From contig CM049306.1 in assembly GCA_026874595.1 (NCBI GenBank), positions 85,772,142 to 85,836,141 of the forward strand: a stretch of DNA of 64,000 nucleotides, given 5' to 3'. Made by a program: the position numbers and the translations under genes. The stretch is from Sipunculus nudus. Lineage: Eukaryota > Annelida > Sipuncula > Golfingiida > Sipunculidae. The first letter of the stretch is position 1, and each line of letters starts with the position of its first letter. Positions 1-64,000 of the stretch are shown here, piece by piece. Below the pieces are notes generated by a model. The model was not told the origin of the DNA, did not search any database, and worked only from the letters and a program-made list of their open reading frames with translations.

Positions 1-492
1 AAAAGAGCTTAGCTTTAACAAGTTTTGTGTTAAGTGATAAAATTTCTTTCCTGATTATTTACAAAATGCATTATGTTTGGGCCCATAACTTTTTTAAATT
101 ATATAATACAGACCTAATTTCTGGCATATACATAGGAATTATATAGAGGTTTATTTATAGGAAATATGACGAAAAACAGATGAGTGGTTTTGATATTAGG
201 CAGTCCTGAAGTGAGAAAATAGGTTTTTAATAAAAAATTGAGGTTTTTCCTTAATTTCTCAAAGGAATGAAGTCGCAAAGACCCAGTTTTCGGCTTGGTA
301 GGAGATCTTGGGGACATCTAACATTATGCTGAATTTTGGATTCCTAGGTCTTACGGTTTCAAAACGTGCCACATCTACGGACGGACGGACGGACGGACGG
401 ACGGACGGACGGACAGACGGACGGACGACGGACAATGGACCACGACTATAGCTCAGATGACTTATAGTCAGCTGAGCTAAAAAAAAAAAAGA
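1..492 (+). repeat. 3' end of a stem-loop-terminated interspersed element (family B), copy 1
   Basis: Ends with a (CGGA)n-like run (381-428) followed by tatagctcagatgactta and tagtcagctgagctaaaa: an imperfect palindrome AGCTCAG..CTGAGCT and then an A-rich tail. The same end structure occurs at 3060-3140 and 18898-18985, so it is the defined terminus of a family. The upstream part (gcccataac, gacctaatttctgg, ggagatctt) matches the terminal monomer of the array at 16571-18990. The left boundary is outside the window or unclear. Confidence 0.6.
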
Positions 493-1556
493 GTAAAATT
501 AGCCTCAATTTCTCATTTTTTTTATCACAAACTCAATAAAGATGTGCTTTGCACACCACCATTGTGTATATATATTGACACTTATTTCCAACAGTCAGAA
601 ACAAACATGATGCACATCCCCCTGCATGAAGGTCAGGTCAATTTCCACATATTACACGACACATGCTGGACATCTGCACACAAGAAATTGCTAAATATCC
701 CATTTTTTATTCTAATTCTGCTGTTAAAGCAGGAGAGAAATAGTATATATCGAAATTCTTTCACTAAAAAAAAGGGGGAAAATATGAGCGCTGCTTAAAA
801 CAAGTGATCCATGGGTCATGACGCTCAGCTGCCAAGCATGACCTGCGACATCATGGGCAGAGATTCACAACTTCCAGTCAATTTGCCAATTTGTTGAATT
901 TTTTTACGACAACAGAAATATATATCACCTATGTCTGGTTAAAACACAGTGAATTGATGGTCTGAGGAAAATGTATGATTGTTAAGGTACCCAGAACTAT
1001 TCCCATAGCTTACTTGATACCTGTCAGTCTCAAAAGGAACACCACAAAGGGCGAATATAAGATCAAAATATATAGCAAAAAATCAAGGAAATCCATGCAA
1101 GAATTATTGAGAAACAGGTGCTTCTGTATGAATTTTTATTAAATACAAGCCAACTGTACTGCACTTTCATATATGATGATAATATTTATTAAGAAATATT
1201 TGACCCAATCCTTTGCAAGATTACATTAATATTTATCCGACTGCCTTCACTTTAACAGTTCTTGAGATAATATGATCAAAAGGAAGTTAAAGATGGTTAC
1301 CTGGTGGCCATTTTGGACTTCTGACAGGTCTGAAATCAGATAACAACCATTCTCTAAATCGGACCAAAAATTGAAGGAAAATTACTGAAACTGCACTGAA
1401 AAAAGGATTTCTAAGGTGACTAACTGGCAGACAAAATGGATTTCTGACAAGTCTGACATTTGATATCACACATCCTCCAATAAGAGACCAAACTTGGGGC
1501 AAATTCTCCAAATGATGTTACAGTAATGAATGTCCAAAACAATTCAAAAGGCATGT
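493..1556. other. Non-coding, no recognised gene
   Basis: Only short chance ORFs. A segment near 808-828 (catgggtcatgacgctcagc) recurs at 11936-11955, so it is part of a dispersed repeat. 1290-1510 holds two diverged copies of an about 120-bp unit (acaaaatggatttctgacaagtctg and ccattttggacttctgacaggtctg). Confidence 0.4.
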
Positions 1557-1667
1557 TCAGGCGCTCATATCAGATTTATAGATATGCAAATGTAAAAGTG
1601 TAGGTCCAATATTTTTATTATCACTCTGCTTTTCAATGGGGTCAGCAGGGTTGGTAAACTGCAAAAC
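1557..1667 (-). CDS. Possible terminal coding exon of an unidentified minus-strand gene
   Basis: On the minus strand a strong acceptor (tctgcatttcttttctttcag) is followed by 36 codons, beginning VLQFTNPADPIEKQSDNK and ending DMSA, then a TGA (1557-1559). The composition looks protein-like and the pyrimidine tract is good. I do not recognise the family, and upstream exons were not found with confidence. It may be an exon of a gene whose promoter is near 10700, or chance. Confidence 0.3.
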   Translation of the reverse strand, partial: VLQFTNPADPIEKQSDNKNIGPTLLHLHIYKSDMSA

Positions 1668-2099
1668 CTGAAAGAAAAGAAATGCAGAAAGCATGACTAT
1701 GAGTCTTGTAATAAAATAAAGCCATCCTAAATCAAGTACACATCCACATATTATGAGAACAAACACTTGCTTTTATATGTGGTGATTTATATAAAAATAT
1801 TCAGATATCTAGAAAACTACGTTTATTGCTATGATTCCATAAAATAAACTGCAAAATGTTCCCATCATCTAATAAATCAGTAGCTAAACCTTAATACTAT
1901 ACTCTCATAGTGTTAATTCCTGGCTGAAGTGTTTTGTTATGCAGTAATGAGGTACTTATCACAAGCCTTATCACTTAATAGCCTGATACAAAAGGGAGTC
2001 ATATGTCACCAGTGTCACTCACAATTACAGCCACACGGTGAGATGTACCAGCTGGAGTGCAAGCTTATATATACAAGAAAAATAGAGATGGTCTACAAA

Positions 2100-2935
2100 A
2101 TAAGTTGACCTGACCTATGACCTTGGCCTTTTGCCCACATATCAACTGGATTCTTTCTAAATGATGGGTAACTACTAACCAATTACATCTGGCCGGGTGT
2201 AATTACTTGGCAACCAATGAGTGAATAACTTTGACCTGCAACCTTTAACCTCCTGACCAGCTGACCTCAAAATCAATTAGTTATTTCTTCATGCAAAAAG
2301 ACCCATAAATATGAAGTTTGAATCACATTGAGTGATGCATAGATGTGGCATATGTGAAAGACTGAAGGTCTGGGATGAACAGTTTCACTTGAAATATGTT
2401 CACAAGCATTTAGAACAATATTGTGACATTGACCTTTGACCTTTTGAACTCAATATCAATAGGCTTCTTCCCCTATTGGTAGGTAAGCCATATATGACAG
2501 ATGGAAAGTATAGATTGAAAAGTTTGCCTGAAAATGACTCCATGCAAGAAGAGGGTGCTGTGAACTTGACCTTTGACCTCAAAATCAACAGGTCTTTTCC
2601 CCTGTTGGCAGAGAATCGATATCAGTGCTGAAAGGTTTGGAATAAAAGGTCTAGCTTGAAATGTGTCCACAACCTTTTCAAAGAAGTGGATCCTGTGACC
2701 CTGACCTTTGACCTTGTGACCTCAACATCTATAGGATTCTTCTCACACTTAGTAGGTGAGCTATATGTGAAAGATCAAAGAATTGGGATGAAAGGTTTGG
2801 CTAAAAATGCATCCACAGGCTTTTCAAAGAAGTTGGTTCTGTGACCTTGACCTTTGACCCCAAAATAATTATGGTTCTTCCCCTGCTGGTAGGTGAGCTG
2901 TATGTGAAAGATGGAAGGTTTGGGATTAAAATTTT
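2100..2935 (+). repeat. Tandem repeat of about 135-146 bp with TGACCTTTGACC cores
   Basis: Diverged units each contain tgacctttgacct followed by ttcttcccctnttggtaggtgag-like sequence and gaaagatnnaaggtttgggatgaaaggttt-like sequence. Cores begin at 2430, 2567, 2702 and 2848; more decayed cores lie near 2110-2260. It runs into the stem-loop element end at 2940-3140 and is probably the internal array of that element. Confidence 0.65.
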
Positions 2936-2939
2936 GGCT

Positions 2940-3145
2940 AAAAGAATTATTTTTGGGGGGTGCAGACACACCCCATAACTTCGAGAATATAGGTCGCAGT
3001 GACCTAATTTCAGGTTTGCAAGGAGATCTTTTTAGAACCTCTAAGACTGCATAGGGTTCATGGCCGGACGGACAGACGGAAGGATGACAGACAAAGACCC
3101 ATTGCTATAGCCCAGGATGACTCTCAGTCAGATGAGCTAAAAAAA
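2940..3145 (+). repeat. Stem-loop-terminated element (family B) end, copy 2
   Basis: ccccataacttcgagaatat, gacctaatttcaggtttgca and ggagatctt lead into a short CGGACGGACAGACGGA run. Then ctatagcccaggatgactct and cagtcagatgagctaaaa, the same terminal palindrome and A tail as copies 1 and 3. Confidence 0.6.
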
Positions 3146-3237
3146 AGAGTGAAAAAAGTAATAGGGTCATTTTCAGAAAATCCTAAAAAGGGAGTGATTT
3201 GGCAGGCCTGAGTTCGTTTAGAAATCAACCATTAACA

Positions 3238-3575
3238 GTCAGGCTAGAGTGAATCATAGATTCAGCTAATGGGTGTCACACTGTCACAAATTATGACGAG
3301 TCCATGAAATTCTGCCTCAGTTATAAAATCAGAAAACAAGGGAAGGGGTAACAGTAATACAATGAAGCACTGTTTACCTAGACATCTTAGAGACAGAAGT
3401 TTTTTGTTCAGACAAACAAATGTTCGGACAAACAGTTGTATGTAAATTTATACTAACACTGCTCCATTGTCATGAATCTGGTATTGATGGAGAGCTGAAA
3501 CAGATTTTGCATCTCACACTATTTTCTGAACTTTTAGTCAGTTATATTAAGCCTACTATGCCCTTCCTGACATCA
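3238..3575 (+). repeat. Dispersed repeat, copy 1 of a 335-bp block
   Basis: Starts caggctagagtgaatcatag and runs through ctaatgggtgtcacac, aacaagggaaggggtaa and gagctgaaacagattttgca. The block matches 8908-9245 in the same orientation with many substitutions. No ORF is conserved between the copies. Confidence 0.6.
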
Positions 3576-3619
3576 CACATGTCACACTTGAAGGCTTCAG
3601 GGGAGTCTCTGTAGGTACA

Positions 3620-4789
3620 AACTGAGCACTCCCATTGGCCTTCATCAAGCTGTTTAGTCCTTTTTGACCTAAAACCGACAGAACTATAGAAAAGTATTCA
3701 ATTTGTATTCAACATTAACAGCTACTGTAGAAAAGTATTCAAATTTTCTTCAACAACTAGAACTCTTATAGTACAGTATTTGTATTATAAAATTAGAGCA
3801 ATTGTAGTAATGTATTCAATTTGTCTCCCAGTTACATTTACTATAGGCAACAGATTTTGCCTCCATTAATCTGAGCATACATGATACATTACGTGATGGG
3901 TTAGAACACTTAAAAAAAACAAATTAATTAAAGAAACTATAGTCCGTCCCAGTTCCCATGTCCGCATGTTTTACCGGTATAATTTTTCATACAAGTGCAG
4001 CAGTGTAAACCTTTTTGGGCCAAAGGCTGCAGGAGCTATTCTGCCGACTACCTGTGTAAAAAATAATGCCTTACCTTGCTTTGATTTTCTATGAGACAAA
4101 TAATCCAAAATTTGACGATCAGGTTACAGAGTTTACAACTTTTTCCTTGCCAGATAACTGATAATAAACAAGCCAGACAAACTGATGACGTCATTCAACT
4201 GAAGGTGATGCACGACCGATCATTGTGAAGTCTTTCTGACGTGACTGTTATCTAACAAACACCACACACTGCCACATAGACATGGAAAGTGTACCATGGA
4301 GGAATATACCTTCCAGCAGTGCCTGTTAGACCCAATCCACGGTCCATAAGCATAAATGACGCAAAAGAGTTGCAATGTAAATACTTTTTATAGGATATAT
4401 ATTAGTACTTTACATAAAATTGGCGGAATATCAGTATATCTACTTTAGGCCAAAGGGAATTTTTAAAGAATAATCTTACAAGAATTATTGCAAAAAAACA
4501 TGCAGACAGGGGTTTTGGGACTGACTCTAATTTTTGTATGAGATATATAATAATTTTAACAATACTAAAAGTACATGCAAGCTGAAATATAAACATCATT
4601 TTCCTTTTATAGAATCAATGCTACTATCATAATAGACAGTAAATACTAAATCCATACAACATTTCAATTGACAACAAAAAGCAAATACACAATAATTCAA
4701 CAACATATACCCTAAATGTCTGGTCACATAGCTGGTATATTAGACGGACATAAGAGAAATATTATCTCAGCTTTACTCTTTTAAGGAAT
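3620..4789. other. Non-coding, no recognised gene
   Basis: AT-rich unique-looking sequence. Short chance ORFs only. Two similar segments (3684-3745) repeat agaaaagtattcaa, suggesting a small local duplication. Confidence 0.4.
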
Positions 4790-5571
4790 CAGGGTTGGGG
4801 CCAGGTACTTGTACCTGTACCTAGGTACACATTTCAGAGTACCTGTACCTGCCAGTCCTGAGTAGGAAGTACCTTGTACCTGGAACTAAAGTACCTGTAC
4901 CTGGTACAAAGTACTCCAGGTACAGTTTCATATTTCCATTTTTTTTTTGTTTTTTTTTCTTAAGTATTAAATTACCTGTAGTGTAAAATAATCAGCAAGT
5001 CATCAGTGTGATAAACTGCTCATGAATTGAATTGTTATCACACCTCCAGAATGGTCACATTTGTGAAATCAGCTGTAATCACTAATTGAGCAAATCATTT
5101 GATTATACTGTACTTGGTGCACTTAATAACCATTTAGTACACAAATATCATGTTTGTGAAGTATGGTGTCAGAGTAATCACTCTCTTACTGTACTTGGTG
5201 TACTTAATGGACTTTCGGTAGATTTGAATTTCATGTTTGTGAATGTATACGGTGTCATACTCTACTTGGTGCACTTTATGGACTTTTAATACACTTGCAT
5301 GTTTGTGAACATATGGTGCCATACAGTTAATAAGTTCTATTAAAATATACTTTAGCAAATGACTTCAGTATTATTTGATAGAAAAAAGGCATGTTACTAA
5401 CTTGCATATACGTTAATTTATGCCGTACAAATGTTTTTGAAGTGATCCTCAAATAAATGTACCTGCACCTGTACCTAGGTACTCTGTGAAATCAAGTACC
5501 TGTACCTGGCCAATTCACAAGTACCTGTACCTGTATCTAGGTACTTTCACTTGTACCTGGCCCCAACCCTG
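4790..5571. mobile_element. hAT-like MITE with GTACCTG-rich termini
   Basis: Left end CAGGGTTGGGGCCAGGTAC and right end GTACCTGGCCCCAACCCTG are exact inverted repeats (19 bp), extended by GTACCTGTACCTAGGTAC-type repeats. The flanks are taaggaat (4782-4789) and aaaggaat (5572-5579), an 8-bp target duplication with one mismatch. CAGGG ends plus 8-bp TSDs are typical of hAT transposons. At 782 bp with no transposase ORF it is non-autonomous. Confidence 0.82.
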
Positions 5572-5579
5572 AAAGGAAT

Positions 5580-6180
5580 ATTACCAGTTATAAATTAAGA
5601 GGAAACACTTTGCAGTCTGGTGGTTTTTTGGTGTGTGCTGGTTTTGAGCCCGGGATAGCACAAGCTTCCTGTTAAAGCCCCCAGGAAATTTCAAGTATTC
5701 AAATGTCACATTAACATAGATAATAATTATTATTAATCAACCTTTGACAAAAAGGAACTATGATGCCTACTGATAACACTTAATGATAATTGCCAGTCAT
5801 TTGCCTTTGGTGTTACAAATAATTCACTGGCCTAAGTATTACATACAAATACTTTGCTCTTTGTATTGTTGATGGTAATATATAATTAGTAACTAAAGCA
5901 ATATTAATTGCTGTAGTTAAGTGTTCAGACTGTTGAATTATGAGTACCTGATTGAATGTCACAATACAAAATATCACAATTCATTTTAAAGCCAGCTATT
6001 TATCTTCCCACCTTGTTTAATTTTATTTGATTTCTTGCTACTCTGCATACACAGTAATGATCTCTAATCAATTCCTTCTAAGATAGATTCTTATAACACT
6101 TCTGTGACAGTGGAATGAGCTTGTTTACCTATAAGCTGTTGGTAAACATGATACATGAGCATACAAGAGCACCATAAACT
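5580..6180. other. Non-coding, no recognised gene
   Basis: AT-rich intergenic or intronic DNA. I see no repeat or ORF of note. Confidence 0.4.
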
Positions 6181-6640
6181 TGCATAAATACGCCCGTCTT
6201 ATGTCTTGCAACCTCTGACCTCATAAAATATGCATGATATCTGCTGAGGAATTTGACGGAGGTGAGAAACTATTGGTAAATATGTATAATGAGTTTCATG
6301 AAAATCCTTAGGATTTTTGTTAAGTCACCAGGGTGCCTCCAAAGTGCGTTTATCTCTGACCTCATTAAATAGGCGTGGATTTTGCTAAAAATCAAACTTG
6401 GGTGAGATATTTTATTGTTTAATATTGCTGATGAGTTTTAAAAATCCTTCATATTCTTCGTAAGTTACTGGGGCGACAACACAAAGTAGCCTAGTGACCA
6501 GTGACCTTATTAAACATGCATGGATTTTGCCCATTATTGAACTCGGGCAAGATAATCAGTTGATAAGCAGTTATCGTGAGTTTCGTGAAAGTCCAACAAA
6601 AACCCAGTAATTTATCACGGCATCCTAAAAGTAAACACCA
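6180..6640 (+). repeat. Degenerate tandem repeat of about 150 bp
   Basis: Three diverged units contain tctgacctcat(a/t)aaata (near 6215, 6355 and 6500), then gcatggattttgc, a (g/c)ggtgaga or gggcaaga motif, and gagtttc(a/g)tgaaaatcc. It resembles the internal arrays of other elements in this window. Boundaries are approximate. Confidence 0.5.
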
Positions 6641-6719
6641 GATGGAAAGACAGACAGTGGGTATACCATTATACTCCCTTAAATGACAGGCATATAAAAT
6701 CAGAAAAAGCATGTAACAG

Positions 6720-7697
6720 GAGGGGGTTAGTTGCCATTTTCTTGTAGTTGAAAGGTCAGTAGTTGTTGTCGGTGAGAATGTATGAAGAACCTTTTGTCAC
6801 TTGTATCTCTGATTGTTCTGGTTTGCCCTCTAATGTCGTTGTTAGAAGTGTTCAGGTTATGACTGCAGCCATTTTGTCAGGCCCATTCACATGGTAAAAA
6901 CATATGGAGACAAACAAAACTTTAGAGCCTGTGCAGCATGGGATTAGTGATTTTTTTTACTTAAAATGTTAAGGAATAATCTTTTATTCAATAAAAGTAA
7001 GATATCAGGTCAAAATAAATAAAAAGTATTTGTTTCCAATTTAATTTAGTGCTAAAAAAAATTGGAGTAGGTAGATAGGGAATTTATTTTTTTTTAATAT
7101 TATTTTTTAGATATGAGGTAACATAAAAACAAACTTTTTGTTGATAAGACAATTTTTTTTACTAGATTTTGATGCTGTCACATAGATTCAATTCATAGGT
7201 TTATTCTTATATTGGTTTCCAGATGATAATTCCAGTTGGAAGTTATAAGCTGAATTCAGAATTCACATTGATTTACCATTCACTCTATAAAGAATCCAAA
7301 TTGTTATTGCAATTGTTTTTTTTTTTTTTTGGGGGGGGGGCCAAGGGTAAACTTAAAATGTCATACTCATAGGCAACAAATGATAACAATGATTTGATAA
7401 ACTGGTTTTAAATGCTACATATATATACATAAATACTTGATTATTGAATAACAGTTAACTCGTTTGTAATAAGCATGATAATTAGCATGACTTATAGTGG
7501 ACATTTATTTTAAATACTTCTGCATTTTAGATAAAGTTATAGGGTTACACAAGACAGACATATATGCAAAGCTACTCTAGGACAGGTCTGGTATCAGCTT
7601 AAAACATTTCACACTTCCACCGAAAGAAGGAATAAATTGGCTGGAACATACTCATACTGATCTCTTTTTACAATTTACATCAGTGTACATTTGCTAA
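6720..7697. other. Non-coding, AT-rich, with homopolymer run
   Basis: Nothing coding recognised. A T15G10 homopolymer junction lies at about 7316-7340; such runs are common in this genome (also at 17043, 18407, 29041, 34900 and 45595). Confidence 0.4.
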
Positions 7698-7905
7698 TTA
7701 ACTAACCTCTGAGAGAGCCACAGGACCAAAAGAGGCTGACGATCTGGGGACGGCTGAAATCAGAATGACCTTCAGGACATGGCTGATGAGGTATACAGAG
7801 ATATTTATCAAGATAGCATGGCTAAGTTGGTCACTATTGCATCTGAACACAGTGAACAGTCTCTTTCCTATGTCCCTAGACATGGCCTTGGATAACAGAT
7901 CAAAG
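7698..7905. other. Possible coding exon or pseudogene fragment, strand uncertain
   Basis: In one + strand frame a 44-codon stretch (from about 7763) reads QDMADEVYRDIYQDSMAKLV and TIASEHSEQSLSYV before a TAA at about 7892. This is acidic, amphipathic and protein-like. The upstream part reads well only in a different frame (TGPKEADDLGTAEI), so a frameshift or splice would be needed. The minus strand is also open here, with a possible donor gttagt. No family was recognised. Confidence 0.2.
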
Positions 7906-8907
7906 TATACTATACCTATAATACATAGAGTAGCTAATCATGGTGCATATTCTTTCAGATCTGGTACCTTCTGCCAAAACACTAATTTAACAAATCATTC
8001 AGCTTCTGATACTACAAGTGATATCAGTAATCTTAGAGTTTATATGGAAAAGCTATATTATTCACTTTATACATAACATCAGAGGGCACATTTTAGTTTC
8101 AAGACTGTAGTTTATCCTTCGTGTTTTAATAAACTGGCCTTTCAAGTATGAAAAATACTTTTCATAAACATTGCCTCTGTAGATTTTGTATAAAGTAATT
8201 GAAAAATAATTAATTGCTTTTCAAAAGTAATTTAGTTGAATCAGTACTTTCAGAAAATTATGTAATTTATTATTGTAAAGGTAATGATTACTTTTCAAAG
8301 TAGTTGGCCCCAGTCCTGGTTGTTAGGCCTATGAGGTGATGCTATTGTAAAGCAAAAGGTTAGCCAGCTGAATAGTGCAATTATCTGTCCCAAATAGTTT
8401 TACCTAAAAGCCAAAGATTGGCACAAGTGATACCTAATCTCTCTATGGGCTACATGAAGCTCTGGTTATGAAGTGTGAACTGTTGACTGAATTACATAGC
8501 TGCAGCACAGACAACATATATGCATAGCATATTTGCAAAGTTCTAGTTTTTCCCCTCAATAAATGTTTGTCAGACATGTATATGAAAGAGAATATTGCTT
8601 AAATATTGTGATAGATGTTCAATGCAGCACCAAAATCAAATTAAAATTGGTTGTCCAATTTGCAAAATGAAGTATTCATTGTGTATTCACTGAATACAAA
8701 TACATTTTCCATGTATTTGAATGGAAAAACACTTAAAACTTTTAATCTGTGGCTCAAATTGAATTGAAATTGAAGTTTACAGGCTCAGATTTATGAGCAA
8801 AGCTGAACTGATGAACAAACGTTTAGACTCTTTCTCTTTCAAACATTTTCTCGAGTGTCCCTCATTAGAAGTTGCATTTGTCTTGGAATAGTTCACTCTG
8901 CAAATCA

Positions 8908-9245
8908 GCCAGGCTAGAGTCAATCATAGCTACAACTAATGGGTGTCACACACAGTATGGCGATTTGGCCAGTCCATGAACTTCTGTATAATCCTTATCA
9001 TCAAATAAGCAAACAAGGGAAGGGGTAATGGTAATTCAGTGGGGAGCTGTTAATCCGAACGCATTGAGAACAAAGTTTTTGTCCAGATTACTGAATGTTT
9101 GGATAAATAGTCATATGTAAAATACTAACACTCCACTGGCACTGTTATTTATCTGGTATTTATGGAGAGCTGTAACAGATTTTGCATCTCTCACCCTTTT
9201 CTTACCTTTGAGAAAGTCAGTTACATTAAGTCTACTAGCCCAGGT
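8908..9245 (+). repeat. Dispersed repeat, copy 2 of the 335-bp block
   Basis: Starts caggctagagtcaatcatag and shares actaatgggtgtcacac, aacaagggaaggggtaa and gagctgtaacagattttgca with 3238-3575 in the same order. The copies have diverged, so this is an old duplication or two copies of one interspersed repeat. Confidence 0.6.
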
Positions 9246-9249
9246 CTAC

Positions 9250-10690
9250 TACATATTCACTTGGGCCAGGGTTTTGGGCCACCCCTCTATTCCAAAATCC
9301 TCTATCAACACCTCAAATGAGTGTTTGGTCTCTGACAGACAATGTCTACACAACATATACATATCTAATGTTTATCTAATATGTACAAGAATCTGATTTT
9401 ACACTGGAGCTATCCATGGAACAAAATCCTTCCACTGCCATCAGCTAAATTGTGCTGGGAATATGAAACCTGTATATGTTACTGCTACATCAATATAAGG
9501 AGCACTAAGTTTATAAGACTTTCTGGCCTAGGTATATGGCTCACATCATCTAATTCTGACTTCCATATTTTTCAAGAGGGCCATTGTTGAAAACATCTGG
9601 ATATATGGAAGATAAAGATCTGTCAAATTTCATCAATTATTTTAATACAGTGTAGTTATGATAAAGCACTTATGTAAACAATAACTCAAAGAGCTAATGG
9701 GGTATTATTACCATCAACTTTAAAAATTACCTTCATGAGACCTTATTAAAAATGAAAGCATATAAAATTAGGTGCATTAGTAGGCAGTGGTGTTCCAGCC
9801 AAAAGGGTGCTTGTTTTTGTATATAAATGGGTTACACAAATACAATTGGTCACACAACTGATAATTCACATTTATATCACCCATTCATAAGAAAACCTCT
9901 GATGTGGCCAAGTATCAAGGTCAGTAAACTTAAATTAAGCCATTCATTATTTGGAACAGTTTTCACTATAAATTAATAAAGCAACTTTGTAAGTGGTAAA
10001 ACAATTTAAATTCTCCTAATCAACCAACCCCCCCTTAAAAAAGTTGGAACACTAACAGTGGATACAGAGTGCATAATGAATGAAAGTCTCAGGGTGAACC
10101 AAAGACTTTCTTTGTGTTATTAGTATTAAGGTTTAAGCACATCAGATATTCTATTGGGAAGTCTAACCAGCTACCTTTAAACAGGTGGGCATTTAAATCC
10201 GAGAAACAAAGAGGAACAAAAATTGAAGTCACCACTCTATAATCTGTTTCCTGTTATTCATAACCTTTATCAATTACACACATCCCTCATCCAATTATAG
10301 TATTTTAATGATTATATGATAATATGGACTGCTATTTGACATTTTGCGTTTCACACGTGCGCCGCTTTTGTTATGCTCGGTTGCTCTCTCTCAACATAAA
10401 ACGTCACAATCTACTCACAGGCATATCGTTTTCCTAGTAGCTTTAACGCATTATTTCCAGAGTGATATTATAAAAGATATTATTTACACAAGATATAGCA
10501 TGTAAGTGTATGGTTTAGCTGACTTGATTTGACTGTATCGGCTTTTACACGAAGTTGTCTCGTTTCGTCGTCTGACAGCACGCACACCACAGCAAAAGCA
10601 GCCACTGCACAACAAAGGAACTGAGAAAACTTGCATGTTTTGGCGGATTATACCACGGTATCGGGGGCGTGTTACCCTACAGATTGGTTC
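9250..10690. other. Non-coding, no recognised gene
   Basis: AT-rich sequence without supported exons. The right end becomes GC-richer and leads into the promoter-like stretch at 10700-10990. Confidence 0.4.
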
Positions 10691-10699
10691 TTTGTATTA

Positions 10700-10990
10700 T
10701 ATACCTTCTTTTCTCCTCCATGGACACTGACAGAACGCCAGAATCGCCACGGACACGAAAAAATTTCGGCCTCCGTCTCCAAAGGCTGACCTCCAGACAA
10801 CCGGGAATGATGGCGGCGCTTGATCATGTGACTTCCGTGGACCAATGAGAGATATAGACCTTGACCCTATCGTAACATTAGGTGACCCCGCCTACCCTTC
10901 TCATATCTGGAAACAAGGCCGGCGGGAGTTTACAAACATGGGCACGTGGTGCAAACGTATTGTCCTGAGCTCGGTGCAGCCGGAATCTGG
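10700..10990. promoter_or_regulatory. GC-richer promoter-like stretch
   Basis: CpG-containing sequence amid AT-rich DNA, with a CCAAT box (10842-10846), ATGGCGGC (a YY1-like site near 10809), CATGTGA and CACGTG E-boxes. On the minus strand a short ORF start (ATG at 10721-10719) is followed after 17 nt by a possible donor gtatat. Direction is undetermined; a minus-strand gene extending left is one option. No transcript evidence is available. Confidence 0.3.
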
Positions 10991-11447
10991 GATTTAAACC
11001 AGCCAGCTGAGCGATAACCATGCTATAGATAAGAGCTGATAATTTCACAGCAGATTACAAAATAGTTACATCATATCAGAATTTTACCAAGTACAATTTG
11101 AAGCGCTGCCAAATATAACTAATATTAAGATATAATTCAGTTTATATTATTATTAGATAATGATATATGAATTATTCATATTATATCTTTGTACCTGTTT
11201 TGTGGGATCGTTTGTCATCTTGTTGATCATTGTCGGTGATTTTCTTATTACTAAACCGTTTTAATAAATTAATCGGTCAACGTACACCTGTGGGGGAGAG
11301 TTTCCCCATTTGATTTGACAACCAATACAGGGGGGTCGTTGTAAATTACCTAATAATCCCCGTGATATGATGGTTCCCTCATAGAACCTCCCAAGCCTTG
11401 CCAGCACGCCTAACCAGGCTGTTAACAAGAGCCGATGGAGGTAACAA

Positions 11448-11597
<150 letters not shown>

Positions 11598-11599
11598 GG

Positions 11600-12278
11600 A
11601 TTTCTTGAGAGTTAGTGCCAACATTTTCATTAAAACTGCACATTAAGTTACAACTTGTATCTAAACTGAGTCAACACAACTGTATTATATGCGTAATATG
11701 TAGGTGTTGTTGCATGTCTTATGCTAAATGCCAAATTTCGTGGTCTGAACCACGTTAGAAGCTGTAACTCTAAACAAGAAAGTACAGTTAAATTAGAATT
11801 GTTTGCGTTACAGGCCTGTATATAGCTAAGGCTTACTCAACCCTAATTGTTGCAATTATTGAAAGATATGATTTATTTGCAAGAACATTGTCTTTACACA
11901 TCTTTAGGTTGATTCGAAAATATACAAGTGACCCATGGGTCATGACGCTCAGCTGACTGGGAAGAGATTCGCAAATGGAAATTTTATCATCAGAATGGTA
12001 GTATATACCCATTCAACTGAAGCATCAAACAGATTAACCAACAGGCCAAGATTTAGTCTGTATTTATATATCTCAAAAATAGAGAAAAAATCTGTAAACT
12101 TTAAAAACAAGGCCTACAGGTCTAATGCGAACCTGTGCAAAGTTTGGAAGTATGAATGGAGGTTTATTTTTAAAATTTAATATTGATCCTTTAAGTCCTG
12201 CATATCTACCTTAGTCTATATGATTTCAGCAAAATGGACATTTCAGACCTGCAGGTTTCAGACTAGGACATTTTAAAA
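11600..12278. other. Non-coding, no recognised gene
   Basis: Contains the dispersed segment catgggtcatgacgctcagc (11936-11955), also found near 808. No exon supported. Confidence 0.4.
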
Positions 12279-14450
12279 CTAGAATATGGGTAGTCGACAA
12301 GCGACTATGTGTATCCCCAGAAATCGGGACGGGTGAAGTGAGGCATGGATTAAGTGGCAAGGGGAAAAGAGTGAGGTGTGTTGCATATTAGCATGGATGT
12401 CTGCAGCGTAAACGTGAATGTAGGTGGAGCCACCTGTCATAAAATCGAGAAAATTGTCCAGGATGTATAAACCTGCAAAATTTCAGGTGGATAAGTCAAA
12501 CCACTGCTGAGATATGAGTGATTTTACCCCAAGACAGATGAACAGATGGACGGTGTGCATAAGTGGTTGCAGGTGGCGCCACCAGTTTTCCCAATGATGA
12601 AGAGCTATGTGAGATCTATACACATGCAAAATTTTGTCCCAATCGGTCAAACGGTTCCCGAGATATGAGCTTGGATGTCTGCAGGGTAAACATGAATGTA
12701 GGTGGCGGCACCTGTCATAAAATCGAGAAAGCTGTCCAGGATGTATAAACCTGCAAAATTTCAGGTGGATAAGTCCAACCACTGCTGAGATATGAGTGAT
12801 TTTATCCCAAGGCAGATGAACAGATGGACGCTGTGCATAAATGGTTGCAGGTGGCACCACCAGTTTTGCCTATGATGAAGAGCTATATAAGATCTATACA
12901 CATGCAAAATTTTGCCCCAATCGGTCAAACGGTTCCCGAGATATGAACTTGGATGTCTGCAGAGTAAATGTGAATGTACGTGGCGCCACCTGTCATAAAA
13001 TCGAGAAAGCTGTCCAGGATGTATAAACCTGCAAAATTTCAGGTGGATAAGTCAAATCACTTCTGAAATATGAGTAATTTTATCCCAAGGCAGATGAACA
13101 GATGGACGCTGTGCATAAGTTGTTGCAGGTGGCGCCACAAGTTTTGCCTATGATGAAGGGCTATGTGAGATCTATACACATGCAAAATTTTGCCCCAATC
13201 GGTCAAACGGTTCCCGAGATATGAGCGTGGATGTCTGCAGAGTAAACATGAATGTAGGTGGCACCACCTGTCATAAAATCGAGAAAGCTGTCCAGGATGT
13301 ATAAACCTGCAAAATTTCAGGTGGATAAGTCCAACTACTGCTGAGATATGAGTGATTTTATCCCAAGGCAGATGAACAGATGGATGCTGTGCATAAATGG
13401 TTGCAGGTGGTGCCACTAGTTTTACCTAAGATGAAGAGCTATATGAGATCTATACACATGCAAAATTTTGCCCCAATCGGTCGTACCGTTCCCGAGATAT
13501 GAGCTTGGATGTCTGCAGAGTAAACCTGAATGTAGGTGGCGCCACCTGTCATAAAATCAAGAGAGCTGTCCAGGATGTATAAACCTGCAAAATTTCAGGT
13601 GGATAAGTCAAACCACTTCGTAAATATGAGTAATTTTATCCAAAGGCAGATGAACAGATGGACGCTGTGCAAAAAATGGTTGCAAGTGGGGCCATCAGTT
13701 GTGCCTATGATAAAGAGCTATGTGAGATCTATACACATGCAAAATTTTTGCCCAATCGGTCAAACGGTTACCGAGATATGAGCTTGGATGTCTGCGGGGT
13801 AAACATGACTGTAGGTGGCGGCACCTGTCATAAAATCGAGAAACCTGTCCAGGATGTATAAACCTGCAAAATTTCAGGTGGATAAGTCAAACCACTGCTG
13901 AGATATGAGTGATTTTATCCCAAGGCAGATGAACAGATGGGTGCTGTGCATTAATGGTTGCAGGGTGGCGCCACCAGTTTTGCCTATGATGAAGAGCTAT
14001 GTGAAATCTATACACATGCACAATTTTGCCCCAATCGGTCAAACGGTTCCCGAGATATGAACTTGGATGTCTGCAGAGTAAATGTGAATGTACGTGGCGC
14101 CACCTGTCATTAAAACGAGAAAGCTGTCCAGGATGTATAAACCTGCAAAATTTCAGGTGGATAAGTCAAACCACTGCTGAGATATGAGTGATATTATCCC
14201 AAGGCAGATGAACAGATGGACGCTGTGCAAAAATGGTTGCAGGTGGTGCCTCCATTTTTAGTGTATGTTATAAAGCTATCAAAGGGCTACATTTGTGCAA
14301 AATTTTTAGCCTGATCGGTCAAACGGTTCCCGAGATATGCGGGTTTATGTGTGGAAACAGACGCACAAATGGACGCTGGGCAGTGAGGAAAGGTCAGAGG
14401 TCAACCAAAAATGAGGGCGTTGCAGTTCACATGTGACTTGATGATAAACC
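12279..14450 (+). mobile_element. Family A element, copy 1, with about 7 tandem 278-bp units
   Basis: Begins ctagaatatggg followed by the hairpin TAGTCG-acaag-CGACTA (12291-12307) and gtgtatcc. The body repeats with a very regular 278-280 bp period: unit landmark (c)aggtgg at 12571, 12849, 13127, 13405, 13684, 13962 and 14241. Each unit holds ggtggcgccaccag, agatctatacacatgcaaaa, cggtcaaacggttcccgaga and cacctgtcataaaatcgag. Some frames are open over 60-125 codons, but only as repeat shadows. The terminal hairpin seen in copy 2 is missing, so this copy is truncated at the right. Family structure resembles Helitron/Helentron-associated elements; this is an inference. Confidence 0.8.
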
Positions 14451-14869
14451 CGATTCGCTTTAAATGCAAACCAAGTCTTTTCAAACAGTTGAAAGATATA
14501 GTTCCAATATTCTTGGAATTCTGCATCTAAACATTGTCTTGACGTCTCGACGCTGTGTCTTGACGTCTAGACACATTGTCTAGACACCCCCCCAGAGCCA
14601 GGTCAGTTGCCATGGTGATGTCTGGACTCCACCTGTTTGTACTGAGTGACCTTTTGACTTGGCTTCTGAAACTCAGTCTGTTTTCAAATACAGGAAGCCT
14701 TTTTCAATTGGCTACAATGCTTTTTTAAAACTGTATTTACCCAATCTATTCTTATAAAACTGGCAGAACCCTACCATAGAATAATTCTTTTAAAGTTTAA
14801 ACCGATCAGCTTAACAGTTTCATCATAAATCAGTGTATGAGCTAGAAGAGTTTAAAATTACATTTTCGC
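14451..14869. other. Non-coding spacer between elements
   Basis: Unassigned sequence. Contains a local repeat of cttgacgtct(c/a)gacnc units (14539-14585). No gene seen. Confidence 0.35.
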
Positions 14870-15391
14870 TTATAAAAAACACATCAATGTAGGTGGCACC
14901 ACCAATACCTCAAAATCAGATATGACATATATGACAAACATTGGTATAAAATTTGGTGTTTATAGCTCAAGCCGTTTCTGAGATTTTAATTTTAGTGTGC
15001 TTTTTTGGACAGATGACCAAGTTCAACCTCCTGTAACTCGGCCAAAAATCTTCAAACTGGAACCATTCGAACAAACTTGAGAGAGACTGTTCCAGGGATC
15101 ATTTCTGTGAAATATAGGACAATTTGGCTGGACAGTTTCGGAGGAGAAGATTTTTAAAGCTTTTTCCCTATAAAATCTAAGAAAATGCAGTAAGAAAAAA
15201 TATAAACAAAATCCGATATAGTTTTTTGGATGACTGATTATTTGCAAAAACTTTGGTGATGCTAGCTCCTGCCGTTTTTTAGATAGCTATGGTTAACGAA
15301 CAGACGACGCACGACGCACGACGTACGACGCACGACACACGACGTACGACGGACGACGCCGCACCATCGCATAAGCTCACAGGTTCGCTAA
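14870..15391 (-). mobile_element. Family C element, minus orientation
   Basis: Reverse-complement relative of the element at 47688-49330. Shared landmarks are aatgtaggtggcaccaccaa, gacagatgaccaagttcaac, gaacaaacttgagagagact and caatttggctg. It ends in a run of cgacgcacgacg-type repeats (15302-15358) and caccatcgcataagctcaca then ggttcgct. The open frame at 15023-15247 is not conserved in the other copy and is not taken as a gene. Confidence 0.65.
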
Positions 15392-16569
15392 CTAGAATAC
15401 GGGTAGCCGACAAGTGACTACGTGTATCCGCCAAAATCAGAGTGGAACGGGTGAAGTGAGGCATGAATTGAGTGTCAAGGGGAAATAGAGTGAGGTATGT
15501 TGCATATTAGCATGAATGTCTGCAGCCTAAATGTGTATGTAGGTTGTGCCACCTACCACAAATCCAGAAAGCTGTCGAAGTTGTATACATATGCAAAATT
15601 TTAGGCAGAAAAGAAAAGTCAAACCATTACATGTATATGAGTGATTTTAGCCCACGGCAGACAAACAGACAGACGCTGTGCAAAAATGTTTGCAGGTGGC
15701 CCCTCCAGTTTTGTGTATGATAAAGAGCTATGTGAGATCTATACACATGCAAAATTTTGGCCCAATCGGTCAAACGGTTCCCGGGATATGAGCTTGGATG
15801 TCATCAGCATAAACGTGAATGTAGGTGGCGCCATCTGTCATAAAATCAAGAAAGCTATCATGGATGTATACGCATGACGAATTTCAGGTGAATTAGTCAA
15901 TTCACTGCAGAGAATTGAGTGATTTTAACTCAAGGCAGATGAACAGATGGACACTGTGCAAACATGGTTACAGGTGGCGCCACCATTTTTTGTGTATTTT
16001 ATAGAGCTATCCAAGGGCTACATTTGTATAAATTTAATTTCCTGATCGGTCAAATGGTTCCCGAGATACGAGCTTGGATGTGATCAGCGTGAACGTGAAT
16101 GTAGGTGGCGCCACCTGTCATAAAATCAACAAAACTATCCAGGATGTATACGCATGACGAATTTCAGGTGAATTAGTCAATTCACTGTAGAGATATGAGT
16201 GATTTTAACCCAAGGCAGATGAAAAGATGGACACTGTGCAAACATGGTTACAGGTGGCGCCACCATTTTTGTTTATGTCATAAAGCAATCCAAGGGCTAC
16301 ATTTGTATAAAATTTATTTCCTGATCGGTCAAACGGTTCCCGAGATATGAGGGTTTATGTGTAGAAACAGACGCACAAATGGACACTGGATAGGTCAGAG
16401 GTCAAGGCAAATTGGTTAGGCACTAGTTCACATGTGACCCGATAATTGGTGTAAGTTTCGTTAAAATCGGTCCATTATTCTCAGAGGAGCTTTCTAGAAA
16501 CGAACGTGGTGGCGTCGGAGGAACCCGGTCAAAAACATAGTATCCGCAAAACTTCGTTTTGGCGGATAC
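15392..16569 (+). mobile_element. Family A element, copy 2, both ends present
   Basis: Starts ctagaatacgggtagccgac and gtatccgccaaaa (15424-15436). Three 278-280 bp units follow (landmarks 15694, 15972 and 16252). It ends in a perfect-arm hairpin (16540-16569) whose right arm, TTTTGGCGGATAC, is the inverted repeat of the 15424 motif. No transposase ORF, so it is non-autonomous. It directly abuts family C on the left and the family B array on the right, suggesting nested insertion. Confidence 0.78.
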
Positions 16570-18990
16570 AAAAATACAGGTGGCTCCACCAGTCTGCAGA
16601 AACTAATAAAAACACTTAATGGTCAATATCCATGCAAAGAATCATGATGATCTCTGTATTAGTTGTTCAGATACTTCAGCTTTTGTATCAAATTGTCCAT
16701 TATTCTGAGGGATACTTCAGAGTCCTATAGCTTGAAGGATATGGGTAACAGAGACCTAATTTCAAGCTTCCACAGGCACTTTTGATGGACCTCCTTTGCA
16801 TGACAAGAATGAAGATTCTAGGTCCATTTGTTGCAATTTGTACTGTTGACAGATGACAGCATCCTTAAAGGTCTCAAAAATAGAGGAAAAAAATTGTAAA
16901 AAATCGAACAATACTGGTGGCGCCACCAGTCTGCCGGAACTGATGGAACTTCTCATGATCAATATGTATGCCAAAAATCCTGACCATCAGTGTTGTAGTT
17001 ATTGAGATACTGCAGTTTTTGTATCAAATTTTCCATTATTCTGGGGGGGGGTATTTTGGAGCCATACAGCTTAAAGAATATGGATAACAGAGACCTTATT
17101 TCAGGTTTCCATGGAGACTAATCATGGGTCTCCCTGTATGTCAAGAATGAAGATTCTATATCCAGTCGTTACGATTTGTACCCTGTTGACAGATAACTAC
17201 ATACTTAAAGGTCTCAAAAATAGAGAAAAAAAAAATTAAGAAAATTTAAAAAAAAATACAGGTGGCGCCACCAGTCTGCAGGAACTGATGGAACACCTCT
17301 TGATCAATATGTATGCCAAAAATCATGACCTTCATTGTTGTAGTTATTGAGATGTTGCAATTTGTTTTTATCAAATTTTCCATTATTCTGGGGGGGGGGG
17401 TTATTGGGAGCCCCCACAGCTAAAAGGATATGGGTAACAGAGACCTAATTTCTGGTTTCCATGGAGACTTTTCATGGACCTCTCAGTGGGTCAAGAATGA
17501 AGATTCTAGGTCCAGTCTTTATGATTTGTTCCCTGTTAACAGCTGTTCATATTTTTAAAGGTCTCAAAAATAGACAAAACAATTCGTAAAAATTGAAAAA
17601 TACAGGTGGCGCCACCAGTCTGCAGAAACTGATGAAACATCTCATGATCAATAAGTATGCCAAAAATGATGACCATCAGTGATGTAGTTAATTAGATATT
17701 GAAGTTTTTGTATGAATTTTTTTTACTATTCTGGGAGGTACTTTCGGGCCCCATAACTCAAAGGATATAGGTAACAGAGACCTAATTTCTGGTTTCCATC
17801 GAGACTTTTCATAGGTCTCTCAGTGTCTCGAGAATGAAGATTCTAGGTCCAGCCGTTACGATTTGTGCCACGTTAACAGATGACAGCATCCTTAAAGGTC
17901 TCAAAAACAGAGGAAAAAATCGTTAAAAAATCGAACAATACAGGTGGCGCCACCAGTCTGCAGGAACTGATGGAACATCTCATGATCAATATGTAAGCAA
18001 AAAATCATGACCCTCAGTGATGCAGTTATTGAGATATTGAAGTTTTTGTATGAAATTTTTGACTACTCTGGGGGTACTTTCGGCCCCATAGCTCGAAGGA
18101 TATGGGTAACAGAGACCTAAATTCTGGTTTCCAAGGAGATTTTTCATGGACCTCTGAGTGTGTCAAGAATTAAGATTCTAGGTCCAATCTTTACGATTTG
18201 TGCCTTGTTAACAGATGTTCACATTTTTAAAGGTCTCAAAAATAGAGAAAACAATTCGTAAAAAATCGAACGATACAGGTGGTGCCACTAGTCTGCAGGA
18301 AGTGATGGAACATCTCATGATCAATATGTATGCCAAAAATCATGACCATCAGTGTTGTAGTTATTGAGATGTTGCAGTTATTTTTATCAAATTTTCCATT
18401 ATTCTGGGGGGGGGGGGGGGGGTAATTGGGAGTCCCACAGCTCAAAGGATATGGGTAACAGAGATCTTATTTCTGGTTTCCATGGAGACTTTTCATAGGT
18501 CTCTCACTGTGTCAAGAATGAAGATTCTCGGTCCAGTCTTTACGATTTGTGCCCTGTTAACAGATGTTCACATTTTTAAAGGTCTCAAAAACAGAGAAAA
18601 TAATTCGTAAAAAATTGAAAAATACAGGTGGCACCACCAGTCTGCAGAAACTGATGAAACATCTCATGATCAATATGTATGCCAAAAATCATGACCATCA
18701 GTGATGTAGTTAATGAGATATTGAAGTTTTTGTATGAAATTTTTGACTATTCTTGGGGGTAGTTTGGGGCCCCATAGCTCCAAGGATATGGGTAACAGAG
18801 ACCTCATTTCTGGTTTCCAAGGAGATTTTTCATGGACCTCTCAGAATTCCAAGTTACAAGGTTCTAGGTCCAGCGGTTACGATTTGTGCCTGGTCAACGG
18901 ACGGACAGACGGACAGACAGACGGACGACGGACAAAGAGTGATCGCTATAGCTCAGATGACTTTCAGTCAGCTGAGCTAAAAACGTGTGC
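16570..18990 (+). mobile_element. Family B element with about 7 tandem units of 335-349 bp and stem-loop end, copy 3
   Basis: Unit landmark ggtggcgccaccagtctgca occurs near 16579, 16916, 17261, 17605, 17943, 18278 and 18627. Each unit also contains gagacctaatttctggtttcc, gaagattctaggtccag and aaaggtctcaaaaatagag, plus a variable G run of 5-15 bases. The element closes with a CGGACAGA run (18898-18929) and ctatagctcagatgacttt then cagtcagctgagctaaaa, as in copies 1 and 2. No coding sequence. Mobility is inferred from the shared terminus. Confidence 0.75.
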
Positions 18991-19720
18991 ATGACCGGTA
19001 ATTCATGCGTTGGTGTGTGAATCCGCTGGATCAATAAGTACGTCAAGAAAACCCCCTTTTCCTATTTTTGTAACCACCACTGGCATATCCTTGTGTATGA
19101 ACGATTGTAGTACCGTATATGTATACATAAGGCCCAGAAAATGCTGTTAACCTTGTTTGACCCATATTTGACCTGAGACCTGAGATAGGTTTTCAAGTCT
19201 CCATGTACTAAAATGCTTCTCTCGCACTCGTAGCTGGGGACTGGAAGTGTTGTTGATATTTTCAGCAGTCTATGACATTATGATAGAATTTATATCACAA
19301 AATGTTAACAACTCCTAAATAGACTGAGCCGATGCTGTGTACACACTTGGGTCACTGGCTGGAACAGGACCTACCAATATATGGGTTAAATAATTCTTTA
19401 CATAAATAAAAAAAAGGAACAACAAATAATTCTGCTCTGTGTGCTCTATAAGCTATGAAAAATCTGTCCGTGAGTATCCCACAGGCGGACAGCACGGGCA
19501 ATTGATTTATTTTACTTGTGTTCATGCACATGTGGCTGAAGAAAGATCAAATTTTTTTCCGTTGACTTCCACTCCCTGTCTTTTTTGGCGATTTCGACAA
19601 TCATAATTCTACGTTAGGAAATCTGGCAGTAGTGATTGCTGTGAGAGTAAATATAAATATAAACTTATTTATTTTACATGGATTGTACAAATAGTTATTA
19701 TAACTAATCGAGGCACTCTC
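18991..19720. other. Non-coding, no recognised gene
   Basis: AT-rich intergenic sequence between the family B element and the SINE. No ORF or repeat of note. Confidence 0.4.
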
Positions 19721-19721
19721 C

Positions 19722-19900
19722 ATGGCTCCGGTGATGGCGTTCGGTAGTCTGCAGAGGTGGAGGAAACCGGAGTACCCGGAGAAAACCACCGGCCTTGGAC
19801 GGGCAACTACAACCCACTCTCATAGCCACGCCGGGGATCGAACCCGGGTAGCCAGCGGAGATAGCCAAGCGTTTTACCACTCAGCTGTCCAGGCCCCATC
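19722..19900 (-). mobile_element. tRNA-derived SINE
   Basis: On the minus strand: an A-box-like ggacagctgagtggtaaaac (19869-19890), then a perfect B box, cccgggttcgatccccgg (19831-19849). Downstream is a GC-rich domain with gttttctccgggtactccgg and tttcctcc, a segment that I believe recurs in invertebrate SINEs. Pol III boxes with this spacing mark a tRNA-derived SINE rather than a functional tRNA, since no full cloverleaf follows. The tail is at the low-coordinate end. Confidence 0.75.
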
Positions 19901-19964
19901 TAGTTCTGGAAAGAATATACCTTATTTTTTTTCAGTCCGTGCGCATATTAATGCAAATTTAAAG

Positions 19965-20001
19965 TCTCTCTCTTTCTGTCTGACTCTCTCTCATTCTCTC
20001 T

Positions 20002-20062
<61 letters not shown>
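19965..20062. repeat. (CT)n microsatellite
   Basis: Nearly pure TC repeat with scattered interruptions. The long Ser/Leu or Glu/Arg open frames across it are artefacts. Confidence 0.95.
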
Positions 20063-20063
<1 letters not shown>

Positions 20064-20083
20064 CTCTCTCAAGCTGTAAATCA

Positions 20084-20282
20084 AGAAAGGAATAACAAAG
20101 AAAAGAAAGGACAAGACAAACAGAAAGAAGGACAAGAAAAGCCAAAGAAAGGAAGAGAGGAAATGGGAAGGCAAATGATAAGGAATGGAAAATGAGAAGA
20201 AAATGAAAATGAGAATGAAAGGAATATATAAGGAATGAGAAGAAAGGACAAAGGAAAGAAAAGGCAAATGAGAAGGAATAAG
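20084..20282. repeat. Purine-rich (A/G) low-complexity tract
   Basis: About 200 bp of almost pure A/G on the + strand (aagaaagg, gaaaagaaagg and aatgagaagg motifs). It lies just right of the pyrimidine (CT)n tract, so the strand asymmetry flips across 20062-20084. Confidence 0.85.
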
Positions 20283-20717
20283 ATTTCCCATGCAGGAACG
20301 GCTGCAGCTCGGCACAAAATTTCTCAGTGACATTTGGTGTCCAGCTGCATGCAGCCTTTCAAGATTGGAAACCTAGGGTCCAAGGTCGGTGTCGCCATAA
20401 AATAAAGCAAACCGAGAGCAATGGGCATGCAACATTTAAGAAGATACACAAAACCACTCTTGAGATATGTGCGATTTGCCTCCAAACTCGACCCTCAGAT
20501 GGATGCAAAGCAAAAACAATCGTAACAAGTCTTGTTCACTAGTAGCGGTAGCCTGCCACTCAATCGCCGATTTGTATTTAACTAAAGACGTTGGGTGGCA
20601 GTACAAGCTATAGGGTTCGGATCAATTCTAGTATCAGTAGGTTTGCTCGCCAATTCTAACAGTACCTTTTTTCTTCTGCTTGTCGAACTCTCATTTACCC
20701 CGAAGTAAGACTAAAAG
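20283..20717. other. Non-coding, no recognised gene
   Basis: Spacer between the purine tract and the Gypsy element. No supported gene. Confidence 0.35.
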
Positions 20718-20862
20718 TGTTTCAAGCTCACACAGTAATTGTAATTGAGAGTTATCACCCAGTCCCAAAAACAACGCGTGCAAAGAGTTCAGCCATACTT
20801 TAATCAACTTACAACAGGCGCCCCCTCTTGGGACATCAAAATTAGTCTTTTCAATGCCTGTA
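20718..20862 (-). repeat. Candidate 3' LTR of the Gypsy element
   Basis: About 145 bp, direct repeat of 26567-26703. Shared blocks are gtaattgagagt, gttcagccatactttaatca, acttacaac and gacatcaaaattagt. Minus-strand start tgttgtaag is preceded by the purine-rich agagggggcgcc, which could be a polypurine tract. That would make the true LTR shorter than the repeated block. Confidence 0.6.
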
Positions 20863-21387
20863 GGTGGTAGTGTAATACAATTATTGCAAATATTAATCGC
20901 ACAATGCACATTTACTGCTGTTGTGATATCAGTAACATGTCATTGGGGGTAGACTCCCCTTGCTGTTACTATGACATTATTCTAGCCTGATCACAGCATA
21001 AATTACTTCACAAAATCTGGAAAGTGTTTTTGAGGCCTCACTTGTCTCCCTTGTCTCTTTGCTGGAGGTGATGCTATTGCCACTCCTGTGTTAACTTTAG
21101 TTTGTGCTAAACTTTTCACAGGTGAACTTGTCAATACTGTTTAGGTTGGCCCTTGGGTACCCTCAGTCAACTGGATGTTTTCATGTAACAGTGGACTGGC
21201 CTGACTGGTGTTCGTTTTCTTGACTTGGTGTGGATGACTAACTGGTTGACTCTTGAATTAGAACCTGCATTGCCATTAGATTATCTGGATGTGATGTCTG
21301 ATGATTCATGACTGAAACCTGTATCTCCTATAACATCAGCAGTGTTGTTATTCATGGGTAAAGTGTGCTTCTAACTTCTTCCAATGT

Positions 21388-22080
21388 GTGCTCAATTCCT
21401 GCGCAGTAAGCTTAATTAGTTCGCTGTCGATCTTGTACGGACTTTCATTAAAATTGTTTGTCACAACCCCACTGTACCAGGTTTTCTTTCTGAGCACCAT
21501 TGGCTTAAGACGTACTTTATCACCTCCTTGCAGTGGCTCCAGATCTCTAGCCTTCCTATTAATATATTGTAGTATCGTTCACTCCTGAAGAGTTTATTCT
21601 GTCTGACTAGATGTGTCTTTTTGATTTTAGCAGGTCAGCTTTCATGGGTAACAGTGTGTGTTCTGCGTCCCAGCATTCTTTGTGCAGGGCTGCGTCCTGT
21701 GTGGGTGTGTTCCTGTAAACAAGTAGAGCCATGTGTGGGTCATTCCCACAATCCAGTGCTCTAAATTTAACGCATCGCCATTTTTACAGCTGATTAAGCT
21801 ATTCCATTTGCTTGTAAATGCCCCGGACAACTTGTTCTTTGTTCTATATCCCAGGTCTACATGGACATGTGGAATTCGCCACACCGGAACTGTGGGCCAT
21901 TGTCACTAATCAGAACTGTGGGGGACCCGTATCTGGCAAATGTACTTAAAGCTTTTTAATGACACAGGTCGCTTTGGCGGATTTTAGGTGGTCCAACTCC
22001 TTAAAAGTGCTAAAGTAGTCGACGGTAATGAGGTAGTTTTTCCCCTGTGTTTCCATTAGGTCATGTAATAGGTGTGGTAA
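21388..22080 (-). pseudogene. Gypsy integrase remnant
   Basis: In minus-strand order: NYLITVDYFSTF (first catalytic Asp region, near 22030), then GSPTVLISDNGPQF (second Asp, near 21900). Next is a frameshifted tail with MALLVYRNTPTQDAALHKEC (near 21700), and a C-terminal segment EPLQGGDKVRLKPMVL with WYSGVV (21398-21539). Frames change at least twice, and an in-frame TAG follows FHMSM near 21860. The HHCC N-terminal domain is absent. Confidence 0.8.
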
Positions 22081-22650
22081 AAATCTGGCCAGGTAGTATG
22101 CCATCCCGAATAGGCGCTGCACCTCAATAATATTTGATGGCGCTGTCATTTTCTTTTTGGCCATGACTTTGTCAGGATCGGCTTTGAAGCCATTCCTAGT
22201 GACCACACGTCCAAGGAAAGTTGTTTCTGATTAACACAGCTTTGCTTTTGCACTGTTCATTTTAATTCCATTGATTCTGCACCGTTGCAGCAAACAGTGA
22301 AGCTTTTCATCATTCTTTGCATCTGCTTCAGTGGCCCCTACACAATACACAAGAATTTCATCAGCTACACATATGACATCCGGGAGGTTTTCCAATGCAG
22401 TATGCAGTTGTTTCTGAAATATTTCACTTGAGACGGCTAGTCCGAAAGGGGGTCTAAGCCGTCGGTATCTCCCATGTGGTGTTTGAGACGTTGTCACATT
22501 ACTTGACTCTTCATCCAGCTTGCAGTGCCAGTAACCGTCTTTCAGGTCAAAACGAGAGAAAACCTTAGCTTTGGCTATGTCTGGTAAAATGCCATCAATT
22601 ACCGGCAGAGGATGTGGCTCTCTTTTGAGTGCTGTGTTGAGGACCATCGG
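22081..22650 (-). pseudogene. Gypsy reverse transcriptase remnant
   Basis: Contains KREPHPLPVID, FSRFDLKDGYWHCKLDEES (first catalytic Asp block), RLRPPFGLAVSSEIFQK and ICVADEILVYCVG. The usual catalytic pair here is DD; GAT GAA is read at about 22361-22366, so the second Asp is replaced by Glu. A frame change near 22207-22230 is followed by TAPSNIIEVQRLFGMAYYLA, the RT C-terminal region. This runs directly into integrase near 22075, so RNase H is deleted. Confidence 0.85.
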
Positions 22651-22954
22651 GTCAATGCAGGTTGTCAGGTCCCCTGATTTTTTGTATTGGTAACCATGCG
22701 ACTACACCAGTCGGTAGGGGGCTCAACTTTAGCTACGCCTCTTTGTTGCTCAAGTTCAAGCAAGTTTGATTTGACAGGCTTTATAGGCTGACGGGGACAC
22801 GACACGGGGATAGAGCTAAAGGTTTGATGGATTTGTCAACTATGAGGCAAACCCCTCGAGGTAGTGTACCCAGCTCATCAGAAAATACATCTGTATAATC
22901 TGTCGTGATGTCAGTCACTGTGCTGATGTTTTAATAGTTTACTGAAATAGTTAG

Positions 22955-23420
22955 TCAAGCATTGCCGAGACGATTGACCTTGCTTTTATCCAACATCTTT
23001 AGTGTGGTACTACATGAGAGCATGTGTGCACTAGGTACTAAGTGCTTTGATATCACAATGATACTTGCGCCAGAATCCACTTGGAAGCTGACTGATCTAC
23101 CCTCCACTTCCATGTTGGCAAACACAGTTTTACTGAGAGGGTGCGTTCCAGAGTGTACACTTAAAATTGACTCAGCCTCGGAGCCAGAAAAGGGCGTGTC
23201 ATCTTCAGTGTGCTCAGTTTGTATCATGTGTACTCGCTTTTTCTGGCGTCTGCTCAAACCACGCTGAAAGCATTTTATGGCCAAGTGATTTTTCCCCATG
23301 GCATTTAGAACAAGTTTCCCCCATGCTGGGCATGATTCTTTGTCCATAATATGACTTTTGCCAGCCACGAAACTGACACTCTTTAACTTTTCGTAGGCTG
23401 CTCTTTAATTTTGTGAACAT
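22955..23420 (-). pseudogene. Gypsy nucleocapsid/protease remnant
   Basis: A CCHC zinc knuckle is split between two frames (SKCHG in one, KNHLAIKC in the other), consistent with a frameshift. Further on lies EGRSVSFQVDSGASIIVISK, the retropepsin active-site segment DSGAS. Confidence 0.75.
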
Positions 23421-23492
23421 TTGTTTAAGCTTTTATTGTGGTTTTCATATGAGCCCTTGTTTTTTTTGCACCTTTTCAAATGTTCACACAGT

Positions 23493-23960
23493 TTAAGGGA
23501 AATGTCTAATTTTCAACAGCTTCTTTTGTGTTTCTTTATATCCATCAGATCTGATCCCATCGATTATCCTATCTAAGATTGAGCTGTCTTTACGAGACCT
23601 ACAATAACCACAAGTTTTGGCAAGAGTTCTTAAGTTTATTACACATCGGTCGACTGTTTCAGTGCATTGCCGGGTACATTCCCCAAACGTATCTCTCACG
23701 TGTTTCATTAACCTCACCAGCATATAGTTGATCTAGTATATAAAGTGCAGTGTCCAAGTCATCAACATTGTCACCTAGTTCGATTTCGAAACCATTCAGC
23801 TCACGTAGTATGTGGTCACTCGCTACATGTTAGAAGTATGCCATCTTGGCGCCCTTAGGCAGCTTTCTTACGTTGGAAATAACACAGAAGTTTTACCATT
23901 TCCACTTCCTGGTTCTGTATTGAGATGACATCTCTCCGGAGTATGATGCTCAAGGAGGGG
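23493..23960 (-). pseudogene. Gypsy gag remnant
   Basis: Minus-strand frame with ETVDRCVINLRTLAKTCGYC and ILDRIIDGIRSDGYKE. This matches the gag pattern of invertebrate Ty3/Gypsy elements, where (E)SVDxFxTxLRxLAKxCxY precedes DRIxxGIxD. Upstream sequence to 23960 is more decayed. Confidence 0.65.
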
Positions 23961-24050
23961 GTGCGGCATGCGCGTTTAGGGTAGTGGAAACCTTGTCTCA
24001 AATACACTGGTAGTATCCGTGTTTACTATACAATCGGCAAGAGAGTTCGA

Positions 24051-25330
24051 CTAAGGATTCGTTTGTACAAAGAAGCAGTTCCTGTACAGGTTTGTGCCAG
24101 TAAAATGATTTCTTCGTTTGCGACGGTCAGATTTATTAAAAATGTTTTCGACCAGATTTATCACACTGTTATTTACAATCTTATACATCAAAATTAATCG
24201 AAGTTCACGCCTTCTTGCTGATAGTCGAGCCCATTTTAAATTATTCAATAGAGTAGTAACGCTGCTCCTGGGGTCATAATCCTGTTCAACAAAGTCTCTG
24301 AACCATTTCCAGCATTGATATCCTTAATTATGTGTGGATCCCATGCTGAAGCACTATACTCTAGACGAGACCTACCCGTTGATACAAAAGCCTGCTTCCG
24401 CAGTAGTTCCGGACAATGATGCAAGTTCCTTCGCAAGAGGCCCACGACACTGTTAATTTTAGATGTATTCATCTGTATGTGTTTACTAAACTGAAGGTCA
24501 TTACTAACAATTACACCCAAGTATTTAGCCTCATTGACATAAGATAGTATTGTTCCATCCATGGTATAGAATTTATGTAGTTTATTCTATTCTGATCGAC
24601 AGATAGTAATTATATTGCACTTAGATGCGTTAAAACGCATACCCAAGGTATTAGCCCATTTACAAAGTGGTTTCAGTTCAGTTTGCACTTCTAAATGATT
24701 TACCTGTTTGAGAATTGAGAGATACATCAGACAATCTTCAGTGAAGAGCCGAACTTGTGATGACACATGCTCTGGTAGATTATTAATAAACAGTAAGAAC
24801 AGAAGTGGTCCTAGAACTGTTTTTTGGGGATACTCTACACTACACTGGGGACAGAGATGAATCTTCACCATCAATAACTACTTGTTGGGTACGCCCCTGG
24901 AGGAATGCAGCAATCCAGTTTCTAGAATTGTCATTGATTCCGTAGTGGGTCAGCTTTTTAGAGACTCAGGTGAGAGACATTACCGAAAGCCTTGGAGAAA
25001 TCGAGGCCCGCGATGTCCACTTGTTCCTTGTTGTCATAACGCAACATCAGGTCATGCATCAACTAGGTCTGGCACGAGTATTTTGAACGAAACCCATGCT
25101 GTAGCTGGGTTTGATTCTTGTGGGTCACAATATGAGTAGGTAGATGGTGACGGCTGATATGTTCTAGATATTTGCAACTTACACAGGTAGGTGATATTGA
25201 TCTTTAGTTCTCAGCTTTCCAACTGTTCCCTTTCTTGAAGACAGTGGCAATCTAGGCTTTCTTCCAATCAGACGGTAGGAGATCTGTATATATTAAATGT
25301 TGAAAAATAATCGATAAGTAAGGTGCTGAT
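24051..25330 (-). pseudogene. Non-LTR (LINE, Jockey/CR1-like) reverse transcriptase fragment
   Basis: Minus strand: TVLGPLLFLLFINNLPEHV and VRLFTEDCLMYLS (canonical F-A-D-D; here the first Asp is Glu), then MRFNASKCNIITI and AKYLGVIVSNDLQFSKHI. Next comes the thumb/C-terminal part with LRRNLHHCPELLRKQAF and LEYSASAWDP, and then LKWARLSARRRELRLILMYK. Several frameshifts and stops. The part upstream of 24875 is more decayed. It lies within the Gypsy span and so is probably nested, or it marks a composite. Confidence 0.82.
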
Positions 25331-26566
25331 TTAGCTGAAAGTTCTTAAGGTATTCAACAGGGAATGTTTCCTGTCCAGAAGCCTTATTTTGTTTAATGTT
25401 GCCTGGAAGTAAAGCAACCAACTCAACAGTAATTTTAAGATCACTTTTACTTGGTAGCTTACCCCTGTGGGGGTAGGAATAAAGTTCCAGTGAGGCTCAC
25501 AAGCACTCTGTATAAAATATTGGTGTGTGAGCATGAACACAGATTTTTAAATAAATTATATAATTAGCTTAAAATGAACAAACGTGGGTCACTACCTGCG
25601 TGCGTGAACCATTAGTGATAAATTAAAACAAGAAAATGTGCAGGTGTAGCTACAAGCTCAGCTTGGAGCCATCATTTTGTCCAAACTTTAAGTTTAATCA
25701 CTAGATTGCACTATTTAAGGGAACAGGCAGTAAATCTTAGTCTTAGATTTCTATGAAGAATGAGCCTCAAACCTAACATCCAATCAGAAGAAGGGATTTG
25801 AAAACTGGCTGCCCCAAGTGACCTTAACTCTAGGAAACATGTCATGTTTGGTTAGATACTTGCATGCATCGCTTCCTAACTTTGTATCTGGAAAATATGT
25901 TTCATTGTTTTATCTGAGCAAGAAAACAAGTAAGGTGTTATAGTTAAGGGTTTTTAGCTAGATAATGTTTGGTTATGTGGCAAAAGGAGAGACATTTAGT
26001 TATATCAGACAGGGCACCACTAGAATGCTTACAGTGCTCTCCGTCTCTGTATTGAGACGGATACTGCCTCTAACTTAGTCCATGCGTTTTCATTCCCACT
26101 TTTCTTTTTCTTGTGATCCTTTTTTCTTACAGGGCTTTCTGGTGGTGGTATTCATCTAGGGGACATTACGTTTTGATGATAATCCGTTTAATTTTGGGAT
26201 TTCCAACAGGATCTCATTCAGGACTGATTTAAACCTATGCCACTTGTATTCAGCTTCCATAGTTTCCATCTGTCAAATGTTTCACTTGGAGTATCATTAG
26301 GCAGGAATTCACTTGGTGGGTTAATTTTGGCAGGGTTAATTCAGTTTCGTCATCAATCGGGGCATAAGTAGCCCCCTGTGGTGGATTACTTCGGTTACCC
26401 TGATTCATTGTGGTTTGCACGGTCCTTCAGCTAAAATTGAGCTAAATGCGTCTATTATCGCTCACCTTCGTGGTTTCTGTGAATGTAGCCCTTTCACTTA
26501 TGGTAATACCAGTCAATATATGTCGACTAAGCTGTAGTGGACACAATTACCGCCGCTGCCACCATT
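25331..26566. other. Unassigned sequence inside the Gypsy span
   Basis: No conserved domain seen. It may be 5' UTR/leader of the Gypsy element or unrelated inserted DNA. Confidence 0.35.
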
Positions 26567-26703
26567 TTTCAAGTTTACACAGTTCGTGTAATTGAGAGTA
26601 ATCATCAAATCCAAAGACAACAAGTGCAAAGGGTTCAGCCATACTTTAATCAACTTACAACCGGCGCCCCCTGGTAGGACATCAAAATTAGTGCTTTTCA
26701 ATG
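26567..26703 (-). repeat. Candidate 5' LTR of the Gypsy element
   Basis: Diverged direct copy of 20718-20862: gtgtaattgagagtaatcat, gggttcagccatactttaat, cgccccct and ggacatcaaaattagt. The two copies differ at many positions, so the insertion is old. An alternative is two independent solo-LTR-like fragments. Confidence 0.55.
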
Positions 26704-28068
26704 CAGACTAAAGTCTAACAAAAAGTAACGTTATTCTGTTTCGGAAATAATAAATATTACATTCACAGTTAACTTCATGCAGCAGTTATTAATATTGAGG
26801 CTGGTTTTACACGGAATGTTTGTCTCTCCATCCGTCATTACGGATTCACATCGGAAACTGCGGTAGCTGCATCTAACAACTGCTCCAAACTTCAGTTCTC
26901 GCGGCCAGAACGACCACCACAAATTCTGTGAACAAAAACATTTTTACTTCATGATTTAGCAAATAAAACACGACTATATAAGCCTATGAGATCAAATACT
27001 TCCACACAGCAGATATTTTGATGCAACCCGTGGGATGGGTTTTCTATTATGACCTGTATCATGACTCGTAGGTCTCTATCGGTTTTTTTTAAAGGCCTGA
27101 ATGTCATGTTGTCATGGTTAATCTATCCAAGACTGATTTGCTTGAAAAAGTTCAGGCCGTCACATCATATAACTAAGGAGTGTGCTATTTTCAACTTAAA
27201 AAAGTTGCACGGATGGACGCTACGTAAGTACGAACGTCCCAGGTCACACTGAATTGGCTAGGTACCAGTTCACCTGGATCTGACCCTTGGGGAAAAGGAC
27301 GTTGCCAAGTTCCGGAAAATTCAATTCAGCGATTTCAGAGGGACGTAGCCCCTGAAGAGACATGTGTGCTATATTTATTTTTGGAAAATGTCGCGTTCCT
27401 TCCCAACACCAATAGATCGACATATGGTTAGATATGAAGATCGCTAGGGAGCGTGAGGGAACGCGAAATGATCCCAAGGGAACGCGATATTTACCAAAAG
27501 AAAACATAGCACACATGTAGCCGCACAAAGGGCTCCGTACAGAGGAGTTCTTCGGTGATCGAATTCTTTGTACAGTATCCACGAAACTTTATTTTGCATA
27601 TAAAATACACTTTTCTTGGTATGTATAAGATGTTTTTCCACTCAAAAATGCATTGAATTGTCATAATCTGTAAAAAGAAACCACGTAAGATTCCCCCTGC
27701 ATGTGTTCCTGGATTCTCACAATAGTCACGTAAAAATACACATTTTTACCACCGAGATAGAATTCTATTGACTAATTTTATCTGCATGCTTTTACACTTT
27801 CCGGAACTACTTATTTAAGTGTACTCTACTGCATGAATTTAAATTGTGTCTGTTTATTTTCAGCTGTGCCGATAGATTTTGGTGCAATAGGGATATAATC
27901 AGGAGCAATACTATGCCTAGTCTTTTACACTATCAATTCAGTTTGCTTTATACAAAAGTTTCCGAGCAAAACAATCCCAGCTCACAGTCTCGCGATCAGT
28001 ACCTCGCAAACGGCTTTTTAACGCCTTGTTATGGCTCTGCGTGTTGGTAAACACAGTCCACGTGTGTC
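26704..28068. other. Non-coding upstream of the SLC37A3-like promoter
   Basis: No exon supported. The segment near 27578-27605 (cagtatccacgaaactttattttgca) resembles the terminal hairpin of family A elements and may be a decayed fragment. GC content rises after about 27960. Confidence 0.35.
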
Positions 28069-28197
28069 TGTTTACTATAACAAGGTCACGTGACCGGAGG
28101 TCCGAATATGAACCTCAACACGTGATGTTTTAGCCAGCGGGAACATGTATTACATTATTTGACCTAGTCAGTCGAGGCATCTTCTTATTGACACGTG
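28069..28197. promoter_or_regulatory. Cluster of four CACGTG E-boxes upstream of the SLC37A3-like gene
   Basis: CACGTG occurs at 28069-28074, 28087-28092, 28119-28124 and 28192-28197. The second lies in GGTCACGTGACC, which contains the CLEAR consensus GTCACGTGAC bound by TFEB/TFE3/MITF (and USF/MYC-type bHLH-zip factors) in animals. The cluster is 710-840 bp upstream of the start codon, in a locally GC-richer stretch. No transcription start site can be placed from sequence alone. Confidence 0.6.
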
Positions 28198-28905
28198 TTA
28201 TGGATCCGCGATGCACACGACCCAACGCGCTGTGTTTTTGTTGACACCTGTGATCGTGCCCAATACACTGTTTTTAACACTCGTCTACAGGAGTAAGCAG
28301 CCGGTTTCTAGGAAATATTTTGGCAGGTACAAATTTATGATAAAGGGAATAAACTATTTCGTATTAATTCAACATGTTTTATAGATGATTGGGCCCCTTA
28401 AATATTTTTTTAAAAGAAATAATAGCAATCCAATACCAGAAATGTACTTATTAGATTGAATTACACAAAGTAAAAAAAAAACATATTTTAAGGAACATTG
28501 CTTTAGCCTGTAATTTAACAAGGGGAAAGTATTTTTATTCTCCAATCCATACATTTTCATTTTTATCTGAAATTGACCCGGCCCGGATCTTTTTATTTAT
28601 TTATTTTTTTATTATTATGAAATTATGACGTCTCCAGAACGTGAATACATAACGTCATATAAAAGGACATGCTGCAGTGTTATCTCCCCATCTTATCAGC
28701 AGATGGCGCTACGTGATCAGTTTAACGACATTCACCTCGCTTCGGGATTAAACTGTCAGGTCCTTCGGTAGATTATAACTTACCCGAATGCCAGTGAATG
28801 GAAACCACACATCACGGGACTTGACTCTTCAAAATAGTGAACACAGCAGCTGCACACTGTCCTTTCCCATGTTTTCTACCACAGTTTGAGACCAAAGAAT
28901 ACAGG

Positions 28906-28982
28906 ATGATATCCTCGTGGAAAAGGCAGATGCGGTCGTGTAGTTATCATCACTTATTCGTTTTTATCCTGACGTTCTTTGG
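28906..28982 (+). CDS. SLC37A3: SLC37A3-like exon 1 (start codon)
   Basis: Encodes residues 1-25 and two bases of codon 26. YHHLFVFILTFF is the start of membrane helix 1, and human SLC37A3 has a similar HHHVVVFLLTFF at this place. The donor is gtaagt at 28983. A six-codon upstream ORF (ATG at 28869, stop at 28887-28889) lies out of frame if the transcript includes it. Confidence 0.9.
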
Positions 28983-31900
28983 GTAAGTTGTGGAAATTCT
29001 TTGGTTTTGGCTTTCACTGACAGTCTCAGAAGACAAGGCTGCCCCCCCCCCCCCCCCCCCACCGCCGGTTCTTGGATGTTTGTCCACATTCGGCCTTGTC
29101 TTTGCATACGGCGTGTAAGTTCCTTTTTCTACAAAAAAAAAAATGTAAACATGACGATACGTTATCAGTTAATGTTACAGTACTACTGTAGTTCGTGGGC
29201 TTCAGCCCATCAACCATGCATAGGATATTGTTGCTGTAGTCTGCAGCGCTGACATATACTAGTACACAATGATCAAGTGCTGCAGCCTCTGGCGGGGAGA
29301 GTTTATACTACACAAGTTAGCACGGATCCGTACAACCCCTCAGACACATATATGCCTTGTGTAGGGTGAGGACACTTAACAAGCCCCACATATTTTCATT
29401 AATACAGATGCTTAGACTCTGTTGGGACCAAAACGTTTGCTAAATGATAAATATGTAATAAAGTATAGGCACTTACTCTGAATGAAGTCAGATAGAGCTT
29501 CTCCAATGGGCCGCTGGAGCCCTCCAGTTGGACCAGCCAATAGGAATGTAGCATAATTCATTGACAACATCGCAATGTACGATGGGAAGGACTTTTATGA
29601 AATGAGGTCTATCCTAGTGCATGGCACTGGCACGGATAGCCCACCTCATTTACATGGGATTCCTTTTCCGGCGGTTTCCTTTTGCACTTGCAACAACTGA
29701 ACCCCAGGATTTCAAAGGATAAAAAACATCTACAGGCGCACATAAAGGTGATATATTGATATAATTTGATTCATATTAAGTTTATTTTTATATATGAATA
29801 CAAGATTGCTTCTCTATCGCACAACAAGCAGTGGTATTTCATGTTACAGGTCCCTCTTTCTACAGCAGGGTGAACTCTGAACGCCAGACGGTCGGACTCC
29901 ATATCACAGACAAATGGAGTCCGTACGTGTTGGGCTAAGGATACTGCTGCTTGCATCTTAATTTTGCCCCTTATTATTATCTGCTACGGACACTCTCCTG
30001 CATTACATAAATCCTAAACATCATAACGCCCGTCCATATACACTCATAACCACGTCGAGACTGCATGAGTGATCCTTCATTGGCTCTGAAGCCCACGTAC
30101 TACCATCGCTCCAAGGTTACAAGTAAATAAAATAATTCTTGCCCAAAATGCTCTGAATGGTAATTTACAGAATATTATACTAACGTAGCTCGTCTGAGGA
30201 TCTGTGATGATCAGTATGCTTTTGCAATAATTATGAAATTTTTTCGACAAATATGTTTACCTTTGAATACATGCCTTAGCAGGCATTTGTGTGGACTGTT
30301 AGGGCCTACTATTCAAGTCATATGGAAAACTGCACTGCAATGGCAAAATATATCTAATAACAACAGTGTCCCATATTTTTAGCAGTCAGTTATCTTAGGC
30401 TTAGCATTAGCCTCAAAATACAAGTGATGAATTAACCTACAGAGTTCACGTGAATAAACAAACCAAAGCATAGATCCCACCTTTAAGGGAAATATTATAT
30501 TTCCTGTACTAGGAACCACAAACATTTAAAGTCTTGTAGCAGGAGGAGTAATGTCAAGCTGTTCTAAAAAGAAGTCCTATATGGTCCATTAGTAAGGTTT
30601 CTCACACAGATAAAACAAATCCACGAATAAAGTTTCAATCACCAAATGGCAAAAAGGTCTGTTTGAATTTGGAATGTTTGTTTTTACTAAGCCAAAACAT
30701 ATACTGCCAGTCTATTAGTTAAACTAATGGTAAAAGAATTATACAATTACAGCAGGTACTATACCAAGATTTTCCATTATGTCAATTAATGTTTAGCCCC
30801 TTAGCACTTAATATTTTAGTGACTTGACCAAATGCCATCTTAGATGTGGGCTGCAGAGCCAAAATCTGTATCATTTAGCTGCTAGAGTACAAGTAATAAG
30901 GCCCTTCCTGCCCTGACTTCCAGAACTACCTACTCTACAATAGGGGTAGTCCATTAATGGGTCAGTCCACTTATAGTTCAGAGGGGTGGTAGCTCTGTTT
31001 TACACATTGATATATTTTATGCAAACAGAGGCTTGAAGTATATCATTCTTGATATTGTATATTGCATTACACAAAGTTGGTAGAACATCTGCATGGATGC
31101 CTGAGTCAGAAATTTTTTTGTAAAAACATACTCTTAATTGAACAATCATCATGAAAATTGAAAAACCATGTGGACAGGGATGGAATATATATGTATTAAT
31201 TCTGAAACTGGATGAATGATTTTATGTCAAGGAACCAAGGCAGAGCTGATGCCATGCAGACACCAAAACTTTAAAATATGATGAATGATGTGTGTGATTT
31301 TGACATGTGTGATTAATAATGCTGAACTTGACATTGGTTATTTATAGATTCATCTACAGACATTTCAGCTAAGTGATGTGACAGTTTTATCCAGGCATTG
31401 ATCAGACACATACATCACTAATCATATATCTATTATTTTAGCTATCAGAATACTACAGCTAAATATCAGGAAGTTTGCCTTGCATGATTAATTTCAACTG
31501 TTTGAATTCATGTAATGTATATGGTATACATAATGTATATATATACCGTATTCGACATAAAGAGCACCTTTTTCGTAATAAGTGCCCCCCCCCACACACA
31601 CACACACTTACACACAAGAATTTTAGAGGAGATCACATTGAGAAAACTAAAGGATGAGCCATCCTATCCTCACTTTTCTCCCTAGCCTATATGATGCATT
31701 GCAACATAACGCTTTCATTTCTCCCCGCCAAGCTTTTAAGTTACTGCCAGTTTTTAATCTATATCTGTAAGGCTTAATTATCTCATATAATAATAATATT
31801 AGTTGCACACAACAGAGTCAGTGGTCAACTTTGTCATATATTACAATGACTGACTGTGCCTGTGAAGGCCACCCTGCAGGTGGCCATGCTGATTGGCTCA

Positions 31901-34900
31901 CCTGAATTCAAGTACGTATGTGGATGTATCATGCATTGAAAAGTTATTGCTTTGTGTTCTTTATTATATGTTCTCTTTGAAATAATATTAATAAAACACT
32001 AAGGACGTATTTTATCCATTATGCTGGTTTGAATGACTGACTGCCGCAGCTGTGTAGTGCAAGGTCTGTCCACTAATGATGATAATCCTCGGGGAATTCA
32101 GGTATGTATGTAGGTGTATCATTCAATAAAATACAAATGTATATTTACTTGGTGTTTGTTATTTCTCTTAATTAATATGTTCTCTCTAAAATAACAGTAA
32201 TAAAGTAATGAAGGTGTCTGTCAAACTTTATGCCATGTTTGTCAATGTACATGCCATGAAACTCCTCACAGCTGAAATACCGTAATGCCCCTATTGAACA
32301 TTTGCAAATCATCAGTAATCAGCCGTTTGTACAGTCAGATGAACTTTTACTTTATGGGGGCTGTTTAATGTGACGGTTGTATAATACACTGGTATATATG
32401 ACATAAAAACGCAAGTTATCCCACCTGCACAGACTGATATTGCTGCAAGAACTGTTAACCAGGAATTCTGACACTGGTATGTATGGTACTGCCATGCTTT
32501 ATGCAAATGATTCATTCACTGTCATTCAAAACAATTTTAACAAATGTACCATCCTTGTTTCGGGAGCGGTAAATGTTAGTATGACCTAATTATTACATCA
32601 GGCATGAAACCTATAGAATCAACCATAGAAATGACCTGGGGCCTAGGTTTTCACAGCAGCGCAGATTTAAGGATGCTAATTCAACAACACAATGAGGTCA
32701 ATGGTCAGAGGTTAACAGGACCACTTACAGCAACAAGCATGACAATGGATTTCTTCGATACATTCAATTTTAACCAGAACCAGAATTTGAAATGAAAAAT
32801 TAACATGGAGCCATGGATCCAGACACACATATATATTTTTATATACATACACAATTCATATGGGGTACGTTTTATCAAATGGTGGGTGCTAGTTTCTTGA
32901 CAAATTACTTGCATGTACTCATGATACAATAGCCTCAGACATTGGCGTGTGCATATCGGCAGTTATGTTACTTGTTATAAAAGAAAGTCCATGCTGGTGG
33001 TGAAGTTAATATAATATGCTGGAGCAGGGTTGGGTTTCTACCTGGTAGAAAGGTATATCTACCCTACTATAGGTAGAAACTAGGGTAAAAATGGTAGAAA
33101 TACCTTTCTACCAGGTAGAAATGGTAGAAATAGGGTAGAAACCTCAGCTGGCCTAATTGAAATATGTTTAAGTGGTTCATTCAGTGGATGCTGAAATAAT
33201 GATATAACAATCAGTCAGCAAACAAGATAAACAAAAACATTTTATTAGAAACATAAAAAAACTACAATTTAAACCCAAGTTTTTCAATTTTTTTAACACA
33301 ATTGTTCTGCATACCAGATCATTTCCTTGGTATGTACACATGTATTTACAGTTCTTTCTCTGATTCTCCGTTGAATCCTTAAATCTTAATTCACTATTTG
33401 TAAATATACAGATGTATGCAATATAATCATGGTGATTTAGGATACTCTCATGTTTGTTTGAAAATCAGGTTCTTTAGTGGTCCAGCTGTGTCTGTCCCTT
33501 TAACATCCGGGAGAAGAAGAGGAGCTTACTGGCAGTTTTATTTCCAAGTCTGTTACGAACATTGATGTGGCACATTTGTTATGATGTACTTTTAGTCTGA
33601 TCACTTGTCAGCTTTGGCAAGTTGTTGATTACCACATAGCTTACATTTGCCATATTCTTTTCCACCCACCTAATGACAGACATAAAGTGTTCCCATATTT
33701 GGTCTTTAGGACTTCCTCCCTTGTACATGACTTTTGCTGTATTCTGCAGATTTAATTAAAGAGTCAGTTGTAGCACTAGGTAAGAGCAGATGGTTCAGTA
33801 TATGCATTTTACTTTTTAGTGATGGATAACATTCTGAAATAAGATGTTATACAACAGCACAGTGAGGCATATAAGTTAATCAACTATAACTCCCTTAGAA
33901 AAATTTCCCCAGTAGGGTGTCTGAAGCCTATGCCAGCCTTGGCAGGGTTTCCCATATGCAGTGATGAATGTCCTATAAATTAATTTAATCACAATTTGTG
34001 ATCAGGTGAATAATTAGAAAAAAAAACACATATCACTTGGAGGGTTTCAGAAACCATGAAGCATGCCAGGTGATTTGTGTGATACATGACTGAATTCAGG
34101 TTTCCTTATATCCAGCTAAGCTTGACAAATGGTGATGATGGTTTAATTAACTTTATAAAGGTACTAACTTGTAACCTTTATATCAGTGATTTTTTAATTT
34201 TTTTTGCCATTTAACAAATGATTTTATATGCATTTTAATTCCTGTGAGAGTTTCTACCTTATCCACCATTTCTACCCATGGTAGAAAGTATTTTTCCGTA
34301 TTGGTAATTACCCAGTAATTACCCGGGTCATTACGGTACAGGGTATAACCTGCCAACCCTGTGCTGGAGTCCGAGTGCCAGAATTTCACCTCTTTAATAA
34401 AACTTATGCACGTAATATCATGCACAATAAAGGACAGTTAATGCCGATGCCATTCCATGTCATATAACGCCGTCAAAGGTATTTGCTCAAGGTGACTTGG
34501 ATAATCGGGGAACTTACATCCAAAATATCATATGGTTTCATCTTCAAATTAATACTGTTTTACATATCTTTATATGAACATTTTTAATATTCTACTACCT
34601 TATTAGGGGTTGACTTTTATTAAAGAGTTCATTTATTATCATACTTCTTATTCATGTTCACCTGCAAAGGAAATCTCAAACTGGAGACATTCATACAATT
34701 CTTGCAGTAGCATACAACAAAAAACTAAAATCGTCTTGAAATTGGTATTGCTTGGATAAATTATTATGTATCACAACTTCACACAACCATCGCTAAAGGT
34801 TTTTCTGAATTGCTGTTGTTGTGCTGTGAGGTCAAACACGTGCACAACAACCACAGTGTCAGAGGACTGGAACACACTTTGGAAATTGGCAGATATGGGG

Positions 34901-35910
34901 TGGGGGGGGGGGGGACTTTTTAGGATTTAAGAAGTATTTGTAAAAAATTAATCTTGAGAGCTTCCTGGGCGCTTATAATGTTGATTACTGCATATAAATA
35001 TATGTACTAGTGGGTTGCCAATTAATCAGTTATACAGATGATTGGTCATTTTCTTTCATAATCAATTAAATTGATTGCATTTTTGCCTAACTGATGATAA
35101 ACGATTATGTATATACATCCCAGAAGTCATATTATCCCAATAAAATATTCTTATCATCTTAGAGGTATACTAAAGATGGGGTACACAACATGGAACAGCA
35201 CTTAAACATTACTTGTGTAACAAATAAATCTCAACAATGTAGCCATTACCCTGACCTTCCAGTGTGATATTGAATTTTGAAATGATTTACTGGGTTAATA
35301 TTTTTGGTATAATTCTACACAACATATTTCATGGTATTATAGATGGTTCATAAAATATTTGAATAATAAAAGATCATCGGTTGTTTTTGATCTTTCAATA
35401 ATCAAATATGATTTTACAACAGATTCCTAGTATATACTGTGTAACAACCATGATTGCATGCTATATAATCACAATTACTAATCAGTTAACAGCATACAGG
35501 TTTCACGCAACTCATATTACGTTGAATATGTTAAGACCAGATGTTTGAACAGCTTGTATTTCTTACAGATATGCCTTCTTTCATGCTACAAGGAAAACTT
35601 TCAGCAATGTCAAAGACACTTTGAAGGAAGAATGGACACCCTCCCCACATAATGAGTCTCTCCCGGCTTTAAGACCATTAAAGGTAAGTTTATTTCAACA
35701 GCATTTATATATCCCTTTCTATGTATTATCATACTCTGGGTCTTAACTTTTCATTAATGTAATAATTGTTGTGTAACTTTTCTTTTCCCCACTGAATTTT
35801 GCATTTTTCTGCCAATGAATACTGATTAAAAACAATGGATCTGTTTAATATTGGTTTAAACATGTTTATTTTGCTATTAATGTACATGTTTTCCTGGAAT
35901 AACATACAAG

Positions 35911-35968
<58 letters not shown>

Positions 35969-38104
35969 AGTATTATTATACAGAACAAGGTATTACCAAC
36001 AATTACTGTAACAGTAACATGGTAAAACAAACATTTGCATTAAAAATCAATTTGATATAGAACATTTAAATGTAATTTAAGAGTAATTTCTGTCAGCTTT
36101 GATGATACCTTCCAGGATGAATTAACCACCTTTTTTAATATATATATAACAGCCCAGATGAAGGTTAGGTATATGGAATAAACACAATTTCATCCCATGT
36201 TTATTGTAAGTTACTGTCTGTGTCAAACATCAATATTGGTCTTTAAAAATGTTTTAGTCAGTGGATCTATAATCTTCGGTATAGTGAATTAAAACAGAAA
36301 ATATATAAAATAAAGCTTTGTCAGGGTGCTGTTATGTTCCAAATGGTCCCTTTGAATCTTGGTGTAAACAAGGGCTGAAACAGATAACAACATTTTGGAC
36401 TTGCATGGGTACTCAAGATGCATTACCATTCTAAGACTGTTCCTCTGAAAACATAAATATATTAATGGATAAATTAAATATATAAGCATATAAATATATT
36501 ACACATAAATATAAAACATTATATATCTTGTGTCATCTATGAAACGAAAGAGCTGGTCCATCATTTGAAATGAGTGCCTACCAAATACCAACCCACAAAA
36601 TGGACAATGCAGCACTGAGATTAAGGGTCACTGTGGCTCACTCAGGCCAATCATAAGAGTACACCAGCTTGAAATTATGTGATGTATATATATTTGTATC
36701 CGCCAAAACAAAGTTTTGTGGATACTTTGTTTTTGACCGGGTTCCACCACTGTATTCGTTTCCGGAGAACTCCTCTGAGACTACTGGATTGATTTTTCTT
36801 AAACTTAACCCAATTATTGGGTCACATTGTAATGTTCTAAGGGCCAGTATAATAAACTGCAGCTCTCACTCTCTGTATTTCATCATGGTTATATAATATG
36901 TAAGGTGCAGGTGTTTAAGTAAATTGGGATTTTATGTATTCAAGTGTCAGACCTGAGTTGCTGGATATGTACATAATGACTGTAATTGCTTAGCCTTGAT
37001 TACATGGCAACTCTGTTCAGGCTAATTGCACTTTCATTCAGCTCCTGTGTAGACCTTTCTTTAATTGTATCTATTGTGACACATCAGGAAAATCTCTGAT
37101 TGTTAACACTATGTTCTATGAATCTTGCTGGGATACATGCGATGTGTTGGGCATCAGTTTCATAACTGGGGGCCAGCCCCTAAGCTTGGGCTGCCCCCTC
37201 TGCTCTATAGTTACAATAAAGAATAGTATATTCAACTCAGAGACTTGTAAGTTTGTCGCCAGTGCATCCTGGACCAGGTTATGATCCCTACAACATGTCA
37301 GCCGGTGCCTAACCAGTTGGCATTGACCTCTGACCTTTCCTTTATGCAGTGTGTCCATCTGCGCAACTGTGTTTACACATTGAACCACTTTTCTTTGGAC
37401 TCGTTTGACTGATCAGGCTGAAATTTTGCACCAGTGTAGCTTTTGGGAAGCTTTTTGGGTAGCTCACATAGCTCTTTATCATACAAGAAACTGGTTGCGC
37501 CAGCTGCAACCATTTTTGCGCTGTGGACATCTGTTTGTCTGCCTTAGGTTAAAATTACTCATATATATCTCTGCAGTGGTTTGACTAACTCACCTGAAAT
37601 TTGGCATGCATATACATCCTGGAGAGCTTTCTGATTTTATGACAGGTGGTACCACCTATATTCACGTTCATGCTGCAGATAACCATGTAATAAATCAGGA
37701 GTGGTTTGACGTATCTTCCTGAAATTTTGCATGTGTTTAGATCTCACACAGCCCTTTTTATAATACAAGAAACTGGTGGCACCACCTGCAACCATTTTTT
37801 CACAGCGTCCATCTGTTCGTCTCTCTTGGGTTAAAATTACTCATATCTCTGCAGTGGTTAGACTAATTCACATGAAATTTGGCATGCCTATACATCCAGG
37901 ATAGCTTTCTTTATTTTATTTATGTGGCGCCACCTACATTCACGTTCATGCTGCAGATATCCATGCTAATATCTCCGGACTGGTTTGACGTCAATCCATG
38001 CCTTACTTCACCTGTCCTACTCTGATTCTGGCAGATACACATAGTCGCTTGTCGACTACACATATTCTAGATATATATATAGTTGTATGTATATTATTGT
38101 ATAA

Positions 38105-38150
<46 letters not shown>

Positions 38151-41100
38151 TATAAATATTATATGTAAAACATGTATAAATAAAAACACATACATGTATA
38201 TAAATATATATACTGGTCTTTTTTATTTGTTTACGAACAGGTTTTAATAAGAAACTGTTACAAAAAATAAGCGTACTGTCAATATGTATAGGGATTGCTT
38301 TAAGTGTATCACAATAAGTTTTGTACCTGAACAAGCTGACGGATACACAGCCCTTATGTATATGGTAATGCAACTAGGTACTTACCGGTACTTAACTTTC
38401 TCCCAATGAAGGAAAAACATAAACAGAATAGAAATATACTGCAAATCATGTACATTTTAACAACTTGAAATAAGCTTTAATTATGTATTAATTGATTAGC
38501 ATGGTTTTAAGGTCCTATGGTATTCAACAAATATATATATTGCCTGTAGGTTTGCATCAAAATTGAGACATTCAAGCACACATACAAGTACTTAAATCCT
38601 AATTTTAAACTTGAGTACTTGGTTAGTAATCTTAGTATTACTCAGACCCAAGTACTCAGGTACTCCTTTCAAACCTAGTGTTTATCTCTGTGTTTACTCT
38701 GTATATTTTAGGTGTGGAACAGTGAACACATGTTCTCTGATGGCTCCTCTGCTGAGTCCTTCCTGAGTATACTGGACATGGGTTTTCTTATTGCTTATGC
38801 TGTGGTAAGTTACTTCTTAATGAATGATCAGGAGTAACTTTTTTAACATATAAACTTTATAATGCAGAGTTGAGTTTCACTGAACTTATATTCTTTTTGT
38901 TTATCATGAGGTTATTGCTCTCATATTTATATTTCTTTGCAGGGCCTGTACATCAGTGGTGCTTTAGGTGACAGGTATGTGTACCCTTTATAAAATTTAA
39001 AATCAGTGTTGAATACCAAACTGCAAAGTTATATCTCATCCTGAATAGGAAGTAATCTATTTTACTTGATAGGAACTAGGAAGGAATGACATTTCCTTGA
39101 GAAAAACAAGTAAGTATTGACTTTTGCTTAAAAAGAATTAGGAAGTAATGCCTTTCACTTGATAGGAACTAGGAAGTAATGTCTTTTTCTTGAAAAAAAC
39201 AAGGAAGTAATGTCTTTTCCTTGATAGGAACTAGGAAGTAATGTCTTCACCTTTATAGGAACTAGAAGTAATGTCTCTTAATAGGAACTAGGAAGTAATG
39301 CTTTTTCCTTGAAAGGAACAAGGAGTTTATGTCTTTTCCGTGATAGGAACAAGGAAGAAAAGTCTTTTCCTTGATAAGAACTGATGTCTTTGTTTTCCTT
39401 GATAAGTAGGAGGAGGAAATGTCTTTTCCATGATAGGAAGTAGGAAGTAATGTCTTTTCCTCAATAAGAACTAGGAAGTAATGTCTTTTCCATGATAAGA
39501 ACCAGGAAGAAATGTCTATTCCTTAATAGGAACTAGGAAGTAATGACGTGATTTTCCTTGATAAAAATGAGGAAGTACTGTCTTTCCCTTAATAAGAACT
39601 TGGAAGTAATGTATTTTCTTTATAAGAACCAGGAAGTAATGTCTTTTCCTTGATTGCTTTAAGTGTATCACAATAAGTTTTGTACCTGAACAAGCTGACG
39701 GATACACAGCCCTTATGTATATGGTAATGTCTTGATGTTCCTTGATAAGAAAGAGGAGGTAATGTTTTTTCCTTGATAGGAACTAGAAAGTAATGTCTTT
39801 TCCTCAATTAGGAGTGGGAAGTAATGTCTTTTCCTTGATAAGAACCAGAAAGTAAAGTTTTTTCTTTAATAGGAACTCAGAAGTCATATCTTTTCCTTGA
39901 TAGGAACTAGGAGGTAATGTCTTTTCCTTTGTAAGAACTAGGGACTCATGTCTTTTCCTTGATAGGAACTAGGAAGTAATGTCTTTTCCTTGATAAGAAC
40001 TGGGAAGAAATAACAGCTTATTACAGGCTCATTTAAATAGAGCCTTCTTTGCAGCTGTAATTTGCAGCTGAATATAATTTTAATTCTCTAGTTGATCACC
40101 ATGCCACAACTGCAAGAAATGAAGATTAACATAGTTTGTTTCATTTTTGTATCATGATTATGATTCAGCAACACATCTCTAATAATTTGAATATCTATTC
40201 ATTTTATTTTCAGATTTAATATCCGCTATGTGCTGGCAATTGGCATGACATCCTCAGCTGTGATGGTCAGTAACTTAACACTCATGTTGCTGGTAACAAA
40301 AAATGGCGTCATGTATATTTATCATTTTACATATTGATAAAAGCAAAAACCATTTTTTCTAGAATTTGAATTCACATCATTAAAGCAACAACATATTGAA
40401 GCCTTGAGTTCCCTCTGCCTTAATGGAAGTAACCCCATATTTTTTAAGCATGTAAATATAATTGTTGGATTTCCTGAGAATAGTGTGAACAGTGAACTTA
40501 AACATTTTCCCCTATAGTTCCTGTACATATTTCTACTTATATATTTCTTGAAGTAAGTACATAGGCTGTATAAAGAAATGTCAGTCAAATTATAAAGAAA
40601 CAAGTCTGCGTGGTGCAGTGATTACTCACCTGTTGCCTGCAACCAAGTGATAATAGGAAATAGACTATGAAGCATACAACTTTGAACATTAGGGCAAGGT
40701 CAGAAATAAATATCAGCTGCAATTCTTTCACTTGTGATAATAACTTAGAATGAATGTCAGTTTAGAAAATCAGCCATGTTGGAATTCCGATGAAAACAAT
40801 GGCATAGAAACAGAAAGAAAAAGTTCAGATATGCACAAAAAATGTGGACTTGAGCATGGATTAGAAAAAACTCATCATCCTGTGTCTCTACTCCCTTCAG
40901 GGGAGGTATAATGGTCCGGTTATCTTAGTAAAGAGACATCTGGTGGGGCAAATTGACATAACCATCAGCAATACAAACCAGTTTGAAGGGAGACCTTAAC
41001 CCAAGTTAATTAAAAATTTCTTTTATGCCCCCGCCACAAAGTGCAATGCTTGTAGATATTGGCCTAATTTTTGGTGTGTAGGTGCATATTGACCACTTAC

Positions 41101-44100
41101 AGATGGAGTTTGCGTTTTGTCCCGGTTGACCTACTTTGACCATATGACGGCTCCTGAGCATAGAAAATTTCATGAAAAATAGAAATTTTCATGATAAATG
41201 CACATGTACAGACTTTTTTGGGCAATGCTTGCAGATATTGGCCTTGTTTTTGGTGTGTGTGCAGATAATGACTAGTTACAGATTGAGTTTGTGTTTCATC
41301 CCGGTTGATGTACTTTTGATTGTATGATGGCTCCTGAACATAGAAAATTTCATGAAAAATAGAAATTTTATGATAAATGCACATGTATGGACGATGCCTG
41401 CAGATATTGGCCTGATTTTTTGTGTGTTGCTTGATCATGATAAGTTACAGATCAAGTTTGTGTTTTGTCACAATTAACCTACTTTTGACTGTATTATGGC
41501 TACTGAACAGAGAGAATTTCATTGACATACAAATTTTCATGATAATTGCACATGTACAGACTTTTTTCACAATGCTTGCAGATATTGGCCTTGTTTTTGG
41601 TGTTGGTGCATATTGACCACTTAAAGATCAAGTTCTCATTCTGTCTTGGTTGACCTACGTTTGACCGTATGAAAGCTCCTGAACATAGAAAATTTTCATG
41701 AAAATAAAATTTTTATGATAAATGCAAATGTATGGACCTTTTTTCACAATGCCTGCAAATATTGGCCTGATTTTTTTGTGTGTTACTGGATCATGACAAT
41801 TTACAGATCAAGTTTGCATTTTCTCCCAGTTAACCTACTTTTGACTGTATGATGGCTACTGAACGTTGAGAATTTCATATACATACAAATTTTCATGATA
41901 ATTGCACATGTACAGACCTTTTTCACAATGCTTGCAGATATTGGCCTTGTTTTTGGTGTGTTGGCGTATAATGACCACTTAAAGATTGAGTTCTCATTTT
42001 GTCTTGGTTTACCTACTTTTGACTGTATGACAGCTCCTAAACCTAGAAAATTTTACAAACTTTAACAAATATTTCTAATTTGCTCCAGGCGGGGGCATTC
42101 CTGTCATTCTGACACATCTAGTTTGATTTTATTATTTTTACAGGTGTTTCTGTTTGGATGCCTCAGTGGTTGGCTCCACATCTACAGTGAACCATATTAC
42201 ATCATATTTTGGGTACTGAATGGCCTGCTACAGTCTCTTGGCTGGCCTTCCATGATTGCTGTCATGGGCAACTGGTTCGGCAGAAGCAGGTAGCTACTCA
42301 TTTTAATCAAACAGAAAATCTGGTACATCATTCAGATATTTTACATATTTAACTAAATTTCAAAACTGTTGGAATGATGAATTTATCATTTGAAAATAAA
42401 AGATCTTACTTTCAGTGATAAGCAAGATATATTGATGTCACAAAATATTTCATGATCCAGGTTCTTTCAGCCTTTCAAACCTTAGGTCATACATAATCCC
42501 TAACGTCACCATTCACATTCTTGAACAAAGACTACAAACACTAATAGAAAGTGCAAATATTTCTTAAATAATAATACAAAATTTAAATAAAAGTCGAGTG
42601 CTGATATCTTCTTTCCTTTGAAGTCTTATGCACCCCAAGAAACTTTGACATCACTGAGTGGCCATTGAGTGACACTGTTAATTGGCTAGACAAGAAATAT
42701 AGAAAGTACAGTATATTAATATTCGACAAAAACATATGGGGGTTGAATTATATGTCTCCGATAGACCTTTTCATAAGGTTTAAGACTTTTTGTAGTCATA
42801 TTTGTGAATTTTGTTGGAAATTTTATAAATATACAGTACAGATACAGAACTTCTGGGATTATTAATATTAATTAATATCCTCTGCTTTAGTTATTAGTGT
42901 GTATGAAAGGAAAACTAAGAAATCATAAGAATAAGTGTGTTTGCTTACGTATACCATCATCACGTGGCTCCGGAACAGGTCCTTTTGTTCTTCAGCCCAT
43001 GCATTCCACCTTGTAATATGTACAAGCTCCCAGAACAAAATACAGAAATAAAAGTAGAAATATAAATCAAAGACTTGTTGACAATGGCCCTTCATCTACT
43101 CTGATTGCTGTTAAGACACTACTAGTGCTACAAGAAGTCAAATTGTTTTACTGTTAGAAGTGAACTTAAATAGGTTGTCTTCCCTCTCATTGAGAGCTGT
43201 GACAAAATGCAATGTGTTTTTGCTGGAAAGACGTTTTATAATCGTTCTGTCAAGGTGGGCGTCCAGGTGTCGTCATGCATCACGACCCCTTTGCTATACA
43301 CAGGGCACAAAAGTGATTCCTGCTGTGTTTTACTACATGCGAAGCACTGTCAATAAACACACACTGTGTAGGTTATATATAAAGTAGATGTGATGACAAT
43401 TAGTATTTAGACCATTAGCATAAATATTTGACAGAATCCTAAGAGGGACTTTCACTTACACGAATGTTAGTGTTTATTTCAGGCACATTTTTTGTGACAA
43501 TTGTCATCAAATTTAAGAAATGGTATCAGAGTATAACTCTCTTGGTTGAATATTAATAATGTTGGAAGAAAGCAGCTTTTAAAAATTAAATATATTTAAA
43601 ACCCACTTGACTCTTTCTGACAGTCGTGGTTTGGTACTGGGGATATGGAGTTCATGTGCTTCAGTCGGGAACATCATTGGATCATTGATATCAGGTGCTG
43701 TGTTACATGCCGGTTATGAGGTGAGCACCTTTCAATTATGGTATAAATTTATTAAGTAGTATTTTATTTCATATTTTATATTTATATGCACAGGTATATG
43801 TAAAAGATGAGATTGAAATGCCCAACAAGATTCATATTAAAAAGCAGAATGATTCAAATACCAGTTACATTTGAAGAAGAAAATTGTAAAACAAAGGACA
43901 TTTCAAGCTGGAACACTAGAGTGCCTATTACCTATAGGTAATTTAGGTATGACTGTCAAAAACAAGTTTAATTTGTTTTCAGTGCATTAACCATAAGCTC
44001 ATCAATAAATAAATTTTTCAATAGATTAAATTTTGTCAGGAATGTTGTGCACTGCCCTTTGCAGAAAATGTGATAACACTTAACAGTAAGACCTAATTTA

Positions 44101-47100
44101 CTAATGTAATTTCTTTATATTTCAGAAATATGTCACAGGAATACATTGTGTATTTTTTCATACATTTCCCTTCAAACATATTTGTTTCAGTATACATTTC
44201 TAGTGCCAGCAGCCATCCTGTTTGCTTGGGGCATTGTAACATTTTTCAGTTTGGTACCAAAACCATCAGAAGTAGGTAAGACAATTGTTATCTTTTAACT
44301 TAAGCCTGCTTGTGTTTAATAGACATGCAGAAGGGAGACTGATATTTAAAAAAAATAGTGCAGATTATCTTTTGTATAGCAAGTTAACTGTGCATTTAAA
44401 ACTGTACACTCTGTCTGCAGAGGTTATACCACTTTAATTTTACCTTAAAATCACTCGTTTTCAAGCGTCATGTTTCCTATACGTGCGTATCTCAAAAAGG
44501 TAACTTCAGTTACTTTGATATTTAGTTAAGTTGACCAGCGATGTTTTCAAACGCACCAGCAAATTGTGACATGGAGCGATGTCAACGTACGATGTGACGA
44601 AGATAATACCGAAGTAACCGGTATGAAAATGATTTGAATCTTCCGAGTAATTCCAGAAAATGGAATTTTTTCAAAAATTAAGAATTCAAAATATTACTTT
44701 TAGAATTAAAATATACAGTGACTTGAAATGGATCAGCAGAATATTTTTTCCAAAATATAATGACAAATCAGTAGCAAACGAGAATACGGCACGGAATATA
44801 AAATCTGTATAAACAGGCAGAGGTTCACCGGCCCTTACGTCTTCCCAAACTTCATGCTTGAGTGACCCTGCAAAAAAGTGTTATGATGTGTTTAAATAAA
44901 ATGCCCAAGGAATTTTTAAAGTGGACAGGAATGGCCGAGTCGCAACCTACGCGTGTTCATTTCTAGATGATTGCTTGATTGTCTTTTGTCAAATCATTCC
45001 ATAGCGAAAGTTGGTGCGGTTTTAAAGGGGGGTTCTTAGTATTTGAGCCCCTCGCGGTGTCTCGCCTGGAATTTCGGCGAAGTCTGGGTGCGGTTTTAAT
45101 CGGAAGTGCGGTTTTAAGTGGAGATTTTACGGTAGTACCAGTTACTTTGTATAACAAGATTCTTTGTTTCACCACCAGGGCTCATACAGGGCAACCAATT
45201 GTAATCAGACCAATTAGAGCGGGGCATTACATTGTGCATCCAACTCCCAAGCTTTAAATCTGATAGCCCAATCCAGTCTGGTTGGTCTGATTCTTGGCCC
45301 TGTGCCAGCCATAGTCTTGAGATCCTTAAATACTCGATACTCGCTAAACAAAGCAGGGGTTAAAAAGAGGGAGATCTGAAACGTCTGCTGTGTTAAACCA
45401 AGTGAAGAGTGTATTAAAACTGCACATTCTCAATTTGTGTAAGATTTGTAAATGTCATGAGGTATCAAAACTATATTAGTGGTAGATGTGTTTTACTCCA
45501 GTTTTACGTAGCTGTTTCTTGTAAAAATATTCTCATAGATTAAATATTTGAATTAATTTTCACCTTCCTGATACTTATAAATTATGAATCTTGGAGGGGG
45601 GGGGGGGGAACTAAAATTAACAAGATGATGAATATGTATTTGAGAATATTCCTTTATAATTTTCAGTGCTCCTGATTTTAAATGTTGAATTTTCTTCTTT
45701 TTTTTGCTGATTCATAGGTTTGCCTTCTCCTGATGAGGATGGTCCAGTTGCTCCATCTGAAACCAAGGTGATAAATGAGGAGGGTGAAGAGGAAAGTGAG
45801 TACACAGGTCATATATCTTTAACTAGTCATCTTTATGTGCAGCCTGATGTTTGTAATTCATCAAGCGGGATGTTAGAGTTCTCATGTTGTCATAAGAGTT
45901 CATAGCAAGTGATATCTCAGCTGAAATCTCCTCCCATTTACAGTGATTTGTAGAAACAACTGTGAAACAGGTAGCTTTTTAAGACCTTTAGAACCCCCCC
46001 TACCAATGGCTTTGAAGTACAACAGAGCTGAGAGCCAGCTGTGATTGTTGTCAGCTCTGTTTGTTGTTCACTCATAGGTGGCTGCTTGTAGTTATCAGTC
46101 ACAGTAGTTGTTGTTAAGCTATTCTCCAACTTACTCAGATGTCAAACAGCATGGGTGGGTGCAGTGCCATTGCATAATCAAATGTGATTAATCCAAGTTA
46201 ATTACATATTGTTTACACCTTGCAGTCACAGTACTTGATCAGTGGCCTGTGGCATGTACGCAGTCACCGGGACGTTGTTAGTTGGGAGGCAGGTTGTGCT
46301 GCAAACCTGTCTTTTATAAATATTTTTATTTGATACAAAATGAATTACATATACATACTGATATGGGAGAAAATTCAAACTGCGCTAATGCTGTAAAATG
46401 AAAAAAACACTAAAATTCAGTTACGTCAAATTAAGCACTTCCATGGTAATACTATATTACACATAAGATGCACAACATCTCCGGTGTACCAGTGGTCTAC
46501 TTCTGATTGTACAGTGGATTTCAGTCACCTAGAAATATAACAATGATGAAATGAAAAATATTACAAGGATAACACTTTTATTTTAATACATTTTTTTCAG
46601 GACCTTTGATACCTTCAGACAATACAGCAAATAATCAAGAAAGGCCTAAGGCTGTTGGATTCATTCAAGCATTTTTACTACCTGGGGTTTTATTGGTGAG
46701 TATAATATAAATATGTACAGCCATGCTGGTTCATCATATATAGAGATGGAACATGACTACTCAGAAAAAGTGGCTCAGTCCAAATGGGAGTTGAACCCAT
46801 GACCTTCCAAGTATAGATTGGCTGCTCTACCAAGGGCTACCGGAGATCCCTGACTCCACTGTGTATTATCACACTTTTATGGGAACCAGCAAAGTGGTGT
46901 CACTACTGTGACATCAGAGTACTAATTATGGGTCATGGGTTAGATTCCTATTTGGAATGAACCAACTTTTCTGTGTGTTCATGGTCCTTCTCTATAATAT
47001 GTTGCTAAGATTGTGAAAATGTTTAACAGTTTGCCGGGTTTGTTATTTTAAGAGCTTGATGAGATATGTAATTTAGAGTTTGAGGTAAACAAGGAAATTG

Positions 47101-50100
47101 AAGGAAGAACAGCAGAATTTCAATAAAATTCTATGATCGCCCAACAGTTAGAGCTACATTGGCAAGTTGCATCAATGTTATAGAATTATTCCCATTGATA
47201 CAATCAAGCACTTCAGATTACTACCCAATGTGTTGTTGTTAATCATAGGTCCACATTTCTTTGGGTAATAAGCTTGGAGATATTGATAACTTGTCCTTTG
47301 AGTTTGCAAGGTAAGAGTTGCTCAGAAAAGTAAACAAAACAAAAGTTTCATTTTATTAACAGTTGTTTATTTGATTTTTATGCAGATTTTCATGTTTGAA
47401 TATAAACTTTTTTCCTTTCAGTATGCACTGTCCTATGCATGCTTGAAGATGGTGAACTATGCATTCTTTTTCTGGTTGCCTTACTATCTGACTAACCGGT
47501 ATGGTTGGGCACAGTCGACAGCAGATGATCTGTCCATTTGGTATGATGTAGGAGGCATTGCTGGTAAGAATTAAAAACATAATATTACATTTTCATGAAA
47601 ATGTACTTCCCCTCTACACTTTCATCTGTTTTCTCTCCTTACAAGTTTACATATTTATTTAAGAGTTAATAAATACCACTTTTTAGCGAACCTGTGAGCT
47701 TATGCGATGGTGTGGAGTTGTCCGTCGTCTGTACATTAACCCATACTATCTTGAAAACGGCACGAATTAGCATCATGAAATTTTATGCATAAAATTAGTC
47801 ATCTAAAAAACTCTATCAGATTTTGCTTATTTTTTTGCTAACTGCATTTTCTTAGACTTTATAAAGAAAAAGCTAAAAAAGCTTAAAAAATCTTCTTCTC
47901 CGAATCTGTTCAGCCAAATTGTCCAATATTTTACAGAAATGATTCCTGGAACAATCTCTCTCAAGTTTGTTCGAATGGTTTAAGTTCGGTGATTTTTGGC
48001 CAAGTTACAGGAAGTTGAACTTAGTCATCTGTCCAAAAAAGCATACTAATTTACAATCTCAGAAATGGCTGGAGCTATCATCACCAAATTTTATGCCAAT
48101 GTTGGTCACATGAGTCATATCTGAAATTGAGGTATTGGTGGCACCACCTGCATTGGCCTTTTTGTATGGGGGTCATCAATGCCCGTATCATACTGACAGC
48201 TACAAATAACTTCTTCTCTGAAACGAAATGGCCAAATTGTTTAATATCGCACAAAAATGATCCTAGGGTAGTGCTTTCTGAAGTTTGTTCAAATGGTCTC
48301 AGTTCAGTGACTTTTGGCTAAGTTATGGGAAGCTGAATTTAGTCATATGCCATAACAGCCCATGTAAGCTAAGTGGCTACAAAAATCTTCTTCTCAAAAA
48401 CCACTGGGCCAAATTCTGAAATCTCACACATAAATTATCCTTAGATATTGATAATTCAAGTTTTTCATATGGTTTTGGTTCGATGATTTTTGGCTGAGTT
48501 ATTGGAAGCTTAATTTAGTCATATGCCATAACAGCCCATGTTAGCTGAGTGGCTACAAAAATCTTCTTCTCAAAAACCACTGGGCCAAATTCTGAAATCT
48601 CGCACAATAATTATCCTTAGAAGTTGATAATTCAAGTTTTTCATATGGTTTTGGTTCGATGATTTTTGGCTGAGTTATGGGAAGCTGAACTTTGCCATTT
48701 TGCTGTATTTTCCCATATGAGTTATAAACCTACAAAATGTTTTTCGACTGATGATACTGAGGCCAGTTTGTTTAATATTTTGCAAGAATAATTCCCTGAA
48801 TCATTCTAATAATAATTGTCTTTTATGGTTCCAAAACATGAATTTTGTCTGAATTATAAAGATTGAATTGAGTCATTTTACCATATATGTTAGCTGTGTG
48901 AAACACATACATCTAGCCTAGCACCAGTTTATCAGCATCCATTACATCATGCCTCTAGACATTTAGATTTCAGAATATCTATGGAAAATATTGACAAGAA
49001 TGTTTTTTAAAAGCTTTTAAAAAATGTAGATTAAATGATATTACATATCATCCGTACACTAACTCATAATTTCTCAGGAATAGCAGGAGCTACCATCCCC
49101 AAATTTTATGCAATTATCAGTCACATATCAAATGTTGATGGATTCAGCTTATTTTTGCCATCTGCATTTACTTAGATTTTACAGGGAAAAAGCTGTAAAA
49201 AACTTTAAAAGTCTTCTTCTTGTAAACAGTCCAGCCAAATTGTTCAGTATTTTACAGAAATGATCCCAGAGGCGAGCCGTCTCAAGTTTGTTCAAATGGT
49301 TTGTGTTGGATAAATTTTAGCAGAGTTACATAACAGGCCAAGATTGTGTATGTTTCTTGAATAGGTTGAGAAACTGCCAACTGTTTCAGATTTGGCAACA
49401 GATCAAGAGTTCATTCAGTGCAGCCAAATATAGGTCAACACTTCAATCAGTGCAGCCAAGCACAAGGCATGTGATCACCTCATGGGCAGCATGTGATCAT
49501 CTCATGGGTAGCATGTGATCACCTCATGAGTATCATGTGATCACCTCATGGGTGTCATGCCCCTCAGGGCTGCATATGGAGCCAATCTGTGAGCTTATGC
49601 AATTGTGTGGCTACTATTTCAGATTTGGCAATAGGCAAAAGGTCAGCCTGGATTTATTCATAGCTTTGGCAGACTGCCAACTGTGTCAGATTATGCAACA
49701 GGTCAAGAGTTCACTCAGTGCAGCCAGGTACAGGTCAAAAGTTCACTCAGTCTAGCCAGTTGCAGGTCAAGAGTTCACTCAGTGCAGTAGCCTGAGCCAG
49801 TAATTTGTCACAAAACACTCGGGGCAACAGCCTTTCTCACCTAAGCCTGGTCAGCCCCATGCAACAGACTCAAGGTAAGTTGGATGTATTGGCCTGATAT
49901 TCTGACTTGTCTATGTGTCTTTAATGGCTTTCTCGGTCACAAGACAGGTGTAGCCATCTACAATGACTTTTGCAAAGTGTATGTGCCTGCTTAACTCTTC
50001 GGAGGAATTTGATATATCAGCCTGAAATTGGGCATATTTATACATGTCAAATAGCTTTGTCGTATACAAGACTGGTGGTGCCACCTACAATAATTTTTGT

Positions 50101-53100
50101 GTTGTGTGCACCCATGCCAGAATTTCAGCAGTGATGTTTGTGTATTGTTTCTTGTTCAAAATGTTTAGTACTTGCATTGTTCATATATATGAAAAGTAGT
50201 GGTTCAGTATTGAAGTGTTATACCTGGTGTATATCCATATGCACAGGTTCGCATTAGGCCTGTAGGCCTTGTTTTACTTTTTTACCAAATTGTATCTGTC
50301 AAGATTTGACTTCAGTTTTCTTTAGTGTCTCTCCACACATATATTTCAGATTCTATTGAGACTACAAGATATTCAAATCAGTGTTTAGGAAAATTTACTT
50401 GAGTGGTGTAATCTTGCTGATAAGTCACCAGATGACTGATATATGCAAAGCAGATGATCCATGAAATACAACCCCTTACATCTCTGCAGGCTATCATAAC
50501 TGAAGCATTTTTGAAAGCATCCGTTGTAGAAACAATTTACAAAATGTTCTGCATTTGGCATTGACTGGGCATTTACCCTTTTAAGAGTCTTTATATTTCT
50601 AAAACAAATGATTTCACTTACAAGCATATTTGAAACTTATGTATAATCAAACTTTTACAGGTTAATGTTACTCTTTAGAAATATTGAATATTTAGATTTA
50701 ATACCCCTTTTTTCCTCTTCAGGGGGTATAGCTGGTGGCTTATTATCAGTGAGTATAATAGTTTCCTTTAAATCTGTCAGATTTTCTGTTTACAATTAAT
50801 TCTCATTATCCATTAAGATGGAATTTTGCCAAATAAATATCTCATAAAATAAACAGGCCACTCAGTATAATACCTATAAATAACTGATTAGTTTATATAT
50901 TTATAACTCCATAATCATTTAACTTGCCAGGTATTACTTGAATGTCATGTAAATTCACACAGTGGCCATTCAATTTGATACACAGTATATCACAAAAGGA
51001 AATGAAGTATAAATTAATGTATACTGTCAGCCTAAAGGTGAAGTTATTGAGATGAGCCATTTTGTTTATCCTTTCCAACCCAGTGTCCCTAGACACTACA
51101 AGGCTCTCTTTATTATATGTAAAGCTAAAACTGGTCTCACGGACACATTCCTTAGGCGGACAAGTGGCTATAACGGACAAGATAGTTAAGTCCCTTCAAA
51201 AATACCTTATATGTTATGTATAAGCAGAACCTCTATAAGGTGGACACCTCACTTCTGTGGACAAAGGACAGCACAATTCAACTCAAACCTACTTTCTTAG
51301 AGTAAATAAACCTGACAAATACGGACACGATACCCCATCTCGGCTGACCCTGATCACTAGCCCCGTGCAATATCAAAGGCCCCGCGTACTATTGTTGTTC
51401 CTTGGACAGGAACACAAAGAATTATGCAATCCCCAGTTGTTACCTTAATGTGTGTATGTGCTCATGTCACGGTGTGATGTGCTCATAAAATAAAAACAGC
51501 AAGGCTGAAGTGGTAAACATCGGGTCACTTTATTTCATGGGTGATCATTCATATGTTGAGAAGCTGCATATTATTCGCTCGACCGCAAGGTCAATAAACT
51601 GATTAAACGGCTGCGGATTACCAATGCGTACCTGGTCTCACCACGCAATTTTGAACTGTAAACTTAGCCACTTTGTTGTAGCAGGCTGTTTGATATTAAG
51701 TAATTAGTTTTGTTCAGTATATCTTAAACTTATCTGCTCAGTGTCAAACATGTGCTTGCTCTATATTTGTGTTCTGTGCTGCAGTGCACAAGCTCCTCGG
51801 GGGATTGTTTCATCTTGTGTGCCTTCAACGTCAAAGCAAATCAAACCAAACAACCATCATCAAAGAAAGTTTATTTAAGGCTAAAGCTACATTCACTTAT
51901 AAAAACGAATGGTCCCAGATTTGTAGCCATTATTTTCGCATTATCAAGTCGTCATTATCATTGAGATTTTCGCATTGGGATAGATGAACCAGGATAGTTT
52001 TAGACAATGCCGCCAGGTGGCACCACGCATACACCTAGGCGGGAGCTTACGCTTTTTGAGAAAGTCAAGCTTATTCGACTGAGTCAATCAGCAAAAAAGA
52101 ACATACACACACTATATGAACATTGTTTTACAGATGTCTTCATAGACTTTACTTTTTATATTGTTCACAACTTGAGATAAGTAAAAATAATCACAGTTTG
52201 TATATGACTATTGAATGCATGATGTGTGCATGAATATGTTGTACATGTACATGAAATCTGATATAATACAATAAACACATTCTTGCAGCTGTTCCTTGTC
52301 TTTATTTATAATCCCTCAGTTTTCAACCAAGGTCAACCTGCCTAATAAGAACACCTTACTATTAAGGACAAAATGATTGAGTCCCTTAATTGTCAGCTTT
52401 AGACAGGTTTCACTGTATATATATTACATTCATTTGTTTTGTTGACAGGATTTTCTGAGGAGGGCACCTGTTGTAGAAGGGATGTTGGTTTTGGCTTTAC
52501 CCTCCCTCTGGATGTATAACTATGGTAAGTTAAAGATACTTTTTGAAACAATGAAGACATTTTCCCTTTTTTATGAGAGGTTCAGTCATTCATGGTGACT
52601 TACCATTAACAGACAATAAAGTGATGTTAAATATGGTTACATGATTTTTTATTCAACAAATTTCAACATACCTATCTTCATGTAAAAACTTTCATACTAA
52701 AATAAAAGAGACAGTCTATGTTCTGTTGTAATACATATATATTTGAGGAATTTCAGTCAATTGATAATTTAAAGTTGGTCATTTGTTATATTTTCTGCAG
52801 TTAATCAATATCTTATATTTGTATTATGTTACTTTGATAATAATAAACCTTACACAATACAAGGTTCCATAATTTTTTGCCTAATGGAACTTGCACACAG
52901 CTAATTTGTTTCAAATGGCAATTCAAGCATGTGTTAGTTTCTGACTCAATAGATCATTATACCAATATTATTTAATAACACAACTCTGTATATTTAAAAC
53001 AAAAACACTGTTTTCTTTCTCTTACAGTATCAGCCACAAATATGTCACTGAACGGCTTCCTTTTGTCTGTGGTTGGGTTCTTCATTGGTGGACCAGCGAC

Positions 53101-53132
53101 GCTCATCAGCTCAGCAATAGCAGCTGACTTAG
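28906..53132 (+). CDS. SLC37A3: SLC37A3-like sugar-phosphate exchanger family protein, 14 exons, 3' end beyond the window
   Basis: Joined exons: 28906-28982, 35569-35683, 38712-38804, 38943-38974, 40214-40265, 42144-42289, 43624-43720, 44191-44275, 45718-45795, 46601-46695, 47422-47563, 50723-50748, 52449-52524, 53028-53132. They read through without a stop for 406 codons plus one base, and every intron is GT-AG. The product is a multi-pass MFS protein. RKTFSNVK (about residues 34-41) follows the first membrane helix. An N-E-S glycosylation sequon (N54) sits where human SLC37A3 also has one. GALGDRFNIR (about 101-110) is an MFS motif A. NGLLQSLGWP, GNWFG and ASVGNIIGS are OPA/SLC37 signatures. 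An acidic loop (about 230-265) separates the two six-helix halves. LSYACLKMVNYAFFFWLP matches SLC37A3 better than SLC37A1, A2 or A4. Human SLC37A3 works with ATRAID in lysosomes; its natural substrate is not settled. The ATG at 28906 is the first in-frame one after a TGA at 28822-28824. The C-terminal 85-90 residues are not in the window. Confidence 0.93.
29041..29060. repeat. Poly-C tract in intron 1
   Basis: About 20 consecutive C shortly after the exon 1 donor. On the transcript this is a C-rich run 58 nt into intron 1. Confidence 0.9.
31850..32215 (+). repeat. Diverged tandem duplication, unit about 180 bp (intron 1)
   Basis: Two units start gactgactg (31848-31856 and 32034-32042) and share tacgtatgtggatgtatcat / tatgtatgtaggtgtatcat, tatgttctctttgaaataat and a(c)taatgaaggtg-like ends. 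The first also has a small palindrome ccaccctgcaggtgg. Confidence 0.6.
33025..34361. mobile_element. hAT-like transposon with perfect 8-bp target duplication (intron 1)
   Basis: Left end CAGGGTTGGGTTTCTACC and right end ...CCTGCCAACCCTG form hAT-type inverted termini. It is flanked by tgctggag on both sides (33017-33024 and 34362-34369), a perfect 8-bp TSD. Subterminal regions hold TCTACC/GGTAGA repeats (33033-33145 and 34250-34285). On the minus strand, WEHF (33684-33695) and, after a frameshift, CKLCGN (33629-33645) are the remains of a BED zinc finger, typical of the N-terminus of hAT transposases. The rest of the transposase is gone. Confidence 0.88.
33600..33735 (-). pseudogene. BED zinc-finger remnant of an hAT transposase
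   Basis: One frame reads GGSPKDQIWEHFMSV; the adjacent frame reads GGKEYGKCKLCGNQQLAKAD. Together they give the aromatic (W/F) and Cys-x2-Cys parts of a BED finger. A frameshift separates them, and a stop follows ADK. Confidence 0.65.
35569..35683 (+). CDS. SLC37A3: SLC37A3-like exon 2
   Basis: Completes codon 26 (GG|A) and encodes residues 27-64. It covers the end of helix 1, the RKTFSNVK motif, EEWTPSP and the NES sequon in the first luminal loop. Acceptor ttcttacag, donor gtaagt, ending in phase 0. It is separated from exon 1 by the 6.6-kb intron that holds the hAT element. Confidence 0.93.
35908..35966. repeat. (TA)n microsatellite (intron 2)
   Basis: Pure TA/AT alternation of about 58 bp. 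Confidence 0.95.
36696..38070 (-). mobile_element. Family A element, copy 3, minus orientation (intron 2)
   Basis: Its 3' hairpin is at 36696-36725 (gtatccgccaaaac aaa gttttgtggatac). Its 5' hairpin tagtcgcttgtcgacta is at 38042-38058, ending ctag at 38070. The interior carries reverse-complement 278-bp units (37380-37980). About 470 bp (36830-37300) do not align with the other copies and may be an insertion or a diverged segment. Confidence 0.75.
38108..38148. repeat. (AT)n microsatellite (intron 2)
   Basis: Pure AT repeat beside the end of the family A element, within a longer Tyr/Ile-coding artefact frame. Confidence 0.95.
38293..38370 (+). repeat. 78-bp segment duplicated exactly at 39652-39729
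   Basis: Begins gattgctttaagtgtatcac and ends ccttatgtatatggtaatg. By eye all 78 bases are identical to the copy 1.36 kb downstream. See the intron 4 minisatellite. Confidence 0.9.
38371..38690. mobile_element. Possible small MITE with CTAGGT / ACCTAG ends (intron 2)
   Basis: Left side aactaggtacttaccggtac and right side caagtactcaggtactcc ttt caaacctag are loosely inverted GTACTT-rich termini reminiscent of the 4790 element. No clear target duplication, so this is tentative. Confidence 0.3.
38712..38804 (+). CDS. SLC37A3: SLC37A3-like exon 3
   Basis: 31 whole codons (residues 65-95): VWNSEHMFS, then FLSILDMGFLIAYAV, the second membrane helix. Human SLC37A3 has a matching VEIWSSNHLFPS and LDTIFLFSYAV. 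Donor gtaagt, phase 0 at both ends. Confidence 0.93.
38943..38974 (+). CDS. SLC37A3: SLC37A3-like exon 4 (32 nt)
   Basis: Encodes GLYISGALGD plus two bases of an Arg codon, the first half of MFS motif A. Acceptor ctttgcag, donor gtatgt. The intron before it is only 138 bp, the shortest in the gene. Confidence 0.9.
39048..40018 (+). repeat. 31-bp minisatellite, intron 4
   Basis: About 30 imperfect units of roughly 31 bp, each with ataggaactaggaagtaatg followed by tcttttccttg. It is interrupted once, at 39652-39729, by the exact 78-bp copy of 38293-38370. It fills most of the 1.24-kb intron 4. Confidence 0.92.
40214..40265 (+). CDS. SLC37A3: SLC37A3-like exon 5
   Basis: Completes the Arg codon (AG|A) and encodes FNIRYVLAIGMTSSAVM. 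It finishes motif A and forms helix 3. Acceptor ttttcag, donor gtcagt, ending in phase 0. Confidence 0.9.
41035..42098. mobile_element. Element with ATGCCCCCGCC inverted ends and 179-bp internal repeats (intron 5)
   Basis: Ends atgcccccgcc (41035-41045) and ggcgggggcat (42088-42098) are a perfect 11-bp inverted pair. Inside, six units spaced 168-179 bp start gc(t/c)tgcagatattggcct (41048, 41227, 41395, 41574, 41751 and 41930). Alternate units are more alike, suggesting an about 355-bp dimer. No ORF and no clear target duplication. The right end is 45 bp from the exon 6 acceptor. Confidence 0.75.
42144..42289 (+). CDS. SLC37A3: SLC37A3-like exon 6
   Basis: Encodes residues 124-171 plus two bases. 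Contains GCLSGWLHIYS, NGLLQSLGWPS and AVMGNWFGRS. The W-P-S/C and GNWFG motifs are the most diagnostic OPA/SLC37 segment. Acceptor tttttacag, donor gtagct. Confidence 0.95.
43624..43720 (+). CDS. SLC37A3: SLC37A3-like exon 7
   Basis: Completes Ser172 (AG|T) and encodes RGLVLGIWSSCASVGNIIGS and on through LHAGYE. Human SLC37A3 has GIWSACAS-like residues and ASVGNILG here. Acceptor tttctgacag, donor gtgagc, phase 0 end. Confidence 0.95.
44191..44275 (+). CDS. SLC37A3: SLC37A3-like exon 8
   Basis: Encodes YTFLVPAAILFAWGIVTFFS followed by LVPKPSEV (helix 6 and the start of the central cytoplasmic loop). Acceptor tttgtttcag, donor gtaaga. One base of a Gly codon carries over. Confidence 0.93.
44430..45260. 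repeat. Possible interspersed element in intron 8
   Basis: A block of distinct composition with gtgcggttttaa(a/t) repeated three times (45013, 45089 and 45107) and several CpGs. Boundaries and family unknown. Confidence 0.3.
45718..45795 (+). CDS. SLC37A3: SLC37A3-like exon 9 (acidic central loop)
   Basis: Encodes GLPSPDEDGPVAPSE and NEEGEEE, a poorly conserved acidic linker between the N- and C-terminal six-helix bundles. Both phases fit the neighbours: it enters with G|GT and leaves with A|GA. Acceptor ttcatag, donor gtgagt. Confidence 0.88.
46601..46695 (+). CDS. SLC37A3: SLC37A3-like exon 10
   Basis: Begins with an Arg codon completed across the splice (A|GA), then PLIPSDN (human SLC37A3 has RPLINGG) and KAVGFIQAFLLPGVLL, leading into helix 7. 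Acceptor tttttttcag, donor gtgagt, phase 0 end. Confidence 0.92.
46770..46852 (-). mobile_element. tRNA-like SINE head (intron 10)
   Basis: Minus strand: ccttggtagagcagcc (A-box-like, 46821-46836), then ggtcatgggttcaactccc (B-box, 46786-46804). Spacing and sequence suggest a tRNA-derived SINE or a tRNA pseudogene. An anticodon stem cannot be built cleanly, so it is not called as a tRNA. Confidence 0.5.
47422..47563 (+). CDS. SLC37A3: SLC37A3-like exon 11
   Basis: Encodes YALSYACLKMVNYAFFFWLP, then YYLTNRYGW and DDLSIWYDVGGIA. Nearly residue for residue like vertebrate SLC37A3 across helix 7 and the following loop. Acceptor cctttcag, donor gtaaga. One G carries into the microexon. Confidence 0.96.
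47688..49330 (+). mobile_element. Family C element (intron 11)
   Basis: Starts gcgaacctgtgagcttatgc and gatggtg, the inverse of the 15391 end of the 14870-15391 copy. Contains agtcatctgtccaaaaaagc, ggtattggtggcaccacct and, at 48320-48710, two units of a 176-bp tandem repeat (gtggctacaaaaatcttctt at 48373 and 48549). No protein-coding capacity seen. Confidence 0.65.
49380..49800 (+). repeat. Short tandem repeats in intron 11
   Basis: Four 22-23 bp units of gcatgtgatcacctcatggg type (49468-49558), each with a TGATCA palindrome. Around them are dispersed caagagttcactcagtgcag units (49404, 49688, 49737 and 49768). Confidence 0.7.
50723..50748 (+). CDS. SLC37A3: SLC37A3-like exon 12 (26-nt microexon)
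   Basis: Only 26 nt: with the carried-over G it encodes GGIAGGLLS, giving VGGIAGGIAGGLLSDF across the splices. This has the same length as the human segment in helix 8. Acceptor cctcttcag, donor gtgagt. Flanking introns are 3.2 and 1.7 kb. Omitting it would shift the frame, because 26 is not a multiple of three. Confidence 0.88.
51115..52425. mobile_element. Possible degenerate DNA transposon (intron 12)
   Basis: The left part contains cggacacattccttaggcgg, ggacaag and aacctctataaggtggacac. The right part contains aacaccttactattaaggac and ttagacaggtttcactgtat. Paired motifs of this kind at two ends suggest an element of about 1.3 kb. No transposase frame recognised, and ends are not defined. 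Confidence 0.35.
52449..52524 (+). CDS. SLC37A3: SLC37A3-like exon 13
   Basis: Encodes DFLRRAPVVEGMLVLALPSL then WMYNY. The D-x-x-x-x-R-A-P-V pattern corresponds to SDVLQKRAPVL in human SLC37A3. Acceptor gttgacag, donor gtaagt. Confidence 0.94.
53028..53132 (+). CDS. SLC37A3: SLC37A3-like exon 14 (last exon in window)
   Basis: Encodes VSATNMSLNGFLLSVVGFFI then GGPATLISSAIAADL plus the first base of a Gly codon. Matches the FFIGGPSNMISSAISADLG segment of vertebrate SLC37A3. Acceptor cttacag, donor gtttgt. No exon for the conserved TVTGIVDGSGSIGAA segment was found to the right, so intron 14 is longer than 10.8 kb. Confidence 0.94.
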
Positions 53133-53610
53133 GTTTGTTAAGTGATAGGATATTTGAAAGCTTAATCACACCCATATTCATTAATATTCATAGGACCTGT
53201 TTATGACCTTTATGTAATACATGTAAATCTGAGGGAGGAATTATCATGTCCCAAATGCCACAATAATAAATGATCATGCATTGAGCTTTTATTGTCTGAT
53301 TCAGGATTTACACACTTTTCCTCATGTGCCCCTTGGTTTTTCTGTGAGGTTATATCTGTGATATGATACATGTATCCAGACCAACTAACACATTGGTTGT
53401 AAATATCCTTTTAATTCCACTTTAGAGACCACAGAAAATTAATAACCTGTAATATGTAAAAGGTTAAAGGAAGGACTAATGCACTGGGAAAAATTGTGTT
53501 GATTTAGTAATTTGAGAGAAAACCAAATGTCAATAAAGAGATAAGACACAAATAGAACTGTAAGGTAAGACTGAATGAAAATGAAGAATAATAATTGGAA
53601 ATAGGGCTGT

Positions 53611-56600
53611 AACAATACAATATCTCATGATACAATACATATCTTTAAGCTTCACTCATGATATGATACATATCTCTAAGCTTCACTCATGATACGATAC
53701 ATATCACTAATCTTCACTCATGATATGATACATATCTCTAAGCTTCACTCATGATACGATACATATCACTAATCTTCACTCATGATATGATACATATCAC
53801 TAATCTTCACTCATGATACGATACATATCTCTAAGCTTCACTCATGATACAATACATATCACTAAGCTTCCCTCATGATACGATGCAAATCACTAAGCTT
53901 CATTCGTGATATGATACGTATCTCTAAGCGTAACTCATGATATGATACATATATCTACGTTTCACTCGTGATACAATTCATAAGCTTCCCTAATGATATG
54001 AAACATATCTCTAAGCTTCACTCATGATACGATACATATCTCTAAGCTTCACTCATGATACAATGCAAATCGCTAAGCTTCACTCATGAAACAATTCATA
54101 AGCTTCACTCATGATACAATACATATCTCTAAGCTTCACTCATGATACAATAAATATCACTAAGCTTCCCTTATGATACGATACATATCTCTAAGCTTCA
54201 CTCATGATACAATACATATCACTAAGCTTCCCTCATGATACGTTGCATATCATTAAGCTTCACTCATGATATGATACATATCTCCAAGCGTAACTCATGA
54301 TATGATACATATATCTACGTTTCACTCATGATACTGTTCATATCTCAAAGCTTCAATCATGATACAATTCATAAGCTTTACTCATACGATTCATATCTCT
54401 AAGCTTCACTCATGATAAGATACATATCTCTAAGCTTCACTTATAAAATGATACATATCTCTAAGCTTAACACATGATATGATACATTTCTCTAAGCTTC
54501 ATTCATGAATCATATGTCTAAGCTTCACTTATGATACAATTCATAAGCTTCACTCATGATTAGATACATATATCTAAGCTTCACTCATGATACTATACAT
54601 ATCACTAAGCTTCAGTCATGATATGATTCAGATTTCAAAGCTTCACTCTTGATATGATACATATCTCTAAGCTTCTCTCATGATATAATTAAGATCTCTA
54701 AGCTTCACTCATGATACTATATATATCTCAAGGCTTCACTCATGATACGATTCATATCTCTAAGCTTTACTCATTTTAAAATTCCTTTCTCTGAGATTCA
54801 CTCATGATACAATACATATTACTAAGCTTCACTCATGATATGATTCAGATTTCAAAGCTTAACTCTTGATATGAAACATATCTCTAAGCTTCACTCATGA
54901 TACAATTTATAAGCTTCACTCATGTATGATTAATATATCTAAGCTTCACTCATGATAAGATACATATATCTAAGCTTCACTCATGAAATCATACATATCT
55001 CTAAGCTTCACTCATTATAAAATTCATATCTCTAAGCTTCACTCATGATATGGTTTATACCTCTAAGATTCACTATTGAAACAATACATATCTTATGCTT
55101 CACTCATGATACAATTCATATCTCTAAGCTTCACTCATGATATGATTCATATCTCTAAGCTTCACTCATGATACTGTACATTTGTCTAAGCTTCACTCAT
55201 GAAACGATTCATATCTCTAAGCTTCACTCATTTTAAAATTCATATCTCTGAGATTCACTCATGATACGATACATATCACTAAGCTTCACTCATGATTCAA
55301 TTCATCAGCTTCACTCATGTATGATTCATATATCTAAGCTTCACTCATGATAAGATACATATATCTAAGCTTCACTCATGAAACGATACATATCTCTAAG
55401 CTTCACTCATGATAGATATATATCTCTAAACTTCACTCATGATTTGATACATATCTCTAAGCTTCACTCTTGATATGATACATATCTCTAAGCTTCACTC
55501 ATGATATGGTTCATACCTCTAAGATTCACTAATGAAACAATACATATCTTATGCTTCACTCATGACACAACTCATATCTCTAAGCTTCATTCTGGTTAAA
55601 ATTCATATCTCTAAGCTTCACTCATGATATGATATGTATCTCTAAGCTTAACACATGATATGATACATTTCTCTAAGCTTCATTCATGAATCATATGTCT
55701 AAGCTTCACACATGATACCATTCATAAGCTTCACTCATGATAAGATACATATATCTAAGCTTCACTCATGATACTATACATATCAATAAGCTTCACTCAT
55801 GATATGATTCAGATTTCAAAGCTTCACTCTTGATATGATACATATCTCTAAGCTTCTCTCATAATATAATTCAGATCTCTAAGTTTCACTCATGATACTA
55901 TATATATCTCAAAGGTTCACTCATGATATGATTCATGTCTCTAAGCTTCACTCATGAAACGATTCATATCTCTAAGCTTCACTCATTTTAAAATCTATAT
56001 CTCTGAGATTCACTCATGATACGATACATATCACTAAGCTTCACTCATGATACAATTCATCAGCTTCACTCATGTATGATTCATATATCTAAGCTTCACT
56101 CATGATAAGATACATATATCTTAGCTTCACTCATGAAATGATACATATCTCTAAGCTTCACTCATGATAGATATATCTCTAAACTTCACTCATGATTTGA
56201 TACATATCTCTAAGCTTCACTCACGATATGGTTCATACCTCTAAGATTCACTATTGAAACAATATATATCTTATGCTTCACTCATGATACAATTCATATC
56301 TCTAAGCTTCACTCATGATACTGTACATTTGTCTGAGCTTCGCTCATGAAACGATTCATATCTCTAAGCTTCACTCATGATATGGTTTATACCTCTAAGA
56401 TTCACTATTGAAACAATACATATCTTATGCTTCACTCATGATACAATTCATATCTCTAAGCTTCACTCATGATATGATTCATATCTCTAAGCTTCACTCA
56501 TGATACTGTACATGTGTCTAAGCTTCACTCATGAAACGATTCATATCTCTAAGCTTCACTCATTTTAAAATTCATATCTCTGAAATTCACTCATGATACG

Positions 56601-59600
56601 ATACATATCACTAAGCTTCACTCATGATTCAATTCATCAGCTTCACTCATGTATGATTCATATATCTAAGCTTCACTCATGATAAGATACATATATCTAA
56701 GCTTCACTCATGAAATGATACATATCTCTAAGCTTCACTCATGATAGATATATATCTCTAAACTTCACTCATGATTTGATACATATCTCTAAGCTTCACT
56801 CTTGATATGATACATATCTCTGAGCTTCACTCATGATATGGTTCATACCTCTAAGATTCACTAATGAAACAATACATATCTTATGCTTCACTCATGACAC
56901 AACTCATATCTCTAAGCTTCATTCTGGTTAAAATTCATATCTCTAAGCTTCACTCATGATATGATATGTATCTCTAAGCTTAACACATGATATGATACAT
57001 TTCTCTAAGCTTCATTCATGAATCATATGTCTAAGCTTCACACATGATACCATTCATAAGCTTCACTCATGATAAGATACATATATCTAAGCTTCACTCA
57101 TGATACTATACATATCAATAAGCTTCACTCATGATATGATTCAGATTTCAAAGCTTCACTCTTGATATGATACATATCTCTAAGCTTCTCTCATAATATA
57201 ATTCAGATCTCTAAGTTTCACTCATGATACTATATATATCTCAAAGGTTCACTCATGATATGATTCATGTCTCTAAGCTTCACTCATGAAACGATTCATA
57301 TCTCTAAGCTTCACTCATTTTAAAATCTATATCTCTGAGATTCACTCATGATACGATACATATCACTAAGCTTCACTCATGATACAATTCATCAGCTTCA
57401 CTCATGTATGATTCATATATCTAAGCTTCACTCATGATAAGATACATATATCTAAGCTTCACTCATGAAATGATACATATCTCTAAGCTTCACTCATGGT
57501 AGATATATGTCTAAACTTCACTCATGATTTGATACATATCTCTAAGCTTCACTCACGATATGGTTCATACCTCTAAGATTCACTATTGAAACAATATATA
57601 TCTTATGCTTCACTCATGATACAATTCATATCTCTAAGCTTCACTCATGATACTGTACATTTGTCTGAGCTTCGCTCATGAAACGATTCATATCTCTAAG
57701 CTTCACTCATGATATGGTTTATACCTCTAAGATTCACTATTGAAACAATACATATCTTATGCTTCACTCATGATACAATTCATATCTCTAAGCTTCACTC
57801 ATGATATGATTCATATCTCTAAGCTTCACTCATGATACTGTACATGTGTCTAAGCTTCACTCATGAAACGATTCATATCTCTAAGCTTCACTCATTTTAA
57901 AATTCATATCTCTGAGTTTCACTCATGATACGATACATATTGCTAAGCTTCACTCATGATACAATTCATAAGCTTCACTCATGTATGATTCATATATCTA
58001 AGCTTCACTCATGATAAGATACATATATCTAAGCTTCACTCATGAAATGATACATATCTCCAAGCTTCACTCATGATAGATATATATCTCTAAACTTCAC
58101 TCATGATTTGATACATATCTCTAAGCTTCACTCTTGATATGATACATATCTCTAAGCTTCACTCATGATATGGTTCATACCTCTAAGATTCACTAATGAA
58201 ACAATACATATCTTATGCTTCACTCATGACACAATTCATATCTCTAAGCTTCATTCTGGTTAAAATTCATATCTCTAAGCTTCACTCATGATATGATATG
58301 TATCTCTAAGCTTAACACATGATATGATACATTTCTCTAAGCTTCATTCATGAATCATATGTCTAAGCTTCACACATGATACCATTCATAAGCTTCACTC
58401 ATGATAAGATACATATATCTAAGCTTCACTCATGATACTATACATATCACTAAGCTTCACTCATGATATGATTCAGATTTCGAAGCTTCACTCTTGATAT
58501 GATACATATCTCTAAGCTTCTCTCATGATATAATTCAGATCTCTAAGTTTCACTCATGATACTATATATATCTCAAAGGTTCACTCATGATACGATTCAT
58601 GTCTCTAAGCTTTACTCATTTTTTAAATTCATTTCTCTGAGATTCACTCATGATACGATACATATTACTAAGCTTCACTCATGATCTGATTCAGATTTCA
58701 AAGCTTAACTCTTGATATGATACATATCTCTTAGCTTCACTCATGATACAATTTATAAGCTTCACTCATGTATGATTAATATATCTAAGCTTCACTCATG
58801 ATAAGATACATATATCTAAGCTTCACTCATGATGTCATACATATCTCTAAGCTTCACTCATGATACAATTCATATCTCTAAGCTTCACTCACGATATGGT
58901 TCATACCTCTAAGATTCACTATTGAAACAATACATATCTTATGCTTCACTCATGATACAATTCATATCTTTAAGCTTCACTCATGATATGATTCATATCT
59001 CTAAGCTTCACTCATGATACTGTACATTTGTCTGAGCTTCGTCATGAAACGATTCATATCTCTAAGCTTCACTCATTTCTAAAATTCATATCTCTGAGAT
59101 TCACTCATGATACAATACATATAGCTAAGCTTTACTCATGATACAAATTATAAGCTTCACTCATATATGATTCATATATCTAAGCTTCACTCATGATAAG
59201 ATACATATATCTAAGCTTCACTCATGAAATGATACATAACTCTAAGCTTCACTCTTGATATGATACATATCTCTAAGCTTCACTCATGATATGGTTCATA
59301 CCTCTAAGATTCACTAATGAAACAATACATATCTTATGCTTCACTTATGACACAATTCATATCTCTAAGCTTCATTCTTGTTAAAATTCATATCTCTAAG
59401 CTTCACTCATGATATGATATGTATCTCTAAGCTTAACACATGATATTATACATTTCTCTAAGCTTCATTCATGATTCATATGTCTAAGCTTCACTTATGA
59501 TACAATTCATAAGCTTCACTCATGATAAGATACATATATCTAAGCTTCACTCATGATACTATACATATCACTAAGCTTCACTCATGATATGATTCAGATT

Positions 59601-62600
59601 TCGAAGCTTCACTCTTGATATGATACATATCTCTAAGCTTCTCTCATGAAATAATTCAGATCTCTAAGTTTCACTCATGATACTATATATATCTCAAAGG
59701 TTCACTCATGATACGATTCATGTCTCTAAGCTTTACTCATGATACTATACATATCTCGAAGCTTCACTCATGAAACAATTCATATCTCAAAGCTTCACTC
59801 ATGATATGATTCAGACCTCTAAGCTTCACTCTTGATATGATACATATCTCTAAGTTTCACTCATGTATCATTTCTCATCTCTATGCTTCACTCATGATAT
59901 GATTCAGATCTCTAAGCTTCACTCATGGTATGATTCAAATCTCTAAGGTTCACTCATGATACTGTACATTTGTCTAAGCTTCACTCATGAAACGATTCAT
60001 ATCTCTAAGCTTCACTCATTTTAAAATTCATATCTCTGAGATTCACTCATGATACGATACATATCACTAAGCTTCACTCATGATAAGATACATATATCTA
60101 AGCTTCACTCATGAAATGATACATATCTCTTAGCTTCACTCATGATAGATATATCTCTAAACTTCATTCATGATTTGATACATATCTTTAAGCTTCACTC
60201 ATGATACAATTCATATCTCTAAGCTTCACTCATGATATGGTTCATATCTCTAAGATTCACTAATGATCCATTACATATCTTATGCTTCACTCATGATACA
60301 ATTCATATCTCTAAGCTTCATTCTTGAAAAAAATCATATCTCTAAGCTTCACTTATGATACAATTCAGAAGCTTCACCCATGATACAATTTTATATCTCT
60401 TAGCTTCACTCATGTTAAAATTCATATCTCTAAGCTTCACTCATGATAAGATACATATCTCTTAGCTTCACTCATGATAGATACATATCTCTTAACTTCA
60501 CTCATGTTTCAGTACATATCTCCAAGCTTCACTCATGATACAATTCATATCCCTAGGTATATAATGATACAATTTTATATCTCTTAGCTTCACTCATGTT
60601 AAAATTCATATCTCTAAGCTTCACTCATGATAAGATACATATCTCTTAGCTTCACTCATGATAGATACATATCTCTAAACTTCACTCATGTTTCAGTACA
60701 TATCTCCAAGCTTCACTCATGATACAATTCATATCCCTAAGCTTCACTTATGATATGATTCATATCTCTAAGATTCACTAATGATACAATACATATCTTA
60801 TGCTTAACTCATGATACGATGCATATCTCTGAGCTTCATTTATGATGAGTTACATATCTCTAAGCTTCACTCATGATACGATTCATATCACAAAGTTTCA
60901 CTCATGATATGATTCATATCTTCAAGCTTCACTCATGATATGATACACATCTACAAGCTTCACTCATGATACGATTCATATCTCTGAACTTCACTCATGA
61001 TATGATATGTATCTCTAAGCTTAACACATGATATGATACATTTCTCTAAGCTTCATTCATGAATCATATGTCTAAGCTTCACACATGATACCATTCATAA
61101 GCTTCACTCTTGATAAGATACATATATCTAAGCTTCACTCATGATACTATACAGATCAATAAGCTTCACTCATGATATGATTCAGATTTCAAAGCTTCAC
61201 TCTTGATATGATACATATCTCTAAGCTTCTCTCATGATATAATTCAGATCTCTAAGTTTCACTCATGATACTATATATATCTCAAATGTTCACTCATGAT
61301 ACGATTCATGTCTCTAAGCTTTACTCAATTTAAAATTCATTTCTCTGAGATTCACTCATGATACGATACATATTACTAAGCTTCACTCATGATACAATTT
61401 ATAAGCTTCACTCATGTATGATTAATATATCTAAGCTTCACTCATGATAAGATACATATATCTAAGCTTCACTCATGACTTCATACATATCTCTAAGCTT
61501 CACTCATGATACAATTCATATCTTTAAGCTTCACTCACGATATGGTTCATACCTCTAAGATTCACTATTGAAACAATACATATCTTATGCTTCACTCATG
61601 ATACAATTCATATCTCTAAGCTTCACTCATGATATGATTCATATCTCTAAGCTTCACTCATGATACTGTACATTTGTCTGAGCTTCACTCATGAAACGAT
61701 TCATATCTCTAAGCTTCACTCATTTTAAAATTCATATCTCTGAGATTCACTCATGATACAATACATATCGCTAAGCTTTACTCATGATACAAATTATAAG
61801 CTTCACTCATATATGATTCATATATCTAAGCTTCACTCATGATAAGATACATATATCTAAGCTTCACTCATGAAATGATACATAACTCTAAGCTTCACTC
61901 TTGATATGATACATATCTCTAAGCTTCACTCATGATATGGTTCATACCTCTAAGATTCACTAATGAAACAATACATATCTTATGCTTCACTTATGACACA
62001 ATTCATATCTCTAAGCTTCATTCTTGTTAAAATTCATATCTCTAAGCTTCACTCATGATATGATATGTATCTCTAAGCTTAACACATGATATTATACATT
62101 TCTCTAAGCTTCATTCATGATTCATATGTCTAAGCTTCACTTATGATACAATTCATAAGCTTCACTCATGATAAGATACATATATCTAAGCTTCACTCAT
62201 GATACTATACATATCACTAAGCTTCACTCATGATATGATTCAGATTTCGAAGCTTCACTCTTAATATGATACATATCTCTAAGTTTCACTCATGATATAA
62301 TTCAGATCTCTAAGCTTTACTCATGATACTATACATATCTCAAAGCTTCACTCATGATACAATTCATATCTCAAAGCTTCACTCATGATATGATTCAGAC
62401 CTCTAAGCTTCACTCTTGATATGATACATATCTCTAAGTTTCACTCATGTATCATTTCTCATCTCTATGCTTCACTCATGATATGATTCAGATCTCTAAG
62501 CTTCACTCATGTTATGATTCAAATCTCTAAGGTTCACTCATGATACTGTACATTTGTCTAAGCTTCACTCATGAAATGATTCATATCTCTAAGCTTCACT

Positions 62601-63572
62601 AATTTTAAAATTCTATCTCTGAGATTCACTCATGATATGATACATATCACTAAGCTTCACTCATGATACAATTCATCAGCTTCACTCATGTATGATTCAT
62701 ATATCTAAGCTTCACTCATGATTAGATACATATATCTAAGCTTCACTCATGAAATGATACATATCTCTAAGCTTCACTCATGATAGATATATCTCTAAAC
62801 TTCACTCATGATTTGATACATATCTCTAAGCTTCACTCATGATACAATTCATATCTCTAAGCTTCACTCATGATATGGTTCATATCTCTAAGATTCACTA
62901 ATGATCCAATACATATCTTATGCTTCACTCATGATACAATTCATATCTCTAAGCTTCATTCATGAAAAAAAATCATATCTCTAAGCTTCACTTATGATAC
63001 AATTCAGAAGCTTCACCCATGATACAATTTTATATCTCTTAGCTTCACTCATGTTAAAATTCATATCTCTAAGCTTCACTCATGATAAGATACATATCTC
63101 TAAGCTTCACTCATGATAGATACATATCTCTAAACTTCACTCATGTTTCAGTACATATCTCCAAGCTTCACTCATGATACAATTCATATCCCTAAGCTTC
63201 ACTTATGATATGATTCATATCTCTAAGATTCACTAATGATACAATACATATCTTATGCTTAACTCATGATACGATGCATATCTCTGAGCTTCATTTATGA
63301 TGAGTTACATATCTCTAAGCGTCACTCATGATACGATTCATATCACAAAGTTTCACTCATGATATGATTCATATCTTCAAGCTTCACTCATGATATGATA
63401 CACATCTACAAACTTCACTCATGATACGATTCATATCTCTGAACTTCACTCATGATAAGATATCCCCAAGCTTCACTAATGATGAGTTACATATCTCTAA
63501 GCTTCACTCATGATATGATTCATATCACAAAGCTTCACTCATGATATGGTGCTTTGCATATCTCTTAGGGTG
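53611..63572. repeat. About 10-kb minisatellite of roughly 31-bp units with higher-order organisation (intron 14)
   Basis: Several hundred imperfect units of aagcttcactcatgatacga followed by tacatatctct (31 bp), with shorter 24-25 bp and variant units mixed in. Each typical unit carries AAGCTT and TCATGA. Left end: aacaatacaatatctcatga (53611). Right end: catatctcttagg (63572). Unit variants recur in fixed order, giving higher-order repeats of 1,332 bp (55051, 56383 and 57715) and about 2.5-2.6 kb (58.6-61 kb and 61.3-63.5 kb). No ORF above 60 codons occurs within it. Confidence 0.96.
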
Positions 63573-64000
63573 TGTTTTTGTGCTCTGACCAAAGTTTCAT
63601 TGTGCAATTGTTACGACCAAATGCGTTATGGGGCTCTGGTTTGTTGAATCAGGGCTTTGTTGAACAAGTGGTCGGACCAGACTGAACAGGGAACAGTTGT
63701 TGGTTCTGCACAGACGATTAATATTGAAACAGGTTTGACAATCTAGCCAATCAGATTGCTTATTATTTGATTTCTTGATTGATGTTTCACAGTATACATG
63801 TACAATGGGCAGGTGACTATTATTAATTTGTAGAAGACTCTAGTTAAATGTTTGACTTTCTGTTGGATGGTCATATATGTATGCAACATATGGATAAAGA
63901 ACATAGAATGCTCAAAATATATTTCCTTTTTTAATGGCAGTGTATTGGTGCACTTGTGAATTGTTGAGGTCAAAATTGATTGACAAATCTGACTGGCTGA
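63573..64000. other. Unique-looking intronic sequence
   Basis: Right flank of the minisatellite. No SLC37A3 exon and no other gene seen. The open frame on the minus strand (63743-63973) lacks protein-like features. Confidence 0.4.

Follow-up and report, generated by a model that had tools for sequence, protein, structure and literature searches.

How does a 10-kb array of short tandem repeats, ordered into long recurring blocks, come to lie in an intron of a conserved gene? We analysed a 64,000-nucleotide stretch of the Sipunculus nudus genome (the window) together with its own 1.43-Gb assembly. TRF describes positions 53624-63546 as one 31-bp array of 327.3 copies, about 10 kb long, which makes it a minisatellite in the sense of a tandem unit of tens of bases. 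Neighbouring units are about 21% diverged, with a mean of 6.65 edits per unit across the whole array. The features discussed below are listed in Table 1.

Table 1. Features of the array, the element that carries it and the host gene (window coordinates).
Feature	Position	Strand	Remarks
Coding exon, SLC37-like (...GFFIGGPATLISSAIAADL/G)	53028..53132	+	exon start placed by eye (TTACAG/TATCAG)
Splice donor	53133	+	
Host intron	53133 to 64048, past window end	+	10,916 bp in total; seen in locus L009
Putative transposon copy, whole	53602-63974		10,373 bp
5' terminal inverted repeat TAGGGCTGTAACAATAC	53602..53618	+	head region to ~53643
31-bp tandem array	53624..63546	+	~328 units of 164 different sequences, on average 13.5% from the consensus
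1,332-bp (44-unit) block, 2.70 copies	55022..58619	+	55022-56353, 56354-57685, 57686-58619 (partial)
Longer block, two copies	58733..63463	+	58733-61378 and 61379-63463
184-bp (~6-unit) tandem duplication	60381..60748	+	first long block only
3' non-tandem tail, ~350 bp	63619..63964	+	best-supported core 63743-63961
Degenerate 3' inverted terminus GAATTGTTGAGGTCAAA	63958..63974	+	from alignment and by eye; weak alone
Next exon	from 64049	+	locus L009

A sequence-only reading had described variant units that recur in a set order, and this order was recovered both by self-comparison and by unit-order analysis of the array. The first period proposed was 1,332 bp. The marker tggtttatac lies at 55051, 56383 and 57715, exactly as claimed. 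A second marker, cttaacacatg, also recurs, but at 55647, 56979 and 58311, two bases to the left of where it had been placed, and it occurs seven times, not three. Ungapped self-comparison at a lag of 1,332 bp pairs 55022-57287 with 56354-58619 at 99.07% identity over 2,266 bp, so that 2.70 copies of the block are present. These copies are 98.5-99.5% identical to one another. Copies 1 and 2 match at all but 7 of their 1,332 sites, and copy 3 differs from each of them at 14 of 934 sites, being the odd one out at 12 of the 16 variable sites. Shifted by 44 units, the block lag, 57 of 75 units match their partner exactly and the mean edit distance is 0.39, against 6.70 between neighbours in that stretch. 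Multi-unit blocks are thus far more alike than adjacent units, as in a higher-order repeat (HOR).

The longer period of 2,646 bp was likewise recovered: the 25-mers at 58891 and 61537, and those at 58751 and 61397, are identical, and the pair at 60847 and 63302, spaced by 2,455 bp, matches bar one base. Self-comparison gives lags of 2646, 2639 and 2455 for this block, and 58733-61008 aligns to 61379-63463 at 98.77% (2,003 matches, 25 mismatches). The two copies, of 2.1-2.6 kb, differ by gaps of 62, 55 and 184 bp and by four 1-bp gaps. Most of the 191-bp difference in spacing had been attributed to an extra 184-bp copy, which is close to what we find (191 = 184 + 7). That extra copy is real: tgatacaattttat lies at 60381, 60565 and 63020, and 60381-60564 aligns to 60565-60748 with 176 matches and 2 mismatches, leaving six unaligned bases in each at the end.

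With the units in their true order, 5,387 of 9,864 60-mer positions are shared; when that order was permuted 100 times, the mean count was 69 and the highest 234. The HOR pattern thus lies beyond chance for the array's own set of units. Kilobase-scale duplication, also proposed from the sequence, agrees with block copies that are much less diverged than the units. We considered whether the pattern is partly an assembly artefact, through false expansion of the array or haplotypes joined in tandem. Such long arrays are difficult to assemble, and just 7 differences separate the first two 1,332-bp copies, but the distinctness of copy 3, the three larger gaps (62, 55 and 184 bp) that distinguish the long blocks and the longer lags found in sibling arrays make this improbable. 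Alpha satellite, which is centromeric, and the protein-coding hornerin repeats also carry diverged units in set order as younger multi-unit blocks. Unlike these, the array in the window belongs to an intronic transposon copy. The likeness to centromeric satellites that had been drawn is sound as an analogy of pattern and goes no further; a centromere-like satellite was rejected, since the 10-kb array sits within an intron.

That intron was said to belong to a conserved gene, and the exons on either side do give an SLC37-like protein when translated in frame. We base the name of this sugar-phosphate-transporter gene on how the exons read, on a weak match in PDB (23ic_A, E 0.0053) and on motifs that we take to be those of SLC37. 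A Pfam search of the three forward frames of 44000-53200 gave no domain at E≤0.01. Elsewhere within the window, Rfam gave one borderline tRNA match. The element described below makes up 10,373 of the 10,916 bp (95%) of the intron and ends 74 bp before the acceptor.

Both flanks of the array match sequence at other loci. A head model, built from other loci with the window left out, matches 53602-53643 at E 6e-10, and the 5' end TAGGGCTGTAACRATAC (53602) has 515 genome matches with at most one mismatch, against 9 for a reversed control. On the right, a single-sequence seed from locus L019 matches the flank at E 1.3e-7. The tail model without the window row, which was taken out only after the alignment had been made with the window included, matches 63743-63961 at E 9.1e-19 and matches 0 of 50 shuffles and 0 of 17 left flanks; the full tail extent in Table 1 comes from the model that includes the window. 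Positions 63547-63618, the 72 bp that separate the array from the tail, matched nothing. Terminal inverted repeats are present in the family, with TAGGGCTGTAACRATAC at the 5' end and GTTACAGCCCTA or a close form at the 3' end (L019, L050, L067 and others). Where these clear copies read GTTACAGCCCTA, the window has the degenerate GAATTGTTGAGGTCAAA. GATAC/GTATC was tried as a 3' subterminal marker and dropped because it held in only two of five tails checked.

We searched the assembly for relatives of the 31-bp unit and obtained 140 matches on 13 numbered contigs. Twenty-seven other loci were fetched by unit match, eight of which built the head model and eight the tail model. At E<0.01 the head was found in 17 of the 27 (9 of the 19 outside its model), the tail likewise in 17 (9 of the 19 outside its model) and both together in 12; the window, excluded from both models, carries both. 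Ten loci gave no head at this threshold, two of them weak (L016 0.025, L015 0.12), and ten gave no tail. Neither part was found in L013, L018, L028 and L029, although for L028, an array of 229 40-bp units, the sequence retrieved includes almost no right flank. Searching with the tail of L022 found 19 new loci, all matching the longer tail model, with the head upstream on the same strand in 10. TRF found the 31-bp array in none of these 19; two have a tandem repeat of another kind in the tail region (24 bp in L043, 35 bp in L046). Dispersed copies that share both ends are MITE-like, and on these comparisons we judge that the array forms the tandem interior of a single copy of a short MITE-like DNA transposon that is dispersed in the genome. 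Local slippage in the intron could instead have produced a stand-alone minisatellite that acquired its HOR structure later, which would suit the real array and HOR pattern and the four related loci with neither element end. Against this, the unit occurs at many loci, most with one or both shared flanking parts, and these flanks were recovered from the array side and the tail side alike. Because the flanks are shared between loci, a stand-alone origin is rejected as very improbable. The sequence-only reading of an intronic minisatellite was thus right as to array, HOR pattern and intron, but the array is a transposon's internal repeat.

Ten loci were retrieved through a perfect match to the terminal inverted repeat, and 4 of them carry the tail at E<0.01 in the 601 bases retrieved, so the terminal repeat is probably common to more than one sub-family. 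As a test for the hAT superfamily we scored 8-bp target-site duplications. Eight copies with hand-chosen boundaries gave a score sum of 39 against a null mean of 32.2, and among 1,884 derangements a fraction of 0.0021 attained this sum. The signal is driven by L031 and L033 (7/8 each) and L022 (6/8); the window scores 5/8. Four further copies (L060, L062, L063, L067), scored by eye, reached about 3-5 of 8. Since these did not favour 8 bp, we assign the element to no superfamily, and a hAT-like one is unproven.

Loci with part of the element carry about 1-3 units (L009, L033, L034), 7 (L038), 10 (L030), 17 (L019), 45 (L017), 99 (L025) or about 210 of 44 bp (L023+24); the window carries 328. The three short copies measure 312 bp (L009), 393 bp (L034) and 457 bp (L033), and the first, L009:4048-4359, lies unexpanded some 4 kb past the window's downstream end. 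Periods among sibling loci are 31, 32, 37, 40, 44 and 62 bp. Best lags far beyond the unit were seen in 5 of 12 sibling arrays examined: 275 in L014, 467/249 in L026, 1,944/430 in L023+24, 1,278/770 in L025 and 320/3,397 in L028.

Very probably, then, a short MITE-like element inserted, its internal unit expanded, the units diverged, and blocks were then duplicated in register. The ancestor would have been an element of about 0.3-0.5 kb, with a 5' terminal inverted repeat, one or a few 31-bp units, a 3' part of about 350 bp and a 3' terminal inverted repeat, that entered a ~0.54-kb intron of the SLC37-like gene. Slippage or unequal exchange would then have raised the number of units, as in the sibling copies. 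The units would next have diverged, as the ~21% difference between neighbours suggests, giving each stretch of the array its own recognisable succession of variants. Misaligned in-phase exchange or a replication-template switch may then have duplicated runs of tens of units, leaving 2.7 copies of the 1,332-bp block, two of the 2.1-2.6-kb block and the local 184-bp duplication. The block duplication is itself visible as a pattern, in a two-age structure of 6.65 edits per unit between neighbours against 0.39 at the block lag. Among the 1,332-bp copies, 1 and 2 (0.5% apart) seem to have separated more recently than they did from copy 3 (1.5%), where reading divergence as age presumes no homogenisation between blocks.

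Re-insertion from extrachromosomal circles or replication template switching, in place of unequal crossing-over, is a possible though less likely source of the blocks. The duplications are in unit phase and reach more than 2 kb, and static sequence fits both routes, but gaps of about 2, 2 and 6 units suit unequal exchange well. Unequal crossing-over and rolling-circle reintegration are both named as routes of array growth in passages of PMC4079207. Our explanation needs no function of the array, and none is shown. Retention for a role in the host gene (regulation, splicing or chromatin) would fit an element that fills 95% of the intron, 74 bp from the acceptor, with both splice sites still seen by eye, but unit sequence and period vary among sibling loci, and we find such a role scarcely credible.

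Comparable systems are known. Tetris/TIR-220 of Drosophila virilis (PMC4079207) is, like our element, a non-autonomous DNA transposon with variable internal tandem repeats that reach kilobase arrays, for whose growth unequal crossing-over was proposed. It has 220-bp internal repeats, foldback-type terminal inverted repeats and a beta-heterochromatic location, whereas the window has a 31-bp unit, a short intronic element and a 44-unit HOR block. By its title and a table row, Xstir of Xenopus is also a MITE bearing tandem repeats (Hikosaka and Kawahara 2004, via PMC6947457), in another organism and with another sequence. TRACT in human CACNA1C, as excerpted from PMC13131567, is an intronic 30-bp VNTR of 3-30+ kb with unit variants, and recombination duplicating long stretches of units is cited for it. 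It resembles the window array in setting, near-equal unit length, variant units and long-stretch duplication; the transposon frame belongs to the window array and is not mentioned for TRACT in those excerpts, and TRACT has human population data, whereas the window array is known from one assembly. The two papers found to contain GGGCTGTAACGAT are both, by their listings, LAMP fish assays. No paper joined higher-order repeat, MITE, tandem repeat, transposable element and hAT as whole words, and the family may still be described. Transposon-borne array expansion is a known kind of process, and the window array is a well-explained, mildly unusual case.

The 31-bp unit might be a subterminal transposase-binding site, its copy growth driven by or rewarded in transposition, an idea we consider improbable. 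If true, the genome would contain many independent runs of one seed unit at different loci, from 1 to more than 300 units, in which one could ask how the onset of HORs depends on the length and age of the array. Apart from this idea, the origin of a large intronic HOR minisatellite is very probably explained by a short mobile element with an expanded internal repeat, which with its array lengthened a ~0.54-kb intron 20 times. With one seed unit planted at many loci, the family offers natural replicates for the origin of HORs, and may reveal how array length and unit divergence together yield them.

The array lies in an intron whose flanking exons are in frame on both sides (...GFLLSVVGFFIGGPATLISSAIAADLG before the junction, RQEPIRGNKEALATVTGIIDGTGSVGAAIGQ after it), in a gene that we take, from characteristic motifs and a weak match in the PDB, to be an SLC37-like sugar-phosphate exchanger. 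The end of this intron and the following exon are located just beyond the window, within L009, the fetched locus that continues it. The element that harbors the array comprises, in order, a 5' TIR, the array, 72 unmatched bases, a tail and a degenerate 3' terminus, which ends 74 bp from the splice acceptor; the intron minus the element measures 543 bp. Other copies, for example L019 (ATTATTACAGCCCTA) and L050 (GTTACAGCCCTA), have a clear 3' TIR. A short, unexpanded copy of the element lies roughly 4 kb beyond the window and is probably in the same SLC37-like gene.

Features of the window, the element family and other repeats (plain coordinates are window positions; L handles are genome loci fetched for comparison)
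Feature	Location	Value	Basis
Host intron	53133-64048	10,916 bp	
Window element	53602 to about 63974	10,373 bp	
31-bp array, one array	53624-63546	327.3 copies	TRF
Short second copy	L009:4048-4359		
Head match	53602-53643	E 6e-10	head profile from 8 other loci
Tail match	63743-63961	E 9.1e-19	tail profile without window row
1,332-bp lag	55022-57287 = 56354-58619	99.07%, 2.70 copies	self-comparison
2,646-bp lag	59080-59744 = 61726-62390	98.0%	self-comparison
2,455-bp lag	60564-61008 = 63019-63463	99.1%	self-comparison
Unit number	L009, L033, L034	about 1-3	
Unit number	L038	7	
Unit number	L030	10	
Unit number	L019	17	
Unit number	L017	45	
Unit number	L025	99	
Unit number, 44-bp unit	L023+24	about 210	
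Unit number	window	328	
Best lags far beyond unit	L014	275	
Best lags far beyond unit	L026	467, 249	
Best lags far beyond unit	L023+24	1,944, 430	
Best lags far beyond unit	L025	1,278, 770	
Best lags far beyond unit	L028	320, 3,397	
Palindrome GGTGGCGCCACC, 12 bp	12572, 13535, 13964, 15973, 16104, 16253, 16916, 17261, 17605, 17943; L010:253, L013:90, L020:903, L023:42 and 190, L027:250		
Tandem array, ~178 bp	41044-42054	356-bp double period	
Relatives of ~178-bp array	L019 (1-586), L038 (2126-2891)	about 75-78% identity	
Separate diverged 31-bp array	39046-40011	unit TAGGAAGTAATGTCTTTTCCTTGATAAGAAC	
tRNA-like match, - strand	46776-46846	29.7 bits, cut-off 29	Rfam
Open frames resembling pieces of retrotransposon reverse transcriptase, - strand	22231-22701, 24245-24586		by eye

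Using the first 277 bp of the array as a query, we found at least 140 matches on 13 numbered contigs of the genome (1.43 Gb, 153 contigs), and TRF revealed related arrays with periods of 31, 32, 37, 40, 44 and 62 bp at the fetched loci. A head, TAGGGCTGTAACRATAC and then approximately ATTATCTCACGATAC, is common to many of the left flanks, as a tail of about 350 bp is to many of the right ones. The head profile matches the start of the window element, and the window right flank is matched both by a single L019 seed tail (E 1.3e-7) and by the tail profile. Because the tail alignment was built with the window row, which was removed only afterwards, the L019 result is the cleaner of the two. None of 50 shuffles and none of 17 left flanks matched the profile without this row. 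Apart from the window right flank, its sole match in the 83.9-kb extended window is at 68131-68346, in two pieces. At the level of sequence, these matches place the window array within a transposon and support the element as its frame. YAGGG-starting TIRs together with an 8-bp target-site duplication would be characteristic of a hAT transposon. Target-site matches over eight copies with hand-chosen boundaries summed to 39, where the null mean was 32.2 and a fraction 0.0021 of 1,884 derangements reached that sum, with only three copies at 6/8 or more, and matches in four further copies, scored by eye, were near chance.

For unit matches, 27 other loci were fetched, 17 from L011-L028 (L023 and L024 treated as a single locus) and 10 from L029-L038, a group in which some loci have only 2-3 units; three listed places lie outside this set (C4:52.59 Mb, C2:62.53 Mb and C8:69.19 Mb). 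The head was detected at E<0.01 in 17 of the 27, including the eight model-building loci, was weak in two (L016, 0.025; L015, 0.12) and was not found by its profile in eight. It recurs in L026 because it is inside the repeated unit there. The tail was present at E<0.01 in 17 (eight in the model) and not found at that threshold in 10; 12 loci have both. The L022 tail as a genome query returned 20 places, itself included. A longer tail model matches all 19 others, 10 of which carry a head (E<0.05) upstream on the same strand, and none has an array of the 31-bp family unit (TRF rows with GATAC, GTATC or ATATC). Other tandem repeats occur within the tail region of L043 (24 bp x 15.7) and L046 (35 bp x 5.0). 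Genome-wide, the head pattern with at most one mismatch occurs 515 times versus nine for the reversed control, and four of ten fetched perfect-head loci have a tail at E<0.01 inside 601 bases. From these counts, the ordinary element seems to be about 0.3-0.5 kb with one or few units, long arrays being exceptional.

Several further repeats were observed. In the window, the palindrome recurs within the ~280-bp and ~340-bp tandem arrays, where its surroundings are of several kinds with no relation evident by eye. It could be a binding site or belong to a mobile element. The ~178-bp repeat is, by sequence similarity, a second dispersed tandem family. The TAGGAAGTAATGTCTTTTCCTTGATAAGAAC unit showed no similarity to the main 31-bp unit when compared by eye. 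The borderline tRNA-like match is possibly a SINE; ARAGORN (bacterial code) found no tRNA there.

Wrap-around decomposition of the window array yielded 328 units, 164 of them distinct, with a mean distance to consensus of 13.5%. The motif coordinates from which the sequence-only reading had derived higher-order periods are correct except for cttaacacatg, which lies two bases off and occurs seven times rather than three. A gapped alignment of 58733-61008 with 61379-63463 gives 98.77% identity and contains three larger gaps (62, 55 and 184 bp) and four single-base ones, and the long shared words in the array vanish once unit order is permuted. Adjacent units differ by a mean of 6.65 edits across the array, versus 0.39 at the 44-unit block lag, where 57 of 75 units match exactly. 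Within the 1,332-bp block, 7 of 1,332 sites distinguish copy 1 from copy 2, and 14 of 934 distinguish copy 3 from either of them; at 12 of the 16 sites where a single copy deviates, that copy is copy 3. If divergence is read as age, the array would thus have two ages, with old units and young blocks.

Unit numbers were compiled for loci having at least one element part. L028 (229 units of 40 bp) yielded neither head nor tail, its right flank being almost absent from the fetched stretch. Lags were analyzed in 12 sibling arrays, the permutation control of unit order being applied to the window array. L012, L016 and L022 (493-706 bp) have no long lag at the 95% level, the L015 and L027 arrays are nearly homogeneous, and L017 and L019 favor small multiples of the unit. 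In five siblings the best lags greatly exceed the length of the unit, and higher-order structure thus appears to arise recurrently in this element family.

Other loci gave further observations. The 3' terminal region of the L019 element, including the TIR, is itself tandem (about 1742-2223, 127 bp x 3.8), and nine perfect 5' terminus patterns lie inside 1.9 kb at G000:C1:102527320-102529156, a local amplification of the element end. In L011, a 48-bp stretch flanks the array on both sides (about 2796-2843 and 3174-3221, 87.5% identity), the left copy terminating in a sequence (GACAAGGTAAGA) that by eye resembles the end of an exon with its splice donor. The L012 copy may lie right at the 5' edge of an intron, because its head directly follows a GGTAAG (around 2300-2311) that looks donor-like by eye.

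Varying unit number, blocks duplicated in phase and a two-age pattern are all visible in the repeats themselves. Units would have grown in number inside the element by slippage or unequal exchange, and blocks would then have been duplicated through misaligned exchange or template switching, both of which fit the data. Published reports describe tandem repeats grown to kilobase arrays in the non-autonomous DNA transposon Tetris (TIR-220; PMC4079207) and tabulate MITE-associated tandem arrays, Xenopus Xstir among them (PMC6947457). The nearest intronic case with a unit of ~30 bp is TRACT in human CACNA1C (PMC13131567). Tandem arrays grown inside non-autonomous DNA transposons are already known, and the window array adds to them an unusually clear 44-unit block.
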